From Candidatus Zixiibacteriota bacterium (GTDB lineage: Bacteria > Zixibacteria > MSB-5A5 > GN15 > JACZUZ01), in NCBI GenBank assembly GCA_024280775.1, contig JAJRPM010000014.1, positions 1 to 64,000 of the forward strand: 64,000 nucleotides of DNA, read 5' to 3'. Below the pieces are notes generated by a model that was not told the origin of the DNA, made no database searches, and saw only the letters and a list, made by a program, of their open reading frames with translations. Shown here one piece after another: positions 1-64,000 of this stretch. Numbering within the stretch: position 1 is the stretch's first letter; each line of letters starts with the position of its first letter. The position numbers were made by a program, and so were the translations under genes.

Positions 1-186
1 CTATTGTTCGTCTGAAACAGCTCTACAAGAGCGCATTTCGGCTAATAACACGCACACTACTCCCGATGCATTACACACAAAGGAATCCGGAAACAATCCA
101 GTGTACATAGCCCAGAAAATAGAACTTCTTCAACAAGCCCGCAGGCGGGTACCCAGGCAAGTTGGATGCTTATTAACTCGGTCGTC

Positions 187-414
187 TTACTGACGCAATT
201 CGGAGCGGAGTTTTTTTGTCTCTTCGGGTGAGAGTTTCTTGACGGTAACACCTCGACGATCGGTAATCGCCTGGTAGGCGGCGCATTTTTCGCAACCGAC
301 TGGTTCATGTCTTAGGCGGGGGAGGATTTTCTTGCGCAGGAGATAGGCTACCGCCAATAGAATTGCGGCCCATACCAGTATGTCTTGCCAGCCGATTGAT
401 TGTAGTTCGTTCAT
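187..414 (-). CDS. small FeoB-associated Cys-containing membrane protein
   Basis: A 75-residue protein with one N-terminal membrane helix (about residues 10-26), a basic stretch RKKILPRLRH, then a GCEKCAAY motif and a charged tail. It is the last gene of the fur-feoA-feoB operon, 27 bases after feoB. Small single-helix proteins with a Cys pair are often encoded behind feoB (the FeoB-associated Cys-rich group) and are thought to assist ferrous iron transport. The assignment rests on position, size, helix and CxxC; I see no enzymatic motif. The 186 bases to the left edge show no gene. Confidence 0.7.
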   Translation of the reverse strand: MNELQSIGWQDILVWAAILLAVAYLLRKKILPRLRHEPVGCEKCAAYQAITDRRGVTVKKLSPEETKKLRSELRQ

Positions 415-441
415 TATATTCTCTTTCAGAGTCTCCGCTAA

Positions 442-2691
442 CTAGAAACCTAGCGCCTGCACAAGGTTATACGCGCCCCAGCTCGCTAAGTATGCCAGAG
501 TCGTCATATAAGTGAAAACAAAAGCCGGCCAGAACCAAGAATTGGTCTCACGCTGGATAACCGCCAGCGTCGAGCCGCATTGCGCGCAAAGCGCGAAGAA
601 CACCATCAGAGAAATAGCAACCGCCACATTAAAAACCGGCTGGCCGGCAAGCTCGCCATCGTCCCAGGTAGCCTCACGAAGCTTGGCGACCAACGAACCG
701 GAGGTTTCATCCTGCCCTTTGCCTAGATTATAGATTGTCCCTAGTGTGGCAATCACTACCTCGCGCGCCGGAAATGCCGAGAGCGCCGCTATAGTGATTT
801 TCCAATCCCAGCCTAGCGGTCTGAAAACCGGTTCGAGAGTATGCCCCATACGTCCAATATAACTCTGGCGTAGATTCTCTCCAGCTAATTGATTTGAAAG
901 GACTTGTATCAGCGAATCACTATTGTTCACAGAATTCAGGCTCGCGGCGCTTTGTTGTTCGATTTGCGCTACCTGCGTGTCATAGGCGCTTTGCAATTCC
1001 GGTGAGCGAGGATAGTAACTCAACGCCCAAACGACAATTGTGACTGCAAAAATCACTGTTCCAGCGCGCTTCAAGAAGGCGCTGGCGCTGATCGAAACTC
1101 TAATCCATATGCCCTTGAGAGTCGGAGCTTTGAATGTAGGCAACTCCATCACAAATGATTCGGATTCGCCTTTGAGAGCAGTAGCTTTCAACGTCAGTGA
1201 AACAATCACCGCCACTACCATTCCGAGAGCATATAGTCCGACTAGTGTAAGGCCCTGCGAGTTGAAGATTCCGAAGTAACTCTGGAACGGGATGAAAGCG
1301 CTAACTAGCACCGCATAAATGGGCAATCTAGCGCTGCAGGACATCAAAGGCGCCACTAGTATTGTCAGCAGTCTTTGGCGACGACTTTCGATTACGCGAG
1401 TGGCCATGATTCCGGGAATCGCGCAGGCGAATGATGAGAGCATCGGCACAAATGATTTGCCGGAGAGTCCGCACCAACGGAAAAGACGGTCGACGATGAA
1501 CGAAGCGCGCGGCAAATAGCCGGAGTCTTCCAACAAACCAAGAAAGAAAAACAGGATTATAATTTGCGGTAAGAAAATTATGACAGAACCTACACCACCG
1601 ATAACTCCATCGACGATTAGAGAACGCAAAGCGCCCTCCGGTATCATCGAGCCAATGAATGCGCCGACTGCGGAGGTTCCCGAGTCGATTAGATTCATCA
1701 ATGGCTCAGCCCAAGTGAAAATTGACTGGAAAACTATCACCATTATCCCAAGAAGAATCAACGGCCCCCAAAATCTGTGCAAGACAATGGAATCAATCTT
1801 GTCTGTTCCGCTGACTCTTTTTTTGCCGGTGTGACTGATTACTTTTTCGGCAATCTCCGACATGGTTTTCGCCAGCGGATAGGCCTCGGCAAAGGGCAGG
1901 CCACGATATTCCTTGGCTAAATGGCCGCGCAGTTTTTCGAGTTTCTCACTAGCGTGGTCCTGATTGATACGCAGGAATCTTCCTTCAGCCGGACCACGAC
2001 GGTCGAACAGAGCGCGGATAAGTTCGGGACGCGACATGCTGGCGGTTTGATTTACGTTGTTTGAGATACCGTATTCTTTTAGAAAAGATTCGACATCGGT
2101 ATTGAATCTATGTAATGATTTTGCCGGAGGAATCTGGGTATGATTAGCAATGAGTTCTTTGAGACGATCAAGACCGCGTCCCTTGTGAGCGACGGCGCTG
2201 ATTACCGGTAGCCCGATAATCTCTGAGAGCTTGTTTTCGTTAACACGAATACTGCGCCTTTCGGCGATATCGATTTGGTTCAACACTACCACCGTAGGGA
2301 TTCCCGCCTCGGCAATTTGCGCCAAGAGGTATAAGCCCCGGTCGAGATTTGAAGCATCCAACACAACCAAAACCAAGTCAAGAGCGCTACCGGGGTCACC
2401 GTCTTGGCTCTTATCCCTATCGAGAGAGCCAATTAGAGTTTGGACTGCTACGTATTCATCAGGTGACATCGCCGAGAGCGAATAGCTACCGGGAACATCG
2501 ATGATGGAATATTCGGTATCAGGGTTTTCGCTAAGAGAAAAATTTCCAGTATGCGCCGAAACTGTCACACCGGGATAATTGGCGACCTTCTGTCGAAGAC
2601 CGGTCAGGTAATTGAAAATTGTGGATTTGCCGGAATTGGGATTTCCGCAGAGAGCTATTCGGATAACGCGGGATGTGACCTCAGCGCTCAT
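442..2691 (-). CDS. feoB: ferrous iron transporter FeoB
   Basis: Inner-membrane Fe(II) transporter with a cytoplasmic G-protein domain. The G1 loop GNPNSGKS is at residues 16-23, the switch Thr sits in GVTV near 41-44, G3 DVPG is at 65-68, G4 NQID near 138-141 and a G5-like SAVAHKG near 165. A helical spacer (to about 270) precedes the polytopic membrane part (about 305-749), which includes two Gate-type segments with conserved Cys and Pro, such as SFACAIPGIMATR. The 749-residue length is normal for the family. It starts at ATG and lies 46 bases behind feoA in the same operon, so expression is probably iron-controlled by the Fur-family protein at the head of the operon. Confidence 0.97.
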   Translation of the reverse strand: MSAEVTSRVIRIALCGNPNSGKSTIFNYLTGLRQKVANYPGVTVSAHTGNFSLSENPDTEYSIIDVPGSYSLSAMSPDEYVAVQTLIGSLDRDKSQDGDPGSALDLVLVVLDASNLDRGLYLLAQIAEAGIPTVVVLNQIDIAERRSIRVNENKLSEIIGLPVISAVAHKGRGLDRLKELIANHTQIPPAKSLHRFNTDVESFLKEYGISNNVNQTASMSRPELIRALFDRRGPAEGRFLRINQDHASEKLEKLRGHLAKEYRGLPFAEAYPLAKTMSEIAEKVISHTGKKRVSGTDKIDSIVLHRFWGPLILLGIMVIVFQSIFTWAEPLMNLIDSGTSAVGAFIGSMIPEGALRSLIVDGVIGGVGSVIIFLPQIIILFFFLGLLEDSGYLPRASFIVDRLFRWCGLSGKSFVPMLSSFACAIPGIMATRVIESRRQRLLTILVAPLMSCSARLPIYAVLVSAFIPFQSYFGIFNSQGLTLVGLYALGMVVAVIVSLTLKATALKGESESFVMELPTFKAPTLKGIWIRVSISASAFLKRAGTVIFAVTIVVWALSYYPRSPELQSAYDTQVAQIEQQSAASLNSVNNSDSLIQVLSNQLAGENLRQSYIGRMGHTLEPVFRPLGWDWKITIAALSAFPAREVVIATLGTIYNLGKGQDETSGSLVAKLREATWDDGELAGQPVFNVAVAISLMVFFALCAQCGSTLAVIQRETNSWFWPAFVFTYMTTLAYLASWGAYNLVQALGF

Positions 2692-2737
2692 GATGCTACA
2701 TTCATGTATCTAGTTAGTGATGTTCGGAAGTTCGTTT

Positions 2738-2962
2738 CTAAACATCTTCAACATAAACGAGATCAGCTTCGCTTTCGCGAAGTGAGAGGCATGCTTCGCC
2801 GACAGCATATTCGATTGGATCAGAAAACGGCGCGCGACGCACCATCGAAATTGAACGCCCCGGGTAAACACCCATCTCAACCAAACGACGCCCAACATTG
2901 CTTTCTTCAATGGAGACAACTCTAACTGTTTGTCCCTGCTCTACATTGCTCAACTTTGTCAT
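2738..2962 (-). CDS. feoA: FeoA family protein
   Basis: A 74-residue SH3-like FeoA protein, the small cytoplasmic partner of FeoB. The family pattern is visible: an initial hydrophilic strand, then SNVGRRLVEMGVYPGRSISMVRRAPFSDP and a closing strand VGEACLSLRESEADLVYVE (the typical R-L-x-x-M-G-x-x-P-G core followed by the L-R-x-x-E-A element). It lies between the Fur-family regulator and feoB on the same strand, 81 bases after the regulator. FeoA proteins are thought to modulate FeoB GTPase or transport activity. Confidence 0.93.
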   Translation of the reverse strand: MTKLSNVEQGQTVRVVSIEESNVGRRLVEMGVYPGRSISMVRRAPFSDPIEYAVGEACLSLRESEADLVYVEDV

Positions 2963-3043
2963 ATCCTGGAGCCCCTCGTAAAGTACTATTGTCTTTTTCT
3001 TACGCTGCCACTATCTGCTTCGTAGTGACACTCACAGCGAGTC

Positions 3044-3544
3044 TTACATTCCACCAGCGCCACTAATGTCGATGACATTGTCACCTGCGCTTGACTTCCC
3101 TTTAGCGCTAGTATCAGTGACATCACCGCTTGCTTCACGCTGTTGGCGACACTTCAAACATATACCTACTACCTCAATACGATACTCTTCTGGCAAGAGC
3201 CCGGATTCATCCGCCCTGTCTTGTAAGAGACGGGTGATTTCACTAGAGAAAAATTCTTCTGTAGAGCCACATTTTTGACAAACCAAATGCCCATGCGGCG
3301 TGGCAGTAACTCTGTCGTAGCGCACTACTCCATCGCCGAAATACTTCTTCTCACCCAACCCGACTTCACAAATCAGCTTGAGTGTACGCCAAACTGTGGT
3401 GTAGGCAATGGCCGGGTCCATCGAGATTACTCTCTCGTGAAGTTCCTCAACGGTCATATGCGGCTCAGACTCAAAAAAGGCCCGGAAGATAGTCTCCCGC
3501 TGGGAGGTCATTTTCAGGCCTTTGGTCTTCAGAAAGTTTCTCAT
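3044..3544 (-). CDS. Fur-family metal-dependent transcriptional regulator
   Basis: A Fur/PerR/Zur-type repressor. Seen in the sequence: an N-terminal winged helix with SQRETIFRAFFES and the recognition-helix segment AYTTVWRTLKLI, a HGHLVCQKCG segment combining metal-site His with the first Cys pair, and a second pair CLKC giving the structural zinc site. A low-complexity tail (TSAKGKSSAGDNV) follows. I prefer the ATG at 3544 (166 aa). The frame stays open to a TTG at 3598, but that codon lies inside the palindromic operator and only about 15 bases from the predicted transcription start. As first gene of the feo operon it most likely controls ferrous iron uptake and itself. Metal specificity (Fe, Zn, Mn or peroxide) cannot be read from the sequence. 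Confidence 0.92.
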   Translation of the reverse strand: MRNFLKTKGLKMTSQRETIFRAFFESEPHMTVEELHERVISMDPAIAYTTVWRTLKLICEVGLGEKKYFGDGVVRYDRVTATPHGHLVCQKCGSTEEFFSSEITRLLQDRADESGLLPEEYRIEVVGICLKCRQQREASGDVTDTSAKGKSSAGDNVIDISGAGGM

Positions 3545-3593
3545 ATCACTACCTACATCCCATCCAACTTCGCTTGCATCCCCGAAAGCTAAT

Positions 3594-3647
3594 TGCAATC
3601 GGATTGCAGCTACATCGTAATTCTAACTCTTTTGTCGGAAATGTCAA
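3594..3647 (-). promoter_or_regulatory. sigma70-type promoter with Fur-type 7-1-7 operator for the fur-feo operon
   Basis: On the minus strand, a perfect -35 TTGACA (3642-3647), a 16-base spacer and a -10 TAGAAT (3620-3625) predict transcription from about 3612. Immediately downstream is the perfect 15-base palindrome TGCAATC-G-GATTGCA (3594-3608). Its 7-1-7 layout and TGnAATn/nATTnCA skeleton resemble Fur-family boxes. It is placed where a bound repressor would block initiation or early elongation. Confidence 0.72.
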
Positions 3648-3760
3648 GCGTATAATTAGAGAAAACTCTAAAAAATGTACCAAATCGGATAGTATTTGTA
3701 TCTGCTTGTAAGACAACACTATAATGACGGAACCCTCGACTGAGATTTCCAAAATCCCAC

Positions 3761-3784
3761 AAAAAAGGCGGGGATTTCCCCGCC
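3761..3784 (-). terminator. intrinsic terminator downstream of the YceI-like gene
   Basis: Perfect 7-bp GC stem GGCGGGG (3767-3773) / CCCCGCC (3778-3784) with an ATTT loop. On the minus strand the stem is followed directly by six T (3761-3766). It lies about 165 bases past the stop of the YceI-family gene, beyond the palindromic repeat, and just before the fur promoter. Confidence 0.85.
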
Positions 3785-3815
3785 TCATGACTGCGCTTTG
3801 CCCCACGGCCCTAAA

Positions 3816-3921
3816 GTCATTGCGAGCGAAGCGCGGCAATCTCGTGGATTCGTAGATTTGCCTTGGTATTGACTGGATTGCCGCGTCGTCAGGAGCTTTG
3901 CTCCTGACTCCTCGCAATGAC
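3816..3921. repeat. nested palindromic intergenic repeat (REP/MITE-like)
   Basis: Outer arms GTCATTGCGAG (3816-3826) and CTCGCAATGAC (3911-3921) are perfect 11-bp inverted repeats. Inside are CGCGGCAATC (3832-3841) / GATTGCCGCG (3876-3885) and a third hairpin GTCAGGAGC-TTT-GCTCCTGAC (3888-3908). The sequence type (CATTGCGAG...GCAATCT) is familiar from dispersed palindromic elements in many environmental bacterial genomes. It carries no gene and sits between the YceI gene and its terminator. Confidence 0.8.
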
Positions 3922-3950
3922 TTTGTTAGCGAAGAGGCCGAAGCGCCTAT

Positions 3951-4565
3951 TTACTTAGCGGCCTCTTCGGACTTCTTGGGTTTGGCTTTGGTGGCCTCGA
4001 ATTCGAGAATGAGCTTGACGTCATTTCCAAGAGCCAGTCCTCCACCTTCGAGGATACTTGACCAGGAGACATTGAAATTCTGCCGGTCGATGGTAGTAGC
4101 CGCTGAGAACCCTGCGCGGGTGTTACCCCAGGGATCATTGACTACACCACGAAACTCGCAATCGAAAGTTACGGATCTAGTGACATTCTTGATGGTTAGG
4201 TCTCCGGTGAGTTTGAATTTGCCATCTTTGACGTCGCTGACCTTGGTTGACTTGAAAGACATGGTTGGATATTTCTCAGCATCGAAGAACTCCGCTGAAC
4301 GTAGATGCTCATCACGGTCTTCATTGTCGGTGTCCACCGAGGCGATTTGCGCGATAATCTCGACTTTTCCTTTTGAGATATCTTTGCCGTCAAAATCTAT
4401 TGAACCTGTGAAGTCTGTAAAACGTCCTTTGGCTTTGCTAATCACCAAATGCGAAACTTCAAAAGTTAACGTCGAGTGAGCTACATCGATATTCCATTTG
4501 TCAGCTTTTCCGGGTGTAGCCATTATCATCAGCGCGGAGACTGCTATTAGGAGTGTCTTTTTCAT
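3951..4565 (-). CDS. YceI-family exported lipocalin-like protein
   Basis: A 204-residue protein with a clear signal peptide (MKKTLLIAVSALMIMATPGKA) and then the YceI fold from start to end: WNIDVAHSTLTFEVSHLVISKAKGRF, GSIDFDGKD, the DEHLRSAEFFDAEKYPTMSFKST core and GDLTIKNVTRSVTFDCEF. The family forms an extended beta barrel that binds polyisoprenoids or related amphiphiles in the periplasm. The physiological role here is unknown. An alanine/lysine-rich tail (KAKPKKSEEAAK) follows the domain. It starts at ATG and appears to be a single transcription unit closed by the terminator at 3761-3784. Confidence 0.93.
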   Translation of the reverse strand: MKKTLLIAVSALMIMATPGKADKWNIDVAHSTLTFEVSHLVISKAKGRFTDFTGSIDFDGKDISKGKVEIIAQIASVDTDNEDRDEHLRSAEFFDAEKYPTMSFKSTKVSDVKDGKFKLTGDLTIKNVTRSVTFDCEFRGVVNDPWGNTRAGFSAATTIDRQNFNVSWSSILEGGGLALGNDVKLILEFEATKAKPKKSEEAAK

Positions 4566-4664
4566 TCTCTTGTGCTTCCCTTTTTGTGTATATGTGGACT
4601 TGTTGTCGATTGCTTATACAAACTCGTTGCTTGCTGGATGAACCTGTGTTGTTCAAGAGATAAT

Positions 4665-4688
4665 GGCAGAACCGCTTCGGGTTCTGCC
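4665..4688. other. perfect hairpin in the spacer upstream of the YceI gene
   Basis: GGCAGAACC (4665-4673) / GGTTCTGCC (4680-4688), 9 bp with a 6-base loop and no T run on either side. It lies between the M6 protease terminator and the YceI start, so it could be a second termination or mRNA-stability element. It resembles the stem of the terminator at 13618-13648 (GGCTGAACC/GGTTCAGCC). Confidence 0.5.
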
Positions 4689-4756
4689 CTACTATTCTGC
4701 TCTACTGTTCTGTCGCGCTAAGTATAGAGGTCAACGCGGTTCTATGCAAATGCAAG

Positions 4757-4787
4757 AACGCCCCGACAGAGTTCCGGTCGGGGCGTT
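4757..4787 (-). terminator. hairpin terminator of the M6 protease gene
   Basis: AACGCCCCGAC (4757-4767) / GTCGGGGCGTT (4777-4787), a perfect 11-bp stem with a 9-base loop, 45 bases past the protease stop on the minus strand. The tail is only moderately T-rich (TTCTTGCATTT), so termination efficiency is uncertain. Confidence 0.7.
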
Positions 4788-4831
4788 TGATTGCCTACAG
4801 TCTGCTGAATTAACAACGCATCGCAACTGGG

Positions 4832-7732
4832 TTATTTGAGCATGACCATCTTGCGGGTCTGGGATAGTGAGCCGCGCTTTAGACGGTAGAAGTAGATTCC
4901 ACTGGCGACCTTGCCACCGGAGTCTGAGGTTCCGTTCCACTCTACACTATACTCACCGGGGATTTCCTGGCGGTTAACCAGTGAGCGCACTTGCTGTCCT
5001 AGTACATTGAAAATCGACAATTCGGTTTGCAGGCCTCGATCTTTTGCATCACCGGGGGTGATGGTGTAATTTATAGTCGTGGTGGGATTGAAGGGGTTCG
5101 GATAGTTCTGGTGTAACGCGAATGATTCTGGCAGGAATGGTTCGGCATTGCCGTCATTGACATCGGTTTGAAGGTTGCCAAAGAATTCGAATACTCTTGC
5201 AAGCATCTCTCTTCTCTGGGTCCGTAAGGTGTCAATATCTCTTTGAGAAATCGCTTCAAATGGAAAAGAGAAGAAGGCCAGCTTATAGGAGCCGGAGAAT
5301 GTAAGCGCATGGTAGGCGTCTGTTGGCGCTCCGAATCCTTGTAGCGCGGGTACGGCGCCATTTACTGGCGTCAACGCCCTTGCTGTTCCAATATTCCAAT
5401 TGGACGCGCCACCGTTCCCGAATGTTCGTAGCTCACTTATTCCGTCACCAATAGGTGACCCAACGACCCCACCCTGCCTGGATGAGTAGTATCTCCCATA
5501 ATCCACTGCATGTAAGTAAGTGGCGAGGAATACTGAATCCGAGGCGCCTAGTTGTTCAACGAGGTTCTGACCGGAGATAAGCAAGTTTCCACCGTTGTTT
5601 AGGTAACCCATGATAGCCAATTTTTGATCTGCTGTTGGGCCTGTGAGTGAATTGTCTCCGTATAACCAAATGACATTCTTATAGGGAATCATCTGAGCGC
5701 TGGAGATTGGGCCGCTGAAGGCTATTGAATGTGTGCGGTATGGGGCTCTGCGGTTAAGCATATCTCCGGCATAAAATTCAAGGTTCTCGCCTGCGGCATC
5801 GGCATTGACAATTAGAATTTCAGGAGCGCCAACATCGATTTGAAGCGGAAGTGTGATTACATTTAGCTCGTTGTCGGAATGGAACTCGAAGAAGATTGTA
5901 TCAATGCGCGGCGTGACGTTTTGCGCTACGGTGAATGCGAACGGTGAACCTGCATTTGTTGTAGTGGCTCCCCTTCCGGTTAATTGACCGATGAACACTG
6001 AATCAGTGGTGAAGCTTAAGTCTGCGCTGGTGGTCCGAACCTTTACATAGGTTGATGCGCCATTGGCCCAAAGGTTGTTCACGGTGAATGAGAATTCAAA
6101 TTGCTCACCGGCATCGACTGTTCCATCACCATTGCCACGATCGTTGAAGTCGGTACTAACCAGTTCCAGCAGTGGTCTTGAGTAGCTTCGGTCAAGGTTC
6201 GCGGTCATTGTCGGGCCGCTGGCCGAGATATTCCATACTGCCACTTCGGTTGTCTGGCCGATGACACTTGTATCACCGGTATTGGTTTTTGAATTGGTTG
6301 CTGTTAGATCGGTGAATTCGGCGCTTGTCGCTGAATAGGGATCACCGCCGTCACCCTGATTATTGGCTCCGAATGCCAGTTGGTCGAATCCATCGGCTTG
6401 TTCGAGAGCCACTAGATATCTGTTTTGATTCCAATTGCCCCATTTGCCACCGTTGCTGGGGTTTGCGGCTTCGTCGATGTGGTAGATTAGCAAACCTGAA
6501 CCCGGCAGATTCACATCAAAGCCAACTTTCTGACGATTCTCCACTAGAAAGTATTCTCCGGCCGGCATGTTCTGACCGTTGATTCTGTATATCGTAGGTG
6601 AGCTTTCAACTTGCGGGATTGATACATCGCGCAGATTACCGGTAATAGTTGTTGAGGCGGCAAAACGGAGAAACACCTTGCTCCATGCGTCATAGTGAGA
6701 AGGAGTTCTGGAGCTACCCAACCAGTTTCCTGAGGCCATCACCGACCAACGTCCGAGTCCTTCGGAGTTAGAAGGGCCTGATTCGTCGAAGTCATACAGG
6801 TCAGGCAAACCAAGGAAGTGTCCGTATTCGTGAACAAACACACCTATCGGGGAGATTGTACCGTTTATGTAACTTTCTTCCGGCTCCATTGAATACGCGG
6901 ATACAGAAACTCCATCGACATTCACTGCAGTTCTCAACTGCCATTTGTGCGAATGGATATCATTTAGACTGCCGTTGTTGCTGTCTTCAAAACCTGTTCC
7001 GGCGTGAACGATGAAAAGGCCATCCATCTTGAAGTCTTTCCCTTGACCGCCGGGGCCATAGGTGTCGAATTGTGCAAAGTCGTAGTCTGGGGCGGCGGCC
7101 AACACGGCATCTCGCGCTAAATCCTGGGCATTCAGTGCGAAGGGCTGTAGTCCCTGGCTTGAGCCGACATAGGTAGCATAGGTTTGAGGCATGCGATACC
7201 ATTCGGTGATCACACCCTGCACCACGAACTTCCCATAGGAGTTCTCGAGATAGTATTCTGTCATTGAACCGCTAGAGTTACGACCGTCGGTAGAGAATAG
7301 AACGCTATCAAACATGGCCGGTGTCGCAGAGACACGGCTTACGTAATTTCCTACAGCGGCATTGTAAGGGTTATCAGAGAAGTCTACCAAAATGACCAGG
7401 ACTTTGACTGTGTCAACAGCGGCCGCGCTTGATGAGCTCTTGAAGAGTCCATCATTGGCCGCTCCGTTTATCATCTGCATCATCGAAGGAGTGCGAAACG
7501 GATCTTTCTCCGGCGCATTGAGTCCATTTGCTTTGGCTGTGGCAATGACGCGTTGATAGTCGGCTAGTTTGCCTTCCTTTTGCAATTTGGCTTTGACAGT
7601 AGGATGCAGAGAAACTGCGTGTACTGGCAAATTGAGCATCGAGAGCGCAAACGCCAAAGCCAGTAGCTTCAGAAACTTGATTAGTTTCCTGCTAGCAGAG
7701 TTTTGGATTGTCGTAGTTGAGTTCATGTACAT
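4832..7732 (-). CDS. secreted M6-family (immune inhibitor A-like) metalloprotease with C-terminal sorting domain
   Basis: A 966-residue exported zinc protease. An N-terminal signal segment (LIKFLKLLALAFALSMLNLPVHA) is followed by an M6 catalytic domain with the zinc motif HEYGHFLGLPDLYD near residue 300 and the downstream GRWSVMASGNWLG Met-turn region. A middle region with beta-rich and GATase-like surface segments (LLISGQNLVEQLG) leads to a C-terminal FlgD-like/Por-type domain: NYPNPFNPTTTINYTI, FNVLGQQVRSLV and the end GKVASGIYFYRLKRG...MVMLK. In Bacteroidota such ends direct proteins through type IX secretion or to the surface. The closest companion is the S8 protease just upstream on the same strand (214-base gap), which ends in the same domain. 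Likely role: extracellular protein degradation or maturation. Confidence 0.92.
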   Translation of the reverse strand: MYMNSTTTIQNSASRKLIKFLKLLALAFALSMLNLPVHAVSLHPTVKAKLQKEGKLADYQRVIATAKANGLNAPEKDPFRTPSMMQMINGAANDGLFKSSSSAAAVDTVKVLVILVDFSDNPYNAAVGNYVSRVSATPAMFDSVLFSTDGRNSSGSMTEYYLENSYGKFVVQGVITEWYRMPQTYATYVGSSQGLQPFALNAQDLARDAVLAAAPDYDFAQFDTYGPGGQGKDFKMDGLFIVHAGTGFEDSNNGSLNDIHSHKWQLRTAVNVDGVSVSAYSMEPEESYINGTISPIGVFVHEYGHFLGLPDLYDFDESGPSNSEGLGRWSVMASGNWLGSSRTPSHYDAWSKVFLRFAASTTITGNLRDVSIPQVESSPTIYRINGQNMPAGEYFLVENRQKVGFDVNLPGSGLLIYHIDEAANPSNGGKWGNWNQNRYLVALEQADGFDQLAFGANNQGDGGDPYSATSAEFTDLTATNSKTNTGDTSVIGQTTEVAVWNISASGPTMTANLDRSYSRPLLELVSTDFNDRGNGDGTVDAGEQFEFSFTVNNLWANGASTYVKVRTTSADLSFTTDSVFIGQLTGRGATTTNAGSPFAFTVAQNVTPRIDTIFFEFHSDNELNVITLPLQIDVGAPEILIVNADAAGENLEFYAGDMLNRRAPYRTHSIAFSGPISSAQMIPYKNVIWLYGDNSLTGPTADQKLAIMGYLNNGGNLLISGQNLVEQLGASDSVFLATYLHAVDYGRYYSSRQGGVVGSPIGDGISELRTFGNGGASNWNIGTARALTPVNGAVPALQGFGAPTDAYHALTFSGSYKLAFFSFPFEAISQRDIDTLRTQRREMLARVFEFFGNLQTDVNDGNAEPFLPESFALHQNYPNPFNPTTTINYTITPGDAKDRGLQTELSIFNVLGQQVRSLVNRQEIPGEYSVEWNGTSDSGGKVASGIYFYRLKRGSLSQTRKMVMLK

Positions 7733-7946
7733 TCAGGTATTCTCTTTCCCAGTGTTTATAACTTGGAGGTGTTCGCTACGGTTCCCGCGAGGTTGAACTT
7801 AGATCTTGTGGCTCTCCGTTTCTTATACGAAATGGAGGCTAGCTCGATTAAAGTTTCAGCCTTGCTGAAATTCTGCTGTCCTACCGTGGCTTTTCCTCTT
7901 TGCATATTCTATATCTTCTCCAACACTAATTGTCTTGATAATTACT

Positions 7947-10900
7947 TTACTTCAACAATGTCATTTTTCTCGTTATTACGCCCTGTGAGGTTTTGAGGCG
8001 GTAGAAATACACACCGCTGGCAACCTGTGAGCCGTTGCTATCTTTTCCATCCCAGACAATGCGGTTGACACCCACTTCTGTTTGTCCGTCAAAGACGGTT
8101 TTGACTGCCTGGCCGAGTATGTTGAAAACCACCACTTGCGCGGTTTCCACTTTCGGAGAGGCAAATTCAATAGTTGTGCTGGGGTTGAAGGGGTTCGGGT
8201 AGTTTTGTCTCAACTCGAAAGTCTGAGGTAAAGCTGAGAATCCATCTCCGTTATCATCATCAATTCCAGTTTGAAGCAAGAATCTATTTCGGGCTTTGAT
8301 CGCATTGTCAGCCAGTTCATTGAGATCCGCTCCCACCACCAGGGCTACCGCTACTTTGACGCTGTCTAATGGCGGCAAATTGAACGGTCCGAAATTCACT
8401 TGGGCAAAATAGTCATCTGCGCCGGAATTATCCAGCGCCAGCGAATCGGTGGTCAGGAACCCATATAGTTTGGTCTTGGTGAAGCCTACTTTGCCACTTT
8501 GGTTGCGACCGGTTACTACACCTGAGGATTGGGTTAAAGCTACTACTCCGACGGCTACGCCATTTTGATATTGGTAGAGCATATTCAGACCCGGGTCATA
8601 GCCGATATTGTCTGCGGCGGAATTAGCGCCAAGGTCAAAGTCATTGAAGAAGCCAAAGCGTAATTCGGTCAAGGGTTCGAGAGTCGGGTTGGTGAGCGAG
8701 AATTCGATTATCGCGAATCCGGCGTCGGCTGTGGTGTTGTAGGTTGTTGTGTTTTGCTTAATAAAGAGAGGAATCGGAATTAGTCCGAACCGGTCTGAGT
8801 ACTCGCTCTCGCTGACTGACGCTCCAGATGAACCGAGAGAAACAGTCAACGGCTTGGAGGGCGCAAAGTCTGAGAAAAATGAAACCGCGTTTGAGTCACG
8901 CACCGACGAGGCCATTTGGATTAGATTGCGTCCCACAACTAAGCCCGATTCGTAGAGTAAATTTGCGCCACCTGCATATCTCAGTCCAACTCCTCCGGCT
9001 TGATAAGCGGAGCCACTTCCCAGCCCAAATTGGCCGAAGTCTGACACTGTTAGCTGTAGCTTGGTTGTTGAATGAGTGAAGATATCTCCAGCCGGAGCGG
9101 AGCCGATGGCGAGATCAAAAGTCACACTTCCTCCACCACCAAATGAGTTGTAATAATCGAGGGTCATCGCCTGTGTGGCGCCATGCGCCAGCGAGTCGGC
9201 AATCTGAATAACAAACGGAGTGAGAACCGCGCCGGAGCCAGTGGCTGGTGAGAAAACCAAAAGTGTTGAATCGCTGATGACAGAGACGCGACTTCCGTCC
9301 TCGGAACGCAGGCTACCGCGCAGAGTGTCATAGGCGCCAATCGGGGCCTGCAAGGACAAGGTGATACCGGTTGTCTCCCCGGGAGCGGCAACACCATCAC
9401 CATCAGGAGCCACAGAAGTAATCAAGACTTGCGGCATAGTCGGCGGCGGAATCAACGCCAGTGCGCGAACCGCATCGGGCAGACCATGTCCATAGGCGTT
9501 GTCATTACCCGCCGCGCCGAGGTCCTGTGCGCTACCGATAATCGCCTGTTTGATTTGTGTGACTGTTGCATTGGGATTGTACTGACGCAAGAGCGCTACC
9601 ATACCAGCGATGAAGGGAGCGGACATCGAGGTGCCGCTACGGAGTTTGTAGCCTCCGCCTTTATCGGCTGAATAAATCTGAATTCCCGGGGCCACTACTT
9701 CGGGTTTGATAGTTACACTATCGCAAGTTGACGGACCGCGGCTGGAGAAACTTGCTACTTGCAATGTGTTTTGATCAATAGCGCCGACTGCGAATGAATT
9801 CAAAGGTGAGGCAATTCGGTTGGCGGGTGAGCGAATTGTAAATGGATTCGGGCCTTCGTTGCCCGCCGCGAAGATTGTCACTATGCCGGCAAGTTCCACA
9901 TTGTCTATAGCCGCCCAGAAAGTATTGTCACACGGGCCCAGCAATCCTACCGGTAATCCCCAGCTATTTAGAATCACATCGGGCATATCGGATGTTGTGT
10001 TGGGGTTGCCATCGGGATCAAGCGCCCATTCGAATGCCGCGAGTATATCTGATAGAGTTCCGTTGAGTGAACTTCCCTGATCGATTACCGCGGCGTTAAT
10101 CCAATCTGCTCCGGGGGCTACTCCGAATGAATCGGTAGGAGTGTGACCTACCATGATACCCATAGTGTGGGAGCCATGACCGATATTATCGAAAGGAAAA
10201 GTTTCGGTGGAGTTTGGCGCGAAGAATGATGACTGCGCTGATGCGGTGGCGCCGTGGTAGTTGTCGGCCAGCGCCGGATGTGTTCCCTCTACTCCGGTGT
10301 CGAAACTGGCGACGATTCTGCCTTTGCCGGTTAGGCCCTGCGCCCAGAGTTGCGGAATTGATAGAGTTTGCAAGGCGGTACTGACACCGGCGCTTAGCGC
10401 AGGTAGTGACGCTGACTCTTCAACCGGAGTGACTGAGGCCAGGTGAACATTTTCTACTACACGTGAAACTCCATTGATCGCAACAATCTGTGTCAGGCTT
10501 GTTACCGGAACATTCAACAGGACGCTACGAGTTACCCAATGACGACGCACTAGCTTTACGCCCGGCAAAGATTCGATTTGATGCAGGGTTAATTCTTCGC
10601 CTGCAGAGTAGAATGAGCGCAATTTGTTGACAACTAGTTTTCTTCTGGCCGACATTTTTTGCGGCATGGAGCTGATTGTCGCCAGAGGGCCGTTGTTCAA
10701 TTCTTCTTCGAAAAACACCAGAACCTCAACTGAGGCTGTGGCTCCTGAGGCGACTTGACCTGATTCGATAGCTTCACGAACCGAAGGAGTTAGAACTGCG
10801 AGACGTTCGGGGATAACTCCGGCGAAAGAGACAGTTGCAGTGAACAGTATCGTGGTAGACAGTATCGCAATGGACATTATCAAAGATGCCAACGCCCCAA

Positions 10901-10976
10901 CCGTGAGAGGCTTGACCAAACTCTTTGTTGGTCTCAGGCATGAGGTATTGCGGCTCTGTAAGGTTCCTAGTTCCAT
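7947..10976 (-). CDS. secreted subtilisin-like (S8) serine protease with C-terminal sorting domain
   Basis: An exported subtilase. The triad is visible as DTGVEGTHPAL (Asp), GHGSHTMGIM (His) and SGTSMSAPFIAGMVAL (Ser), with the oxyanion Asn region in AAGNEGPNPF. It begins with a hydrophobic signal segment (LASLIMSIAILSTTILFTATVSFA) and an inhibitor-like propeptide region (about residues 50-190), and ends with the FlgD-like domain NYPNPFNPSTTIEF ... FNILGQAVKTVF ... ASGVYFYRLKTS ... MTLLK. I prefer the ATG at 10976, which has AAAGAG eight bases upstream (1009 aa); the frame extends to a TTG at 11051. Its sorting domain closely parallels that of the neighbouring M6 protease, so both should be exported by the same route. 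Confidence 0.93.
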   Translation of the reverse strand: MELGTLQSRNTSCLRPTKSLVKPLTVGALASLIMSIAILSTTILFTATVSFAGVIPERLAVLTPSVREAIESGQVASGATASVEVLVFFEEELNNGPLATISSMPQKMSARRKLVVNKLRSFYSAGEELTLHQIESLPGVKLVRRHWVTRSVLLNVPVTSLTQIVAINGVSRVVENVHLASVTPVEESASLPALSAGVSTALQTLSIPQLWAQGLTGKGRIVASFDTGVEGTHPALADNYHGATASAQSSFFAPNSTETFPFDNIGHGSHTMGIMVGHTPTDSFGVAPGADWINAAVIDQGSSLNGTLSDILAAFEWALDPDGNPNTTSDMPDVILNSWGLPVGLLGPCDNTFWAAIDNVELAGIVTIFAAGNEGPNPFTIRSPANRIASPLNSFAVGAIDQNTLQVASFSSRGPSTCDSVTIKPEVVAPGIQIYSADKGGGYKLRSGTSMSAPFIAGMVALLRQYNPNATVTQIKQAIIGSAQDLGAAGNDNAYGHGLPDAVRALALIPPPTMPQVLITSVAPDGDGVAAPGETTGITLSLQAPIGAYDTLRGSLRSEDGSRVSVISDSTLLVFSPATGSGAVLTPFVIQIADSLAHGATQAMTLDYYNSFGGGGSVTFDLAIGSAPAGDIFTHSTTKLQLTVSDFGQFGLGSGSAYQAGGVGLRYAGGANLLYESGLVVGRNLIQMASSVRDSNAVSFFSDFAPSKPLTVSLGSSGASVSESEYSDRFGLIPIPLFIKQNTTTYNTTADAGFAIIEFSLTNPTLEPLTELRFGFFNDFDLGANSAADNIGYDPGLNMLYQYQNGVAVGVVALTQSSGVVTGRNQSGKVGFTKTKLYGFLTTDSLALDNSGADDYFAQVNFGPFNLPPLDSVKVAVALVVGADLNELADNAIKARNRFLLQTGIDDDNGDGFSALPQTFELRQNYPNPFNPSTTIEFASPKVETAQVVVFNILGQAVKTVFDGQTEVGVNRIVWDGKDSNGSQVASGVYFYRLKTSQGVITRKMTLLK

Positions 10977-11219
10977 AGCATATACTCTTTGCGCAAGAAT
11001 CCTGCCGAGAGCCGGTTTGGGAGTGTTCTGCGGTCGATTATAGCCGCTCAAACTCTATCTGTATGACTGGCAACATCTTAACAAAGGCAAAACGATGAGA
11101 ATTGGCTCCATTCTTGACCTGCAATGTATTGCGCCTCTACGCGCTCGATTGCGAATCTGAAGACTACTCTAAGAATTGTGCAGGTTTTTGCTAGATGAAG
11201 GTTTCAAATTCGTGTGGCT

Positions 11220-11266
11220 CGTTTCAGGACACAGAAGAGGATTCTATGGCGGTTATTCCTGAAACG
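11220..11266. repeat. 10-bp inverted repeat in a divergent intergenic region
   Basis: CGTTTCAGGA (11220-11229) and TCCTGAAACG (11257-11266) are perfect inverted copies separated by 27 bases. They lie between the divergently transcribed S8 protease gene and the GT-C/TPR gene. It could be a two-half-site operator or a long-loop stem in the leader of the plus-strand gene. Confidence 0.6.
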
Positions 11267-11328
11267 AAGTATGTTGGGATTTCCGCATGCGCGGATAGTG
11301 GCTGACTTTGACAGTAACATAGACCGTA

Positions 11329-13593
11329 ATGACAACAAGCTTAGTATTCAAAACTAATGAAAAGAAGCGCCTGGGCGCGCTTTTGATATTCGCGGCGCTG
11401 ATTCGGATTCTCTACCTATATTTGTATAGTCGTCAATCCATCTGGAGTGACATTGTTGTCGATTCTTTGTATCACCTGAATTGGGCTGATTCAATTGCAT
11501 CGGGTGATATTCTCGGACAGCAAACATATTTCCGGGCGCCGCTATATATATATGTATTGGCGTTTTGCCGGGCGCTGGCTCCCGATTCACTACTACTTCC
11601 CCGAGCGCTGGGTTCGGCGCTGGGTGTAGCTTCGATTTTTGTCACCTATCTGCTGGCGCGACGTTCTGCTCCGGGAAACGTAGGGCGGAATATAGGTTTG
11701 GCCGCAGGGACTTTGCAGGCGCTATATCCAAGTGTTATCTTTTTCGAAGCCGAGCTACTGGTGGATTTTCTTTTTGCTTTCTTGTTGCAGATTACTGTCT
11801 ATCGTTTGCTGGTGGCACATGAGAAAAACTCAACGACGGGCTTTGTCATCGCTGGAATAGCGCTGGGTTTAGCTTCATTGACACGTCCGACTGCGTTGGC
11901 GCTGATTCCTCTTTTTGCGCTGTTTGTGATTTATTCCAAGCGATTCGGTGACTTGAAATCTAAGAATTATCGCGGGGCGCTGGCATTGATAGTGACAGCG
12001 TTGATTGTCATAGCGCCGGTTACGATTCGCAATTATGTTGTCGGTGGAGATTTCACGCTAATTGCCTCGTCGGGCGGAGTGAATTTCTTTATCGGCAACA
12101 ATGCCGAATCAAATCCGATTAGCGCTTCCCTGCCTGAACCGTATGGACCGAATTGGACATTGGGTGACATGACAGGATTGGCTGAGAGCTATGAAGGTCG
12201 TCGGTTGAGCCCTGCGGAAGTGTCACATAGTTGGGCAATGCGCGCGGTGGATTGGATTGCGCATAATCCGGTTCAATTCATTTCTAATTACACTAAGAAG
12301 TTGTATCTGGCGCTGGGGGCGCGAACTTATTCGAATAATCGTTCTTTGGCTACTATTTTCGATTCTAATCCTGTCTTAAAGTTCAGCCCCTTGAATTTCA
12401 GTTTACTGCTGTTTCTGGCTTTGGCAGGCGTATTCAGCCTGCGCCGTTCGAAAACTCTATCTAGCGCCGCTTGGCCTCTTTGGGCGGCGGCCACAGCCGG
12501 GGCCTATTTGCTGATTGTCTCTCTGTTTTTTATTTCCGAGCGTTTCCGACTCCCTTCACTGGTGTTGTTGTTTCCCGTCGCCGGAGTTGGCGCCGTTGCG
12601 CTTTGGGGCTACGTTTCAACTAAGCGGAGGAGAACAGCTAAGGAGACGCTTAGGCCAGTAGAGCTGATTGTTGCCGGACTGATAACTGGTTTGAGCTTGT
12701 TACCCTATGGCAGGCCAGGAGACAGTTCACTTGGACGCGCTGAGTATCTGCAAGCCAATAAGTTCTTAAGCTCAGGTCAGCTTGAGGAATCTATCAATTC
12801 CTTCGGGAAGCTGTTGCAACTCAATCCCGAATATCCCCGCGCGGCTTTGAACCTTGGAGTCAGTTACTTCTTGAAAGCTGAACCGGATTCTGCGCGTTAC
12901 TATTTTGAACGTGAACTATTGCGCTCCCCCGAGAACCCCGAGGCGCTGACTAATTTAGCGTCATTAGCTTTGACACAACAGGATTACACTGGCGCTGATT
13001 CACTCTCTGCGAAGGCTTACCAAATACGTCCCTATGATCTGGCTACTTTGCGAGTGAGAGTTCGAGCGCTTAGCGCTGTCGGTGAATACGAGAGCGCTGG
13101 ACAGCTACTTGACGAAAACGAACAGCGTTTTGCAAATGATTCCAGGTATTGGTATGAGCGTATGAGGTATTATTTATCGCTGGAGACACCCGATAAAGCC
13201 GCATCGCTTGAGGCTCTTCAGAGGGGAGCGGCTCTCGACCCGAATGACACACAGCCGGTGGAGAATTCGGATTGGGCCTTCACGAGGAATAGTAGTGAAC
13301 GTAAGCAACGACTGGAAGCTTCGGCTATGATACGCTATCAACTCGGTTACCTCGCCGGACTGGGGGGCAAATATGATAGCGCCGTGACCTATAGCTCTGA
13401 GGCGATTGCTCTTGATTCCACGCTTTCGGCGGCGTATGTGAATCTTACGCTGGGCTATTTGTCACTGGGACAGATTGATTCAGCCAGAGCAGTCTATCAG
13501 GCATCCATAAAGCAATTCTCTTCAGATGCTCCTGCAAGTCCAAACGGGCAGGACCTGCAGCGTCTTAGAGAGCTCATGAATCGTATACAATAG
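11329..13593 (+). CDS. polytopic GT-C-like (glycosyltransferase 39-type) membrane protein with TPR C-terminus
   Basis: A 754-residue protein. Residues 13 to about 445 contain many hydrophobic helices. The first extracytoplasmic loop carries an acidic/His motif (DSLYHLNWADSIASGD) and later SLTRPTALALIPLF, the layout of dolichol-phosphate-mannosyltransferase-like GT-C enzymes that transfer sugars from lipid carriers at the periplasmic face. From about residue 470 it becomes soluble, with successive TPR units (LEESINSFGKLLQLNPEYPRAALNLGVSYFLKA; DSARYYFERELLRSPENPEALTNLASL). Start is the ATG; no clear ribosome-binding site is seen. A second protein of similar architecture is at 43996-46083. Function as a sugar transferase is inferred from fold-like features, not from a diagnostic catalytic signature. 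Confidence 0.78.
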   Translation: MTTSLVFKTNEKKRLGALLIFAALIRILYLYLYSRQSIWSDIVVDSLYHLNWADSIASGDILGQQTYFRAPLYIYVLAFCRALAPDSLLLPRALGSALGVASIFVTYLLARRSAPGNVGRNIGLAAGTLQALYPSVIFFEAELLVDFLFAFLLQITVYRLLVAHEKNSTTGFVIAGIALGLASLTRPTALALIPLFALFVIYSKRFGDLKSKNYRGALALIVTALIVIAPVTIRNYVVGGDFTLIASSGGVNFFIGNNAESNPISASLPEPYGPNWTLGDMTGLAESYEGRRLSPAEVSHSWAMRAVDWIAHNPVQFISNYTKKLYLALGARTYSNNRSLATIFDSNPVLKFSPLNFSLLLFLALAGVFSLRRSKTLSSAAWPLWAAATAGAYLLIVSLFFISERFRLPSLVLLFPVAGVGAVALWGYVSTKRRRTAKETLRPVELIVAGLITGLSLLPYGRPGDSSLGRAEYLQANKFLSSGQLEESINSFGKLLQLNPEYPRAALNLGVSYFLKAEPDSARYYFERELLRSPENPEALTNLASLALTQQDYTGADSLSAKAYQIRPYDLATLRVRVRALSAVGEYESAGQLLDENEQRFANDSRYWYERMRYYLSLETPDKAASLEALQRGAALDPNDTQPVENSDWAFTRNSSERKQRLEASAMIRYQLGYLAGLGGKYDSAVTYSSEAIALDSTLSAAYVNLTLGYLSLGQIDSARAVYQASIKQFSSDAPASPNGQDLQRLRELMNRIQ

Positions 13594-13617
13594 CTTCTAT
13601 GTTTTCTCTTCCTCAGC

Positions 13618-13648
13618 AAAAAAAGGCTGAACCTTTTCAGGTTCAGCC
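13618..13648 (-). terminator. intrinsic terminator between convergent genes
   Basis: GGCTGAACC (13625-13633) / GGTTCAGCC (13640-13648), a perfect 9-bp stem with a 6-base loop. On the minus strand it is followed by seven T (13618-13624), as expected for the end of the 13723-21006 operon. It also lies 25 bases past the stop of the plus-strand gene, where the hairpin without a T run could act weakly. Confidence 0.85.
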
Positions 13649-13722
13649 CAGATGAATTCGGTAGTAATGTATAAAGGCTAGTAGACCAATGCCCCATTCG
13701 TTACTAGGTTATCACATTTTCC

Positions 13723-16347
13723 TTAGTAGCTTTGTATTTCGGCTGCGCTTTCTGCGCGCTTCATCTCATTATAACTCTTCAATTGCTCTTCATACTCGAA
13801 TTGGTTCTTAAAGAATCGTTTGCCGCCAAAAGCCTCATTCATCATTTGCTCTCTGTTTCGCTTAACCTGTTGAGAAAGCTCTATGTACAAGCTGGCATAT
13901 TTGCCTCCCGGCTCACCAATCGGTTGCGCGGCTTTACCAAAGCTCGGCCCTCCCCAAGGACGCGCAAATAGCCAATCCATCATTGAACTAAATGCAATCT
14001 GGAATGAAGCAGGCTCCATTGCTGAAGGGGTGAAAGACCAATGAGAGGTCCTAGTGAAGCCCTGATCAAGGCGTACCGCGACAACTGTTGCCTGGAAATC
14101 GCCAAACGGAAGAGGCCAGAACGGATAGACATTTTCGCCAAATCGAGACTTATACAGATACAAGGTTTCGGTGCCAGCTGAAGTGATCGGCACAATAAAG
14201 TCAACTTCCGGTAAGGCCGCCACTGAGTCCACGAAGGCATATTGAACCTTATCCTCTAAGTTACAATCCAAGCTGTCTGCCCATCGTAGATTATTTCGCA
14301 ACTCGTTAAACCCAACAGACAAGGTAGGAAATTCCGACTCGGAGACCAACTCCGAGGGAACCGCGCCAACAAAGTCCTCATTTCTGAAAACGGGTAACCG
14401 GCCCAACGGTGAAGCGGTATCAGAAATCCTTGCAACTGCCATACCATACCAGGCCTGGAAGTAACCACCACGGATACCAAACAATCGGCCGTATGTTTTC
14501 GGGACCTGAGTTGGACCCACACCGTACAATTGCGGGACAATCTTATCAAAACCATTGGGTATGAACGAAGGCCGAGCCATTGTCCAAAAATTGACACCAG
14601 TCAATGTCCCTTGCACAATCCATTGTGTAGCTACATCGCCTTCTCCCTTAACAGGGAGCGCAATTTGCATTCTATCCTTTTGATAGATAACTACCTTGTG
14701 TTTCAAGATGTCCCTTAAGGTTGGTCCAACGGTAGCGCCTGGAGCAATTCTAATGGAAGAAGACCAAGTTAGGAAGTCTGGACTGGCTCCCATGATCACT
14801 TTCCTGAACCAACTTGGCCGCAAGTCCGGTGGGAGTAGCAGACTATCAGATCCTCCAAGAGCAAAAAGAAGAGTGTCAAATCCATCATTCTTACTACTAC
14901 CAACCATTCCATTCATCCAGCCATCGATATAACGGGCGTAGGTGGCCTTTAGTGGACCAAACACTCCCTCGTCTCTAACAATCTTGTTCCTCACACAGGG
15001 CGCACTAAGGCCTTGGACATTGAAGGCCAGTCCGGAATGGTCAAAACTAATGACGAGAAGATCTCGCTCGTGCTTAGCTTCAATAACGGGAAAGAAAGCA
15101 AAGAAAGGAGTGGGATCAGCAACGAATGCATCATCACGCGCTCTAGCCCAAAAGAGGAATGAGTTTTGGCGTGTTGAGTCGTCATCAAGTAACGGCTGAA
15201 CGACCGGGTCGATTAGCGGATCATTACGGAATAAATCAAAGAACGTAGTGTCTCTGTCTGTCGTCCATGGATTTCCAGTAACTGGATCGAGAGAAGATTC
15301 AACCAACCGACTAACGAAGGGACGCTGTGTGGAATCAGCCAAAATACTATCCAAGGCAATCAACCGAGGCATATCAAGCACGCTGTCAAATACACCAAAT
15401 GATTTCAGCAACGCGCGCTGTGCCGCTGTCGTATCTACGATTATAACCGCGACACTATCAACGTGAGGTGTTAGAACATATGTGGTGTCGAAAGTATTCC
15501 CCAAGCTATCTGGACGAATCGCTACTATTACAGTGTCCGTTGTATCCGGCGGCGCGGTGAAGTCGAAAGCCGTGTCAACCAAAGTTTCGCCAATTGAGTA
15601 GGTGCGGTCAGTCGCCAAAAATAGTGGCACTACAAAACTGTCCATTACCAATGTTGATTCTGCTACAGTGTAAGGCCCAAACAGTTTCCACTCGAATTCA
15701 AGAGGAACTCCTTCTTCAAGGCCCGGAAAATCAAGCCTGTCGGACCCTGACCATTCAACAGCAATACCACCTTCACCAAACTGCTGCTTTTCAACATTAA
15801 CAAACCCGCTTACCAGCCCAATCGGTGTAGGGGGGATGACTCTTGTGTCAGGAAAATGGTTGTTTCTTCCGAAGGTGCGATATACTACGCTCGAAATAGC
15901 CCCAATGTCATCAACTGCAACCAAGAATACATATTGCTGGAGTATTACATTTACTGGATCAGCGCTATCTGCGGCCAAAGGCACCGTAGCGCGATTCGCG
16001 GGGTCGTCAAGAGTTACTTCTCTAACCTCCCAGTCGGCAAACGGAATTGTAAGCGCATATTCTTCAGGTGTCATACCTACCGGCACATCAGAAACCTTGG
16101 CAACCACAAAACGAAATTCTACGATACGTCCGTCAACGTCAGTTCCAACCCAGTTTATTATAGGGTTCCTTGAGAAAGTCGAGCTATCGGGTGGTACGTT
16201 CACGAAGCGCACACTCGGCTGTGAATTATCCGTGCTGTTTCCTGAGAATCCCTTGGAGCAACCGGTATATAGGGCTCCGCTGAGCCCCAGAGCTATGACA
16301 AGAAAGAGTAGTGGGTAGGTTCTTTTCATTTTACTTGTAGATATCAT
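13723..16347 (-). CDS. large predicted outer-membrane/surface lipoprotein of unknown function
   Basis: An 874-residue protein. The N-terminus MKRTYPLLFLVIALGLSG followed by LYTGCSKG is a signal peptide with a lipobox, so Cys is probably lipidated. Next comes an Ig/FN3-like segment (NPIINWVGTDVDGRIVEFRF; EYALTIPFADWEV) of the type found in large surface proteins of FCB lineages, then about 600 residues without a motif I recognise and a charged C-terminal tail (QQVKRNREQMMNEAFGGKRFFKNQ). Start ATG at 16347 has AAGG nine bases upstream. It is third in an apparent operon behind a TonB-dependent receptor and a PorV-like barrel (75-base gap), suggesting a surface ligand-binding or accessory partner of that receptor, as SusD-type lipoproteins are for SusC. 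No SusD similarity is visible. Confidence 0.82.
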   Translation of the reverse strand: MISTSKMKRTYPLLFLVIALGLSGALYTGCSKGFSGNSTDNSQPSVRFVNVPPDSSTFSRNPIINWVGTDVDGRIVEFRFVVAKVSDVPVGMTPEEYALTIPFADWEVREVTLDDPANRATVPLAADSADPVNVILQQYVFLVAVDDIGAISSVVYRTFGRNNHFPDTRVIPPTPIGLVSGFVNVEKQQFGEGGIAVEWSGSDRLDFPGLEEGVPLEFEWKLFGPYTVAESTLVMDSFVVPLFLATDRTYSIGETLVDTAFDFTAPPDTTDTVIVAIRPDSLGNTFDTTYVLTPHVDSVAVIIVDTTAAQRALLKSFGVFDSVLDMPRLIALDSILADSTQRPFVSRLVESSLDPVTGNPWTTDRDTTFFDLFRNDPLIDPVVQPLLDDDSTRQNSFLFWARARDDAFVADPTPFFAFFPVIEAKHERDLLVISFDHSGLAFNVQGLSAPCVRNKIVRDEGVFGPLKATYARYIDGWMNGMVGSSKNDGFDTLLFALGGSDSLLLPPDLRPSWFRKVIMGASPDFLTWSSSIRIAPGATVGPTLRDILKHKVVIYQKDRMQIALPVKGEGDVATQWIVQGTLTGVNFWTMARPSFIPNGFDKIVPQLYGVGPTQVPKTYGRLFGIRGGYFQAWYGMAVARISDTASPLGRLPVFRNEDFVGAVPSELVSESEFPTLSVGFNELRNNLRWADSLDCNLEDKVQYAFVDSVAALPEVDFIVPITSAGTETLYLYKSRFGENVYPFWPLPFGDFQATVVAVRLDQGFTRTSHWSFTPSAMEPASFQIAFSSMMDWLFARPWGGPSFGKAAQPIGEPGGKYASLYIELSQQVKRNREQMMNEAFGGKRFFKNQFEYEEQLKSYNEMKRAESAAEIQSY

Positions 16348-16422
16348 CTATAAACGCCTTCTGCGAGGTTTGTCTGCCTGATTTACCTAATTCGCTACTT
16401 AATGCTTGCTTATTCTACTGAA

Positions 16423-17424
16423 TTAAAAAACGATACTAAAAGTGAATCTGTGGACCTCTGTTAGAATTCGGTAATCCTGATAGGCGTAGTCCAAACGCAA
16501 TTCACGCTCTTCCCCGAAGGGCAAACGTAATCCGCCACCAAAGGCCAGCCCGATGCCAGAAGATCTCAACTGCGCTCCGTCCACGATTTCGAAATCTGAA
16601 TCCAAATCCTGATTCAAGCGCACTCCGGCGCGAATAGAATACTTGTCGTGATACCAGTACTCCATGCCGCCCTGATATTTTTCCAGGTTGTCTGACGGAT
16701 GTGAACCTTCCATCGAAAGAATGGCCAAATGGTCAGCCGACTCGATGAGGTTAACTGAGGCTCCGAAATGGAAGTTGATTGGAAGCGGGGCCGGATTCTC
16801 AATGAGAGTCATATCCGGTCCGAAGTTGGTGATGGACATTGCGACTTTGAAGTCTCTGAATCCAGTGTTGTAAATGGTGCCAATATCCGCTGACCATCCG
16901 TTGGCGCTAACATCGGCTAAATCGGTGCCGAGATATTTCATGGTAAATCCAACTGAGAATCTGTCTGTCAGATAACGACCATAACTGAGCGTCAGTGCGT
17001 ATTCACCCGCTGAGAATAACCTGCCAGTTCCAGTCGGACTGTTGTACGTGGTCTCCAGAATATCACCGGTGGACAAGAACGAACCGCCGATGCCCAGGAC
17101 TCCGCCGATTGATTCCATCGGAAGCCCAATCGCGAAGAAACTAAGATTCATGCTAGATGGAAGCACAACCTGAGTGAACATGGCTTCCTTGTTATATAGG
17201 TATGGCAATCCTGCGGGGTTATAGAACACAGCCGAGACATCATCAACAACCGCAGTGAATGCCCCACCCATAGCCATTGCTCTAGCAGATACATCAAGTT
17301 CAAGCGATTGCATACCTGTTGAGCCAACCTTGGCTTGCGAGTACGCATTCGTTGTAATCAACGTAGACGCGCAAGACGCCAAAGTGAGGGCCGCGAGGGC
17401 ATGTGTCAGTCTCTTATATTGCAT
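16423..17424 (-). CDS. PorV/UPF0164-type outer-membrane beta-barrel protein
   Basis: A 333-residue protein with a signal peptide (LTHALAALTLASCASTLITTNAYSQ) and the hallmark N-terminal strand-hairpin of the PorV/PorQ group (SARAMAMGGAFTAVVDDVSAVFYNPAGL). Alternating amphipathic strands follow, and the protein ends in an aromatic barrel terminus (HRFTFSIVF). ATG at 17424 is preceded by GGAGGG at a good distance. Members act as outer-membrane shuttles for sorting-domain proteins (PorV) or as fatty-acid-porin-like barrels. It is the second gene of the receptor operon and a clear paralogue of the protein at 49865-50923 (shared segments HPSDNLEKYQGGMEY versus HPNDNVQQGSVGMEY). Confidence 0.9.
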   Translation of the reverse strand: MQYKRLTHALAALTLASCASTLITTNAYSQAKVGSTGMQSLELDVSARAMAMGGAFTAVVDDVSAVFYNPAGLPYLYNKEAMFTQVVLPSSMNLSFFAIGLPMESIGGVLGIGGSFLSTGDILETTYNSPTGTGRLFSAGEYALTLSYGRYLTDRFSVGFTMKYLGTDLADVSANGWSADIGTIYNTGFRDFKVAMSITNFGPDMTLIENPAPLPINFHFGASVNLIESADHLAILSMEGSHPSDNLEKYQGGMEYWYHDKYSIRAGVRLNQDLDSDFEIVDGAQLRSSGIGLAFGGGLRLPFGEERELRLDYAYQDYRILTEVHRFTFSIVF

Positions 17425-17562
17425 ATTTTCCCTCCTACAGGACGATCTCTTATTACTTCTTCAGAATATCAGCTCTTAACGAGCGGTGAAACATTCGGGA
17501 GACACCAGTCAAAAACAATTATGCGTCCCAACTGAAAACTTTCAAATACTATTTATACACTC

Positions 17563-20500
17563 CTACAAACTCATTTGCAGTCCCAAGCGCACTTCGCGCT
17601 CAGCGGCAAAATTCAACGGATTGTTCTCAAATACGCTACCACCCTGAATGATGCTACCTATAACAGTGCCAGCGCTTGCCAAACCTGTTGAAGAAAAGAC
17701 GCTACGCGGATATTTATTATTAAAGATATTATTGACCCACAGAATGGCGCTGTAGTCAATGCCGGCGAGACGGAAGTTCTTTTCAACACGTGTGTTGAAC
17801 AACAAGCGGCTCGGCCGACGGAAAGAATTCGGCTCCGGGGTTGTGCCCAACGGAAGTCTTAGATTCGGGAAGTCACGCGCCGGCGTAAAAGGCCTGCCGC
17901 TTTCGAATGTTCCCTCCAGACTCATCGTCCAGTCATCGAGAATCGGTATCCCGAAGAGCGAAGCATCACTTTTCTTCGGAACGATTAGCTGAACTGCTGT
18001 TTTCAGCAAATGACGCACATCAAAATCGAGAGCCTTTTCTCCGAGCGGCTGACGATCAATAGCGAAGTCATCCAGGAAGTTCTTGTTGGTCTGTGAGTCC
18101 TTTCCAAAAGCGAACGAATAGGTGTAATTAATTTCACCTGTAACAATACCACGACGCTTACTCAGGGTCATCTCAAAACCGCGGCTTCGCGCATACTGAC
18201 TGTTTTGGAACTGCCTGACACGGAGCGCTCCGATGCGGACATCGCCCTGAGCAACTTTGTCGAATTCATCTTTGTAATAACCACCGAGCGAGATCGAATA
18301 CGCGTCAGAAAGCGCGTACTGGACACCAAAACTATACTGAATGGTTTTTTCGAAATCCAAATTGTAGTTGCCGATTACATCGTTTCGGTCTGCGGAGGAA
18401 GAGTTTCTACCGTAGAGCAAATCAAATGTCGGCAACTGATAGAAGTGGCCATAGTTGAAGAATACTTTTGCTTTATCAGATATTGGATACGAGAAACCAA
18501 TTCTAGGGGAGAACTTTTGACGATCTCCGATAATCACACCGGTATTCAAATCATCGTTCAGCGCTACTTCAAGCAGACCGTCGGATTGCACAAAGAAATC
18601 CCAGCGGAAGCCAAGTGAAGCGATCATCGAACCGTATTCAAGTTTATCACGGAAATACACTGAACCCTGAGTCGGCTTGTAAGCGAAGAAGTCGCGCTGT
18701 GAACCAATTCCTTCAAAACCGCCGCCATCAGGCTTGCCATTTGAGCGCTGGTATGGACGACGAATGTCATTAAAGTCAAAATCATCGCTGTGGATTTCGA
18801 ATCCGGCCTTTAGGTCATGCTGTGTAAATGTGCGGTTGACCTTTATTTCTGCACCCAATGTGTTGACAGTAGTCCTGGTCCATCGTGCATCTGATGTATA
18901 GGAGCCCTGATCCAGGAATCCATCTCTTTGATCGTATTGGCCATTTCCATTTAGATCAACAAAGGTCTCACCCGGGTCATAGACGCCATTCGCTATATCA
19001 AACACACCGTTACCATTCAAATCAATAAACGGAATCCCGGGCGACCAGTTAGAGTCAACCGGACTGTCATATACGGAGTTTCTATTCAGATCCTGATTTT
19101 CGGGTCCAAGAGTAATCAAGAAAATGTCGATGCCCGGGTCATAAACACCATTGGCATTGACATCTGTAAACGGCTCACCGAGCGACTGGTCACCATCAAC
19201 AAACGGCTCGGCGTTGTCTTCGGCTATCTTATCACCTCTGGATTCATCGTATACACCATTACCATTTGTATCTTTGAACGGATCTCCGCGATCCCAAACT
19301 CCGTTACCGTTGCGGTCATTGAAAGTTTCGCCTTCCAAAAAGTCGACGAAGCCATTCTGATTAAACTGGAAGTCGCGAAGTACGACCAACTGACCAAGGG
19401 CCGGGTTACCCCAGGCGTTTCCGGTTTGCACATCAGTATATTGTACCACCTCACCAAAATTCTGCCTGGGACCGGAAAGCCCCGGACCATACGAAAGAGT
19501 ATCAGGAACCGTATTTACCAGCTCTTCAGGCGCGGTGTAGCGTCCGTCACCGTCACGGTCAGTATATGACTCCCATAAATCCTGCTGAAGGAATTCATCG
19601 GGGTTCATCACTAGACCCGGATTGAGCGGATTGGTTGTTCCGGTCGTAACTGTATTATGCTTGTAGGAGACAATCACTTCATAGTTAAAGTTATCCGCGA
19701 GCGAATGTGTCATTTTTACTGAAGCCAGCTTCCAATCACGTTGCCTCAGCGGAGCTGTTCCCGGTGTATACCTGTACTGCCAATCTCCCGGCAACCTGAA
19801 GGTCGGGTTTTTACTGAAGGTGCTTTGATAGGACACGATGAATCTCATGTTGTTACGCGGCCTAAAAGCTATGTTCGTGTTTAGATTGTATGAGTTACTC
19901 AGTCGTTCAGGCAAGCCTATACCGAGCAGGTTCGTCTTATCGAAGGCGCGGTTGCCAGTACCATTTATGTAATCAAACGGGTTGTAAGAGCCATTGCTTT
20001 TCTCCATTTCAGCATAGAAGAAATAGGTCAGCTCTTTGTCTTTCATGAAATTCAGACCAAGAGCAGGCAGAACTTTTGTGGAGAGGAATGGGTCTGGCCC
20101 GGCTAGTGTGAAACGGAAGTTATCGAAATCTCGCGAGAAAGTGTTCAGTTTTGCCGTTCCGAAGTCATCGGTTATGAAACGAGCGTTGAGAATCGTGCGA
20201 TTCGCAGGTCCGGTCTGTGAGGTAATCTTGATTACGCCCGAAAGCGCGTTACCATATTCAGGATCAAAGCCATCTTTGATAACCTGAATCTCAGCGGCGG
20301 AACCCGCCACCAAATCGATACCACCGATTACCGGTCCCGGTCCACCGACAGGGTCGCGGATATTTACTCCGTCAACGATGTAAGCAATTTCACCGGCTCG
20401 ACCGCCGCGAATGTGAATTTCACCCTGGTCAGACTTTACAACACCAGAAACCGTATTCAGCAAATCATCAACTGAGGTAACCGGGCGAGTCTTGATGCTC

Positions 20501-21006
20501 TTGCTGGTAATCTTGGTCATACTGCTGACTTCATACTTGTCGATTAACTGCTCACCATAGACTTCGATACTCTCTTTGAGATCAGTGGCTTCGGTTGCCA
20601 AGGACACATTGCTCTCGGCGGTCAGCTCTGAGTAAACGGTCATACCTGTGATAGTCTTGGTTTGGTACCCGACTGTTGTGTATTTCACAGTATATTCACC
20701 CGGGGGAACCAGGCGAATATTATAGCGGCCATTGACATCAGTAATCGAACCCATCTGGGTGCCTACGATTTGGACTGAGGCTCCCGGAATCGGCTCTTTG
20801 GTCTTGGCGTCTTTGACTACACCTTTGATTTGCCCATAGTCCACGGCCACGGCGCTATCAGCTAAAAACCCAACAGCAAAAGCCATAAACATGAAGGTGA
20901 AGAGCGAGCGTAACTTGCTTGATCCATTAGAACGGAAAGACCTTGAGCTTTCAACTACTTCGACTATAGATGAACTATTTCGCGATGTTTCTATCAATGA
21001 CCTCAT
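17563..21006 (-). CDS. TonB-dependent receptor with regulatory-like N-domain and Ca-binding-type Asp repeats
   Basis: An outer-membrane receptor of about 1147 residues. After a hydrophobic export signal (FTFMFMAFAVGFLADSAVAV) comes a carboxypeptidase-regulatory-like domain (IKGVVKDAKTKEPIPGASV...TDVNGRYNIRLVPPGEYTV), then a plug (VDDLLNTVSGVV...GEIHIRGGRAGEIAYIVDGVNIRDP) and a large barrel ending EVRLGLQMSL. Unusually, about residues 480-495 and 560-700 hold serial D-x-N/D-G-N/D-G-x-Y/W-D motifs like dockerin, EF-hand or thrombospondin type-3 repeats. Start: the ATG at 21006 has AAGGGA just upstream, better than the TTG at 21027. It heads an operon with the PorV-like barrel and the large lipoprotein. 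Substrate unknown. Confidence 0.92.
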   Translation of the reverse strand: MRSLIETSRNSSSIVEVVESSRSFRSNGSSKLRSLFTFMFMAFAVGFLADSAVAVDYGQIKGVVKDAKTKEPIPGASVQIVGTQMGSITDVNGRYNIRLVPPGEYTVKYTTVGYQTKTITGMTVYSELTAESNVSLATEATDLKESIEVYGEQLIDKYEVSSMTKITSKSIKTRPVTSVDDLLNTVSGVVKSDQGEIHIRGGRAGEIAYIVDGVNIRDPVGGPGPVIGGIDLVAGSAAEIQVIKDGFDPEYGNALSGVIKITSQTGPANRTILNARFITDDFGTAKLNTFSRDFDNFRFTLAGPDPFLSTKVLPALGLNFMKDKELTYFFYAEMEKSNGSYNPFDYINGTGNRAFDKTNLLGIGLPERLSNSYNLNTNIAFRPRNNMRFIVSYQSTFSKNPTFRLPGDWQYRYTPGTAPLRQRDWKLASVKMTHSLADNFNYEVIVSYKHNTVTTGTTNPLNPGLVMNPDEFLQQDLWESYTDRDGDGRYTAPEELVNTVPDTLSYGPGLSGPRQNFGEVVQYTDVQTGNAWGNPALGQLVVLRDFQFNQNGFVDFLEGETFNDRNGNGVWDRGDPFKDTNGNGVYDESRGDKIAEDNAEPFVDGDQSLGEPFTDVNANGVYDPGIDIFLITLGPENQDLNRNSVYDSPVDSNWSPGIPFIDLNGNGVFDIANGVYDPGETFVDLNGNGQYDQRDGFLDQGSYTSDARWTRTTVNTLGAEIKVNRTFTQHDLKAGFEIHSDDFDFNDIRRPYQRSNGKPDGGGFEGIGSQRDFFAYKPTQGSVYFRDKLEYGSMIASLGFRWDFFVQSDGLLEVALNDDLNTGVIIGDRQKFSPRIGFSYPISDKAKVFFNYGHFYQLPTFDLLYGRNSSSADRNDVIGNYNLDFEKTIQYSFGVQYALSDAYSISLGGYYKDEFDKVAQGDVRIGALRVRQFQNSQYARSRGFEMTLSKRRGIVTGEINYTYSFAFGKDSQTNKNFLDDFAIDRQPLGEKALDFDVRHLLKTAVQLIVPKKSDASLFGIPILDDWTMSLEGTFESGRPFTPARDFPNLRLPLGTTPEPNSFRRPSRLLFNTRVEKNFRLAGIDYSAILWVNNIFNNKYPRSVFSSTGLASAGTVIGSIIQGGSVFENNPLNFAAEREVRLGLQMSL

Positions 21007-21842
21007 ACGATTCCCTTTGATTCTCAAACGCTTGTATTTGCGCTTAAGACATTACCTCAGAATTGATGTTCGTAATCCAGCCCTGCGCCACCTGCGCCTG
21101 GATCGAAATTGTTTAACTCGGGCTTTTCCCGTCTATATTTATGGTCTGCTGACCTCCACTAACCGTCATTGTTTGCAACGAGCGATAGCGGCAATTATCA
21201 AGAATGTTTTGTCTCATACAAATCAATGTTAACTCTGCGCTGATTACTAACTTACTATTTTTCTGCTGTTTCTAAATCTTTATCGCTTCAGAATTACTGT
21301 CTGCTTGTATAAACTTTGGTGTGTCGTCTTTGACACTAGTAATTCACCTCGAAAGTAGTCACATGACTTTGCCTTACATGATTGTTGCTTCACATAAACT
21401 ATGATTAACAACTATGCTAAATGCGCTTTGTTTCTGTAAGGGATTTGCTCCGCCTCGGAGCTACTTTTGTGAGGATTGTCGTATCACCCTGCTTAATGAA
21501 TCTTCTACCTGAATCGCCTTGCTCTTCCCCTCAAAGACAGCAGGGGCGACATTGACTAATAATAATAGCTTCCCCTATAGGAAGTCAAGCCAAATGGTCT
21601 CCTAACATTAGGATTCGACACTATAGATCCTTGCTCGTTACCTCCTTTGACTTCTTGTGGCTCCGCCACGAAAGGCTGTTTGTACCATTAAATCGCACAA
21701 CTAGAATCGCACAACCAGAATCGCACAACTGAAACCCTTGCAGCAACTCTATCCACCCACTCGATGATAGGCTCCCCTAAGATTGGGAGACAAAATCGAC
21801 CATATCCCCCATATCCCCAAAATATCCGTTGTTTCCATCGAA
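21007..21842. other. long intergenic region with tandem repeats and small hairpins
   Basis: About 835 bases without a convincing gene, upstream of the receptor operon and beyond the end of the lipoyl-transferase gene. It holds a perfect small hairpin GCTCCG-CCT-CGGAGC around 21451-21465, a three-copy 14-bp tandem repeat (21691-21732), and one 32-codon ORF with paired Cys (21414-21512) that lacks a ribosome-binding site. The receptor promoter should lie near its left end; I could not pick a convincing -35/-10 pair. Confidence 0.55.
21691..21732. repeat. three-copy 14-bp tandem repeat
   Basis: AATCGCACAACTAG (21691-21704), AATCGCACAACCAG (21705-21718) and AATCGCACAACTGA (21719-21732): three head-to-tail copies differing at one to three positions. 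Noncoding. Confidence 0.85.
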
Positions 21843-22955
21843 TCAACATGAGGCGTCAACATGAGGTGTGAGGCGAGAGATGTGAGGTGAAAAATGCGAG
21901 GAATCAGGCTTTGAGCTCCGGCTTAAGCTGGAAATGTTTTTGGACGCCTCGCCATTGGCGGCAATACTATCATTATCGGCAATTAGCCGTAAAACTTCGT
22001 CTTGTTGGCTTGGATTCAAGCGCGGCGAAGTCAGAGCGCTCCCGAATGTGGCGCTGAAAGCAGAGCGAAGCTCAGATGGGACGAGAATCTGGGACTCTCC
22101 CCTTTCTGATGCGAAACCAGGCTCAAGGTTTTGCGGTTCAGTTATATACGAACAAGCGGCGCGCTTCTCCCCTGAAGTATAACACTCGGATAGGGGTGTT
22201 TTGTTTCCGATTTGGCCTATTTCTTTTTTTGGTCTCTCGAATAATGCCGGATGAGAAACAACCCCTGCGAGCTTGATAGATCCATGCTGGAAGAACCGTC
22301 CGGCTCTTACACGTTGCGCCGATGCAATGATTTTGCGGCCATCTACGGTAATCTCATGTCGCGCGGCAGAAACGAAACAATGCGGACTTTGACGATTTGC
22401 CCGGTGCGAGGGCACATACCCCGACTGCTTTTCGACACTGGCGTTTATCCCTGCGCCTCTTAGGAAAAGTAGCAGTGACTCAACAATCAGACACGATATA
22501 TATCTTTGAGCGACAACAGGATCGCCCTGCTTGGGAATCTGTGTAGCAAATGAGTATGTCAACTCTGTCGAATCGTGATATATCGCTCTTCCACCTGTTA
22601 CTCTACGAATAGCTACCTCATCGGGGCCGAGTAAATCAACATCCAAGGCCCTTGCCCAGCTTTGATTTCGCCCGATGCTAATCCCCGCCGGACTCCAACG
22701 GTAGATTCTGAGCATAGCCTGATTGGACTCCAGCGGCGCCAACTCGGACATCCAGGAATCAATCGCCATGTTCACTGTCGGCGAATGAGCCTGCCCGTCG
22801 GCATAATCATCAGCCAAGCATACCTCCGAAGGCGAAGTTGGCAACGAATCTGTGATTTGGTCTTTTTTCACATTGCTATCATCAGGTAAAGAGTTCAGTG
22901 AAATAGAAATCTCTGGTAGCGCCACCCTCTCAAGGTCCCCATGAGGTTCCAACAC
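21843..22955 (-). CDS. lipoate/octanoate protein transferase-family protein (LplA/LipM-like)
   Basis: A 370-residue member of the biotin/lipoate ligase fold. Seen: NMAIDSWM (domain start near residue 62), LRIYRWSPAGISIGRNQ, RRVTGGRAIYHDSTELTYSFA, and HCFVSAARHEITVDGRKIIASAQRVRAGRFFQHGSI, which holds the catalytic Lys of LplA-type enzymes and a Cys at the place where LipM-type octanoyltransferases carry their nucleophile. The role is attaching lipoyl or octanoyl groups to E2/GcvH proteins; ligase versus transferase cannot be decided. The first 50 residues and the last 35 are low-complexity, and the C-terminus (HISRLTPHVD) is encoded by a degenerate CCTCACACCTCA-like minisatellite, so both ends may be eroded or extended. 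The called start is GTG with no clear ribosome-binding site. Confidence 0.85.
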   Translation of the reverse strand: MLEPHGDLERVALPEISISLNSLPDDSNVKKDQITDSLPTSPSEVCLADDYADGQAHSPTVNMAIDSWMSELAPLESNQAMLRIYRWSPAGISIGRNQSWARALDVDLLGPDEVAIRRVTGGRAIYHDSTELTYSFATQIPKQGDPVVAQRYISCLIVESLLLFLRGAGINASVEKQSGYVPSHRANRQSPHCFVSAARHEITVDGRKIIASAQRVRAGRFFQHGSIKLAGVVSHPALFERPKKEIGQIGNKTPLSECYTSGEKRAACSYITEPQNLEPGFASERGESQILVPSELRSAFSATFGSALTSPRLNPSQQDEVLRLIADNDSIAANGEASKNISSLSRSSKPDSSHFSPHISRLTPHVDASC

Positions 22956-23370
22956 AGTGATGAAAAAAAGTCATCGGCTCACGCCTGTCAAGTTTCTTGC
23001 CACTTTATCGACTGGAGCACGACCACCAAGCCTTCCCAGGCTAGGCAGTCCGCCTCTACAGTAGCTACATAAGTAGTTACATAAGCGGCGCCAATATTCG
23101 GCAGTTAGCGCAACTCGTTACAGTGCAACACGTTGACGGCTATCAACCCATGGGCGGGAGAGAGCGGACGCAATAGTTGCGTCAAACCCTTATCGACGCA
23201 TAGCCTTCACTATCTAACCCCTTGACTAGCAAGCGCTTACTGCTGGCCCGGTGATAGCTCAAATAATAATGTAGAAAGTTGATTCGCAGGCGCGTACGAA
23301 CCGGTGACGATTCAGGGTAGAACAAGATGTAATGGATGGATGGAATTGATGAAAAAGCGGGAAGGCCGAG
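22956..23370. other. intergenic region with small repeats
   Basis: No gene seen in 415 bases. It contains a 12-bp tandem duplication GTAGCTACATAA/GTAGTTACATAA (23061-23084) and a perfect hairpin GACGCAA-TAG-TTGCGTC (23167-23183) without a T run. It separates the lipoyl-transferase gene from the end of the sigma54 activator, both on the minus strand. Confidence 0.5.
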
Positions 23371-25098
23371 CTAGTGAATCGGGCCTATGCCTTGGACATT
23401 GATATCGTATTGTTTGATTTTCAAACGCAGAGTTGATTCGGGAATGTTCAACTTGGCCGCGGCGTGTTTTTTCACACCCTGAGATTGTTCGAGGGCTTTG
23501 GAGATGAAACGTTTTTCATGCGCGGCAATGAAATCATAAAGCGAGAAATCTATCCCCTCATTTTGGGAATCCGGAACCAGCAATTGATCGTCAATTGCGA
23601 AATCTGCAATGGAGCTGACAGAAGAGGCGCCTACTTCTCCGATTATTTTGGAGGAAAGCAAACCGGGGGTGACACGCTTTTCTTCGCCGCATATTAAGCA
23701 GAGTTTCTTTATTTCATTTTCAAGCTCACGTACATTGCCCGGCCAGTCATATTTAACAAGTGCAGTAATAGCATCGGCAACAAATGTAACACCGGTGTCA
23801 GCGCTGAAACGTTCGATTAGCAGAGGGATATCTTCGCGGCGTTCGCGTAAGGCAGGTAAATGGAAGCAAAGCGCTGAAAGACGGTAATAGAGATCACGCC
23901 GGAAAGTTCCTTTCTCCATTGCTACTTGCAAGTCTACATGTGTTGCGGAGATAATTCGCACATCCACTTTGCGCGGGATTGACTCACCGAGCCGAACAAC
24001 TTCTTTTTCTTCCAGAACTCTGAGTATCTTTGCTTGAACGGTAAGCGGCATATCCCCGATTTCATCGAGGAAGAAAGCGCCGCCATCGGCCTCTTCAAAA
24101 AGCCCGGGCTTGTCCTGATCGGCTCCGGTGAAAGCCCCGCGTTTGTAACCAAACAATTCAGATTCGAGAAGGGTCTCAGGCAATGCGGCGCAGTTAACCG
24201 AAATGAATCTCTTGTCACGTCGATTTGAGTTATAGTGGATGGCTTTGGCCAACAGGTCTTTGCCGCAACCAGTTTCTCCGGTGATAGTAATTGAGATATC
24301 CGAATCCACGACCTGACGAACGCGCGAGAGAAGCTCAAGCATCTTGGAGTTCTGAGTCAGAATACTCGGGAACCCGACTTTCTCCTGCATTTGTTCTTTC
24401 AGGCGCTTGTTGTCTTCGAGCAGGCGAGTTTTTTGTGATTGCGCCAACTCCAAAGCTACAAAGTCAGAGAAACCAACCGCCAAGTCTAACTCTTCCTGGC
24501 AGAACGGCTGAAACTCATCGCATGCGCCAGCCTGCGCTCTTTTCGATGAAGAGCCGGAGCGATCGCAGAGACGATCAAGATACATATAGCCAATTGTCTC
24601 ATTTGCTACGCGCAGAGGCGCCACTATCAAGCTGGCGACTGTCACCTTCCCGGATGCGGGAGCTAACTCGTTTATGTATGGATCAACTATTGAATCGAAA
24701 ATGATTGTCGGACGGTCTGAGGAGAACTCCTCACCGAGCATTTTTCTAAAGGAGCTTATAAAAGTTTCGCGCTCATTCTCAATCATTCCAGGCGAGCTGA
24801 AAATATCTTTGCTTACATCAAATGTGTCACCATCGGCAATAGCGCCATCTGATGACAATATGATAGCTCTATCGGCTCCGGTTCTTGTGCGCAGAGTCTC
24901 TATGGTTTTGAAAATATCGCCACTATGGAATGAACTGTAATCACCTTCTCCGGCAAAGCCACCGAAAAGATTGAAAGGATTGGCTCGTGACATTGAATGC
25001 GCGACCGCATCGGTGGCATAGGAGCTAAGCGCAGATTCGACTTTGCGAAGCTTTGAGCTATCACCAATTGACTCGAACAATTTTCGAGCTCTACGCAA
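23371..25098 (-). CDS. sigma54-dependent transcriptional activator, C-terminal part (GAF, AAA+, Fis-type HTH)
   Basis: Seen: a GAF-like sensory region (about residues 60-220, including VTVASLIVAPLRVANETIGYMYLD), then a complete AAA+ activator domain with Walker A GETGCGKD, the sigma54-contact loop GAFTGA, Walker B GGAFFLDEIGD and an arginine-finger region. It ends with a Fis-type helix-turn-helix (HAAAKLNIPESTLRLKIKQY). The first codon is a TTG inside what reads as TPR sequence. The same frame continues upstream as FETLGITVYTAEAEFAYA up to about 25197 and joins the TPR protein 25179-26435 in another frame. I read the two as one gene split by a frameshift. It would activate sigma54 promoters in response to a GAF/TPR-sensed signal; the target is unknown. 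Confidence 0.88.
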   Translation of the reverse strand: MRRARKLFESIGDSSKLRKVESALSSYATDAVAHSMSRANPFNLFGGFAGEGDYSSFHSGDIFKTIETLRTRTGADRAIILSSDGAIADGDTFDVSKDIFSSPGMIENERETFISSFRKMLGEEFSSDRPTIIFDSIVDPYINELAPASGKVTVASLIVAPLRVANETIGYMYLDRLCDRSGSSSKRAQAGACDEFQPFCQEELDLAVGFSDFVALELAQSQKTRLLEDNKRLKEQMQEKVGFPSILTQNSKMLELLSRVRQVVDSDISITITGETGCGKDLLAKAIHYNSNRRDKRFISVNCAALPETLLESELFGYKRGAFTGADQDKPGLFEEADGGAFFLDEIGDMPLTVQAKILRVLEEKEVVRLGESIPRKVDVRIISATHVDLQVAMEKGTFRRDLYYRLSALCFHLPALRERREDIPLLIERFSADTGVTFVADAITALVKYDWPGNVRELENEIKKLCLICGEEKRVTPGLLSSKIIGEVGASSVSSIADFAIDDQLLVPDSQNEGIDFSLYDFIAAHEKRFISKALEQSQGVKKHAAAKLNIPESTLRLKIKQYDINVQGIGPIH

Positions 25099-25178
25099 TG
25101 GAGCGTAGCCATCGTCAAATTTTCCGCAACGGAAACATGAAGCCGCATAGGCAAATTCAGCTTCGGCGGTATAGACAG

Positions 25179-26435
25179 TTATTCCCAGGGTTTCGAATAA
25201 GCTACCGCTTCTTTTAGCGCCTTGCGTGATTTGTCGTTATCAGCGGCTCCGTAAACATCTGGCGCGCGAAGCAAGGAACGGCCAAGTAACAAAGGATCAC
25301 CAATCTCCCGCAGTACTGAGAGACCCATCTCATATTGGTGCGTCGCCTGTTCGTCGGTGAACTCGCGATTGTCATTGCGCTCGGCATGCAATTGACCGAG
25401 CAAGACATGGCAAACTCCCAACTCCACACGTTCACCAAGTATTGAACATCTCTCAAGAGTCTTTTGCACCATCACAAAAGCATCGTCAGTCAACTCTAAT
25501 CCCATGAGAGCCTCGGTAAGTAGTCTGCCGATTTGTGTGATTAACGCAGATTCAGGGGCTAACTTTTTCGATGCGGCTAAAGTCTTGGTCAAACTGGTGC
25601 GGGCCAATAAATAGTCGCCTTGCAGAATAGCCAAATGACCGCGGTATTCAGCAAGATTGAGACGCTCACGACTGAAGTTGTTTTTTTCTATTAATTCGTC
25701 AGCTTTGGAGAAGTATTCATTGCAAGCGCCGAACTCACGTTTCAAGCTACTTAAATAACCCAGGGATAGATATTTGCGAACAGCAGGTAACTCCAGCTTG
25801 TTCTTGAGATCATGTTCCAAGGCTCCACTGAGAAGTTTCTCAGCCTCGTCCCATCTACCAGTATAAATGTGCAAGCGCCCCAGATTACTTTTCAGTAATT
25901 GCTCGCGGCCTTTATCACCCTGAGAAAGAATCAGCGCATCCTGCAGGAACTCGGTTGCCTTGGCGTATTCAGAGCGGATTGAGGCGACTTTGGCTAATTC
26001 ATTGAGTCCCAAAGCCACACCCGGGCGATGCTCAGCGCGTCGGAAAGCGGAAATTGCGTCACGCGCTCGCATTTCGGCGTCGGTTAGTTCGCCTATGAGA
26101 GAATAGCATTTTGAGAGATTCCAGAGAGTTCGTCCGACACGACGATTGAGAGCCGAGGGGGCCAGCAGTTCTAATGCGGAGACACCAGCAGTGATTGCCT
26201 CTTCATAGTCGCCACCCAGTAGATTGGCCTCGCAACACAGCGCAAGGTATAACCCGCGCTCCAAACCGGGAGACTGATAAGTCGCCGGGTCCAGTTTCCA
26301 TAGCTCCTCGATAGCAATCTGAGGCCGTCTAAGAATAAACAATTCTTCGACAGACAGCAGATGCTGGTCAAATTCGGCCATTTGATGTGAGGACGGATTA
26401 ATCATTTCGCACGGCGCTGAAGCAAACGGCAGCAA
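25179..26435 (-). CDS. TPR-repeat N-terminal part of the same sigma54 activator (frameshifted)
   Basis: 418 residues of helical TPR-like repeats (for example EEAITAGVSALELLAPSALNRRVGRTLWNLSKCYSLIGELTDAEMRARDAI). It ends abruptly ...KALKEAVAYSKPWE-stop. Reading one extra base after VAY gives FETLGITVYTAEAEFAYAASCF, a natural TPR continuation that runs into the GAF-AAA protein. The parts together would be about 1010 residues, the TPR-GAF-AAA-HTH architecture common in FCB-type genomes. The start is uncertain: TTG at 26435, or ATG at 26405 or 26381; no strong ribosome-binding site separates them. If the lesion is real, this fragment lacks any output domain. Confidence 0.85.
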   Translation of the reverse strand: MLPFASAPCEMINPSSHQMAEFDQHLLSVEELFILRRPQIAIEELWKLDPATYQSPGLERGLYLALCCEANLLGGDYEEAITAGVSALELLAPSALNRRVGRTLWNLSKCYSLIGELTDAEMRARDAISAFRRAEHRPGVALGLNELAKVASIRSEYAKATEFLQDALILSQGDKGREQLLKSNLGRLHIYTGRWDEAEKLLSGALEHDLKNKLELPAVRKYLSLGYLSSLKREFGACNEYFSKADELIEKNNFSRERLNLAEYRGHLAILQGDYLLARTSLTKTLAASKKLAPESALITQIGRLLTEALMGLELTDDAFVMVQKTLERCSILGERVELGVCHVLLGQLHAERNDNREFTDEQATHQYEMGLSVLREIGDPLLLGRSLLRAPDVYGAADNDKSRKALKEAVAYSKPWE

Positions 26436-26535
26436 TTATTGCCTACGGTGGGTACCACTCGCTCAGCCCTCTCCTGTTCCTAAGTTTAGACGCTATCTTT
26501 TAGAGCACATACATCTTTTTGCTTCACTCCTGATG

Positions 26536-26871
26536 CTAAAAGTCTTTCTGCTGGCTCGTCTCAGTTCTGCTATCTGGACGTTCGAGGGCGCTACTACCTA
26601 TGAAAACATAACTTGAAATCAGGTAGCTGACGCTCTGGCTGACGAAGGTAAGAAGCCCATCAGCGCCGATATAAGCATTCCCGAAATAAACAAGAATACC
26701 GCCACCGCCTGGATCCGGATTGCCAGACCCAGTTCCTGAATCGGGATTCGTGCCGCCGGAAGAACCGTCGGAATCCCAGGGATTCTCACCACCAAAAGCG
26801 GACATTGAAACAAAGCTCAACATCAAGACAAGGCACAGAAGAGTGGTCAATCTCTTGAGTATCTCTTTCAT
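26536..26871 (-). CDS. small secreted Gly/Asp-rich protein of unknown function
   Basis: A 111-residue protein with a clear signal peptide (ILKRLTTLLCLVLMLSFVSMSAFG), then a short Gly/Asp/Ser/Pro-rich linker (DSDGSSGGTNPDSGTGSGNPDPGGGG), a hydrophobic stretch and a charged end. ATG at 26871 has AGGCGAG upstream; a TATAAT-like -10 (26938-26943, minus) lies about 70 bases upstream without a good -35. The linker resembles calcium-binding Asp-rich linkers of exported proteins. No family recognised. Confidence 0.6.
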   Translation of the reverse strand: MKEILKRLTTLLCLVLMLSFVSMSAFGGENPWDSDGSSGGTNPDSGTGSGNPDPGGGGILVYFGNAYIGADGLLTFVSQSVSYLISSYVFIGSSALERPDSRTETSQQKDF

Positions 26872-27339
26872 CTTACTCGCCTTTAGGTTGAACTAGGTTG
26901 GATCGATTCAAACGGGACCAAACCCATTTGACTGATCATTATATTGAATTCGTTACTTCGTCTTACCACTTACAACAGTTGCGTTCTATTGCAACAAATG
27001 CGTCTGTTTACACGAATAAACAGATAATGGTTCTGCGTGCGCAGAAGGCATTGTCATGCCAAAACAGACATAAGCTTAAAATACCAACGCTTAGAGCCAT
27101 ACAAAAGGTATGAGGATACAAGAAGTGGCCCAGCGAGGTGTGGAGCCCGTAGCTAATTCTTGTCCTAGCTACGGAGTAAGTCTTTTGTGCCCTCTGCACT
27201 ATAGGGCGCAGAATGTGCGGTGTCAAGGAAAATCTTGCCCAGAATCAGTACAGCAACCAATTTAGCCCGCCAATTCGGCGCAGATTCTGCGCCCCCTGCT
27301 TCAGAAAACACTTTTTCAGCCTACACCGCCTACCCCGAC
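26872..27339. other. intergenic region with inverted repeats
   Basis: 468 bases without a gene. It contains a 9-bp perfect stem CCGTAGCTA (27147-27155) / TAGCTACGG (27166-27174) and a perfect 8-1-8 palindrome GGCGCAGA-T-TCTGCGCC (27277-27293) about 47 bases past the end of the exported protein gene. A related partial copy (GGGCGCAGAATGTGCGG) lies near 27208. The palindrome may help terminate the minus-strand transcript, though no T run follows. Confidence 0.5.
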
Positions 27340-30102
27340 TCACATAATCACCACTATTTTGCCTAGTTGGGTTTGGCCGTTGGGGGTCTCTATTACGAAA
27401 TAGTAGATGCCGGATACTACTACCTGCAGGTTGCGGGAGATTACATCCCAGGTGTCGTGCATTGATGACGGATCGCCGGGCGCTTTGTCATGGATTATCA
27501 GGCGGATTAGGTCACCGTCGAGGGAGTAGATTTTGATATCGCATTGCGGCGGCAGGTTGGTGAAGTGAATCAGACGATTGCGCTCATCGGCGAAGTCCTC
27601 TCGCCCTCGGCCCTCGAATCCATCGGCGCGATAGTTGCCGTTGATACGATAGGGATTGGGATAGACAATCACATTGAGGCCATTTGGAATTGTTGAGTCG
27701 ATTTTGTCCTGGGCCAGCGCCTCTACTGCGACTTTGGAGGGGCTGGTTTCCAGAAATCCCAAATCCGAGCCGGGTGAGCCGTAATCGAAGGCGGTCACTG
27801 CTACGTAATAGGGTTGAGAGGGAAGCAAGTTGTCGAGTATCAGGCGGTACTCGTAGAACTTAAATCGTTTGCCGTCGGGGGTTAGCTCTCCGTCTTGGTA
27901 GAAAACGCTTTTTCCGGTAATTGTGTCGGTGTACCAGGTGTCTTCGGTGAAGGCTTTGCCGAGGTCCAAGGTGTGGGGCTTTGGTTCATCGGGGTAGATT
28001 TTATGGATGGCTGTTGAGTCTTTCAAGTTGCTTTGATTGTAGTCCTGACTGGCAAAGTAAAGTACCGAATCACCGATTTGCAGCGGATTGTCGATGCCGT
28101 TGACCAGCGGGTTGTAGCGCGAACTGCCCTTGGCGTAGGCGATTTGCGCCTCACGTTTGGAGAATGGTTTGCGCACCACGGTCCATTTGTCGTTCTGGAA
28201 TAATCTGCTGACTTGGAAAAACTGGGTGTAGTCTTCGATGTCAAAGCTGGATATCAGAGCCATATCTGAGCGGCGGGGTGTCAGACCTACATAGACGCGA
28301 TAACCTTCGAAGTCCAATTCATTGGTGAAAATGTCCGGTGTGGTCTCGGACTTTATGCCGTTCCATTCGATTTCCAGCTTGCTGTATGAGGGATTGATGC
28401 GCATATCAGGGGCCGGAGGCGCCGCCGCCGCGCGGAAATCGGGGATGCCGTCGCCTTTGAAATAGGTGGTGTCGGCGTCGGTGATGAAAGTTATGGTATC
28501 GACGGCAAAAGTTGTCTCCGGCGGGACGGTGTTGTTATCGACTACAAAGGTAGTGTCAGTGATAGGCTTGGAATCATTGACGCAGACCCGAAACTCACCG
28601 CGGTATCCGTCACCATCAGTGTCAACTCCGGGATTGTCATAGACCCATCCGGCCCAGGTGGCGTTCTTTACTAGCTCCGAGAAATCCAGATTGTCGATAT
28701 ATGGCTGGGGATTGAACGGATCCCAGTTGTCCTGCACATTGGTGGGAGAGGTGTGAAAGTTCTCGCCGCCGACCCAGGCGAAGGTGAAAGGGATTGATTC
28801 GCCGGGGGCGAGGTCGAAAGGGCCGATGGAGAGCATGCTGCCGATTGCGCCACCTGAAGCAATTGAATCGGCATTGGAAGGCGGAGGAAGCCATCCTCCT
28901 GAGCTGTGGTCAAGAGCTGTGAAGAGTTGGTTGTAATCGATTTCTCCTGAAGACATGACACGGTATAGGTTTCTGTCACCCCAAGGCACACCTATGTTTC
29001 CACCTGCAAAACTATGGAACGGCTTTGAGCTTGTGCCAATCTTACGCGGCCCAAAATCCGGATCGGTAGTGTGCCACCACCAGTTATACGAAAACTTCGT
29101 AAAACTATCCAACGGACGCAATAATCTCAAGCCCATAACCGCTGTCACTGATGTGCGGTCAAACTCTCCACTACGTACACTCGGATTGCCATCATCGTCA
29201 GCGCTCCAGGCAATCCTGAAATCCGATACAGAGGACTTTCCACAATCGCCAATCGCAAAGGCCGGAGGATAAGTCAGTAAGCCACCCACATCGTCAAAAC
29301 CGTTAACTTCGCCGCTGAGAATTGAGCCGTTTAGCTCAATACCTAAATAGAGCTTTGAGAGAGTCCTTGTTCCTACGTTCGTAATACGATAGTCGAATAG
29401 TATAAAGTCATCCGCGAAAGGAAAACTCCAGGCATAGCTTGCCTGCTCGATTCTCAACCCTAGGGGGCGATGGTCACGCCTATCTATGAGGTCCATGTGC
29501 ACGAAATCCGGATGAGTTACCGTGTCGTAAAAAGTAGATAGTATATCCTGCTCCGAGTGCGCCGGATTTGGAAACACATTGTCCGTAAGACTTAGAACTT
29601 TAAGTGTTTCTCCTTCTGCTACTTGCGTAGCCTCCGGAAGAGGGAAAAATTCTCCGATACCGGACACTAGAGTATCACGACCACGAAGAGCGCCGATCCA
29701 GAGAACTGGAAGTTGAAATACAACAGCAGACTTCTTTGGATACATCGCACGGACTTTGTTCCCCGATGTAACAAAGTCAAGCGTTATTCCGATTGCTGCA
29801 TAATTGGTTACGTTTGTTTCCCAGTTACCAATATCATGATTTTCAGACAACAAGTATGGGGCTTTCGTGAAAGCCGTTTTTTGAAGCGCACGACCAGTAA
29901 AAAGGCGACTACGGCTAGACTCAAAAGGTGACGATTGCTCTGGTGACCCAGCAACAGCAATTTTCGATAGACTACAAAGTGCGAATGAAAACGTGAAAAC
30001 GTATATGGCTATAATGGAAACATACACGCTGCCGGTCTTTGGGTTGCCGATACAGATCATTGTTGGCTCTAAATTGACAAACCGCCAGCGATAATTGGTC
30101 AA
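27340..30102 (-). CDS. large exported protein with FN3-like segment and C-terminal sorting domain
   Basis: A 920-residue protein. A hydrophobic export segment (VSIIAIYVFTFSFALCSLSKIAVA) follows a basic leader; the start may be the called one or the ATG at 30060. A long beta-rich region follows, then a single EF-hand-like loop DTDGDGYRGEF near residue 500, an FN3-like unit (LEIEWNGIKSE...LDFEGYRVYVG) and a C-terminal sorting-type domain: VYPNPYRINGNY, FTNLPPQCDIKIYSLDGDLIRLI, and an end VVSGIYYFVIETPNGQTQLGK. It has the same plan as the protein at 50938-53712, which sits in a receptor/PorV operon, but this copy stands alone. Function unknown; surface or secreted scaffold is inferred. Confidence 0.85.
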   Translation of the reverse strand: MTNYRWRFVNLEPTMICIGNPKTGSVYVSIIAIYVFTFSFALCSLSKIAVAGSPEQSSPFESSRSRLFTGRALQKTAFTKAPYLLSENHDIGNWETNVTNYAAIGITLDFVTSGNKVRAMYPKKSAVVFQLPVLWIGALRGRDTLVSGIGEFFPLPEATQVAEGETLKVLSLTDNVFPNPAHSEQDILSTFYDTVTHPDFVHMDLIDRRDHRPLGLRIEQASYAWSFPFADDFILFDYRITNVGTRTLSKLYLGIELNGSILSGEVNGFDDVGGLLTYPPAFAIGDCGKSSVSDFRIAWSADDDGNPSVRSGEFDRTSVTAVMGLRLLRPLDSFTKFSYNWWWHTTDPDFGPRKIGTSSKPFHSFAGGNIGVPWGDRNLYRVMSSGEIDYNQLFTALDHSSGGWLPPPSNADSIASGGAIGSMLSIGPFDLAPGESIPFTFAWVGGENFHTSPTNVQDNWDPFNPQPYIDNLDFSELVKNATWAGWVYDNPGVDTDGDGYRGEFRVCVNDSKPITDTTFVVDNNTVPPETTFAVDTITFITDADTTYFKGDGIPDFRAAAAPPAPDMRINPSYSKLEIEWNGIKSETTPDIFTNELDFEGYRVYVGLTPRRSDMALISSFDIEDYTQFFQVSRLFQNDKWTVVRKPFSKREAQIAYAKGSSRYNPLVNGIDNPLQIGDSVLYFASQDYNQSNLKDSTAIHKIYPDEPKPHTLDLGKAFTEDTWYTDTITGKSVFYQDGELTPDGKRFKFYEYRLILDNLLPSQPYYVAVTAFDYGSPGSDLGFLETSPSKVAVEALAQDKIDSTIPNGLNVIVYPNPYRINGNYRADGFEGRGREDFADERNRLIHFTNLPPQCDIKIYSLDGDLIRLIIHDKAPGDPSSMHDTWDVISRNLQVVVSGIYYFVIETPNGQTQLGKIVVIM

Positions 30103-30164
30103 CTAATTAGTTTCGTATATGAAAATCGATGAATTACTAAATCACTGATCAGGACACTCAGCAG

Positions 30165-30187
30165 GGTCGCCCACAGCTTGCTGTGGG
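30165..30187 (+). repeat. left REP hairpin of a RAYT element
   Basis: GGTCG followed by the perfect palindrome CCCACAGC-TT-GCTGTGGG (30170-30187). It is an exact inverted copy of 30734-30756 and lies 24 bases from the RAYT stop codon. Confidence 0.9.
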
Positions 30188-30211
30188 AATGTACTGGTTC
30201 TATTATTTCGT

Positions 30212-30709
30212 TCACATTTCAACTGCGTCTACCCTCAGCGGGACCGACCGTTCTCCCTGATACCAACTGTAACTTGACCAAATCCATTCGCCCATCTCTT
30301 TCACCAATCCTTTATTGACTGGATTGGCGTGGCAATAGTTGATCTTTTCAATCGCGCTCGATAAAGTTCTGCAGTTGTGGTCGTAACAACGACGTTGCCA
30401 GAATACTCTTTTCTCAGCGCTTGAGGCTATCATTGTCTCGCCAAACCATTGTCTAGCTACGCGGGATTTTATTTCACCGATTACCAGGCCAAGTTTCATT
30501 TCAGCGGGTGGGTGGACCACAAGGTGAACGTGATTGGGCATGATAACATAGCCCAATAGTTTGAAATGATGCTTTTCTCGCGCATTATCAATGTACTTCA
30601 CTACTATCTCCTTTGCACGGCAATTGTCAAGCGCCGGCAGATTACGATAACAATTGAATGTCACAAACCGTGCGGTCCCTTCATCGTCAAAATGTCGTAA
30701 CTTAGGCAT
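30212..30709 (-). CDS. REP-associated tyrosine transposase (RAYT, Y1_Tnp/IS200-like)
   Basis: A 165-residue intact single-strand transposase-like protein. The HUH metal site is MPNHVHLVV (His60 and His62). Candidate catalytic Tyr residues lie in FWQRRCYDHNCR (Tyr109) and INYCHANPV (Tyr125), both segments typical of the family. RAYTs are domesticated relatives of IS200/IS605 TnpA that cut and mobilise REP hairpins. ATG at 30709 has AGGA upstream. Exactly 24 bases outside each end of the gene stand perfect inverted copies of an 18-base palindrome with a GTCG foot, the arrangement described for REP/RAYT units. Codon content is like the neighbours. It is inserted upstream of the exported-protein gene and next to the 34-codon ORF. 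Confidence 0.93.
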   Translation of the reverse strand: MPKLRHFDDEGTARFVTFNCYRNLPALDNCRAKEIVVKYIDNAREKHHFKLLGYVIMPNHVHLVVHPPAEMKLGLVIGEIKSRVARQWFGETMIASSAEKRVFWQRRCYDHNCRTLSSAIEKINYCHANPVNKGLVKEMGEWIWSSYSWYQGERSVPLRVDAVEM

Positions 30710-30733
30710 AGAGAATCCTACAAAACAAGCGAA

Positions 30734-30756
30734 CCCACAGCAAGCTGTGGGCGACC
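30734..30756 (-). repeat. right REP hairpin of a RAYT element
   Basis: Palindrome CCCACAGC-AA-GCTGTGGG (30734-30751) followed by CGACC. It is an exact inverted copy of the left REP (30165-30187), with the GTCG foot at 30752-30755 when read on the minus strand. It lies 24 bases upstream of the RAYT start. Confidence 0.9.
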
Positions 30757-30759
30757 GGG

Positions 30760-30864
30760 CTAGCGAAAGTATAGTTTCCCGCCGCTCACTCCCAAGAACC
30801 CGGCGAAGGCGACCACAGCCACAAAGGCTAAGACGCCCCCCCTCAACAACTTACGCGCATCCAT
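30760..30864 (-). CDS. 34-residue hydrophobic peptide (small ORF)
   Basis: ATG at 30864 is preceded by GGAGGG at about eight bases, one of the strongest ribosome-binding sites in the window, and by a sigma70-type promoter at 31005-31033. The product starts MDARKLLRGG, then has a 19-residue hydrophobic helix (VLAFVAVVAFAGFLGVS) and ends GGKLYFR. That is a one-helix membrane peptide, or possibly a leader peptide or toxin-like peptide; no family is recognised. Its stop codon lies four bases from the right REP hairpin, so it may be read into the RAYT or terminated there. Confidence 0.55.
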   Translation of the reverse strand: MDARKLLRGGVLAFVAVVAFAGFLGVSGGKLYFR

Positions 30865-31004
30865 TGCTCAACCCTCCGTTTCATAGAACGTTATTTGTTT
30901 CCAATTGCCAACAAAACAACTGACGAGTGGCGAGCGAATCTGAAAATGCGGATTTCTTGGACGCTTCTCAGGCGCATCGGAGGGGATACCTCTCGTGTCT
31001 TATA

Positions 31005-31033
31005 ATGATAGACTACGCAAGATATTCTGTCAA
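31005..31033 (-). promoter_or_regulatory. sigma70-type promoter for the 34-codon ORF
   Basis: Minus strand: TTGACA (31028-31033), 17-base spacer, TATCAT (31005-31010). It lies between the CorC-like gene end (31055) and the small ORF start (30864), giving a leader of roughly 130 bases. Confidence 0.6.
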
Positions 31034-31054
31034 GCGGAAATATGGGTGAGTTAA

Positions 31055-32314
31055 TTAGCTTTTGCAGGTTATGCGTACGCGGTCGATTCTTTGGCCTTCT
31101 AGTTCGCTGACGCTGAAGGTGAGTTTGTTCCATTTTAGCTCTTCGCCTTCGGAGGGGACTGAGCCGCAGAGGTCATAGAGCAGGCCGCCGACAGTTTCGA
31201 ATTCTTCTTCGTCATATTCCAGATCCAACTTCTCGGCGAGTTCGGCGAGAGGGAGGTTTGCATCTACGTCATACACCCCGGGCGATACTTCGCGGAACTC
31301 GGGCTTTTCGGTGTCGTGTTCGTCCTGAATGTCACCTACAATCACTTCGAGAATATCTTCGAGTGTCACTATCCCGGCGGTTCCGCCATATTCATCTATA
31401 ACTATTGCTAGATGCACTTTTTTGGTTTTGAAGGCGGCCAGCAAATCGTCGATGCTCATATCGAGTGGCACAACATAAGACTCGCGCACATAGTCACCAA
31501 CCGAGAACCTCTTATCACTAACAGGCGGCTTGGTAAAAATGTCTTTGATGTAAAGAGCGCCTTTGATGTTGTCTATTGTATCCTCAAAGACCGGATAGCG
31601 CGAGTAGCCGTGTTTGGCGGCGATTTCTCGTAGCTTTTTCAACGGGGTATTGATGTCGATAGCTATCAGATCTACTCGAGGTGTCATAACCTCCTGCACT
31701 TCGGTAGTGTCAAGCTGGAAGATGCTTTCAATCATCTCGCGCTCGTCTTCTTCGATAATAGTTTCATGGGCGCCGACACTATCAGCTAGTGACTCGATAG
31801 CGCGCTCTACTATTTCCTCTTTGACATCTTCACTTAGGGGTGTTGCTCTTTTGAGCATTGAGCTACGATGAAAGCGAATGTAGAAGTGGCTAATCAAAAA
31901 TGCGAAACGAAGCGCTGGCACCAGTGTCAAAAAGCGCTTATCCACACTTTGCAGAGACCTGCGGCGGGGAAGCGCTTCGAGAGCGACGAACACTATCACC
32001 AGACCGGCTAACAATGAACCGGCGAATGCAACCAGCGGTGTCAAAGAGAAGATATTTGAGAACATCGGGAAGGCGGTGAAAGCCAGTACACTGACACTGA
32101 ATAGTGTCAACCATTTGAAGAATGTTGCGGCCTGCATCATAGCGCCGGGGTCATCGGAGACTTCCTGTAGGAATTTCTTTTGCGAATCATCGGCTTCTGG
32201 CAGAAGCTCATCAAGCTGATCTGCATCAACAAACACCGATGTTGCGAACACGGATGTCAGGTAACCCAAATAGGTAGTGACACCAGCTAACAATGTAAAT
32301 AAGGCGACTAGCAC
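31055..32314 (-). CDS. CorC/HlyC-family membrane protein with CBS domains
   Basis: A 419-residue protein. The N-terminal membrane region (DUF21/CNNM type, about residues 1-150, four helices) is followed by two CBS motifs (VMTPRVDLIAIDINTPLKKLREIAAKHGYSRYPVFEDTIDNIKGALYIKDIF; SYVVPLDMSIDDLLAAFKTKKVHLAIVIDEYGGTAGIVTLEDILEVIVGDIQDE). It ends with the CorC-associated domain (FREVSPGVYDVDANLPLAELAEKL). The family is linked to divalent cation (Mg/Co) efflux or homeostasis. It is last in the phoH-7TM-HD-ybeY cluster with a 6-base gap to ybeY. The product is inner-membrane; the specific ion is not deducible. Confidence 0.93.
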   Translation of the reverse strand: MLVALFTLLAGVTTYLGYLTSVFATSVFVDADQLDELLPEADDSQKKFLQEVSDDPGAMMQAATFFKWLTLFSVSVLAFTAFPMFSNIFSLTPLVAFAGSLLAGLVIVFVALEALPRRRSLQSVDKRFLTLVPALRFAFLISHFYIRFHRSSMLKRATPLSEDVKEEIVERAIESLADSVGAHETIIEEDEREMIESIFQLDTTEVQEVMTPRVDLIAIDINTPLKKLREIAAKHGYSRYPVFEDTIDNIKGALYIKDIFTKPPVSDKRFSVGDYVRESYVVPLDMSIDDLLAAFKTKKVHLAIVIDEYGGTAGIVTLEDILEVIVGDIQDEHDTEKPEFREVSPGVYDVDANLPLAELAEKLDLEYDEEEFETVGGLLYDLCGSVPSEGEELKWNKLTFSVSELEGQRIDRVRITCKS

Positions 32315-32320
32315 AGGCTG

Positions 32321-32779
32321 TTAACTCCGTAGGCTGCTTTCTTGTTTTTTTAGGGCTTCAAGGGCTCGTAGCTCCAACGCTTCCATGCGCTCGGCTGTCT
32401 CGTCTGTGTCATGGTCGTAGCCGATTATGTGGTACAGGCCATGACAGGTCAGCCTTAGAAACTCATAGGATATTGTATGCTGAAATTGGTTCGCCTGCAG
32501 GCTTGCGCGCGGGAGTGAGATATAAATCTCGCCGATGACATCGGAATATTCATCGCGCTCCATAGGGAACGAAAGCACATCGGTAGTCTTATCTAGTTGT
32601 CGGTATTGCTTGTTTAACGCGCGAACTTGTTCGTCACCAGTGACAATTAGGTTTACTTCGGCGCGTTCGCTGACCTTCTCTTGTAGCCCGACTATTACCG
32701 CGAGCGCTTCCAACTTTTGGCGCGGCAGGCGAATATTCGGACTTGCCGGAAGGGTATCTTTCAAGATATTTAGTTGCAA
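32321..32779 (-). CDS. ybeY: endoribonuclease YbeY (rRNA maturation factor)
   Basis: A 152-residue zinc-dependent ribonuclease for 16S rRNA 3' end maturation and ribosome quality control. The signature HGLYHIIGYDHD (three zinc His) is near residues 114-125, and the preceding substrate region reads NKQYRQLDKTTDVLSFPM. Length is typical. It sits 5 bases after the 7TM-HD gene in the phoH cluster, a gene order conserved across many phyla. Confidence 0.96.
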   Translation of the reverse strand: MQLNILKDTLPASPNIRLPRQKLEALAVIVGLQEKVSERAEVNLIVTGDEQVRALNKQYRQLDKTTDVLSFPMERDEYSDVIGEIYISLPRASLQANQFQHTISYEFLRLTCHGLYHIIGYDHDTDETAERMEALELRALEALKKQESSLRS

Positions 32780-32784
32780 GAGAG

Positions 32785-35028
32785 TTATTTTGACTTTCCT
32801 GTTTTCAGTGACGGATAGGGCACGCGCTGGTGGAATACACCAGTTAATATCTGAGCGAATGCGTCACGAATTTTCCCTAAATCCGAGAGCGTCAAGTCAC
32901 ACTCCTCAAGCTGCCCGGCATGATAACGACTATCTATAATGCTTTGCGCCAGAGTAACTATTCGCGCCGGCTTGGGATCTTCAAGAGTACGACTCGCCGC
33001 CTCTACTCCATCGGCAAGCATTAGAATCGCCGCTTCTTTGGTTTGCGGAGTCGGGCCGGGGTAGCGGAATTCGGGCTCAATATCTTCTGAGGCGCCCTGC
33101 TCCAGCGCGCGGTTGTAGAAGAATGACATTATCATTGTTCCGTGATGTTCTTCAATGAAGTTCATCACCTCATCCGGCAAATCCGCATTCTCGGCCATTT
33201 GTCTACCGCGTTTTACATGTGAGGCCAGGATAATCGCGGACATTGTTGGCGTGATTGAGTCGTGTTTTGATTTTAGCCCTACTTGATTCTCAATGAAATA
33301 CTCGGCGATTTCCATTTTGCCTATGTCATGATAGTATGCGCCTACTCGCGCCAGGAGCGAGTTTGCCCCGATTTCTTTTGCGGCCGCTTCGGCCAGTGAG
33401 CCTACCACTATCGAGTGATGAAATGTCCCCGGGGCTTCTAGCGCTAGTCGCTTGAGCAATGGACGATTTAGATCTGATAGTTCAAGCAAAGTAATGTCGG
33501 TTGCAAAACCAAACAATGATTCGAAAAACGGCAGCGCTCCGGCGGCGGCTATGGGGGTTATGAAAGCGCCAAGCAAAGCCGCGAGCATGTCATCACTGTA
33601 TCCTGTATGTTCTATTGAGGCCAGGTAGCCCAGCGCGAGAGCTAGTGACACACCTACCGCTCCCAGATATAGCATGGTGCGAAATAGTTGTTTGCGTTGC
33701 CTGACTCCAGCAACCGAATAGGCGCTAAGAGAACCGGCGCATACAGCGAAGAGTGTCAATGAAAAATCGAATTGATTGAGCGCTCCAAGTAGCAGACCAA
33801 TGAAGAGCGAAGAAACCACCCCCAAACGAATATCGAATAGAATTGCGAACATTATTGGAGCCAAGGCTACAGGATAGGCGAACATGTTCAGCTCATATCT
33901 GACAGCTATGTAAATCACAAGCAATTGAAGCCCTACAATCATCAATGCGGCAAACAATTTCGGTGAGGAGCGGAAAACGTCCTCGCGGAAAACTTTGAGA
34001 TACAAATACAGTAGTCCGAAAATTACGGCGATTAACCCGATATGTGACACCAACGGCAAATAGGCTTTTAGCAGGCTTTCTTGTTTCGCGAGGTTTTTGC
34101 TGATTTCGGCGTACCTGCGCAACAAGTCTACCTGGCTGGGAGTAACCGGCTGACCGGCGCGAATTATCAAATCTCCGATTTCAGCCTGCTCTTTTATCTC
34201 GCTGATTTGGCTTAGCTCTAACACCTCGCGGCGTTTCATTTCATCTATCGCCAGTTTCAGATTCGGAAAGATGAAATGCCGGCCTACTTCGTAGTGCAAT
34301 TCGACATTTATGGCAGTGTCCCGCGCAACGGAGTTCAAGACACTCAGCAAACGTGATCTTGCTAAGTTCAAATCCAATGCCTGTGAAAATGGCAAAAGTG
34401 TTTCCCGGCCTCCGATTCGGACAACGATAGTTCGCCCGGCTCTATCTTTTAGTTGTTCCAGCGAAGAGAGGATTCCGCTGAAATAAATATTGGCGCTCAG
34501 AATTTTCTGGAGGCGCTCGTTTACAATTTCAAGGGAGTCTGCCTGAAAAGTTTCCTTAAGTGAGCCACTGGACATGAAGGGAAACTCACTCGATAGCGCC
34601 ACTGCATAGTCACCGAAGTCATAACTCGAATCATCTGCTAAACTGTCATTGAGCAATCTAGCTCTAGCGAGGAATCTCTCAAGGGATTTGCTGGCGGAGT
34701 CTACTATTGATGAATCATAGTCCATCACAATCGGAGTCGCATTGATCGCCAATCGTCGTTCTTCGGCAAGTTCGCTTTCTGTCTTACGCAGGGTTATCAC
34801 TATCGGGGCGATGAAATCCTCATGAGCTATCTCACCGACCAGTGGAATAGGAATAGGTGAAAGCAAATCCCCCTGAGGGTAAAAAATAGCGACCGTAAGA
34901 ATAGCCATCGCAAATAGCGCCACGCGAAATAGTTTTTCGCGGCGACGATTGCCGTGACGATTCCTTCTAGTGCGAATCTTTAGCGCGCGTTTGATGGCGC
35001 GACGAGTTCTTATTAATAAAGAGAACAT
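32785..35028 (-). CDS. 7TM-HD (PgpH-like) cyclic dinucleotide phosphodiesterase
   Basis: A 747-residue protein. After one N-terminal helix there is an extracytoplasmic 7TMR-HDED domain (about residues 60-310), a bundle of seven membrane helices (about 325-500), then a cytoplasmic HD domain with HHSIVVGSLAEAAA, YYHDIGKM and EEHHGTMIMSFFYNRA. In PgpH of Listeria this architecture hydrolyses c-di-AMP. The enzyme is encoded between phoH and ybeY here, the usual neighbourhood. Substrate by homology only; no diadenylate cyclase gene is in this window. Confidence 0.94.
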   Translation of the reverse strand: MFSLLIRTRRAIKRALKIRTRRNRHGNRRREKLFRVALFAMAILTVAIFYPQGDLLSPIPIPLVGEIAHEDFIAPIVITLRKTESELAEERRLAINATPIVMDYDSSIVDSASKSLERFLARARLLNDSLADDSSYDFGDYAVALSSEFPFMSSGSLKETFQADSLEIVNERLQKILSANIYFSGILSSLEQLKDRAGRTIVVRIGGRETLLPFSQALDLNLARSRLLSVLNSVARDTAINVELHYEVGRHFIFPNLKLAIDEMKRREVLELSQISEIKEQAEIGDLIIRAGQPVTPSQVDLLRRYAEISKNLAKQESLLKAYLPLVSHIGLIAVIFGLLYLYLKVFREDVFRSSPKLFAALMIVGLQLLVIYIAVRYELNMFAYPVALAPIMFAILFDIRLGVVSSLFIGLLLGALNQFDFSLTLFAVCAGSLSAYSVAGVRQRKQLFRTMLYLGAVGVSLALALGYLASIEHTGYSDDMLAALLGAFITPIAAAGALPFFESLFGFATDITLLELSDLNRPLLKRLALEAPGTFHHSIVVGSLAEAAAKEIGANSLLARVGAYYHDIGKMEIAEYFIENQVGLKSKHDSITPTMSAIILASHVKRGRQMAENADLPDEVMNFIEEHHGTMIMSFFYNRALEQGASEDIEPEFRYPGPTPQTKEAAILMLADGVEAASRTLEDPKPARIVTLAQSIIDSRYHAGQLEECDLTLSDLGKIRDAFAQILTGVFHQRVPYPSLKTGKSK

Positions 35029-35058
35029 AATATTATTCCTTGCGCCTGGCGCAAAGGA

Positions 35059-36222
35059 CTATCCCGCTTGTTCTGAGTCAGCGCTTTCACCCTCACGCTC
35101 ATAGGCGAGAATAATTTGCTGAACCAAACGATGGCGCACAACATCTTTTTCGCTGAGCTGGATGAATTGCAATCCCTTGATATTACGTAGCACACGCTCT
35201 GCGCTAAGTAAACCGGAGTCTTCTTTATTGTTAAGATCAATCTGCGTTATATCACCTGTCACAATCGCCTTGGAGTTCTCTCCCAGACGTGTGAGAAACA
35301 TTTTCATTTGAGATGTGGTCGCATTTTGCGCTTCATCCAGAACCACAAAGGCATTGTTGAGAGTCCGTCCGCGCATGAAGGCCAGCGGAGCGATTTCGAC
35401 GATATTGCTCTCCATCAGTTTGTTAATCCGCGACGAGGGAAGCAAATCATGTAGCGCATCATAGATAGGACGCAGGTACGGATCAATCTTATCACGAATA
35501 TCGCCCGGCAAAAAACCCAATGACTCTCCTGCTTCAACTGCTGGTCTGACAAAAACAATCCGCTTGACTGCGCCGGATTTCAAATGGGCGACCGCGGCGG
35601 CCACAGCCAGAAACGTTTTGCCCGTTCCGGCAGGGCCAATTGCAATCACTACATCGGATTTGCTTATGGCCTCCATGTATTTGCGCTGGCCGATTGTTCG
35701 CGGCTTGACGCCATTGTCATCAGGAACACTCGAATCCTCCGAGAATGAGGTTTGTTGCATTCGTTTGGAAGGACCTTCGCCACCTTCTTTGATTATATCA
35801 ATTGCGTAGCGCACATATTGTTCGGTGGAGGGCTCGCCGTTTTGCACCCGGCTTATCAAATCCAAGAACAACTCACGCAAGCGCCCTACTTCCTCTGGCT
35901 CTCCGGCAATTGCGATAGACTCACCGCGCGCGGTTATTCTGGCGTCAAATGCGTCCTCTATTTGACGCAGAAACACATCATTGTTTCCAAAGAGCAAGCC
36001 AATGTCGACACCGACTAGAGATAATGTCACTGTTGATTCACTGCTGGTAGTCTTACTTGCGGATTCGACTGAGCCAAGTTCTCCGCCTGAGCTAGGTTCT
36101 CGGCCTGAGCCAGGTTCTCGGCCTGAGCCAGGTTCTCGGCCTGAGCCAGGTTCTCGGCCTGAGCCAGGTTCTCGGCCTGAGCCAGGCTTCGGGGGTTGTT
36201 TTTTCTTGGAATTTTTGCTCAT
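35059..36222 (-). CDS. phoH: PhoH-family ATPase with repetitive N-terminus
   Basis: A 387-residue protein. From about residue 60 it is a normal PhoH/PhoL protein: KH-like N-domain, then the P-loop GPAGTGKTFLAVAAAV, Walker B FVVLDEAQNATTSQMKMFLTRLG and TGDITQIDL. The family has RNA helicase/RNase-linked or phosphate-starvation roles and is functionally tied to ybeY. Odd feature: residues 14-49 are five perfect GSGREP hexapeptides plus a degenerate SSGGEL, encoded by an 18-bp minisatellite. The preceding KKKQPPK makes the extension basic and probably disordered. ATG start at 36222. Confidence 0.93.
   Translation of the reverse strand: MSKNSKKKQPPKPGSGREPGSGREPGSGREPGSGREPGSGREPSSGGELGSVESASKTTSSESTVTLSLVGVDIGLLFGNNDVFLRQIEDAFDARITARGESIAIAGEPEEVGRLRELFLDLISRVQNGEPSTEQYVRYAIDIIKEGGEGPSKRMQQTSFSEDSSVPDDNGVKPRTIGQRKYMEAISKSDVVIAIGPAGTGKTFLAVAAAVAHLKSGAVKRIVFVRPAVEAGESLGFLPGDIRDKIDPYLRPIYDALHDLLPSSRINKLMESNIVEIAPLAFMRGRTLNNAFVVLDEAQNATTSQMKMFLTRLGENSKAIVTGDITQIDLNNKEDSGLLSAERVLRNIKGLQFIQLSEKDVVRHRLVQQIILAYEREGESADSEQAG
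36076..36183 (-). repeat. 18-bp minisatellite within phoH
   Basis: Six in-frame 18-base units (108 bases), the first five nearly identical at DNA level, encoding GSGREP x5 then SSGGEL. Low divergence suggests recent expansion by slippage. Confidence 0.9.
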
Positions 36223-36253
36223 AGATTGGCCGCACTGACCAAAAGGAATATAG

Positions 36254-38137
36254 TTATTCGCTCTTGATACGTAAAGAGAGTTCTTCTAGTTGCTCCGGCT
36301 CCAGCTCCGAGGGCGCGCCCTCCATCAAAGACGCCGCGGCGGCAGTTTTCGGGAAAGCGATTACTTCACGAATTGAATCCACACGACACATATTCGCCAC
36401 CAGCCTGTCGAGCCCCAGCGCAACACCGCCATGAGGCGGAGCGCCGTATTCCAGCGCCTGGAGCAGAAATCCAAACATGCGCTCCGCGCGCTCGTTTGAG
36501 ATTCCTAATATATTGAGTACTTTCTGCTGGAGTTCGCGACGGTTTATGCGAATACCGCCGGAGGCGATTTCGCTACCATTGTAAACCAGGTCATATTGGT
36601 TGGCGTGTATCAGTCGCCAGGGGTGCGCAGGGTCAGTAGGCGCCAAGTCAGTCTCATCACCTTCGGCCAGCAAGTGCATTTCGTCTTCCATTGGATGTGA
36701 AACAATGTTGTGCATTGCATCCCAGCGCCCTGCTTCTTCGTCATAGTCAAAGAGTGGAAAGCCGGTCACCCACAAGAAACTATTTCGAGTTACGTCGATT
36801 AGTTCATGTTTCTTGCCTAGATGCAACCTTAGTTGCCCGAGGATTGATTCGGTTTTCAGCTGCTTGTCGGATACAATTAACAGAGAGTCACCCTTTTGGC
36901 AATCAGCAAGTTCACACAATTTGTCTTTGACAGACTCACCGATAAACTTGAGAATCGGTGAGCGGTCTGACTCATCGCCGCGCAGGATGTAAGCCAGTCC
37001 TCCGGCTCCCTGTTGCTTTGCGAAATCGGTTAGCTCATCGAGGTGTTTGCGTGAATAGCTGGCGCCGCCTTTCAGGGTCAAACCTTTGACAACTCCGCCT
37101 TTGGCGACATTGTCCCGAAAAACCGCGAAGTCACACTCGGCAACCGCATCAGTTAAATCAACTAGCTCCATGTCGAAGCGTAGGTCCGGCTTGTCAATGC
37201 CCCAGCGATTCATCACCTCTTCGTAGGAATAGCGAGGAAATGATTTGGGAAGTTCGTGGTTTTGAACCTTTTTGAATACGTGTTGCAAGACCTGCTCAAT
37301 ACTGGAGAAAATATCATCCGGTGTAACAAAGGACATTTCTACGTCGATTTGGGTGTGCTCAGGTTGCCTGTCGGAGCGCAAATCCTCATCACGGAGACAA
37401 CGCGCCAACTGGAAGTACTTATCAAATCCGGAGACCATCAGAATCTGTTTCAGTAATTGTGGTGACTGTGGCAGGGCATAAAACTTGCCGGGGTGAACTC
37501 GCGAGGGGACGACATAGTCACGAGCGCCTTCGGGAGTTGAGCGCATCAATAGCGGAGTCTCAATTTCCAGAAAATCCATCTCGGAGAATTTCTCGCGCAC
37601 AGCCATGGTTACTTCGTGACGAACCCGAAAGAGCTTTTGCATCGGAGCGCGTCGCAAATCCAAAAAGCGATATTCCAAACGCAGGTTCTCGTTTGATGGG
37701 GCAGTGTCTTTAACTTCAAATGGCGGTGTCTTTGAGGGATTCAAAACCACAAAGTTTTCAACGACAACCTCGACTTCTCCGGTGGGAAGTTTCGGATTTG
37801 TTGTGCCTTCGGGACGTTTTTGCACCACACCAACCACTGCGACGACATCTTCATGACGCGCCCCGGCGCCGGCTATGTGCGTTGCCTCTGTGACATCCTT
37901 GGGGTTTATCGTCACTTGAGTGATACCATACCTGTCGCGCAAATCTAGAAAAAGAACACCGCCAAGATTACGGTATTCCTGCACCCAGCCATTTAAGCGG
38001 ACAGTTGTTCCAACATGGGACAGATTCAACTCTCCCAAAGTGTGAGTGCGTTTCAATTCTGAAAACGAGGTACTGGCGACTCTCGGTGAAGTCGCTGAGA
38101 CTGATTCGGTTGATTTATTGGATCGTGACGGTGTCAT
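36254..38137 (-). CDS. aspS: aspartate--tRNA ligase
   Basis: A 627-residue bacterial-type AspRS. An OB-fold anticodon-binding domain (GTTVRLNGWVQEYRNLGGVLFLDLRDRYGITQV) is preceded by a roughly 30-residue Ser/Thr-rich extension. The class II catalytic domain contains FRDEDLRSDRQPEHTQIDVEM (motif 2), the bacterial GAD insertion (about 310-430) and motif 3 GGVALGLDRLVANM. It charges tRNA-Asp (or Asp/Asn; discrimination cannot be judged here). It lies 31 bases upstream of phoH in the same orientation and may be the first gene of that cluster. Confidence 0.96.
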   Translation of the reverse strand: MTPSRSNKSTESVSATSPRVASTSFSELKRTHTLGELNLSHVGTTVRLNGWVQEYRNLGGVLFLDLRDRYGITQVTINPKDVTEATHIAGAGARHEDVVAVVGVVQKRPEGTTNPKLPTGEVEVVVENFVVLNPSKTPPFEVKDTAPSNENLRLEYRFLDLRRAPMQKLFRVRHEVTMAVREKFSEMDFLEIETPLLMRSTPEGARDYVVPSRVHPGKFYALPQSPQLLKQILMVSGFDKYFQLARCLRDEDLRSDRQPEHTQIDVEMSFVTPDDIFSSIEQVLQHVFKKVQNHELPKSFPRYSYEEVMNRWGIDKPDLRFDMELVDLTDAVAECDFAVFRDNVAKGGVVKGLTLKGGASYSRKHLDELTDFAKQQGAGGLAYILRGDESDRSPILKFIGESVKDKLCELADCQKGDSLLIVSDKQLKTESILGQLRLHLGKKHELIDVTRNSFLWVTGFPLFDYDEEAGRWDAMHNIVSHPMEDEMHLLAEGDETDLAPTDPAHPWRLIHANQYDLVYNGSEIASGGIRINRRELQQKVLNILGISNERAERMFGFLLQALEYGAPPHGGVALGLDRLVANMCRVDSIREVIAFPKTAAAASLMEGAPSELEPEQLEELSLRIKSE

Positions 38138-38734
38138 TGTGATGTATTGCGCTCTTACTCTTTCTAGTTTTGAACTGATATACTTGTTTGAAACTAATGC
38201 CCTGGACTATCTATCCAGAAGTCTCATTGCCCAAATTATCTCATTGCTAAAATTACTTGTCTGTTCTCACTGATTCCCTTTGGGGACAAACACTTGCCCT
38301 ACATCCAGGGTATCGGCTGATTGTACATTCTTACTCACTATTCGCTCAATGAGTATTAAACCAGATGGGCCCTAAACCAAACCCTGCCACCACACCGGGA
38401 AAACCCGGTAAGCCAAAAACGCAACTACCAAAAACGTAATGGCCAAAAATACTACCCCCCAGCGCGCCTGTTGTCAACTTCCCAACTAGCAAAGAGGAAT
38501 TGAGACCCAGCCAAATTTATGGCGCGTAAAGGCATTTGCCGTTATTGGGTTGACATTCAAGGACGTATGGCAATACCATTGACTATTAGGCGGTTTCTCT
38601 TCTCCCGGTTTTCCCGGAAGTCAGGAAGCCCTTAATAGCCTGATCTATTTTGCTCGGGTTAGACATGCAAGCTGTTGCAAGGTAGTGGCTTGCTGGCTGG
38701 CAAACCACGACAGATTTAGAACGAGAGTTAATAA
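38138..38734. other. divergent intergenic region with inverted and tandem repeats
   Basis: 597 bases between aspS (minus) and the EIIA-like gene (plus), with no ORF worth calling. It contains a hairpin ACCGGGAAAACCCGGT (38394-38410) and, about 200 bases on, a nearly complementary TCCCGGTTTTCCCGGA (38603-38618), plus three degenerate 15-bp units (38413-38457). A TTGACA at 38550-38555 (plus) lacks a convincing -10. Promoters for both flanking genes must lie here but I cannot place them firmly. Confidence 0.5.
38413..38457. repeat. three-copy degenerate 15-bp tandem repeat
   Basis: GCCAAAAACGCAACT (38413-38427), ACCAAAAACGTAATG (38428-38442), GCCAAAAATACTACC (38443-38457): an invariant CCAAAAA core with diverged ends. 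Confidence 0.65.
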
Positions 38735-39241
38735 ATGGGACTAAACATCGCGCGCTTCATGTCAGAGGACATGATAAAACTAGAGATGGAAACCATTGTA
38801 CCCGAGTATGTTGAGGGCTCAAGCGTCGAGAAATGGCGCCAAAAAGGCAAAGAGATGATTCTCGGCGAGTTAGTCGATATTTTGGAGAACGCCGGCCGTA
38901 TTGGAAATCGCTCCAAGCTTCTGACTGATTTCACCAACCGCGAACGCAAAGCCACCACCGCTATTGGCTATGGAATAGCTATTCCTCATATTCGTTCAAT
39001 GCAGGCCAAATCATTTATGATTGGATTCGCTCGCAGTTCGCACGGATACGATTTCGGGGCGCTGGACGAAGAGCCTACCAAGTTATTCTTTATGATGGCC
39101 GCGCCTCCTTATGATGACATACAGTATTTACGAGTTTTTAAGGCTTTGGCCGAGATTCTGCGCTACGAAACATTCAGACAAGAATTGAGCGAAGTTACCA
39201 CACCCTACGAAATCATCCGCGCGATCGAGTCGATGGGATAA
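38735..39241 (+). CDS. PTS EIIA (fructose/nitrogen type) domain protein
   Basis: A 168-residue single-domain protein. The EIIA-2 fold is recognised by ILGELVDILENAGRIGNRSKLLTDFTNRERKATTAIGYGIAIPHIRS, where the His in IPH is the phospho-acceptor, and LFFMMAAPPYDDIQYLRVFKALAEIL. No EIIB/EIIC or HPr gene is nearby, so it is more likely regulatory (PtsN-like) than a sugar transporter part. ATG at 38735 with GAGAG seven bases upstream. The N-terminal 35 residues before the domain are unusual. Confidence 0.9.
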   Translation: MGLNIARFMSEDMIKLEMETIVPEYVEGSSVEKWRQKGKEMILGELVDILENAGRIGNRSKLLTDFTNRERKATTAIGYGIAIPHIRSMQAKSFMIGFARSSHGYDFGALDEEPTKLFFMMAAPPYDDIQYLRVFKALAEILRYETFRQELSEVTTPYEIIRAIESMG

Positions 39242-39302
39242 GGTATACTCTTCACTTCATCACAAAAGCAGTGAGTTACCTTCTTAATTAAGGATAATTG
39301 TT

Positions 39303-40271
39303 TTGGATAATGCTCACATCCCCAATTCAGCGCCTCAGGCTATCTACACAGGAAAAGTTCGTTCATTCTGGGCAATACTCGGACTCTCGTTCATAACCTG
39401 TGGAATCTATTACATTGTTTATAACTTCATGGTCGCATCGGAGTTGAAGCGGGCTACCACCTGGCGTGACGATGAGTCTTTCAAACCGGGCACCTATCAG
39501 ATGATGTTCGGGGCTTATGTAGTTCTAGGACGTATTTTCCCAATGCTCTTTGGCATGGCGGTTGGCGCTAAGGTGTTTATGGCGGTTCTCTCCAACCCGG
39601 AAAATTTTGACCCCAACATGATGTCCGGCGTGAATCCTTATGAAATAGGGATGCAGGTGTTCATGATACTGGTAAACATTGTTGGATTCTATGTAGCCTA
39701 TTACTTCCTTAAAATAAACGACATAGCCGCAGAAAAAGTTGGCGCGAGACCAATCGGAACTCGTTCGGCTGTTATTGCTCTTACGGTTTTTGTGGCCGCT
39801 CTGATGTTGCAATCACTGGTGTCAATTCTGATGCTTGCGATGGATGTCAGTTCCAGCTTCAATAATATCAACAGCCTCAGTGAAGCTGGCCCGGCTCTGG
39901 CTCTTTTTGGAATGATGTTCGGCGTGGGGATATTGGCCGCTATTGCTGGCTTGTATTTCCTTTGGAAGCAAACCGAATTGGTCAATCATGTCTGGGAGGC
40001 TGGAGTTTTTGCTCACCCTGTAGGTGGATATGATTCATACTCTACACCAGCGCAGGGTTCACAAACATCAGGAATACAACAGCCGGGAACTCAGTATCCA
40101 GGACCAGCAACCGGCTCGGGCACGAACGCGCCGACTGGCGGGGAGAGTCCAGCCCAATACCGCCCGCCGCCATCTCCAGAAGCGCCTCAGCCTCCACCTA
40201 CACCTACACAGCCATCTCCTCCTCCGACGCCGCCTAAACCGCCGGAATCGCATGACGGTGGGTCTGTTTAG
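39303..40271 (+). CDS. DUF4234-like membrane protein with proline-rich tail
   Basis: A 322-residue protein. The N-terminal segment VRSFWAILGLSFITCGIYYIVYNFMVASELKRATTW matches the short two-helix DUF4234 pattern. It continues with further membrane helices near residues 75-95, 110-130, 155-180 and 195-220. The last 80 residues are a Gly/Gln then Pro-rich low-complexity tail (SPEAPQPPPTPTQPSPPPTPPKPPE). Start is TTG at 39303 with AAGGA eight bases upstream. It lies 61 bases after the EIIA-like gene. Function unknown. Confidence 0.75.
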   Translation: MDNAHIPNSAPQAIYTGKVRSFWAILGLSFITCGIYYIVYNFMVASELKRATTWRDDESFKPGTYQMMFGAYVVLGRIFPMLFGMAVGAKVFMAVLSNPENFDPNMMSGVNPYEIGMQVFMILVNIVGFYVAYYFLKINDIAAEKVGARPIGTRSAVIALTVFVAALMLQSLVSILMLAMDVSSSFNNINSLSEAGPALALFGMMFGVGILAAIAGLYFLWKQTELVNHVWEAGVFAHPVGGYDSYSTPAQGSQTSGIQQPGTQYPGPATGSGTNAPTGGESPAQYRPPPSPEAPQPPPTPTQPSPPPTPPKPPESHDGGSV

Positions 40272-40433
40272 GGTGGCAAAAGGCTAGAAGTTCCTAGCAG
40301 TATTGTATCATCGTGAAATTCTTTTTGCCGTAAATTCATCTCACTCCTGCTATGGGGTTGCATTTTCGGAAGATTTGTATTTATTGCGCGGCGTGATACG
40401 TGCGCGTTATCACTTGAGTTAAGAGCATAATTG

Positions 40434-40506
40434 GGGCCTGTAGCTCAGTTGGGAGAGCGCTGCGTTCGCAATGCAGAGGTCGCCGGTTCGATCCCGGCCA
40501 GGTCCA
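40434..40506 (+). tRNA. tRNA-Ala (anticodon CGC)
   Basis: Complete cloverleaf: acceptor GGGCCTG (40434-40440) pairing with CAGGTCC (40499-40505), D stem GCTC/GAGC, anticodon stem CTGCG/TGCAG with loop TTCGCAA giving anticodon CGC (codon GCG), T arm GCCGG-TTCGATC-CCGGC, discriminator A. CCA is not encoded. Confidence 0.96.
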
Positions 40507-40603
40507 TTTGCTTTCTCAATGGAGATATTGTATGACTTCTGCGGCAGATTTTCGTATCCTATCTGGCTAACCCTGATAGGACAATCAGCCGAATTGAAGA
40601 AAT

Positions 40604-40725
40604 AGATCAGCGGTTGGGCCCTGTGCGAGTCTGACCTACCGAACCCCGTCAGGCCCGGAAGGGAGCAGCGGCAGGTAAGGTTTGAACTGTGTTGCAGATC
40701 AGTCTGGCCGCTGATCTATTTTTTT
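40604..40725 (+). ncRNA. ffs: bacterial signal recognition particle RNA (4.5S type) with terminator
   Basis: Contains the conserved Ffh-binding hairpin region with TCAGGCCCGGAAGGGAGCAG (around 40649-40669). The molecule is closed by a long terminal stem AGATCAGCGG (40604-40613) / CCGCTGATCT (40708-40717), followed by a T run that ends it. Roughly 115 bases. It lies upstream of dnaX-ybaB-recR, as in Bacillus, where scr precedes dnaX. Confidence 0.96.
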
Positions 40726-40747
40726 GTATCAGCTTTTTTGTATCAGC
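40720..40747. repeat. 14-bp tandem duplication of the SRP RNA 3' flank
   Basis: TTTTTTGTATCAGC occurs twice head-to-tail (40720-40733 and 40734-40747), so the terminator T run of the SRP RNA gene is duplicated. Confidence 0.85.
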
Positions 40748-40787
40748 GTCTGTTCTCGATTATTCTTCACTTTCCCCCGATATCCCT

Positions 40788-40828
40788 GTCGGGTTTCTTG
40801 TTCGCTATCGCGAACGACGGAACCCGAC
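40788..40828. repeat. nested inverted repeat upstream of dnaX
   Basis: Outer arms GTCGGGTT (40788-40795) / AACCCGAC (40821-40828) enclose GTTCGC-TATC-GCGAAC (40800-40815). A short palindromic element in the 324-base gap between the SRP RNA and dnaX. The rest of that gap holds nothing I recognise; any ORF there overlaps the RNA. Confidence 0.7.
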
Positions 40829-41049
40829 CTACTTCCAAGCTGAATCAAGCTCACTTTCGACGTTTATTACGATAAATGTTTCGCCTATTGGTTTGCGCAA
40901 TCCAGCCAATCTCTTATTCTGTAGTTATCATTCGTTGCAAGGTAGATTATCCGGCAATGGGTGGATTCGCTGGAATCGATGGAATCCTTTTTCGCGCCAT
41001 ATTGTAGAAGTAACTAGCGTCACCTCAAAACCACAACCGTAAGGCTGAC

Positions 41050-42963
41050 ATGTCCTATCAAGTTCTAGCTCGAAAATACCGTCCTCAGACATTCGATGAA
41101 GTAATCGCGCAGGAGCATGTCACCAAGACGCTCAAGAACGCTCTGCTTTCGGGACGTGTTGGTTCAGGTTATCTTTTTTGCGGCCCGCGCGGCACTGGCA
41201 AAACCAGCGTAGCGCGAATTCTTGCCAAATCTATCAACTGCGACAAAGGCCCGACAGCCAACCCATGTGGTGAATGTGATTCATGCCGGACAATTGGCAC
41301 CGATGGTTCACTTGATGTTCGTGAGATTGACGCGGCCTCGAATACAGGTGTGGATGACGTTCGGGTGTTGCGTGAGAATATCCGCTACGGGCCTAGCTCA
41401 GAAAAGCGTAAACGAATCTATATTATCGATGAAGTGCATCGTCTTTCGGGGGCGGCGTTTGACGCATTGCTCAAGACTCTTGAAGAGCCTCCGGCGCATG
41501 CGATGTTCATTTTTGCCACTACTGATCCGCAGAAGGTTCCCGATACGATTCATTCGCGCACTCAGAGATTCGATTTCCGTCGGGTGAACGCCAATGACTT
41601 AGCCAAAGCGCTGGGAGCAATTGCCAAGAAAGAGGGCGTGACTGTCAGCGATGACGCATTGCGTCTTATTGCCCGGCGCGGTGACGGTTCGGTGCGCGAT
41701 TCGATTTCACTGCTGGATCAGATTATTTCATTTTCAAGTGACACTATCACCGCAGAGCATGTCACCGAGGCCCTAGGGTTAATTGACCAGGAGTTTCTTT
41801 ACAGTTTTGTAGAGGCTCTGGCCAAAGGAGATTGTTCTGGCGCATTGACCAAAATCTCCGAGCTGGCTGATTCCGGCGCTGATATTCGGGAGTTTATCCG
41901 TGAGTTGTCTCACCATGTGCGTTCACTCACGATACTACGTTCGGCAGGTTTGGAGACCGGGGCCAAAGTTCTGAATCTCATTGAAAGCGAAATTGAGCGC
42001 CTGCAAAGTCAACTTGATTTTTACACTGTTGGCGATTTGGTGCGACTTGCAGATATTCTGATTGCCACTACTCGCCAGTTGAAAGATATTGAACCTCGCT
42101 GGGCGCTGGAGATGGCCACGGTTAAGATGGCGTATCTTGAATCCACAGTAACTATTGAAGAAGCGCTAGCGCAATTGCAGGCATCTGCGCAATCAGAGAC
42201 GGGTTTTGGCGGCGCCGGCGGTTCACGATTATCGGGTCCATCAAAAAAAAACTCTGATTTGTTCTCAGGAGCCAGAACTCAGGTAGCAAAACCGACGCAA
42301 AGCCCCCGAACCTCACCAACGACAGCTTCCGGGTCTGGAAGCGCTGTGGCATATACTCAATCAGTATCCCCAACGGCAACCGCAGTGGCAGAGCGTTCTA
42401 CCGCGCCGACGGCGGTTAGCGCTCCTACGTCATCGGGACCTGAGATAGCACGTGTCAACACACCGACAGTGCGTCAACATTGGTCGGCGTTTATGGCTTC
42501 ACTTAAAGGCCCAAATAGGATGCTGGCGACTCAACTTGCGATGGCCTCTGTTCAACAGGTGGAGGATGGCGTCCTCACTATGGCGTTTCCAAGCTCGGCC
42601 CATACAAACAAGTCATTAGTCGAAAAGTCGGCTTACCGGGCGCAAATTGAACAAGCGTTGAAAGAGTTTTTTGGAGCGCCATTGCGAATCAATTACGAAA
42701 TTGAATCCGGGCCGTCGCAGTCAGCGCATTCGGCGCCGCTTGCGCAAACCACACAGATGTCACATTCGACGCAGGCGGCGCAACCAGCGCAGGCAACTCA
42801 GGCGATAGCTACTCGTGCGAATAGCGCCGGACAGGCGAGCGGATTTGTGGATGAAACCGGAGAGGCGAGTAAATTATTGGCCGAGGACGAACGTCTCAAA
42901 AGTATTATTGAGCAAGTCGACGGCGAAATCCTAAGAGTGCGCGAAATAAAAAAGAAATCGTAA
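41050..42963 (+). CDS. dnaX: DNA polymerase III subunit gamma/tau
   Basis: Clamp-loader ATPase of 637 residues. AAA+ core: SYQVLARKYRPQTFDEVIAQEHV, Walker A GPRGTGKTSVARILAKSINC, the zinc Cys cluster NCDKGPTANPCGECDSC, Walker B IYIIDEVHRLSGAAF, sensor 1 FATTDPQKVPDTIHSRTQRF. Domain III follows (to about 370), then a long Ala/Gln/Thr/Ser-rich tau-like tail with a conserved-looking helical island (TVRQHWSAFMASLKGPNRMLATQLAMASV). ATG with AAGG upstream. First gene of the dnaX-ybaB-recR cluster; the gaps to ybaB and recR are 31 and 69 bases. Confidence 0.96.
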   Translation: MSYQVLARKYRPQTFDEVIAQEHVTKTLKNALLSGRVGSGYLFCGPRGTGKTSVARILAKSINCDKGPTANPCGECDSCRTIGTDGSLDVREIDAASNTGVDDVRVLRENIRYGPSSEKRKRIYIIDEVHRLSGAAFDALLKTLEEPPAHAMFIFATTDPQKVPDTIHSRTQRFDFRRVNANDLAKALGAIAKKEGVTVSDDALRLIARRGDGSVRDSISLLDQIISFSSDTITAEHVTEALGLIDQEFLYSFVEALAKGDCSGALTKISELADSGADIREFIRELSHHVRSLTILRSAGLETGAKVLNLIESEIERLQSQLDFYTVGDLVRLADILIATTRQLKDIEPRWALEMATVKMAYLESTVTIEEALAQLQASAQSETGFGGAGGSRLSGPSKKNSDLFSGARTQVAKPTQSPRTSPTTASGSGSAVAYTQSVSPTATAVAERSTAPTAVSAPTSSGPEIARVNTPTVRQHWSAFMASLKGPNRMLATQLAMASVQQVEDGVLTMAFPSSAHTNKSLVEKSAYRAQIEQALKEFFGAPLRINYEIESGPSQSAHSAPLAQTTQMSHSTQAAQPAQATQAIATRANSAGQASGFVDETGEASKLLAEDERLKSIIEQVDGEILRVREIKKKS

Positions 42964-42994
42964 GTAATATCGCAACACAAAGGAGTTATTTGAT

Positions 42995-43321
42995 ATGTCT
43001 AAAGCTGGAATTGGCGGAATGTTAAAGCAAATGCAGGAAATGCAGGGCAAAATTGCCGAGATGCAAGCCGAGATGGAAACTATGGAAGTTGAGGGCACAT
43101 CCGGTGGGGGTATGGTCAAGGTCATCGCCAACGGTAAGCATGAGATTAAGTCCATAGTTATTGACCCCGAGGTTGTGAATCCTGAGGATATCGAGATGTT
43201 GCAGGATTTGATTATCGCGGCGGTGAATCAGGCAACTCAAAGGATAAGCGAAACACAGGCTGATAAGATGTCGTCACTCACCGGCGGCATGAGCATTCCC
43301 GGATTGAATTTGCCGTTTTAG
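42995..43321 (+). CDS. ybaB: YbaB/EbfC family nucleoid-associated protein
   Basis: A 108-residue small DNA-binding dimer. Typical pattern: GIGGMLKQMQEMQGKIAEMQAEMETMEVEGTSGGGMVKVIANGKHEIKSIVIDPEVVN. An excellent ribosome-binding site (AAAGGAG, nine bases) supports the ATG at 42995. The place between dnaX and recR is conserved across bacteria. The family may bind DNA and affect nucleoid structure or repair. Confidence 0.96.
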   Translation: MSKAGIGGMLKQMQEMQGKIAEMQAEMETMEVEGTSGGGMVKVIANGKHEIKSIVIDPEVVNPEDIEMLQDLIIAAVNQATQRISETQADKMSSLTGGMSIPGLNLPF

Positions 43322-43390
43322 TAAGAGCTGTGATTGGCAGTTCGTAGTTTCAATTTCACTTAACACAAACCTGTAAAATAATGGATTGCC

Positions 43391-43993
43391 ATGTTCCGTA
43401 GCGCCGCAACTGTTGATAGACTCATAACATTACTGGGAAAACTGCCGGGTGTTGGACGTAAGTCCGCTGGTCGTTTGGCCTTTCATATTTTGAAAATGCC
43501 TATTGAAGAAGCCACCGGTCTTGCTGATGCTATTCGTGAGGTAAAAGAAAAAGTCGGCGAGTGTCAAGTGTGTTTCAATATCAGCGAAAGTTCTCCCTGC
43601 TATATTTGTAGTGACCCTAAACGTGACCAATCGGTTATTTGTGTGGTCGAAGAGGCTCTGGATGTGCCGTCGATTGAAAAAGTCGACTCGTTTCGCGGGT
43701 TGTTTCATGTGCTGGGTGGCCGTCTCTCGCCACTAGATGGAATTGGCCCAGAAGACCTGAGTATCAAGGCGCTTCTCACTCGGGTTAACGAGAATGACAA
43801 TATCAAAGAAGTGATAATCGCTACCAATCCTAGTGTCGAGGGTGAGGCAACTGCGGTGTATCTATCTAAACTGATTAAGCCGATGGATATTTCAGTCACA
43901 AGAATTGCGCGTGGCATACCAGTGGGCGCAGATCTTGAGTATGCCGATGTAGTGACACTCTCACAGGCGCTAGAAGGCCGAAGAGAGTTTTAG
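43391..43993 (+). CDS. recR: recombination protein RecR
   Basis: A 200-residue protein of RecFOR gap repair. Seen: helix-hairpin-helix LLGKLPGVGRKSAGRLAFHIL, four-Cys zinc finger CQVCFNISESSPCYIC, Toprim region VICVVEEALDVPSIEKVDSFRGLFHVLGGRLSPLDGIGPEDL and the C-terminal ARGIPVGADLEYADVVTLSQALEGR. Full length, ATG start. Confidence 0.97.
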   Translation: MFRSAATVDRLITLLGKLPGVGRKSAGRLAFHILKMPIEEATGLADAIREVKEKVGECQVCFNISESSPCYICSDPKRDQSVICVVEEALDVPSIEKVDSFRGLFHVLGGRLSPLDGIGPEDLSIKALLTRVNENDNIKEVIIATNPSVEGEATAVYLSKLIKPMDISVTRIARGIPVGADLEYADVVTLSQALEGRREF

Positions 43994-43995
43994 GA

Positions 43996-46083
43996 TTGGC
44001 TGTGGACTCTGACACACCTATTGCGCGCCCTGAATCCCTAAATATGTCGTGGGGCTGGTTCTTACTGGCATCGTCTCCATTACTGTTGCGTTTGGTTTTT
44101 ACACGGTTAGAAACCAACTTGTGGGGACTTAACTCCCTTGCATTTACATCCAATCAGTTAAACTTCTGGATTATCCTGCTAACCTTATTCTTCTTTGGGG
44201 CGCTACTCTTTGAGCGTCTTAAGAAGCGTAGCATCTTGCAGGATGTCCCACGCCGTCTCCCTTCTCTAACTAGCAGATTAGTATCACTACTGATAGCGGT
44301 CTCTTTCGGGCTGATAGCTCTGATTCTCGCTAGTGATTCACATTTGTTCGGTGATGGTTATGCGCTAATCGGAGCGCTTGCTCAAAGTGATGAGTTGTAT
44401 GCCCACCCGATGTCTTACCTGGCAACGAAAACAGTTGCTACAATCTATTTACTTTTTGATGACCTTGGAGGCCGTGCGCTGGATAATTCAGCGCTTGCAA
44501 TCAGCGCGCTAACGGCCATCTGTGGGGCTGTTAGCGTTTGGGTTTGGCTGAGAATTGCGCGAAAACTATCCAATGGCAAGACCGAACAATTGCTTCTATT
44601 CTCGACTGCTCTCTTAAGCGGAGCTAGTTTGGTTTTCTTTGGCGAAGGAGAGTTTTACTCTCCAGCTATTCTCCTTGTGTCATTGATTTTGTTGAGCCAC
44701 ATCTCAATGATTCACGCCAATACTTCAGTAGAGCGGTACCGGGCCGCAGGGGCTCTGGCGCTTCTTAGCATCCTTGCGCCGTTCTATCTGGCGCAGTTGA
44801 TATTCATTCTTCCGGCTACAGTTTTTATGCTGGGTATAGGATTGGCTCCGGGACCGAAACGAGAGCGTATTTGGGGGGAGCTTGCGGTTTTGACTTTGGT
44901 TGCAATAGTTGTAGCTCTCTATTGGCAGGCGCAAAGCGACCTTTGGATTCAGGCGCGAATTGTCGAACTATCGGGTAAACCTCCGGAGTTTGATTATTCT
45001 CTTTTCAGTTTACGTCGCTTGTTTGATTTGCTGAACACCTCGTTTGTCCTTTGGCCACTATTCCCGCTTACTGCGTGGCTTTGCCTGCGCTATGTTTGGC
45101 GCGAGCGTTGTGATCATATTGTCGGCGGCTTGACTATGCTGACACTGAGTTTCGCGGTTTGGATATTCATCAGCGATTTCCCCGGAGGCTCAGCGCGAGA
45201 AATCACTACAGTCGCAATGTTCTCACTTCCTGCGTCCTTGCTTGCCGCATATCTTTGGGTAAAGCGCTTCAGAGATGAAAAATGGTTTGGCCGGACTACT
45301 GTATCAATCAGCATATTGGCAGTCTTGTCATTTTCGGCGCTGGCTCCGGTATACATTGATGGCGAAGCGGGAGTGAAATATCTAGACCATGACTATCAAA
45401 ACCGCAAAGATCGCTATCTCAACGGCCTGGTAGACTTTCGAGATCATTATTACTTCCAGCAGGAGTTTGCCAAAGCCGACCAATGGGAATGGAGTTTCTC
45501 GCGAAAGTCACCGGCATATTTGGATCATCGCTCTATCAAATTGATGTTCAACAAAGGGGACTACTCAGCTACACTTAATAGACTGGCGCTATTGATGACC
45601 ACCAATCCGTATTGGGCCTCGCTCTACCCCACTAAGGCCGCGGCGCTTCAATCTTTCGGCAGGAACGCAGAGGCGCTGGCTGTGATTGACAGCGGCCTGC
45701 AACTATCTCCAGGGGATATTTCTATGCTGGCAGTTAGAGGGAATATCTTTGGCGCTTTGAAGAAACCTGATAGCGCAATGGCTATGTATATGCGAGCATT
45801 GAGATATGACTCGCACAATGTCACTACCCGGAAAGATTTGGGGTTGTTCTATATCAATACCGGCAATTCTAGAGCCGCCGAAAAAGAGGGTTATTTGATT
45901 TTTGAAGACAACCCTAACAGTTCTTACTCATTCCTGTTGGTAGGACTGGCGGCTTTTGATAGACAGGAGTATGATCGGGCGCGAAAATACCTGACGATGG
46001 CTGTAACTCTAGGCAATCAAATACCCGAGACTGAAATTGCTCGTATCGTTCTAGATAGAATACAGCAACTGAATATCAACTAG
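43996..46083 (+). CDS. polytopic membrane protein with TPR C-terminus (GT-C-like)
   Basis: A 695-residue protein. About 12 hydrophobic helices cover residues 18-455. An early extracytoplasmic loop carries acidic/His residues (ASDSHLFGDGYALIGALAQSDELYAHPMSYLATK), as in GT-C-type glycosyltransferases. The last 200 residues are TPR-like (NPYWASLYPTKAAALQSFGRNAEALAVIDSGLQLSPGDISMLAVRGNIF). The called start is TTG three bases after recR, with AGAGAG nine bases upstream; GTG at 44002 or ATG at 44044 are alternatives. It shares its architecture with 11329-13593. Its stop lies nine bases from that of the convergent sthA-like gene. Function not established. Confidence 0.75.
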   Translation: MAVDSDTPIARPESLNMSWGWFLLASSPLLLRLVFTRLETNLWGLNSLAFTSNQLNFWIILLTLFFFGALLFERLKKRSILQDVPRRLPSLTSRLVSLLIAVSFGLIALILASDSHLFGDGYALIGALAQSDELYAHPMSYLATKTVATIYLLFDDLGGRALDNSALAISALTAICGAVSVWVWLRIARKLSNGKTEQLLLFSTALLSGASLVFFGEGEFYSPAILLVSLILLSHISMIHANTSVERYRAAGALALLSILAPFYLAQLIFILPATVFMLGIGLAPGPKRERIWGELAVLTLVAIVVALYWQAQSDLWIQARIVELSGKPPEFDYSLFSLRRLFDLLNTSFVLWPLFPLTAWLCLRYVWRERCDHIVGGLTMLTLSFAVWIFISDFPGGSAREITTVAMFSLPASLLAAYLWVKRFRDEKWFGRTTVSISILAVLSFSALAPVYIDGEAGVKYLDHDYQNRKDRYLNGLVDFRDHYYFQQEFAKADQWEWSFSRKSPAYLDHRSIKLMFNKGDYSATLNRLALLMTTNPYWASLYPTKAAALQSFGRNAEALAVIDSGLQLSPGDISMLAVRGNIFGALKKPDSAMAMYMRALRYDSHNVTTRKDLGLFYINTGNSRAAEKEGYLIFEDNPNSSYSFLLVGLAAFDRQEYDRARKYLTMAVTLGNQIPETEIARIVLDRIQQLNIN

Positions 46084-46092
46084 CTCGCTCGG

Positions 46093-47598
46093 TTAACCCA
46101 TGCGCGAGATGCCATCAAGCGCAGCTACTTTGTAGGCTTCACTAAGAGTCGGGTAGTTGAAGACCGTGTCTATGAAATAGTCGATTGTCCCGCCGAATGA
46201 CATTACCGCCTGACCTATATGAATCAACTCTGTGGCGCGCTCACCAATTATGTGCACACCTATCAAGCGCCGGTCTTCACGACGGAATATCAATTTCAAG
46301 AGTCCGTCCTGGTCGTTCATTATCTGACCACGCGCCAGCTCATGGAAACGACTGATTCCGACTTCGAATTCCTCACCTTTTTCGCGAGCTGATTCTTCGG
46401 TTTCACCGACTAGTGATAGCTCTGGAATTGTGTATATGCCATAAGGCATCAATTCATTGATAACCGGGTTGCGAGTTTCGCCTGAGTTGTTCAGTGCATG
46501 ATAACTTGCAATTCTCCCCTGGTCCATTGAGACTGAAGCCAGCGAGGGAAAACCAATCACATCACCTACTGCATAAACACTCTCACAGCTAGTTCTAAAA
46601 TGCTCATCAACTTGTATCAAGCCGCGTTTATTGACTTCGATATTCAAGGCCTCAAGTCCAAGATTCTCAGTGTTGCCGCCTCTTCCCGCCGAATACAGCA
46701 TGCGGTCAGATACAATTCTACGGCCAGAGTCGGTTATTGTCACTACCTTGCCATCCCGGACACTTATGTTTTTGGCGCCATCACCTAGAATTAATTTTAC
46801 ACGATACTTGCGCATCAAATACACCAACACATCCGAGATTTCATCGTCGATGAATCCCAGCAAATGTTTTTGAGTATCCAGGAGCGTGACTTTTACTCCG
46901 ATATGCGCGAAGATGCAGGCGTATTCGCAACCAATTACTCCACCGCCGACAATAGTGAGTGTGCGCGGGATTTCATCAAGCTCTAGAATCGTCTCGCCAT
47001 CGTAGATGTATTTATTGTCAAAATCCATTCCCGGCGGGTGATAGGGATGTGTGCCTACTGAGATTATTATTTTGCCGGCGGTGACAATTCGGTTTGTATC
47101 AGAGCCGCTGGAGATCAAAACTTTGTGCGGGCTGGTCAAGATTCCATAGCCGGTGATTACATCAACTCCATTGCGGGATAGTTGGTCAGAGATGACCTCC
47201 ATCTCTTTTTGGATGACATTGTCTTTGCGGTGCATTAGCTCTTTGATAGTCAGCTTGTTCTTCAACTCAAAATGCAGACCATAAATTGAGCGCTGACGTA
47301 GTCCGGCAATGTAGAGTACGGTTTCACGCAGGGTTTTAGAGGGCAGAGTGCCAGTGTGAATCATCACACCACCAATAACAGAGTGACGTTCAATTATAGC
47401 GGCGCGTTTACCGAGTTTGGCGGCCTGCAAAGCGGCGCGCTCTCCGGCTGGGCCGGAACCTATGACTAGAATATCATAGTCGAATTCTTCTGAGCTAGTC
47501 GATTTCACTTTTGTGTCAGTATCAATCTGATCAGTGGTTTCTGTTATTGTGGTTTCTGTTATGGTAGTCTTTTCTGAGATTTCTTCGGTGGCTTTCAT
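46093..47598 (-). CDS. sthA: SthA-type soluble NAD(P)(+) transhydrogenase
   Basis: A 501-residue flavoprotein of the disulfide-reductase fold. FAD motif YDILVIGSGPAGERAALQAAKLG (about residue 43). The active-site segment GGVMIHTGTLPSKTLRETV lacks the redox Cys pair of lipoamide dehydrogenases, as expected for soluble transhydrogenases. An NAD(P) Rossmann motif IVGGGVIGCEYACIFAHIGVKVTLL and the dimer interface end GTIDYFIDTVFNYPTLSEAYKVAALDG follow. It balances NADPH and NADH. The first 40 residues are a Thr/Glu-rich extension with a TITET duplication (15-bp DNA repeat 47534-47563); a shorter start is possible but no internal Met precedes the FAD motif. Confidence 0.93.
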   Translation of the reverse strand: MKATEEISEKTTITETTITETTDQIDTDTKVKSTSSEEFDYDILVIGSGPAGERAALQAAKLGKRAAIIERHSVIGGVMIHTGTLPSKTLRETVLYIAGLRQRSIYGLHFELKNKLTIKELMHRKDNVIQKEMEVISDQLSRNGVDVITGYGILTSPHKVLISSGSDTNRIVTAGKIIISVGTHPYHPPGMDFDNKYIYDGETILELDEIPRTLTIVGGGVIGCEYACIFAHIGVKVTLLDTQKHLLGFIDDEISDVLVYLMRKYRVKLILGDGAKNISVRDGKVVTITDSGRRIVSDRMLYSAGRGGNTENLGLEALNIEVNKRGLIQVDEHFRTSCESVYAVGDVIGFPSLASVSMDQGRIASYHALNNSGETRNPVINELMPYGIYTIPELSLVGETEESAREKGEEFEVGISRFHELARGQIMNDQDGLLKLIFRREDRRLIGVHIIGERATELIHIGQAVMSFGGTIDYFIDTVFNYPTLSEAYKVAALDGISRMG

Positions 47599-47886
47599 TG
47601 CACAACCGTCTTTCCATTATGGCATTATGGGTAGTAGGCGTCTTCCTAATACATTCATCGGACGATTTGACAAACTACTTTGCTTTCTGCCCGCACAATA
47701 AGGGCTCAGCTATCCGATTGTATCCTTGTTTTGTCCTTGTTCTATCCTAATTGTGTCCCACTTGCATTCCGCCCAGTTAAGCTGTCAAGAGGACCACCTA
47801 CATTATATAACTGTTGAGTCCCTGGCAATAAGCAAATCCTCACAGACAGTAAATATCCCATCCCAAATATTGGCCCGCCCGGTAGT

Positions 47887-49638
47887 CTATTGCGAGAGAA
47901 TCACCGGATCGTTCAAAGGTGAAACATCCTTTACCAGCGATAGAGGAAAGCTGAAAGAAACCGTTGAGTCTGTCGCATCGAAATATGGCGCCTCCGGGGT
48001 GAATGAAGTCAGATATTTTGCGATGAGTGTGGACGTAGCGTAATCGTAGATTCCCGCTTCATGACCGTCGAATCTCAATGAGAAACGATAGTTTTTGAAC
48101 TCGGTAGCCCCTTTGAATTGTTCCTCGAATAACTCGCTGGCAGGCAAGTCTTCCGGCGTCAGTTTACCGAAGAAAATCGTGGTATTCAATTCTCCGGCTC
48201 GATCCGGGAGCGCCCTAACGTAGACTCTTCGGGCTGCCTCAATAAGAGTTACATTGCGAATGGTTTTGAAGCGTGAGGTCTCGACATTCTCTTCCAGTGG
48301 GTCAGAGGCCAATCCGATTTGTGAGAGTTTTGTGGAATCGCCGGTGGCCAGACCAGATAGCCCGGGACGCAAGTACACATCGGCTCCATGATTATGAAAC
48401 TCGCCGGAAACATATTTCTCTTTGAAATTCTCAGATATCTCTTCCCACTTGGAGGAAAAACGATTCTCCATGCTCTCCCTAATATCCACCAAACTCATTT
48501 CCTTGGTTTGGTCCAGATTACCGGAGAGTTCACGGTAAATGTCAAGAACGGCGTTCATTCCGAATGAATCTACTAGACTCTTGATAAACAACCCGGCGGC
48601 GGAATAGGAAATACTGGCGTCCATATCTTCATGGAAGGCCATTAATTCCAACAGACTATCAACGAATACTACATCCAACCGGTACAAATATGCGGCCATG
48701 TCCAATAACGCTGACGGTGAGCTAGTGGAGCGCCCGCCTAGATAAGTAGCGATGCCTTCTCGAAATAAAGGTATAGTTGTCAGAGGCATTGATTGTAGAC
48801 GGAAATTGACCATCAAATGCGCAACTTCATGATAGTGCGGCAAGGCCGAAGTCACCAGCGCATCTGCGGCGAGGTCATATAGCCCGCGCACTGCGACTCC
48901 AGTTATGCGCTCGACTTCTTGTTCATCGGCACAGAAATAGTAGTCGATTTTTTCACTAGCTAACGTTTTCATTCTTTCCGGTGAAACGTCCAATATCACA
49001 GCCAGCGAATCTACGAAATTATCGAGGGATTTGATTGCTATTTCATTGACATAGGCGTCACGAGTCGGGCTAATGTGGAAGCGAAAGAAGCGGGTTTCCT
49101 TTGTTATCCAGTCTTTGGCTATGTAATCTTGCGGGAAAGTCAGCCAGGTATAGCCATCGATTCTCACACCATAGTATTGATAAGTAGAGACATCCACGCC
49201 TTGCCGGGCCTGAATCTGGAAATTCAAATAAGCGGAATCAAGCAGGCTGGCTGCTCGAGGAGTTATAACTGGATGAAAACGCGCAAGTTTTACCAGCGGA
49301 GAATTTAAGTCCGCTTTGATGGAAATACCCTCGTATTGAATTCCCAAACGAACTGAGCGCGAATGTGCATAGGGCGACCACTGCATGCGCGCTGATTCGA
49401 AATTTCGGTCCTGCACCAAGTCGATGTATTCCTGCAACATGGTGTTCCCCTGAAAAATGGGGTTGACGGGTCGCGCCACTGAATCTGCTTCGGTCTGTCC
49501 AATCGCCTTGCCGGCGCCGGCGACAAATAAGCCAGCAATCACTAGTCCCAAAACGACTTTAGCTGGCAACTTGTGGGAGACAAGCTGATGCAACAACTGA
49601 TATGTTCTTGAAAAACTGGCGTTCATTCGTAACTCCAA
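47887..49638 (-). CDS. exported MA-like (gluzincin) metallopeptidase
   Basis: A 583-residue protein with a signal segment (AKVVLGLVIAGLFVAGAGKAIGQ). The zinc motif HEVAHLMVNF, near residue 267, is followed by REGIATYLGGR, which supplies the third zinc ligand Glu, the peptidase MA-like arrangement. Flanking regions are predicted beta/alpha without further recognised domains. It is the last gene of the receptor/sorting-domain/PorV operon, after a 226-base gap containing a terminator hairpin, so it may be a separate unit. Start at 49638 or the ATG at 49626. Possibly processes surface or periplasmic proteins of that module; the substrate is unknown. Confidence 0.82.
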   Translation of the reverse strand: MELRMNASFSRTYQLLHQLVSHKLPAKVVLGLVIAGLFVAGAGKAIGQTEADSVARPVNPIFQGNTMLQEYIDLVQDRNFESARMQWSPYAHSRSVRLGIQYEGISIKADLNSPLVKLARFHPVITPRAASLLDSAYLNFQIQARQGVDVSTYQYYGVRIDGYTWLTFPQDYIAKDWITKETRFFRFHISPTRDAYVNEIAIKSLDNFVDSLAVILDVSPERMKTLASEKIDYYFCADEQEVERITGVAVRGLYDLAADALVTSALPHYHEVAHLMVNFRLQSMPLTTIPLFREGIATYLGGRSTSSPSALLDMAAYLYRLDVVFVDSLLELMAFHEDMDASISYSAAGLFIKSLVDSFGMNAVLDIYRELSGNLDQTKEMSLVDIRESMENRFSSKWEEISENFKEKYVSGEFHNHGADVYLRPGLSGLATGDSTKLSQIGLASDPLEENVETSRFKTIRNVTLIEAARRVYVRALPDRAGELNTTIFFGKLTPEDLPASELFEEQFKGATEFKNYRFSLRFDGHEAGIYDYATSTLIAKYLTSFTPEAPYFDATDSTVSFSFPLSLVKDVSPLNDPVILSQ

Positions 49639-49790
49639 TTGTGAGAGAAATATATCAAGTAATGGGGCGAATTGGCTATCTCATGACTCGCCCGCCAACA
49701 AGACATTATACTCCCTAATCGCAACATTGAGCAAGCCATGATAGGTTTCTTGAGCAAGTTCTTATTCGATGTTTTTCGCACATTGATAGG

Positions 49791-49824
49791 CAAAAAAAAG
49801 GAAGGATAAACTTCCCTTCCTTTT
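49791..49824 (-). terminator. intrinsic terminator behind the second PorV-like gene
   Basis: AAAAGGAAGG (49796-49805) / CCTTCCTTTT (49815-49824), a perfect 10-bp stem with a 9-base loop. On the minus strand it runs into eight T (49792-49799, partly within the stem). About 40 bases past the PorV-like gene stop. A second small hairpin TATACGC-TCGT-GCGTATA lies between it and the gene. Confidence 0.85.
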
Positions 49825-49864
49825 CCCCCTCTATACGCTCGTGCGTATACAAAAAACTTATGTG

Positions 49865-50923
49865 CTAGAAACTTAGACTAACTGAGAATCGATGCACTGA
49901 GCTGAGTCTACCGAAACTGGACCAGGCGTAGTCGATGCTCAAATCCGAGGCTGAGGCAAATGGCGTTAGCAATCCTGCTCCGAATGTCAGGTTCTCTTCG
50001 TCGTAATTGATTTTGTATCCAGAGCGGAGGAAGAATTTCTCATGAAACCCATACTCCATTCCAACTGAGCCTTGCTGGACATTATCGTTGGGATGTTTTA
50101 ATTCACCGGCGAATGTCAATCGCGAATCAAGACTAAGATCCAAATCATAGGCGACGCCCATTCTAAAGGTCAACGGCAAAGGTCCTGATTCGACGTTGAG
50201 CTCTCCGTCAGTCGGTGGAATGTTCAAAGTATCAGTATCCGGCGGAATTGGCTTGTTGAGATTTTGCCCACTAAACTTTAGATCACTACCCAAATTGGAC
50301 ACACTCATGCCCAATCGCAGTGAACGCAAACCAGTGTAAAGAATCGTACCGACATCAAAAGCTACGGCTGAAGATGTTTCAGTCGCGAGGGATTCGGAAA
50401 TGAATTTGACACTTCCTCCCAAAGAGAATCGCGTCGTCAATTCACGCGCGAAGGATGCGGTTAACGCGTATGACGATGCGGTATAGAACGCGCCTGTTCC
50501 CTCTTGCTGAGTTGTAGTTGTTATCTCTGCTTTAGGTACATTGAGAACAGTTAATCCAACTGCAAAAACGCCAAGACCCTCAATACGATTCGCATAGACC
50601 CCATAGCTTAGTCCGACATCAAGAATCCAATCACTATAGGCCAGCGCTACTTGCTGTCCCTCAATCTCGCTCAACGCCGCCGGATTCCAATAGATGGAGA
50701 ACGCATCGCCAGTACTGGCTACTGCCGCTTCTCCCATGGCCAGATATCGCGAACCCACACCAATTTTAAGGAATTCACCACTGGTTGTGCCGGTCTTGGT
50801 AAAAGTCTGGGCAATAGTTGTTGCAGTTGTGGCAATGAGCGTCACTACCATCACTGCGCCAAGCGTTGCCGCCAAGCAAACTAGCTTGAGAAAACTACTC
50901 TGATATCTTTGACTTACTCGCAT
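49865..50923 (-). CDS. PorV/UPF0164-type outer-membrane beta-barrel protein (second copy)
   Basis: A 352-residue protein with a signal region (LVCLAATLGAVMVVTLIATTATTIAQ), then the PorV signature FLKIGVGSRYLAMGEAAVASTGDAFSIYWNPAAL, and a barrel ending HRFSVSLSF. Paralogue of 16423-17424; shared blocks include the AFDVGTILYTGLR/SADIGTIYNTGFR strand pair and a strongly similar HPxDN...GMEY region. It lies 14 bases behind the exported sorting-domain gene, so co-translation and co-function (capture of that client at the outer membrane) are likely by analogy with PorV in type IX secretion. Confidence 0.9.
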   Translation of the reverse strand: MRVSQRYQSSFLKLVCLAATLGAVMVVTLIATTATTIAQTFTKTGTTSGEFLKIGVGSRYLAMGEAAVASTGDAFSIYWNPAALSEIEGQQVALAYSDWILDVGLSYGVYANRIEGLGVFAVGLTVLNVPKAEITTTTQQEGTGAFYTASSYALTASFARELTTRFSLGGSVKFISESLATETSSAVAFDVGTILYTGLRSLRLGMSVSNLGSDLKFSGQNLNKPIPPDTDTLNIPPTDGELNVESGPLPLTFRMGVAYDLDLSLDSRLTFAGELKHPNDNVQQGSVGMEYGFHEKFFLRSGYKINYDEENLTFGAGLLTPFASASDLSIDYAWSSFGRLSSVHRFSVSLSF

Positions 50924-50937
50924 TATCTAGCACCTTC

Positions 50938-53712
50938 TTAATTTATAACCGCAAAACGACCAACGAATTCTCCGGCGCTCGACTCTACATGATAGAAGTA
51001 GATACCTGATGCAACTTGCTGTCCGTTAAGCGATAGCAAATCCCAAGAGGCGTCTCCGCCGCCAGAATTGTGTTCTATTACTTTTACTAAGTCTCCCGAA
51101 AGAGTGTATACGCGAATCGTGCTCTGTTTCGGTAGATGCGTAAAATTCACCTTGGTGGGTGAATTGCTGTTTTCCCATTGTGCGCGAGCAAAATATGGAT
51201 TCGGTACAACCTTGATGTCCTTTAGCTGGCCAGCCGCCAATGAAAGATTGATGCCATCCGGTGAGAAGTAGAACTCATCTTGCGGGCCATTTAGCGGGGC
51301 GCCGCTAATGCGATATACATCACCGGGCTGAGCGCTAGCCGCGGAAGTGTCAAAACGGAACATCCAAGTGTGATAAGTCGGGAATGCTTCGGGATGGGCC
51401 ACTACATCGTAGGGGAAATTGAGAATATCAATAAAGTCGCCATCTGATGCATCGTAGACTCCATTTCCAGCGAAATCGAATATCTCGACAAAACACTGTT
51501 GGTTGGTAGTAACATTCCACACTTCAAATGGCACAGACACCGGCGTCACATCATCAAGAGCGCTAGTGGCAAATGAGTTGGTTCCGGTAAACCTGATTTC
51601 ATAATCCATACGGAAATGCTTGTCTCCGCCCAAAGCCGATGGCGGGAAGCCAAAGGCGTCAACAACGGTGGTTCCCAGGAAAGTACCCATTGTCAATGAG
51701 GTGTCTCCCGGTGTGGCGAAACCAGTTTGGGTCATTTGGGTTGGTGACATTTCGCCGTTGAATACCGCCACCTGCAATCCATTTGCTATCGGGAAGAAAG
51801 AAACTAGAGAATCGGCGGCAGACTGATTCATTGAAGTGAATTGAGTTGTCTGATTTGAAAGCAGTGTGTCACCTGTCACAGTATCGATGAGCGACCAATA
51901 GGTGGCAAAATCGTCTTCAGTGAACGCTATCTTGTGAACATTCGAACCGGCGCTGGTTGGGTCAAGCACGATAGGCCAAATAGTACCCGCCGATGAGTCG
52001 GCCGGGGTATTTCTGCTTACGGTGCTTTGTGCGCTTACAAATCCTGCGGGATTAGTATTGGGAACGGCTTTGACGACATTAGCGTCCTTACCAGGGGTTC
52101 CAAAAGCGTTTTGCAGAGGATCCACCGGAACAGTGGGGTCACCTGAATCAAAAGCCGCAAGACAATACCAGTATTCATATCCGTTCAGAACTGTGGTGTC
52201 CACAAAAGAATGTGCAACCGGTTCTCCAGGAGAGCTTACCCTGAAGGTCGCTATGGTTTCGTATTCTATTGACTGACATGAAGTGGCCCCAGTGCGGTCC
52301 TCACGACCCCAAGTGCTACCGAGGTTAGTGCTTCTATAGAGTTTGTAGCCTTGGAAATCTTGTTTGCCACTGAGTGGGTCAACAAAAGTTTCGGCGACGT
52401 TGTCCCAACTGAGAATGTTTCGACCAGCTCCTTCTGTGACTGTCAGTGTAGGTGTTGGTGGCGGCTCAGGTCCTACAAAGAATCCATCAAAGAGAGATTG
52501 CGCCAAGTCCGCATTGTTCCGGAATTCGGCTTCGTCTTTGCCGGCAACAATGGCATACACAACTTGAATAGTTTTTCCAGCAGGCAAATCAATTCCATTG
52601 GTGCACATAATATAGAATTGATCATCAGGCGCTAATGGCGTGTCAAATTGCTGTTTGTCAATCCAAGTATAGCGCGCGGCATCCTCTTCAGGCTTGTTAG
52701 GAAGTAAGTCCCACAATCCTGTGCGCAGTGCGCTCATTCCAAGATTGTCAGGAGTGCGCAGATATTTCGTCCCCATTACTCCGGTATTTGCTCTCCAACC
52801 CGCATCATAACCTGTTACATCGTATGTCCAGGCGAGGTTCTTGGAAGTGTCATAGTCTACCATATCATTCAGGCGACCGTTTTCACCTGTGGCGGGGTCG
52901 TAACCACCCACGTCCCAGTCACAGTAAACTCCGAAGGCGAAGTTGCTGTAGTCTGTGGTTGACGCATTCTTGATGTCCAGCGCCACAAAGAGGAAGTTTT
53001 CATTGTAGCAAAAGTTCCACTGATAAATTGTCTGTGTCATTTCCAAACCAAGCAGATTGAAACCTCTTGCTCCGTCGTTGAAGCGATAGTGTGACTCTTG
53101 AATCGCTACCGGACCGGCAGGTCCAAAGGTTGAATCACTAGGGGAATACACCTGGTCATATACCCACGCGGCGCTATCATTATTCCAAACACGCCAGCCA
53201 AATGCCGATGAGCCACGTCCAGTTCCAACTGTATCGGTCGGATCATAGTTGTAGGAAGTAGAATCGGTGGAAAACAGAATATCGTAGGCGTTTTCCCCAG
53301 TGGCGAATGATGATTGGGGTTGAAAATCATCAAGAGTGTTAGACACCAAAGTATCCCCAGCCATTGTTACAGCGCCCATCCAATATTTGATTTCAGCCAA
53401 ATAGCTATGTTGCGAATTTCGCGGCCACTCACAGGAGGGGAAATCTTGCTCGGAAATAAAGCTGTAGCTACCAATTAGTCCCCAATTATCTACAGTGGTA
53501 GCTATGTTCCCTTTGTCGTGAATCACTTGTTTGATAAGTGACGGCAGGACTAAGGCCGGCGGTGACGGTTGACCGCCGTTGGTTGGGTTGAGCTTGCTCC
53601 TCGGAGCCTTGGCTATAGCCGCTTGTGAGATTAGCAACAATGCAACTCCAAGTAGAGGCGCGATTGAGCCCAGGCTCGATATTCTAAGAAGTGTAAGTAG
53701 CTTCTGGCGCAT
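50938..53712 (-). CDS. large exported protein with FN3-like segment and C-terminal sorting domain
   Basis: About 924 residues from the ATG at 53712, which has AAAGGAAG nine bases upstream. The frame runs on to 53850 but then overlaps the receptor gene and lacks a signal-peptide start. Signal helix LGSIAPLLGVALLLISQAAIA; a beta-rich N-terminal half; FN3-like unit (NILSWDNVAE...DFQGYKLYRSTNLG); then a C-terminal sorting-type domain (VVPNPYFARAQWENS, FTHLPKQSTIRVYTLSGDLVKVIEH, NGQQVASGIYFYHVES). Same plan as 27340-30102. It lies between a TonB-dependent receptor and a PorV-like barrel in one operon, suggesting that it is the client displayed or secreted by that barrel. Confidence 0.87.
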   Translation of the reverse strand: MRQKLLTLLRISSLGSIAPLLGVALLLISQAAIAKAPRSKLNPTNGGQPSPPALVLPSLIKQVIHDKGNIATTVDNWGLIGSYSFISEQDFPSCEWPRNSQHSYLAEIKYWMGAVTMAGDTLVSNTLDDFQPQSSFATGENAYDILFSTDSTSYNYDPTDTVGTGRGSSAFGWRVWNNDSAAWVYDQVYSPSDSTFGPAGPVAIQESHYRFNDGARGFNLLGLEMTQTIYQWNFCYNENFLFVALDIKNASTTDYSNFAFGVYCDWDVGGYDPATGENGRLNDMVDYDTSKNLAWTYDVTGYDAGWRANTGVMGTKYLRTPDNLGMSALRTGLWDLLPNKPEEDAARYTWIDKQQFDTPLAPDDQFYIMCTNGIDLPAGKTIQVVYAIVAGKDEAEFRNNADLAQSLFDGFFVGPEPPPTPTLTVTEGAGRNILSWDNVAETFVDPLSGKQDFQGYKLYRSTNLGSTWGREDRTGATSCQSIEYETIATFRVSSPGEPVAHSFVDTTVLNGYEYWYCLAAFDSGDPTVPVDPLQNAFGTPGKDANVVKAVPNTNPAGFVSAQSTVSRNTPADSSAGTIWPIVLDPTSAGSNVHKIAFTEDDFATYWSLIDTVTGDTLLSNQTTQFTSMNQSAADSLVSFFPIANGLQVAVFNGEMSPTQMTQTGFATPGDTSLTMGTFLGTTVVDAFGFPPSALGGDKHFRMDYEIRFTGTNSFATSALDDVTPVSVPFEVWNVTTNQQCFVEIFDFAGNGVYDASDGDFIDILNFPYDVVAHPEAFPTYHTWMFRFDTSAASAQPGDVYRISGAPLNGPQDEFYFSPDGINLSLAAGQLKDIKVVPNPYFARAQWENSNSPTKVNFTHLPKQSTIRVYTLSGDLVKVIEHNSGGGDASWDLLSLNGQQVASGIYFYHVESSAGEFVGRFAVIN

Positions 53713-53788
53713 AATATGATTCTTCCTTTGGATACTCCAGTAATGGAGTTTCGTATTTGCTGACAGTCCTATTTGATAAGACTCCTGT

Positions 53789-56509
53789 TTAGAAACTAAA
53801 CTGTATTCCAGTTCTAATGGTTCTTGGTGGCCCATAGTTCTGTGGGTCATTCGATATTAACTTGTGCAACCTGGATGTCTCCTCAGCAGAGAGCAAACCG
53901 CCATCGGTAACATTTACACCGTCTTGATCCGGTAGACCAGTATTGGAGTAGACGTTAACCACATTCCGTCGGTTGAAAAGATTCTCCACTTCGACAAACA
54001 ATGACAGCACTCTCTTTGAACCGCCAATATTGAAGTCACGATTGAAACGCGCATCAACTGTGTAGGTCACCGGCATTCTAAACGAGTTGATGCCGCCTAA
54101 TCTCTGGGCCGTTTTCAAATCGACTTTGGAGAATGGTAAACCGGAGCCATAACGCAGAACATAGTTCATTCCCCAAACGCCAGACGCTGGAATAATCCCG
54201 AAGAGTTTTCCTTTCCAGCCGGGATTACTGCGCACATCTGCGTTAATCGTAAGGGTGTGTCGCTGATCGAAATCTAACGGATAGCTAGTAACCGGTAGTT
54301 TCGCGCCGTTAACCGTAATGACGTTGATGTAAGCAAACGTCTCCGCAGGAGAGTTTCCGCGAGCCTGCATGTAACTATAGCTCATCGTGCCAGTGAAGAA
54401 ATTGGTGCGACGTTTGGTAAGAGATACATCCAGGCCCTTTACCGAACTATGGTCTTCATTGACAAACTCAGTGACAATCTGATTAGGATTCGGAATGCCA
54501 GAGGTGTCACGTCTCGCCAAACGTGTAGCGATTAAATTTTCAATATCCTTGAAGTAAGCTGAGACATTCAGAGTTACACTTGATGAAAGAGCGTGATCAA
54601 GACCTACTTCGTAGGCGATCGTCTTTTCTGGCTTCAAGTCCGGGTTTCCTATCAATGGGAATCCACTGTTTGTCTCGCCCTGCAAATTCGTAAATAGCGT
54701 CCAGGTCTTTGGTGGTTGGAAGAAGTATCCATAGTTGAATCTCAGGATAGTATTACTAGCAACCGGATGTGACACTCCTATACGCGGCGACAACTGCGTT
54801 TTTGCTGTCGACTCTCGTGTTGTGCGATTGAAAGAGTTAAGCGGATCTACAAGATAGGAAACCCTGCTGGAGAAATAGTCAAATCGCAAACCTGCGTTTA
54901 TTATGATATCTTTGTATTCGAGTTTGTGTTGAGCGAATGCGAAATTATAGGATGGAAAGAAGTTGTACTTTTCTCCGAAAGGCACAGAGTTATAGAATTG
55001 TTTCTCATCCCAGGATACATCGTATTTTCTAACTTCTCCGCCAAGCTTTATCTGATTACGCTTATCCAACTGTTTGGTAATATTCGCCGACGCGGAATTG
55101 TAACTGGATGAGCGGAATGAGTATCTGGGATTGAAGTCATCACCAGTTGTATATCCAGTGTAACCAAGCTCAGGCGCAAAATTGTAGTTATTGATATGCA
55201 GTGTGCCGTTGGCTTGATCATAATTTCCGGTTGAATCCTCAACGTAACCGGGCCAATCACTCCAATACGTATCGAACAAATGTGTGGGCGCTAGCTTGCT
55301 TTGTGTTTTGAAGTGACTGATATTGGCTTGAATGATTGTATTTTCATTCATTGAATAGTTCGCGCGGAATCCCAAAACGTTCGACTCGCGACGAATCTTA
55401 CCCAAGCCATCTAGATTGAGATCATATGAAATACCATTTACATCGCGATGATCATAAGCATCCTGATCAGCCCGGAAGAATGTGCCACTGGCGGTAACTT
55501 TTAGGTTTGCCAGGGGACGCATGGTCACTTTTCCAGTAAATGTACGAGACTCCAGGAAGCTATGCGGCAAGTATCCACCGTCACGCAACCCCTCACCTGC
55601 TATGAAAAACGTAGCGTTTTTCAGCCCCAGCGCATCTAACGGTCCAGAGAAATTCGCGGTGAGAGCCTGATTGTCACTTCGAGACACTCCACCAATATTT
55701 CCAGTGAGCGGATCATACTTTTGAGTGGAACCGTCATAGGCCTTGATTGACCCGGCGAAAAATGATTGTCCTTCACGAGTAACAGCATTGACAATACCAG
55801 AGCTGGCTTCGCCGTATTCCGCCGGGAAACCGCCGCTAGTCAGGTTAATTTCTTCAAGGAAATCCGGAACTATTCGAATGCCCAGCTCCCTACTTACCGG
55901 ATCAGTAACCATGACGCCATCATAGATGTAAGACACAGCCCCCGTGCGACCACCTCGAACGTGGAGACTGCCATCGCTATCTCTGACGGTTCCTGAAACG
56001 TTGAGGAGCACATCGGCGATTGAAATTGAGTTGGGCAAATAGTGCATCTGTTCAGCAGTGACAATATAGCGAGTGCCGGTTAAATCTTTCTGCACCAAAG
56101 GCCGTTCTGCGGTAACAATAATCGGCTCTGTGATTTCGGTGGTATGCCTCATCACCTCGAAATCAATCGGAGTCGTCAAATCAAGGAGCACGCGAACATT
56201 CTCCTTTATCATTGGATCGTAGCCCAACGCCGAAATGCGTATTGAGAAACTTCCTGCCGGAACCTGAAGAATGTAGTACTCACCATCCTCATCGGTGATA
56301 GCTCCATACGGAGTCCCGATGACCTCAATCTGCGCCCCACTAATCGGCTCACCGGTGCTTTGATCAATAACCTCACCTGCAACTTTTCCGGTCAACGCCG
56401 CCTTGAGACTGGTAGCGCTTAGTATCAGCGTTAGAAACCCTGCAAATACGACTTGCAGTATCTGTTCCGCTTTCGACTTCTTGCGGATCGATGTTGACAT
56501 ATAGCTCAT
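53789..56509 (-). CDS. TonB-dependent receptor with regulatory-like N-domain (second copy)
   Basis: About 906 residues from the ATG at 56509 (GAGGGA upstream; an ATG at 56527 is also in frame). Signal helix LQVVFAGFLTLILSATSLKAA; regulatory-like domain LTGKVAGEVIDQSTGEPISGAQIEVIG...DEDGEYYILQVPAGSFSI; plug VLLNVSGTVRDSDGSLHVRGGRTGAVSYIYDGVMV; barrel with the end RTIRTGIQFSF. It lacks the Asp-repeat insertion seen in the receptor at 17563-21006. It heads the operon with the exported sorting-domain protein and PorV-like barrel, 76 bases upstream of the former. Substrate unknown. Confidence 0.92.
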   Translation of the reverse strand: MSYMSTSIRKKSKAEQILQVVFAGFLTLILSATSLKAALTGKVAGEVIDQSTGEPISGAQIEVIGTPYGAITDEDGEYYILQVPAGSFSIRISALGYDPMIKENVRVLLDLTTPIDFEVMRHTTEITEPIIVTAERPLVQKDLTGTRYIVTAEQMHYLPNSISIADVLLNVSGTVRDSDGSLHVRGGRTGAVSYIYDGVMVTDPVSRELGIRIVPDFLEEINLTSGGFPAEYGEASSGIVNAVTREGQSFFAGSIKAYDGSTQKYDPLTGNIGGVSRSDNQALTANFSGPLDALGLKNATFFIAGEGLRDGGYLPHSFLESRTFTGKVTMRPLANLKVTASGTFFRADQDAYDHRDVNGISYDLNLDGLGKIRRESNVLGFRANYSMNENTIIQANISHFKTQSKLAPTHLFDTYWSDWPGYVEDSTGNYDQANGTLHINNYNFAPELGYTGYTTGDDFNPRYSFRSSSYNSASANITKQLDKRNQIKLGGEVRKYDVSWDEKQFYNSVPFGEKYNFFPSYNFAFAQHKLEYKDIIINAGLRFDYFSSRVSYLVDPLNSFNRTTRESTAKTQLSPRIGVSHPVASNTILRFNYGYFFQPPKTWTLFTNLQGETNSGFPLIGNPDLKPEKTIAYEVGLDHALSSSVTLNVSAYFKDIENLIATRLARRDTSGIPNPNQIVTEFVNEDHSSVKGLDVSLTKRRTNFFTGTMSYSYMQARGNSPAETFAYINVITVNGAKLPVTSYPLDFDQRHTLTINADVRSNPGWKGKLFGIIPASGVWGMNYVLRYGSGLPFSKVDLKTAQRLGGINSFRMPVTYTVDARFNRDFNIGGSKRVLSLFVEVENLFNRRNVVNVYSNTGLPDQDGVNVTDGGLLSAEETSRLHKLISNDPQNYGPPRTIRTGIQFSF

Positions 56510-56527
56510 AACTTTATCGTCCCTCAT

Positions 56528-57367
56528 AATCGCAACTCTATATCTCGCAAATGTTTATTCTTCGCTGAGTAAGGTTCAATTCAACCATATTCCAAATCAT
56601 TGTTTGTTTGATCATTGTTTGTTTGATTGGTGTGATTGCGTTATCGAACTCTACAACATCTATCGGTTCTGTTCTGCAATATCACTACAATATGATTCTT
56701 GAAACCCAATACTTTCTTGAAATCCAATACTTTGGTGAATCAATATGTTTCAACCTTTGGTAAACACTTATCACTTCTTGTTACTTCACTATCGGCAATA
56801 GCAACAAACATATTTACCAGCAAACATATTTGGCCATGCCGGAGGCGCTTTCATGCCCCGGACGTTAACTTCAACGCCGAGACCATTTCAATGAAACTCA
56901 AGCCCATTGCGAGATTACCGGAAGGCATGCCTGTTGTATCGGTAATTTGTGTTGCACCTTTACCTAAGTTTAACTATTTGTTTCACTCTTTCAGAATCAT
57001 TCCAACTCGGATGATATTTTTTCCATCAATGATGTACACTTTCTAGTAATCGTCATTCTCCTAAGAACCGTCACAACCTTATCATTCTAGCCTCCCGCAA
57101 CGTTCTTCCAACAACGTTCTTCAAACAACATTCTTCCAACTGTGTTTCATTCTGAAGCCTGACCAGTCAATCAACATGGCTCGGCAAGTCACCTGACGCT
57201 GTGTTCCATATTGTGACAATCATGCTTGTACTGTTTCACTAAGCGCTAGTCCCTACTATCGATTTATATGGACGCCAAGTCCTTAGCGCTCAAGCGACAA
57301 GCCCATATCTCCGATACCTCGCAAGAGGAAACCATTCGATGATTCTTGCGCGATTTCTTGTTGCAAT
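56528..57367. other. 840-base intergenic region built of short tandem duplications
   Basis: No gene seen between divergent units. Perfect or near-perfect duplications: ATCATTGTTTGTTTG x2 (56596-56610, 56611-56625); CTTGAAACCCAATACTTT / CTTGAAATCCAATACTTT (56698-56715, 56716-56733); AGCAAACATATTT-like x2 (around 56801-56831); and a 14-bp x3 unit CAACGTTCTTCCAA/CAACGTTCTTCAAA/CAACATTCTTCCAA (57098-57139). AT-rich. Promoters of the second receptor operon and of the signalling cluster should lie here; no pair was convincing. Confidence 0.7.
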
Positions 57368-58537
57368 ATGTCTGCGTCGCGTACGGCATTACCTTTTCAG
57401 AGAGTGGATATACGCCAAAGTATTTGGAGCGCCAGATTACAGACCTGTTGCTGTTCTATATTGATTTGTATAACCAATACTACCCGGGATTTTTTCTTGA
57501 TTAAGTTTAACCGTCATATTCCACTAGGGTCACTAGCAACAAGTGTGGTCGATTACGCGCGACTCAGGTCAATAGGCGTATTGGGCTTGTTACTCTTTGC
57601 CCTACTAGCCGGTACAGCTCTCGTCCGCCCGGCTATTGCGGGCGATAAAAGCGTAGTTGTAGTCCGTCAGCAAAAGGACAGGAATTCCGACCGTCTTATT
57701 CGCGGTATTAAATCCGAATTCAAGCGTTCAGGTGAAACTGCAAGCCTGGCTGTAATCACTATCTCAGAACTACAAGACCACCAAAGAAACCTTCTGGATT
57801 CTTTGCGCGCGCTTAATCCTTCAGCGCTTGTGCCTATCGGCAGTCATATCACCGAAATCATATCCGATTCCATCAGTGATATCCCAATAGTGTTCGCGGC
57901 AGTCTTCCAACCGAAATCCAGTGGTCTCTTCAAACGAGATGGCAAAGCAGTCAGCAATATGACAGGCGCCTCGCTAGATATTTCACCGGCGCTTCAATTC
58001 AAATACTTTAAGCAAATCTACCCGGGCCTACGTAAGCTCGGACTCATCTACTCCGAGGAAACAGCCCAACTAATTCCGCATGCGAAGGTTGTCGCCGAGT
58101 CCAGTGGAATCGAGTTGCTGGCCGTGAGAGTCGAAAAACGCTCCGGGCGCGGGAGCGGGCGTGAAGTCAAGAAGGCTCTTGACAGTCTTTTGCCTATTAT
58201 TGACGGACTTTGGTCACTCGCCGATCCTTCTGTGTTTTCTCCAGTGGCCACAAAACTAGTCATCAAGAGAACTCTGCAGAAAAAAATTCCGTTTATGGGC
58301 TTCTCTTCGACTATCGTGGCCTCCGGGGCTCTTTTTGCACTGGACTTTGAATACAAAGATATCGGCCGTCAGGTGGGCGAGCTCAGCAGAAAAGTTCTCA
58401 ATGGGACAAGTCCTGTATCATTGCAAACTACGACGCCTGAAATTGTATGGTTCCATTACAATGAACGAACATCAAAGCGCATCGCTATAGCTATCCCAGA
58501 GGAATTGCAGGCAGTGGCAAAGGAGGTGCACAAGTGA
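57368..58537 (+). CDS. periplasmic substrate-binding protein (PF04392 type) coupled to a sensor kinase
   Basis: ABC transporter-type binding protein of the uncharacterised PF04392 group: NMTGASLDISPALQFKYFKQIYPGLRKLGLIYSEETAQ, ALDSLLPIIDGLWSLADPSVFSPVATKLVIKRTLQKKIPFMGFSSTIVASGALFALDFEYKDIGRQVGELSRKVLNG. Signal helix SIGVLGLLLFALLAGTALVRPAIA. The called ATG gives a 60-residue Cys-rich leader that looks noncoding; the GTG at 57545, just before the signal peptide, is a plausible true start (331 aa). Its stop overlaps the kinase GTG start by 4 bases. No permease or ATPase is nearby, so it probably presents a ligand to the kinase rather than to a transporter. Confidence 0.88.
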   Translation: MSASRTALPFQRVDIRQSIWSARLQTCCCSILICITNTTRDFFLIKFNRHIPLGSLATSVVDYARLRSIGVLGLLLFALLAGTALVRPAIAGDKSVVVVRQQKDRNSDRLIRGIKSEFKRSGETASLAVITISELQDHQRNLLDSLRALNPSALVPIGSHITEIISDSISDIPIVFAAVFQPKSSGLFKRDGKAVSNMTGASLDISPALQFKYFKQIYPGLRKLGLIYSEETAQLIPHAKVVAESSGIELLAVRVEKRSGRGSGREVKKALDSLLPIIDGLWSLADPSVFSPVATKLVIKRTLQKKIPFMGFSSTIVASGALFALDFEYKDIGRQVGELSRKVLNGTSPVSLQTTTPEIVWFHYNERTSKRIAIAIPEELQAVAKEVHK

Positions 58538-58788
58538 GCATTCGCGAACTTAAAAATCTCCTTGGATTACGTGGACAATTCCTGCTCCTGATTTCTGCAG
58601 TAATTATCGGTAGCGCCACTGTCATTGGTATATACATGACAAACCAAATAGAGAAAGTATCCTATGACGGAGTCATTAGACGCAGTCAACAGTTGGTAGA
58701 AAGTCTGGCCTACAACGCCGAATTTGATGTGCTTGTCGGAGCCGATGAAGACCTGGCGAAACTTGCCGCTGGCGCGTTCCATGATTAA
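58534..58788 (+). CDS. sensor histidine kinase, N-terminal part (ends at in-frame TAA)
   Basis: 84 codons: TM1 (LLLISAVIIGSATVIGIYMT), then the start of a periplasmic sensor domain (VIRRSQQLVESLAYNAEFDVLVGADEDLAKLAAGAFHD). GTG start at 58534 has AGGAGG seven bases upstream and overlaps the binding-protein stop by 4 bases. A TAA at 58786-58788 ends it, but the same frame continues without a shift as [19 protein letters not shown] into the 58792-60231 kinase. I read it as one 565-residue kinase gene with a nonsense codon. Confidence 0.82.
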   Translation: MSIRELKNLLGLRGQFLLLISAVIIGSATVIGIYMTNQIEKVSYDGVIRRSQQLVESLAYNAEFDVLVGADEDLAKLAAGAFHD

Positions 58789-58791
58789 CTG

Positions 58792-60231
58792 GTGGTGTAT
58801 GTGAGAATTCATGACGAGAAGTGTGAGTTATTGTACGAGAGAGTGCGAGACACATACCAGGCGTTCACTGAGGACTCTTCCCATCATGCTATTGGCCCTG
58901 AAATGGCGCCTAGCTGTGATATGCTTGGTCTGCCGGAGGTAATCTCAGCGAAAGCATTCTCGACAGAAACTATCATTGATCCGAATGGTGAAGAGTTTAT
59001 CCACTTCGCATCGCTGATAGTCACCTGGGAAAGCGATGTTGAGCGCGAGCGTTTGGGATCATTGAACACAGGCGCGAGTGACGTCGATAGAGGTCATTGG
59101 ATCAATCTGGGGCACGTGCAAATAGGTATTGATCTGGGTCCGGTTAATGAATCCATTCATAAGACCAGATTAACTGTCATTGCACTAACGATGTTCATTA
59201 TTCTCTTGGCAATCGGAGTGACAACCTGGTTCCTTGGCCTAATTATCAAACCAATCAAGTCACTAGCTATTGTCACCGAGGATATCTCGCAGGGACATTT
59301 TGATATGAAAATCGATATTGGCCGAAGTGATGAAATCGGACAATTAGCTAACTCATTCTCCCGAATGCTAGACGCGCTTCAAATTTCCCGAAGTGAGGTT
59401 GAAAACTATCAGGCAACACTCGAGGACAAAATCAAGGAGCGCACCAATGATTTGGAAGAAGCGCAAAATCAACTAGTCCAGTCCGAGAAAATGGGGGCTA
59501 TAGGTCAACTGGCGGCAGGAGTTGCGCATGAATTGAACAACCCCCTAGCCGGAATTCTCGGATATTCGCAGTTCGCGCTTGAGAAGCTTAAATTGCGTAA
59601 CGCTGATACTATAACTGAGAAGGATATGGCGTCATTCAACAGATATCTCAATGATATTGAAAATCAGGCCAGAAGATGCAAGACAATCGTCCAGAATCTT
59701 CTAAAGTTCTCACGTTCGAATCAAGATAGCCTGGCAGCGTCATTCCAACTCGATGCGGCTCTGATTGAAACTGTTGAATTGCTCAGACATCAGCTCGAGA
59801 TGCAGCAAATACAGATTGTCACAGAGATTCCGACATCATCGCCGAGCATTCATGGCAATGTGGGCAAGATACAGCAAGTGGTAACGAATCTTATCATCAA
59901 TGCGATGCATGCAACGCCGCAAGGTGGAACAATTACAGTCGGAATGAAACACTCGCCAACTTTGGGAGAATTCGAGGGAGCGGTAGAGATATTCGTTTCT
60001 GATACTGGTTGCGGGATGGCTGACGAAATCAAAAGCAAGATTTTTGAACCGTTCTTTACCACCAAGGAAGTTGGCAAAGGCACCGGTCTGGGCCTATCGG
60101 TCAGTTATGGTATCATTAGAGACCACGGCGGAGAGATAAAGGTTATATCTGAAGTCGGCAAAGGGACAACATTTGTAGTTATTTTGCCACTCCAGTCAAG
60201 TCACGATTCTGCCGACATAAGTCAGGTATAG
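58792..60231 (+). CDS. sensor histidine kinase, main part (sensor, TM2, HAMP, HisKA, HATPase)
   Basis: 479 residues in the same frame as 58534-58788. Remaining sensor domain, TM2 ([24 protein letters not shown]), HAMP ([39 protein letters not shown]), coiled coil, H-box [22 protein letters not shown]-box [15 protein letters not shown]-boxes [34 protein letters not shown]. Full catalytic set. The GTG at 58792 has no ribosome-binding site, so expression would need re-initiation or readthrough of the TAA. Predicted to phosphorylate the downstream receivers. Confidence 0.9.
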
Positions 60232-60236
60232 AATAG

Positions 60237-60283
60237 TAGCGCGCATTCTCAGATAATATCTCATTTTATTGAGAAACGCGCTA
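60237..60283. other. inverted repeat after the kinase gene
   Basis: TAGCGCG (60237-60243) / CGCGCTA (60277-60283) with inner TCTCA (60247-60251) / TGAGA (60270-60274). A bulged stem between the kinase and the first receiver gene, without a T run. It could attenuate or process the transcript. Confidence 0.55.
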
Positions 60284-60382
60284 GTAGCGCAAAGCTTTGT
60301 GAAACACTAGAAAACGACAATACAAATCACACCAGACACATTGCAGGTTAGAGCATTGCAAAACGATTACGAAAGTGAAAAA

Positions 60383-60727
60383 ATGATTCTCGTTGTAGAC
60401 GATGAGGAGATCATGCGTGATTTCCTAGTTGAGGTCCTCGAGCAATACTCCGTCACCGCGGTGACGGATGGCTCTGAGGCTATTGAGCAAATGGAGGCCA
60501 AGAAATTTGATCTTGTTATTACTGACCTGAAGATGCCAAAAGTATCGGGAGAGGAAGTAGTAAAAAGAGCCAAGGAACTTGACCCGGAATATAAAGTGAT
60601 AGTGATTTCAGGGTACTCCACCCTCTTCACTGTGTCCCAGTCAATCGAAAACGGCGCCTGTGCTTTTCTATCAAAGCCTTTCTCGATCGACCAGCTACGC
60701 ACCGAGGTTTCCAAGTCTCTCAGTTAG
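60383..60727 (+). CDS. single-domain response regulator (receiver)
   Basis: Receiver domain only, 115 residues from the ATG at 60383 (MILVVDDEE); the frame extends to a TTG at 60341. Acidic pocket Asp6/Asp7, phospho-acceptor Asp48 (VITDLKMPK), Ser76 (VISGYS) in place of Thr, Lys98 (SKPF). No output domain, so it acts by protein contact or in a relay. It lies 150 bases after the kinase and 35 bases before another receiver. Confidence 0.92.
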   Translation: MILVVDDEEIMRDFLVEVLEQYSVTAVTDGSEAIEQMEAKKFDLVITDLKMPKVSGEEVVKRAKELDPEYKVIVISGYSTLFTVSQSIENGACAFLSKPFSIDQLRTEVSKSLS

Positions 60728-60762
60728 GAGCGCAACCAAAACTCAGAGGGTTTAGAATTGTT

Positions 60763-61158
60763 ATGAAAATAGACAATCACAATATGGCGCTGATAATTGA
60801 CGACACAGAAGTGATTCGTTCACTCCTCAGTGAGGCTCTCGCTGACAAAGGGTTCAAGGTGCAAACAGCTCCGAACGCAGTCACCGGTATTGAAATGGCG
60901 ACTCAGTTGCGGCCGGGCTTGGTTTTTTGTGACACATATATGCCAGACTTAGACGGTTTTGAGACGATTAAGCGAATTCGCAAGTTCATGCCTGAAGCGG
61001 TGGTTGTAATGACAAATTCTCTGCCCAATACAGCAGAAGAAGAACAGCGCCACGAAAGGCAATATGATTACCTCCTCAACAAGCCATTCGGCTTGGAAGA
61101 GCTGTGGGGAGTTCTTGAAAAAATACGAGAAAAGTTTGAGGCCAGTAAGAAAGACTGA
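60763..61158 (+). CDS. single-domain response regulator (receiver)
   Basis: 131 residues. Asp13/Asp14 pocket (LIIDDTE), phospho-acceptor Asp57 (FCDTYMPDLDG), Thr84 (MTNSLP), Lys107 (NKPFG). No output domain; a charged tail follows. Start ATG at 60763. The second of two adjacent stand-alone receivers behind the sensor kinase. Confidence 0.92.
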   Translation: MKIDNHNMALIIDDTEVIRSLLSEALADKGFKVQTAPNAVTGIEMATQLRPGLVFCDTYMPDLDGFETIKRIRKFMPEAVVVMTNSLPNTAEEEQRHERQYDYLLNKPFGLEELWGVLEKIREKFEASKKD

Positions 61159-61338
61159 CTCGAAATTCCGAATCCTGCCTTGAACAAGGGCTGTGGATTT
61201 GCTTGACCGGATGGTTGACGGCGACTGGCGCCCGAAAAACAATGATAACGCTTTCCTGCATCTAAGAAGCGCATAAACATAAGAGCTTTTGATAAGACAA
61301 AGTTGTTCCTTTTCAATAGAGACGCTCATTTTTTTGCT

Positions 61339-63048
61339 ATGACAGAGTCTACACACATACTGGTCGCTGACGACGAAGCAATTGTCGTGTCTTTGGTTCG
61401 CGATTGTCTGGACGATGAGGGATATATCGTAGAAACCGCAGATTGCGGCGCCGCGGCTGAGAAGCTCCTGCAAGAAAAGCAATTCGACCTGCTTATCACA
61501 GATATTCGTATGCCTGATTTTGATGGGATCGAATTACTGCGACGCGCCAAATTACTCCAGCCGAACATCAGCGCCATTTTCATGACCGGATACGCCAACA
61601 TTGATTCCGCCAAAGAGGCAATCAAAGAAGGCGCTCTCGATTATCTAATGAAGCCATTTGAGATATCCGAGATTCGAACTTCGGTAAGAAACGCCCTGCA
61701 AAAGAAAGCCGAATCAGACAAGAATAACTCGGGCGACGAGCTAGATAAGATGGCCACCCTGACTCGTTCGTTGGGCGCCGTTGATGACTTACCTTCTTTG
61801 ATGAATATGTCACTAGGGTTCGCGCTTATTCAATGTAACATTCCAAGAGGAGCGGCGATTTATTGGTCACCTTCAGATAACGCTTTGGTGCGAATCTCAA
61901 CGAACTCCGGTGATACAACAACCGGCGAAATTGAGAGAATTGAACTCGAGTCAGACCCGCTTAGAGCGCTTCCTGCAAATTGCCCCGAACTAGCACAGGA
62001 CTTTTTTGTTTGTAAACCAAACAAACATCCTCTCTCTATCCAGGAAGACAACAGAAAGATCGATAGACTCTTGACGCCTCCCTGGCTCAATGACAATGAG
62101 CATCTCGTATGCTTTTCCCTTAAGCGCAACGATCGCATGCTTGGTTTTCTGCTCTTGCCTGTTACTGCCGAAGACATTGAATCCTATCAGCATCAGTACA
62201 AACTAATCAGTATGACCGCTCAGCACACTGCGCTGTCAATTGAGAACCTGTTGTTGCTGGAAGAATCCAGACAATCCTACAATGAGCTGCAGGATTTGCA
62301 AGAACGCACTATAAAGCTGGAAACTTTGGCGGCCCGAGGTGAGGTGGCCGCTGAAATTGGCCATGAACTGAAGAATTTCCTTGGTGTAGTATACGGCAAT
62401 ATCTCGCTACTTGAACTACAGCTACAAAAAGGCGCCGCAGAAATGTACCCCAAGTACATGGCTGCAATCACTACCAACTTAGAGAAGATGAAGCGCTTTA
62501 CCACCGAGCTTATGCGCGAGGCCAAGCTCAGTGGCGACCAAGAAACAATTGCGGTAAACACACACTTAAGAGAATTGGTAGATTTCATGCGTCCGCAAAA
62601 GAGATTTACCGGTGTGAACATTGAGCTACTTATCCCAGAGGAAGAGATTGCTTTCGACACCGACCCGCTCTTGTTCCAGCAATTGATGTACAACATTGTC
62701 AACAATGCCGCGGATGCATGTAAAGATTCACCGAACCCGAATATCGCGATTGTATTGAGTATGAACTCGGTATCCTCAACTTTCTCTGTCTCAGTTCGAG
62801 ACAATGGAAGCGGAATTGACCCGGCGCTTCTCAAGAAAGCCTTTAATACACGATTCACCACCAAAGAGGATGGTCATGGATTCGGACTAATCGTCTGCCG
62901 CCGTATCATTGATTCACACAATGGAACTATTGACGTCCAATCCGCACCTGGAGAAGGCGCCACTATCACAATTACTTTTCCGATCTCCGTCAAAGAGCCA
63001 ACTGAATACATCGCCGGGGCAACGCAGAAGATCAAAGTAATTCGATAG
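61339..63048 (+). CDS. hybrid receiver-GAF-histidine kinase
   Basis: 569 residues from the ATG at 61339 (frame open to a TTG at 61303). Receiver: Asp11/Asp12, acceptor Asp55 (ITDIRMPDFDG), Thr83, Lys105 (MKPFE). A middle GAF-like region (about 150-315) is followed by a coiled-coil linker, H-box EVAAEIGHELKNFLGVVYGNIS, N-box NIVNNAADACKD and G-box DNGSGIDPALLKKAFNTRFTTKEDGHGFGL. No membrane segment: cytosolic. The N-terminal receiver suggests it is itself controlled by phosphorylation from another kinase, probably the one at 58534-60231. Last gene of the signalling cluster. Confidence 0.93.
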   Translation: MTESTHILVADDEAIVVSLVRDCLDDEGYIVETADCGAAAEKLLQEKQFDLLITDIRMPDFDGIELLRRAKLLQPNISAIFMTGYANIDSAKEAIKEGALDYLMKPFEISEIRTSVRNALQKKAESDKNNSGDELDKMATLTRSLGAVDDLPSLMNMSLGFALIQCNIPRGAAIYWSPSDNALVRISTNSGDTTTGEIERIELESDPLRALPANCPELAQDFFVCKPNKHPLSIQEDNRKIDRLLTPPWLNDNEHLVCFSLKRNDRMLGFLLLPVTAEDIESYQHQYKLISMTAQHTALSIENLLLLEESRQSYNELQDLQERTIKLETLAARGEVAAEIGHELKNFLGVVYGNISLLELQLQKGAAEMYPKYMAAITTNLEKMKRFTTELMREAKLSGDQETIAVNTHLRELVDFMRPQKRFTGVNIELLIPEEEIAFDTDPLLFQQLMYNIVNNAADACKDSPNPNIAIVLSMNSVSSTFSVSVRDNGSGIDPALLKKAFNTRFTTKEDGHGFGLIVCRRIIDSHNGTIDVQSAPGEGATITITFPISVKEPTEYIAGATQKIKVIR

Positions 63049-63137
63049 ACAGAATTCAATCCTCATTTTCCTCTTTCCTGATCTATCTTAAAGCTCATTT
63101 TCATCCCATCCGCCGATATCGTGGCCTCAATTAGTCC

Positions 63138-63166
63138 TTGACAGCCAATTGCTTCTCAATTATCCT
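63138..63166 (+). promoter_or_regulatory. sigma70-type promoter upstream of the truncated secreted-protein gene
   Basis: TTGACA (63138-63143), 17-base spacer, TATCCT (63161-63166). The next gene starts at 63398, implying a leader of about 225 bases. The 349-base gap has no ORF; it also holds a small palindrome ATGATATCAT just downstream and a 9-base duplication (GAAGCATTT/GAAGCATGA) near 63320. Confidence 0.55.
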
Positions 63167-63397
63167 ATTAGAGGTTGTAGGATAAGCTCGACTGGACATG
63201 ATATCATCATGCGAATCCGAGCTATAGGCCTCATATCAACTATGAAGCCCTAGCCATCGCAATCATTCATTTTGTAATTATCCTCACCTTCAAAACCTCA
63301 TCAGAAGTAACTTTTTTTGAAGCATTTGAAGCATGAAATTAACGAAGCGCCCTAATGGAACGCTGAAGATTTTTGATTTACTGAAGGAGACAAATTA

Positions 63398-64000
63398 GTG
63401 AAAAAATCCCTATCGACTGTAGTAGTAGCAATCACCATCTGCTTTGCTTGGGCGTTTGGCCCCGGAAGCGCTCAAGCTTCCGCAAGTCCCAAGCAAATCA
63501 ATCTATCCCCCGGATTAGTCAATACAGAGATTCTGGAAATGGTTTCGTCGGTAGAGAATATATCTCCCGAAATGGCTTCTCTTCTTCTTCCTGAGAAAGG
63601 GAGCAAGCAAGTGATTTCTGCGGGGCTAAGTGACGTGCCTCTTGGCGCAGGCTCTTTTGCACAGGACCCATCCCTGAGCGTTACTTGGAGTGGCGCCACT
63701 CAATGGCTAACTGGAATCAATTGGGGAGGTTCATATTATTTTGGTAGCATGGATCTGGGCAAAAACTTCTTCGGTAGCAATATCACCTCAGATCAGTATG
63801 TGCCGGTTGAATTACGTTTCAGCTCTGTTCCAGCCGAGCAAACGCTTTGTATGACATTTGACAGAGGACTCGGGTATCCCCCTTCCGGAGTCGGTTCTTT
63901 CCCCGGCTCGGCATGGGATATGTCCGACCCGGCAAACCCCAGACGGCTCAACATCGGGTTCGTTGAGTGGACCGGAGGAAATCCACCTCCTAACCATCAG
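63398..64000 (+). CDS. secreted protein of unknown function (N-terminal part, truncated by window edge)
   Basis: 201 codons open to the right edge. GTG at 63398 has AAGGAG eight bases upstream. Signal peptide MKKSLSTVVVAITICFAWAF...GSAQA is visible. The mature part is beta-rich (VTWSGATQWLTGINWGGSYYFGSMDLGKNF; YVPVELRFSSVPAEQTLCMTFDRG; RRLNIGFVEWTGG). It resembles N-terminal regions of large exported proteins elsewhere in the window in composition, not in any motif I can name. A C-terminal sorting domain would be expected beyond the edge; this is untested. Confidence 0.8.
   Translation, partial: MKKSLSTVVVAITICFAWAFGPGSAQASASPKQINLSPGLVNTEILEMVSSVENISPEMASLLLPEKGSKQVISAGLSDVPLGAGSFAQDPSLSVTWSGATQWLTGINWGGSYYFGSMDLGKNFFGSNITSDQYVPVELRFSSVPAEQTLCMTFDRGLGYPPSGVGSFPGSAWDMSDPANPRRLNIGFVEWTGGNPPPNHQ

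Follow-up and report, generated by a model that had tools for sequence, protein, structure and literature searches.

Gene organization of the locus

The window is the whole 64,000-nucleotide stretch of DNA that we analysed. It comes from a Candidatus Zixiibacteriota genome of 3.17 Mb that is 97% complete. On the minus strand it holds genes for a TonB-dependent receptor (TBDR), an exported client of the type IX secretion system (T9SS), an outer-membrane barrel and an exported metallopeptidase-like protein. All four genes are located and ordered as in an earlier sequence-only reading. We refer to the first three as the trio. The features are as follows.

57368..60231, plus strand: divergent regulatory pair upstream of the trio, with an ABC_sub_bind periplasmic binding protein (57368-58537) and a histidine kinase (58792-60231)
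53789..56527, minus strand: TBDR, first trio gene, 912 aa, with a CarboxypepD_reg-like domain, a plug and a barrel
50938..53712, minus strand: T9SS client, second trio gene, about 924 aa, with a Sec signal peptide
50938..51207, minus strand: C-terminal sorting domain (CTD) of the client, trio subtype, VVPNPYFA...THLPKQSTIRVYTLSGDLV...GRFAVIN
49865..50923, minus strand: PorV/PorQ-family outer-membrane barrel, third trio gene, 352 aa
49788..49827, minus strand: terminator-like hairpin and T run between the barrel and peptidase genes, found by RNA folding
47887..49626 or 49638, minus strand: MA-clan metallopeptidase-like exported protein with HEVAH...REG, an accessory gene

The TBDR matched PF00593 (103.7 bits), PF13620 (CarboxypepD_reg) and PF07715 (Plug). 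It starts at 56527, and the start given earlier, 56509, is the second ATG. The client open reading frame spans 50938-53850 (970 aa), and the start that yields the signal peptide is probably at 53712. Behind the signal peptide are a β-rich N-terminal half, an FN3-like middle region and the CTD. The barrel gene begins 14 bases after the client stop codon, the distance that the first reading had reported. In the divergent pair, the binding protein matched PF04392 (97.7 bits) and the kinase has HisKA, HATPase_c and HAMP domains. The order of this pair upstream of the trio is kept across Zixibacteria.

The conserved unit has three genes

Client orthologues (E < 1e-60, 38-84% identity) were found in 93 of 194 related genomes, where the gene is near-single-copy. 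The order TBDR-client-barrel was present at all 40 loci that we read in Zixibacteria relatives; the median gap was 12 bp at each of the two junctions, and overlaps were frequent. More distant client relatives, with about 24-29% identity, occur in Ignavibacteria, Calditrichota, Neomarinimicrobiota, KSB1, WOR-3/Stahlbacteria and records labelled Bacteroidetes or Chlorobiota. We picked 35 distant loci by the client match and not by gene order, and 30 of them had the trio with both junctions tight; two of the remaining five end at a contig edge. The client also had a match in 141 of 296 genomes from the phylum of one Ignavibacteriae genome, and genomes of other phyla can contain multiple trios. 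The gene order that the sequence-only reading had proposed to look for in relatives is thus conserved, and members of at least six bacterial phyla have the three genes side by side.

That reading had described a module of four genes, with the metallopeptidase as the last member. The TBDR, client and barrel stand as a conserved unit, but the peptidase falls outside it. The protein in the window has HEVAH...REG, and its match to PF13485 (23.2 bits) is below the cut-off of 32.4. Of 41 Zixibacteria loci, 23 have the peptidase gene directly beside the trio, in some cases only 23-32 bp away, and HExxH is kept in 19 of 23 peptidase relatives. The adjacency and the kept motif would fit a peptidase that belongs to the unit and processes either the client or a substrate on its way in. 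However, several Zixibacteria families and the distant-phylum loci that we read lack the gene at this position, so its association is clade-specific. In the window, moreover, the barrel and peptidase genes are 226 bp apart and are split by the terminator-like hairpin (-26.8 kcal/mol over 81 nt, z = -4.2), which a simple consensus terminator scan did not list on the minus strand. We consider a processing role within the unit very unlikely. The core of the trio is three genes, and the metallopeptidase is an accessory neighbour.

The barrel belongs to the PorV/PorQ family and forms its own clade

The barrel matched the PorV/PorQ family model NF033709 over residues 46-352 with 217.9 bits (cut-off 90) and PF19572 (PorV) with 48.1 bits. 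It missed the cut-offs of both equivalog models: 94.2 bits against 250 for core PorV (NF033710) and 97.5 bits against 220 for PorQ (NF033711). TIGR03519 (PorP/SprF family) was not among its family matches. The UPF0164 name that had been attached to it earlier is a poor label, scoring 13.5 bits, below the cut-off.

The AF2 model of the barrel has a pLDDT of 90.4. Its best fold match in the PDB is PorV of the substrate-bound translocon (8gl6_F, 1.4e-16), and 6h3i_F also matched (2.2e-13). PorV ranked ahead of CymD (6.3e-9), TodX and FadL, and the match to BamG was 1.9e-7. In profile comparison the barrel scored 2.5e-30 with PorV and 7.6e-4 with TodX. Profile, fold and family scores therefore rule out a FadL-type fatty-acid porin, the identity against which the sequence-only reading had asked for a check; in both sequence and fold, the barrel groups with PorV.

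We built a tree of 79 PorV-family proteins, from which seven long or odd sequences were excluded. All TBDR-linked barrels lie on one side of a branch with support of 100/99. The core PorVs, defined as those with a PorU neighbour or grouping with those, lie on one side of another branch, also at 100/99. The groups were named after a quicker first tree of 86 sequences, which gave the same grouping at 92% support. The core PorV of the genome is a separate gene beside PorU (L051:6956-9613), and the tree parts it from the trio barrel.

PorV-family genes are paired with CTD genes, and the trio CTD is distinct

In the seven genomes compared, which represent at least four phyla, 46 of the 70 PorV-family genes directly follow the gene of a CTD protein, and 24 of these pairings are TBDR-CTD-PorV trios. 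The other pairings are barrels behind PorU or PorU-like proteins, tandem barrels after one CTD protein, and long fused barrels. By comparison, 37 of 409 other genes of the same regions directly follow a CTD gene, a background that is raised because the regions were chosen around PorV genes. Chance adjacency is rejected (p = 5.5e-24, a value that treats related, non-independent genes as independent). The first reading had singled out this locus as a PorV paralogue beside one client. The adjacency stands, within a conserved TBDR unit, but it is not special to the locus. The genome has about ten PorV-family genes, several of them directly behind CTD proteins, and the pairing of barrel and client is general, not a peculiarity of this genome.

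The client CTD matched the type A sorting model TIGR04183 at residues 899-966 of 970 (28.3 bits, cut-off 23) and scored 20.2 bits with PF18962, below the cut-off of 27. Trio CTDs have a recognizable signature: PNPY without FNP, F(T/N/H)LP, IRIYT..G.LV, W(D/N)L and a GKFAIIK-like end. CTDs of unpaired (free) clients read QNYPNPFNP...YNVLGQ...KMVLLK. Models of the two types, trained on Zixibacteria sequences only, recognized all 19 trio CTDs of other phyla as such and placed 27 of the 29 remaining CTDs in the free type. Both misfits come from TBDR/PorV clusters, and the cluster of one is ordered TBDR-barrel-client. Judged by these motifs and models, the trio CTD is a divergent subtype within the type A model that travels with the barrel.

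Since the trio CTD does match the type A model, the client might be handled by the general PorV. The client could then be an ordinary one, and the barrel could be a structural partner of the receptor or a small-molecule channel that makes no contact with the CTD. Five of the 70 PorV-family genes, all in the TBDR-linked clade, directly follow a TBDR gene with no CTD gene between, and a lipoprotein follows three of the five. These cases imply that the partner served by the barrel may be the receptor and not a CTD. A unit with a receptor, a barrel and a lipoprotein lies in the window, at 13723-21027 on the minus strand, where a TBDR (17563-21027) is followed by a PorV-family barrel (16423-17424) and a probable lipoprotein (13723-16347). 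The barrel is in the TBDR-linked clade although the unit has no CTD client, and the same order occurs in two other Zixibacteria families (L239, L247). A TBDR-linked barrel can thus accompany a receptor without a CTD client, which is the main caution for a shuttle model. FadL-fold barrels, too, can pair with other barrels and surface lipoproteins. In the Bacteroidota BAM complex, such a barrel, BamG, works with BamA and binds the surface protein BamH, sometimes from the same operon (PMC12578637). Against a barrel that serves the receptor only are the distinct CTD subtype that travels with it, the other PorV-family barrels that sit behind CTD proteins without any receptor, and a nearest fold that is PorV and not FadL or BamG. 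We regard this alternative as unlikely, though a credible one, and favour a barrel that carries the client.

The type IX machinery is present

A search for the type IX core elsewhere in the genome had been suggested with the first reading. Profile searches found the translocon SprA (538.6 bits in all, cut-off 200) and the sortase PorU (664 bits, cut-off 420). With both present, the genome counts as T9SS-bearing. It also encodes 47 CTD proteins above cut-off. Proteins of this genome beyond the regions that we read were reached through family searches only. The GldL/GldM motor models TIGR03513 and TIGR03517 were silent in this genome. TIGR03517 (GldM) was silent in the other trio phyla as well and may not reach these proteins, so the silence of the two models decides nothing about the motor.

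SprA was found in all 12 of the non-Zixibacteria trio genomes tested, WOR-3 included, and in 91 of the 93 client-bearing relatives. The two without a match are genomes of 68% and 76% completeness; the match was weak in two of the 93. Another 55 relatives have SprA but no client orthologue. The co-occurrence of trio and SprA fits a dependence on the T9SS, yet it is confounded by kinship.

Just downstream of SprA lie selA and selB (L053:11467-14940, contig 4 of this genome). Given these two genes, the organism probably makes selenoproteins, and in-frame TGA stops in its genome need care.

Client fold, gene neighbourhoods and a proposed binding role

A family search matched the client to no catalytic family. 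One domain of its AF2 model (pLDDT 86) matches β-supersandwich carbohydrate enzymes, namely dextran dextrinase, GH94 and GH116, with E of about 1e-6 to 1e-7. The match is partial, with a TM of about 0.2 of the whole length. In the model, the matched part is probably the supersandwich, in the long-stranded residues 170-390. The model also matches PorZ weakly, and the similarity of the CTD to PorU and PorZ chains is weak (E of 0.08 and 0.12). We suggest that the role of the client is binding rather than catalysis.

Several trios elsewhere have carbohydrate genes as neighbours. We found GH94 at one locus (L204), GH2 with a glucoamylase-like protein, LacI and an ABC permease at a second (L196), GH3 at a third (L279) and an ABC sugar-binding protein at a fourth (L198). 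Others adjoin a subtilase, a DctM carrier or proteins of no known kind, and not glycan genes. At least some trios therefore look like polymer-utilisation (glycan) loci.

These neighbourhoods also bear on whether the unit takes anything up. The barrel may shuttle or anchor a client that is structural, adhesive or involved in signalling, with the receptor as a transducer. The Zixibacteria copy of the trio, which has a sensor kinase and a binding protein beside it and no transport or degradative genes, would suit such a role, as would a client that is conserved and near-single-copy in the 93 relatives. However, the receptor possesses both barrel and plug, several trios elsewhere lie beside GH94, GH2, GH3, LacI or ABC sugar-transport genes, and the best folds of the client are β-supersandwich domains of carbohydrate enzymes. 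A unit without uptake seems to us quite improbable, and we keep to a client that captures substrate for the receptor.

A model for the trio

We propose, with a probability of about 0.55, that the dedicated PorV-family barrel shuttles or anchors a surface client, and that this client serves the TBDR as a binding or capture subunit. The client would be exported by Sec and would then pass through the SprA translocon, guided by its CTD. The dedicated barrel, instead of the general PorV, would recognize the trio CTD subtype. It would take the client off the translocon and hold it at the surface, as in the SprF/type B and PorQ/PorZ pairs, and retention would probably be through an uncleaved CTD. At the surface the client would partner the neighbouring TBDR as its binding or capture subunit, the role that the lipoprotein SusD has in Bacteroidota.

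We include the shuttle step because of published precedents. Type B CTDs require an SprF-like barrel that is encoded directly downstream (PMC12618676). The PorZ/PorQ and PorU/PorV pairs are held by uncleaved CTDs, and cognate PorV-like barrels have been proposed as the reason (PMC10202324). The sequence-only reading had pointed to a dedicated surface-assembly or uptake unit. A conserved TBDR-client-PorV unit is indeed there, in a genome with a T9SS; for its function, we infer recognition of the client by the barrel, a retained CTD, contact with the receptor and substrate uptake.

A wider form of the model is that the trio is an uptake machine widespread in the wider Fibrobacterota-Chlorobiota-Bacteroidota (FCB) group. 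In this SusCD-like device, a capture subunit delivered by the T9SS, and not a SusD-type lipoprotein, would be permanently held beside the TBDR by its own PorV-family barrel. We offer this wider form tentatively, as somewhat short of an even chance.

Relation to known systems

The trio resembles SprB/SprF and Fjoh_3952/Fjoh_3951 of Flavobacterium johnsoniae (PMC12618676), in which a FadL-type shuttle barrel is encoded directly downstream of a surface client and a distinct CTD type is matched to the barrel. Unlike these pairs, the trio has a barrel of the PorV/PorQ family, a CTD of the type A model and a TBDR as a fixed third partner. With the PorZ/PorQ and PorU/PorV pairs of the attachment complex it shares a PorV-family barrel that goes with one CTD protein, which in those pairs is held by the barrel. 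However, the trio barrel is in its own clade and below the PorV and PorQ equivalog cut-offs, and PorQUVZ has no receptor. The trio barrel also differs from BamG, which works with BamA, in being closer in fold to PorV.

Like SusC/SusD of Bacteroidota, the trio combines a TBDR with a CarboxypepD_reg-like domain and the gene of a conserved surface partner, is multiplied within genomes and sometimes lies in polysaccharide loci. The partner has a T9SS CTD, in contrast to the lipoprotein signal of SusD, and a PorV barrel is added. The TBDR scores below the SusC model (TIGR04056, 49.1 bits against a cut-off of 368), and a family search of the client and the neighbours at 43996-60231 gave no SusD match.

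The pairing of a client with a shuttle is already known from SprF/type B and PorQ/PorZ, and the TBDR-linked, cross-phylum form is a new variant. The literature that we searched, which mostly lay outside subscription journals, yielded no paper describing it. If the model is true, type IX secretion not only releases enzymes and adhesins but also builds TonB-dependent uptake complexes. Sequence alone would suffice to recognize a PorV subfamily together with its cognate sorting-domain subtype, and the general PorV is predicted not to be the sole exit from SprA for CTDs of the type A model. The model also gives a testable role to a nameless protein that is kept throughout most of one order in an uncultured phylum. 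It does the same for many genes of the PorV/PorQ family from Ignavibacteria, Calditrichota and Marinimicrobia.

Other CTD and PorV-family genes

A 920-aa exported protein in the window (27340-30102, minus strand) has a trio-type CTD (65.8 against 18.7 bits) and no barrel beside it. By its CTD type, it is possibly an orphan client of the trio barrel. Two further exported proteins of the window, an M6-like peptidase and a subtilase (4832-7732 and 7947-11051, minus strand), have ordinary free-type sorting domains.

Two other pairings recur. In the first, a CTD protein of 510-913 aa is followed by two tandem PorV-family barrels (L048:8712-13496 on contig 7 of this genome, L245, L251 and L270), an arrangement shared by three families of Zixibacteria and a genome of Ignavibacteria type. 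In the second, a CTD protein of 1224-2236 aa overlaps or nearly touches a PorV-family barrel of 610-646 aa (L052:6332-11880 on contig 5 of this genome, L244, L252 and L288). The copy in this genome has TPR repeats after the barrel part.

In Zixibacteria, the core PorV directly behind PorU is 874-907 aa long and has a β-propeller of about 510-540 aa inserted in the barrel sequence. We saw this in three families of the order (L051:6956-9613 on contig 10 of this genome, L240:3875-6598 and L246:7937-10561). The insert is absent from the core PorVs of 396-404 aa in one Ignavibacteria-type and one Marinimicrobia genome. It consists of Reg_prop repeats, a kind known from PorZ, and the propeller-bearing core PorV may be a PorV-PorZ fusion.
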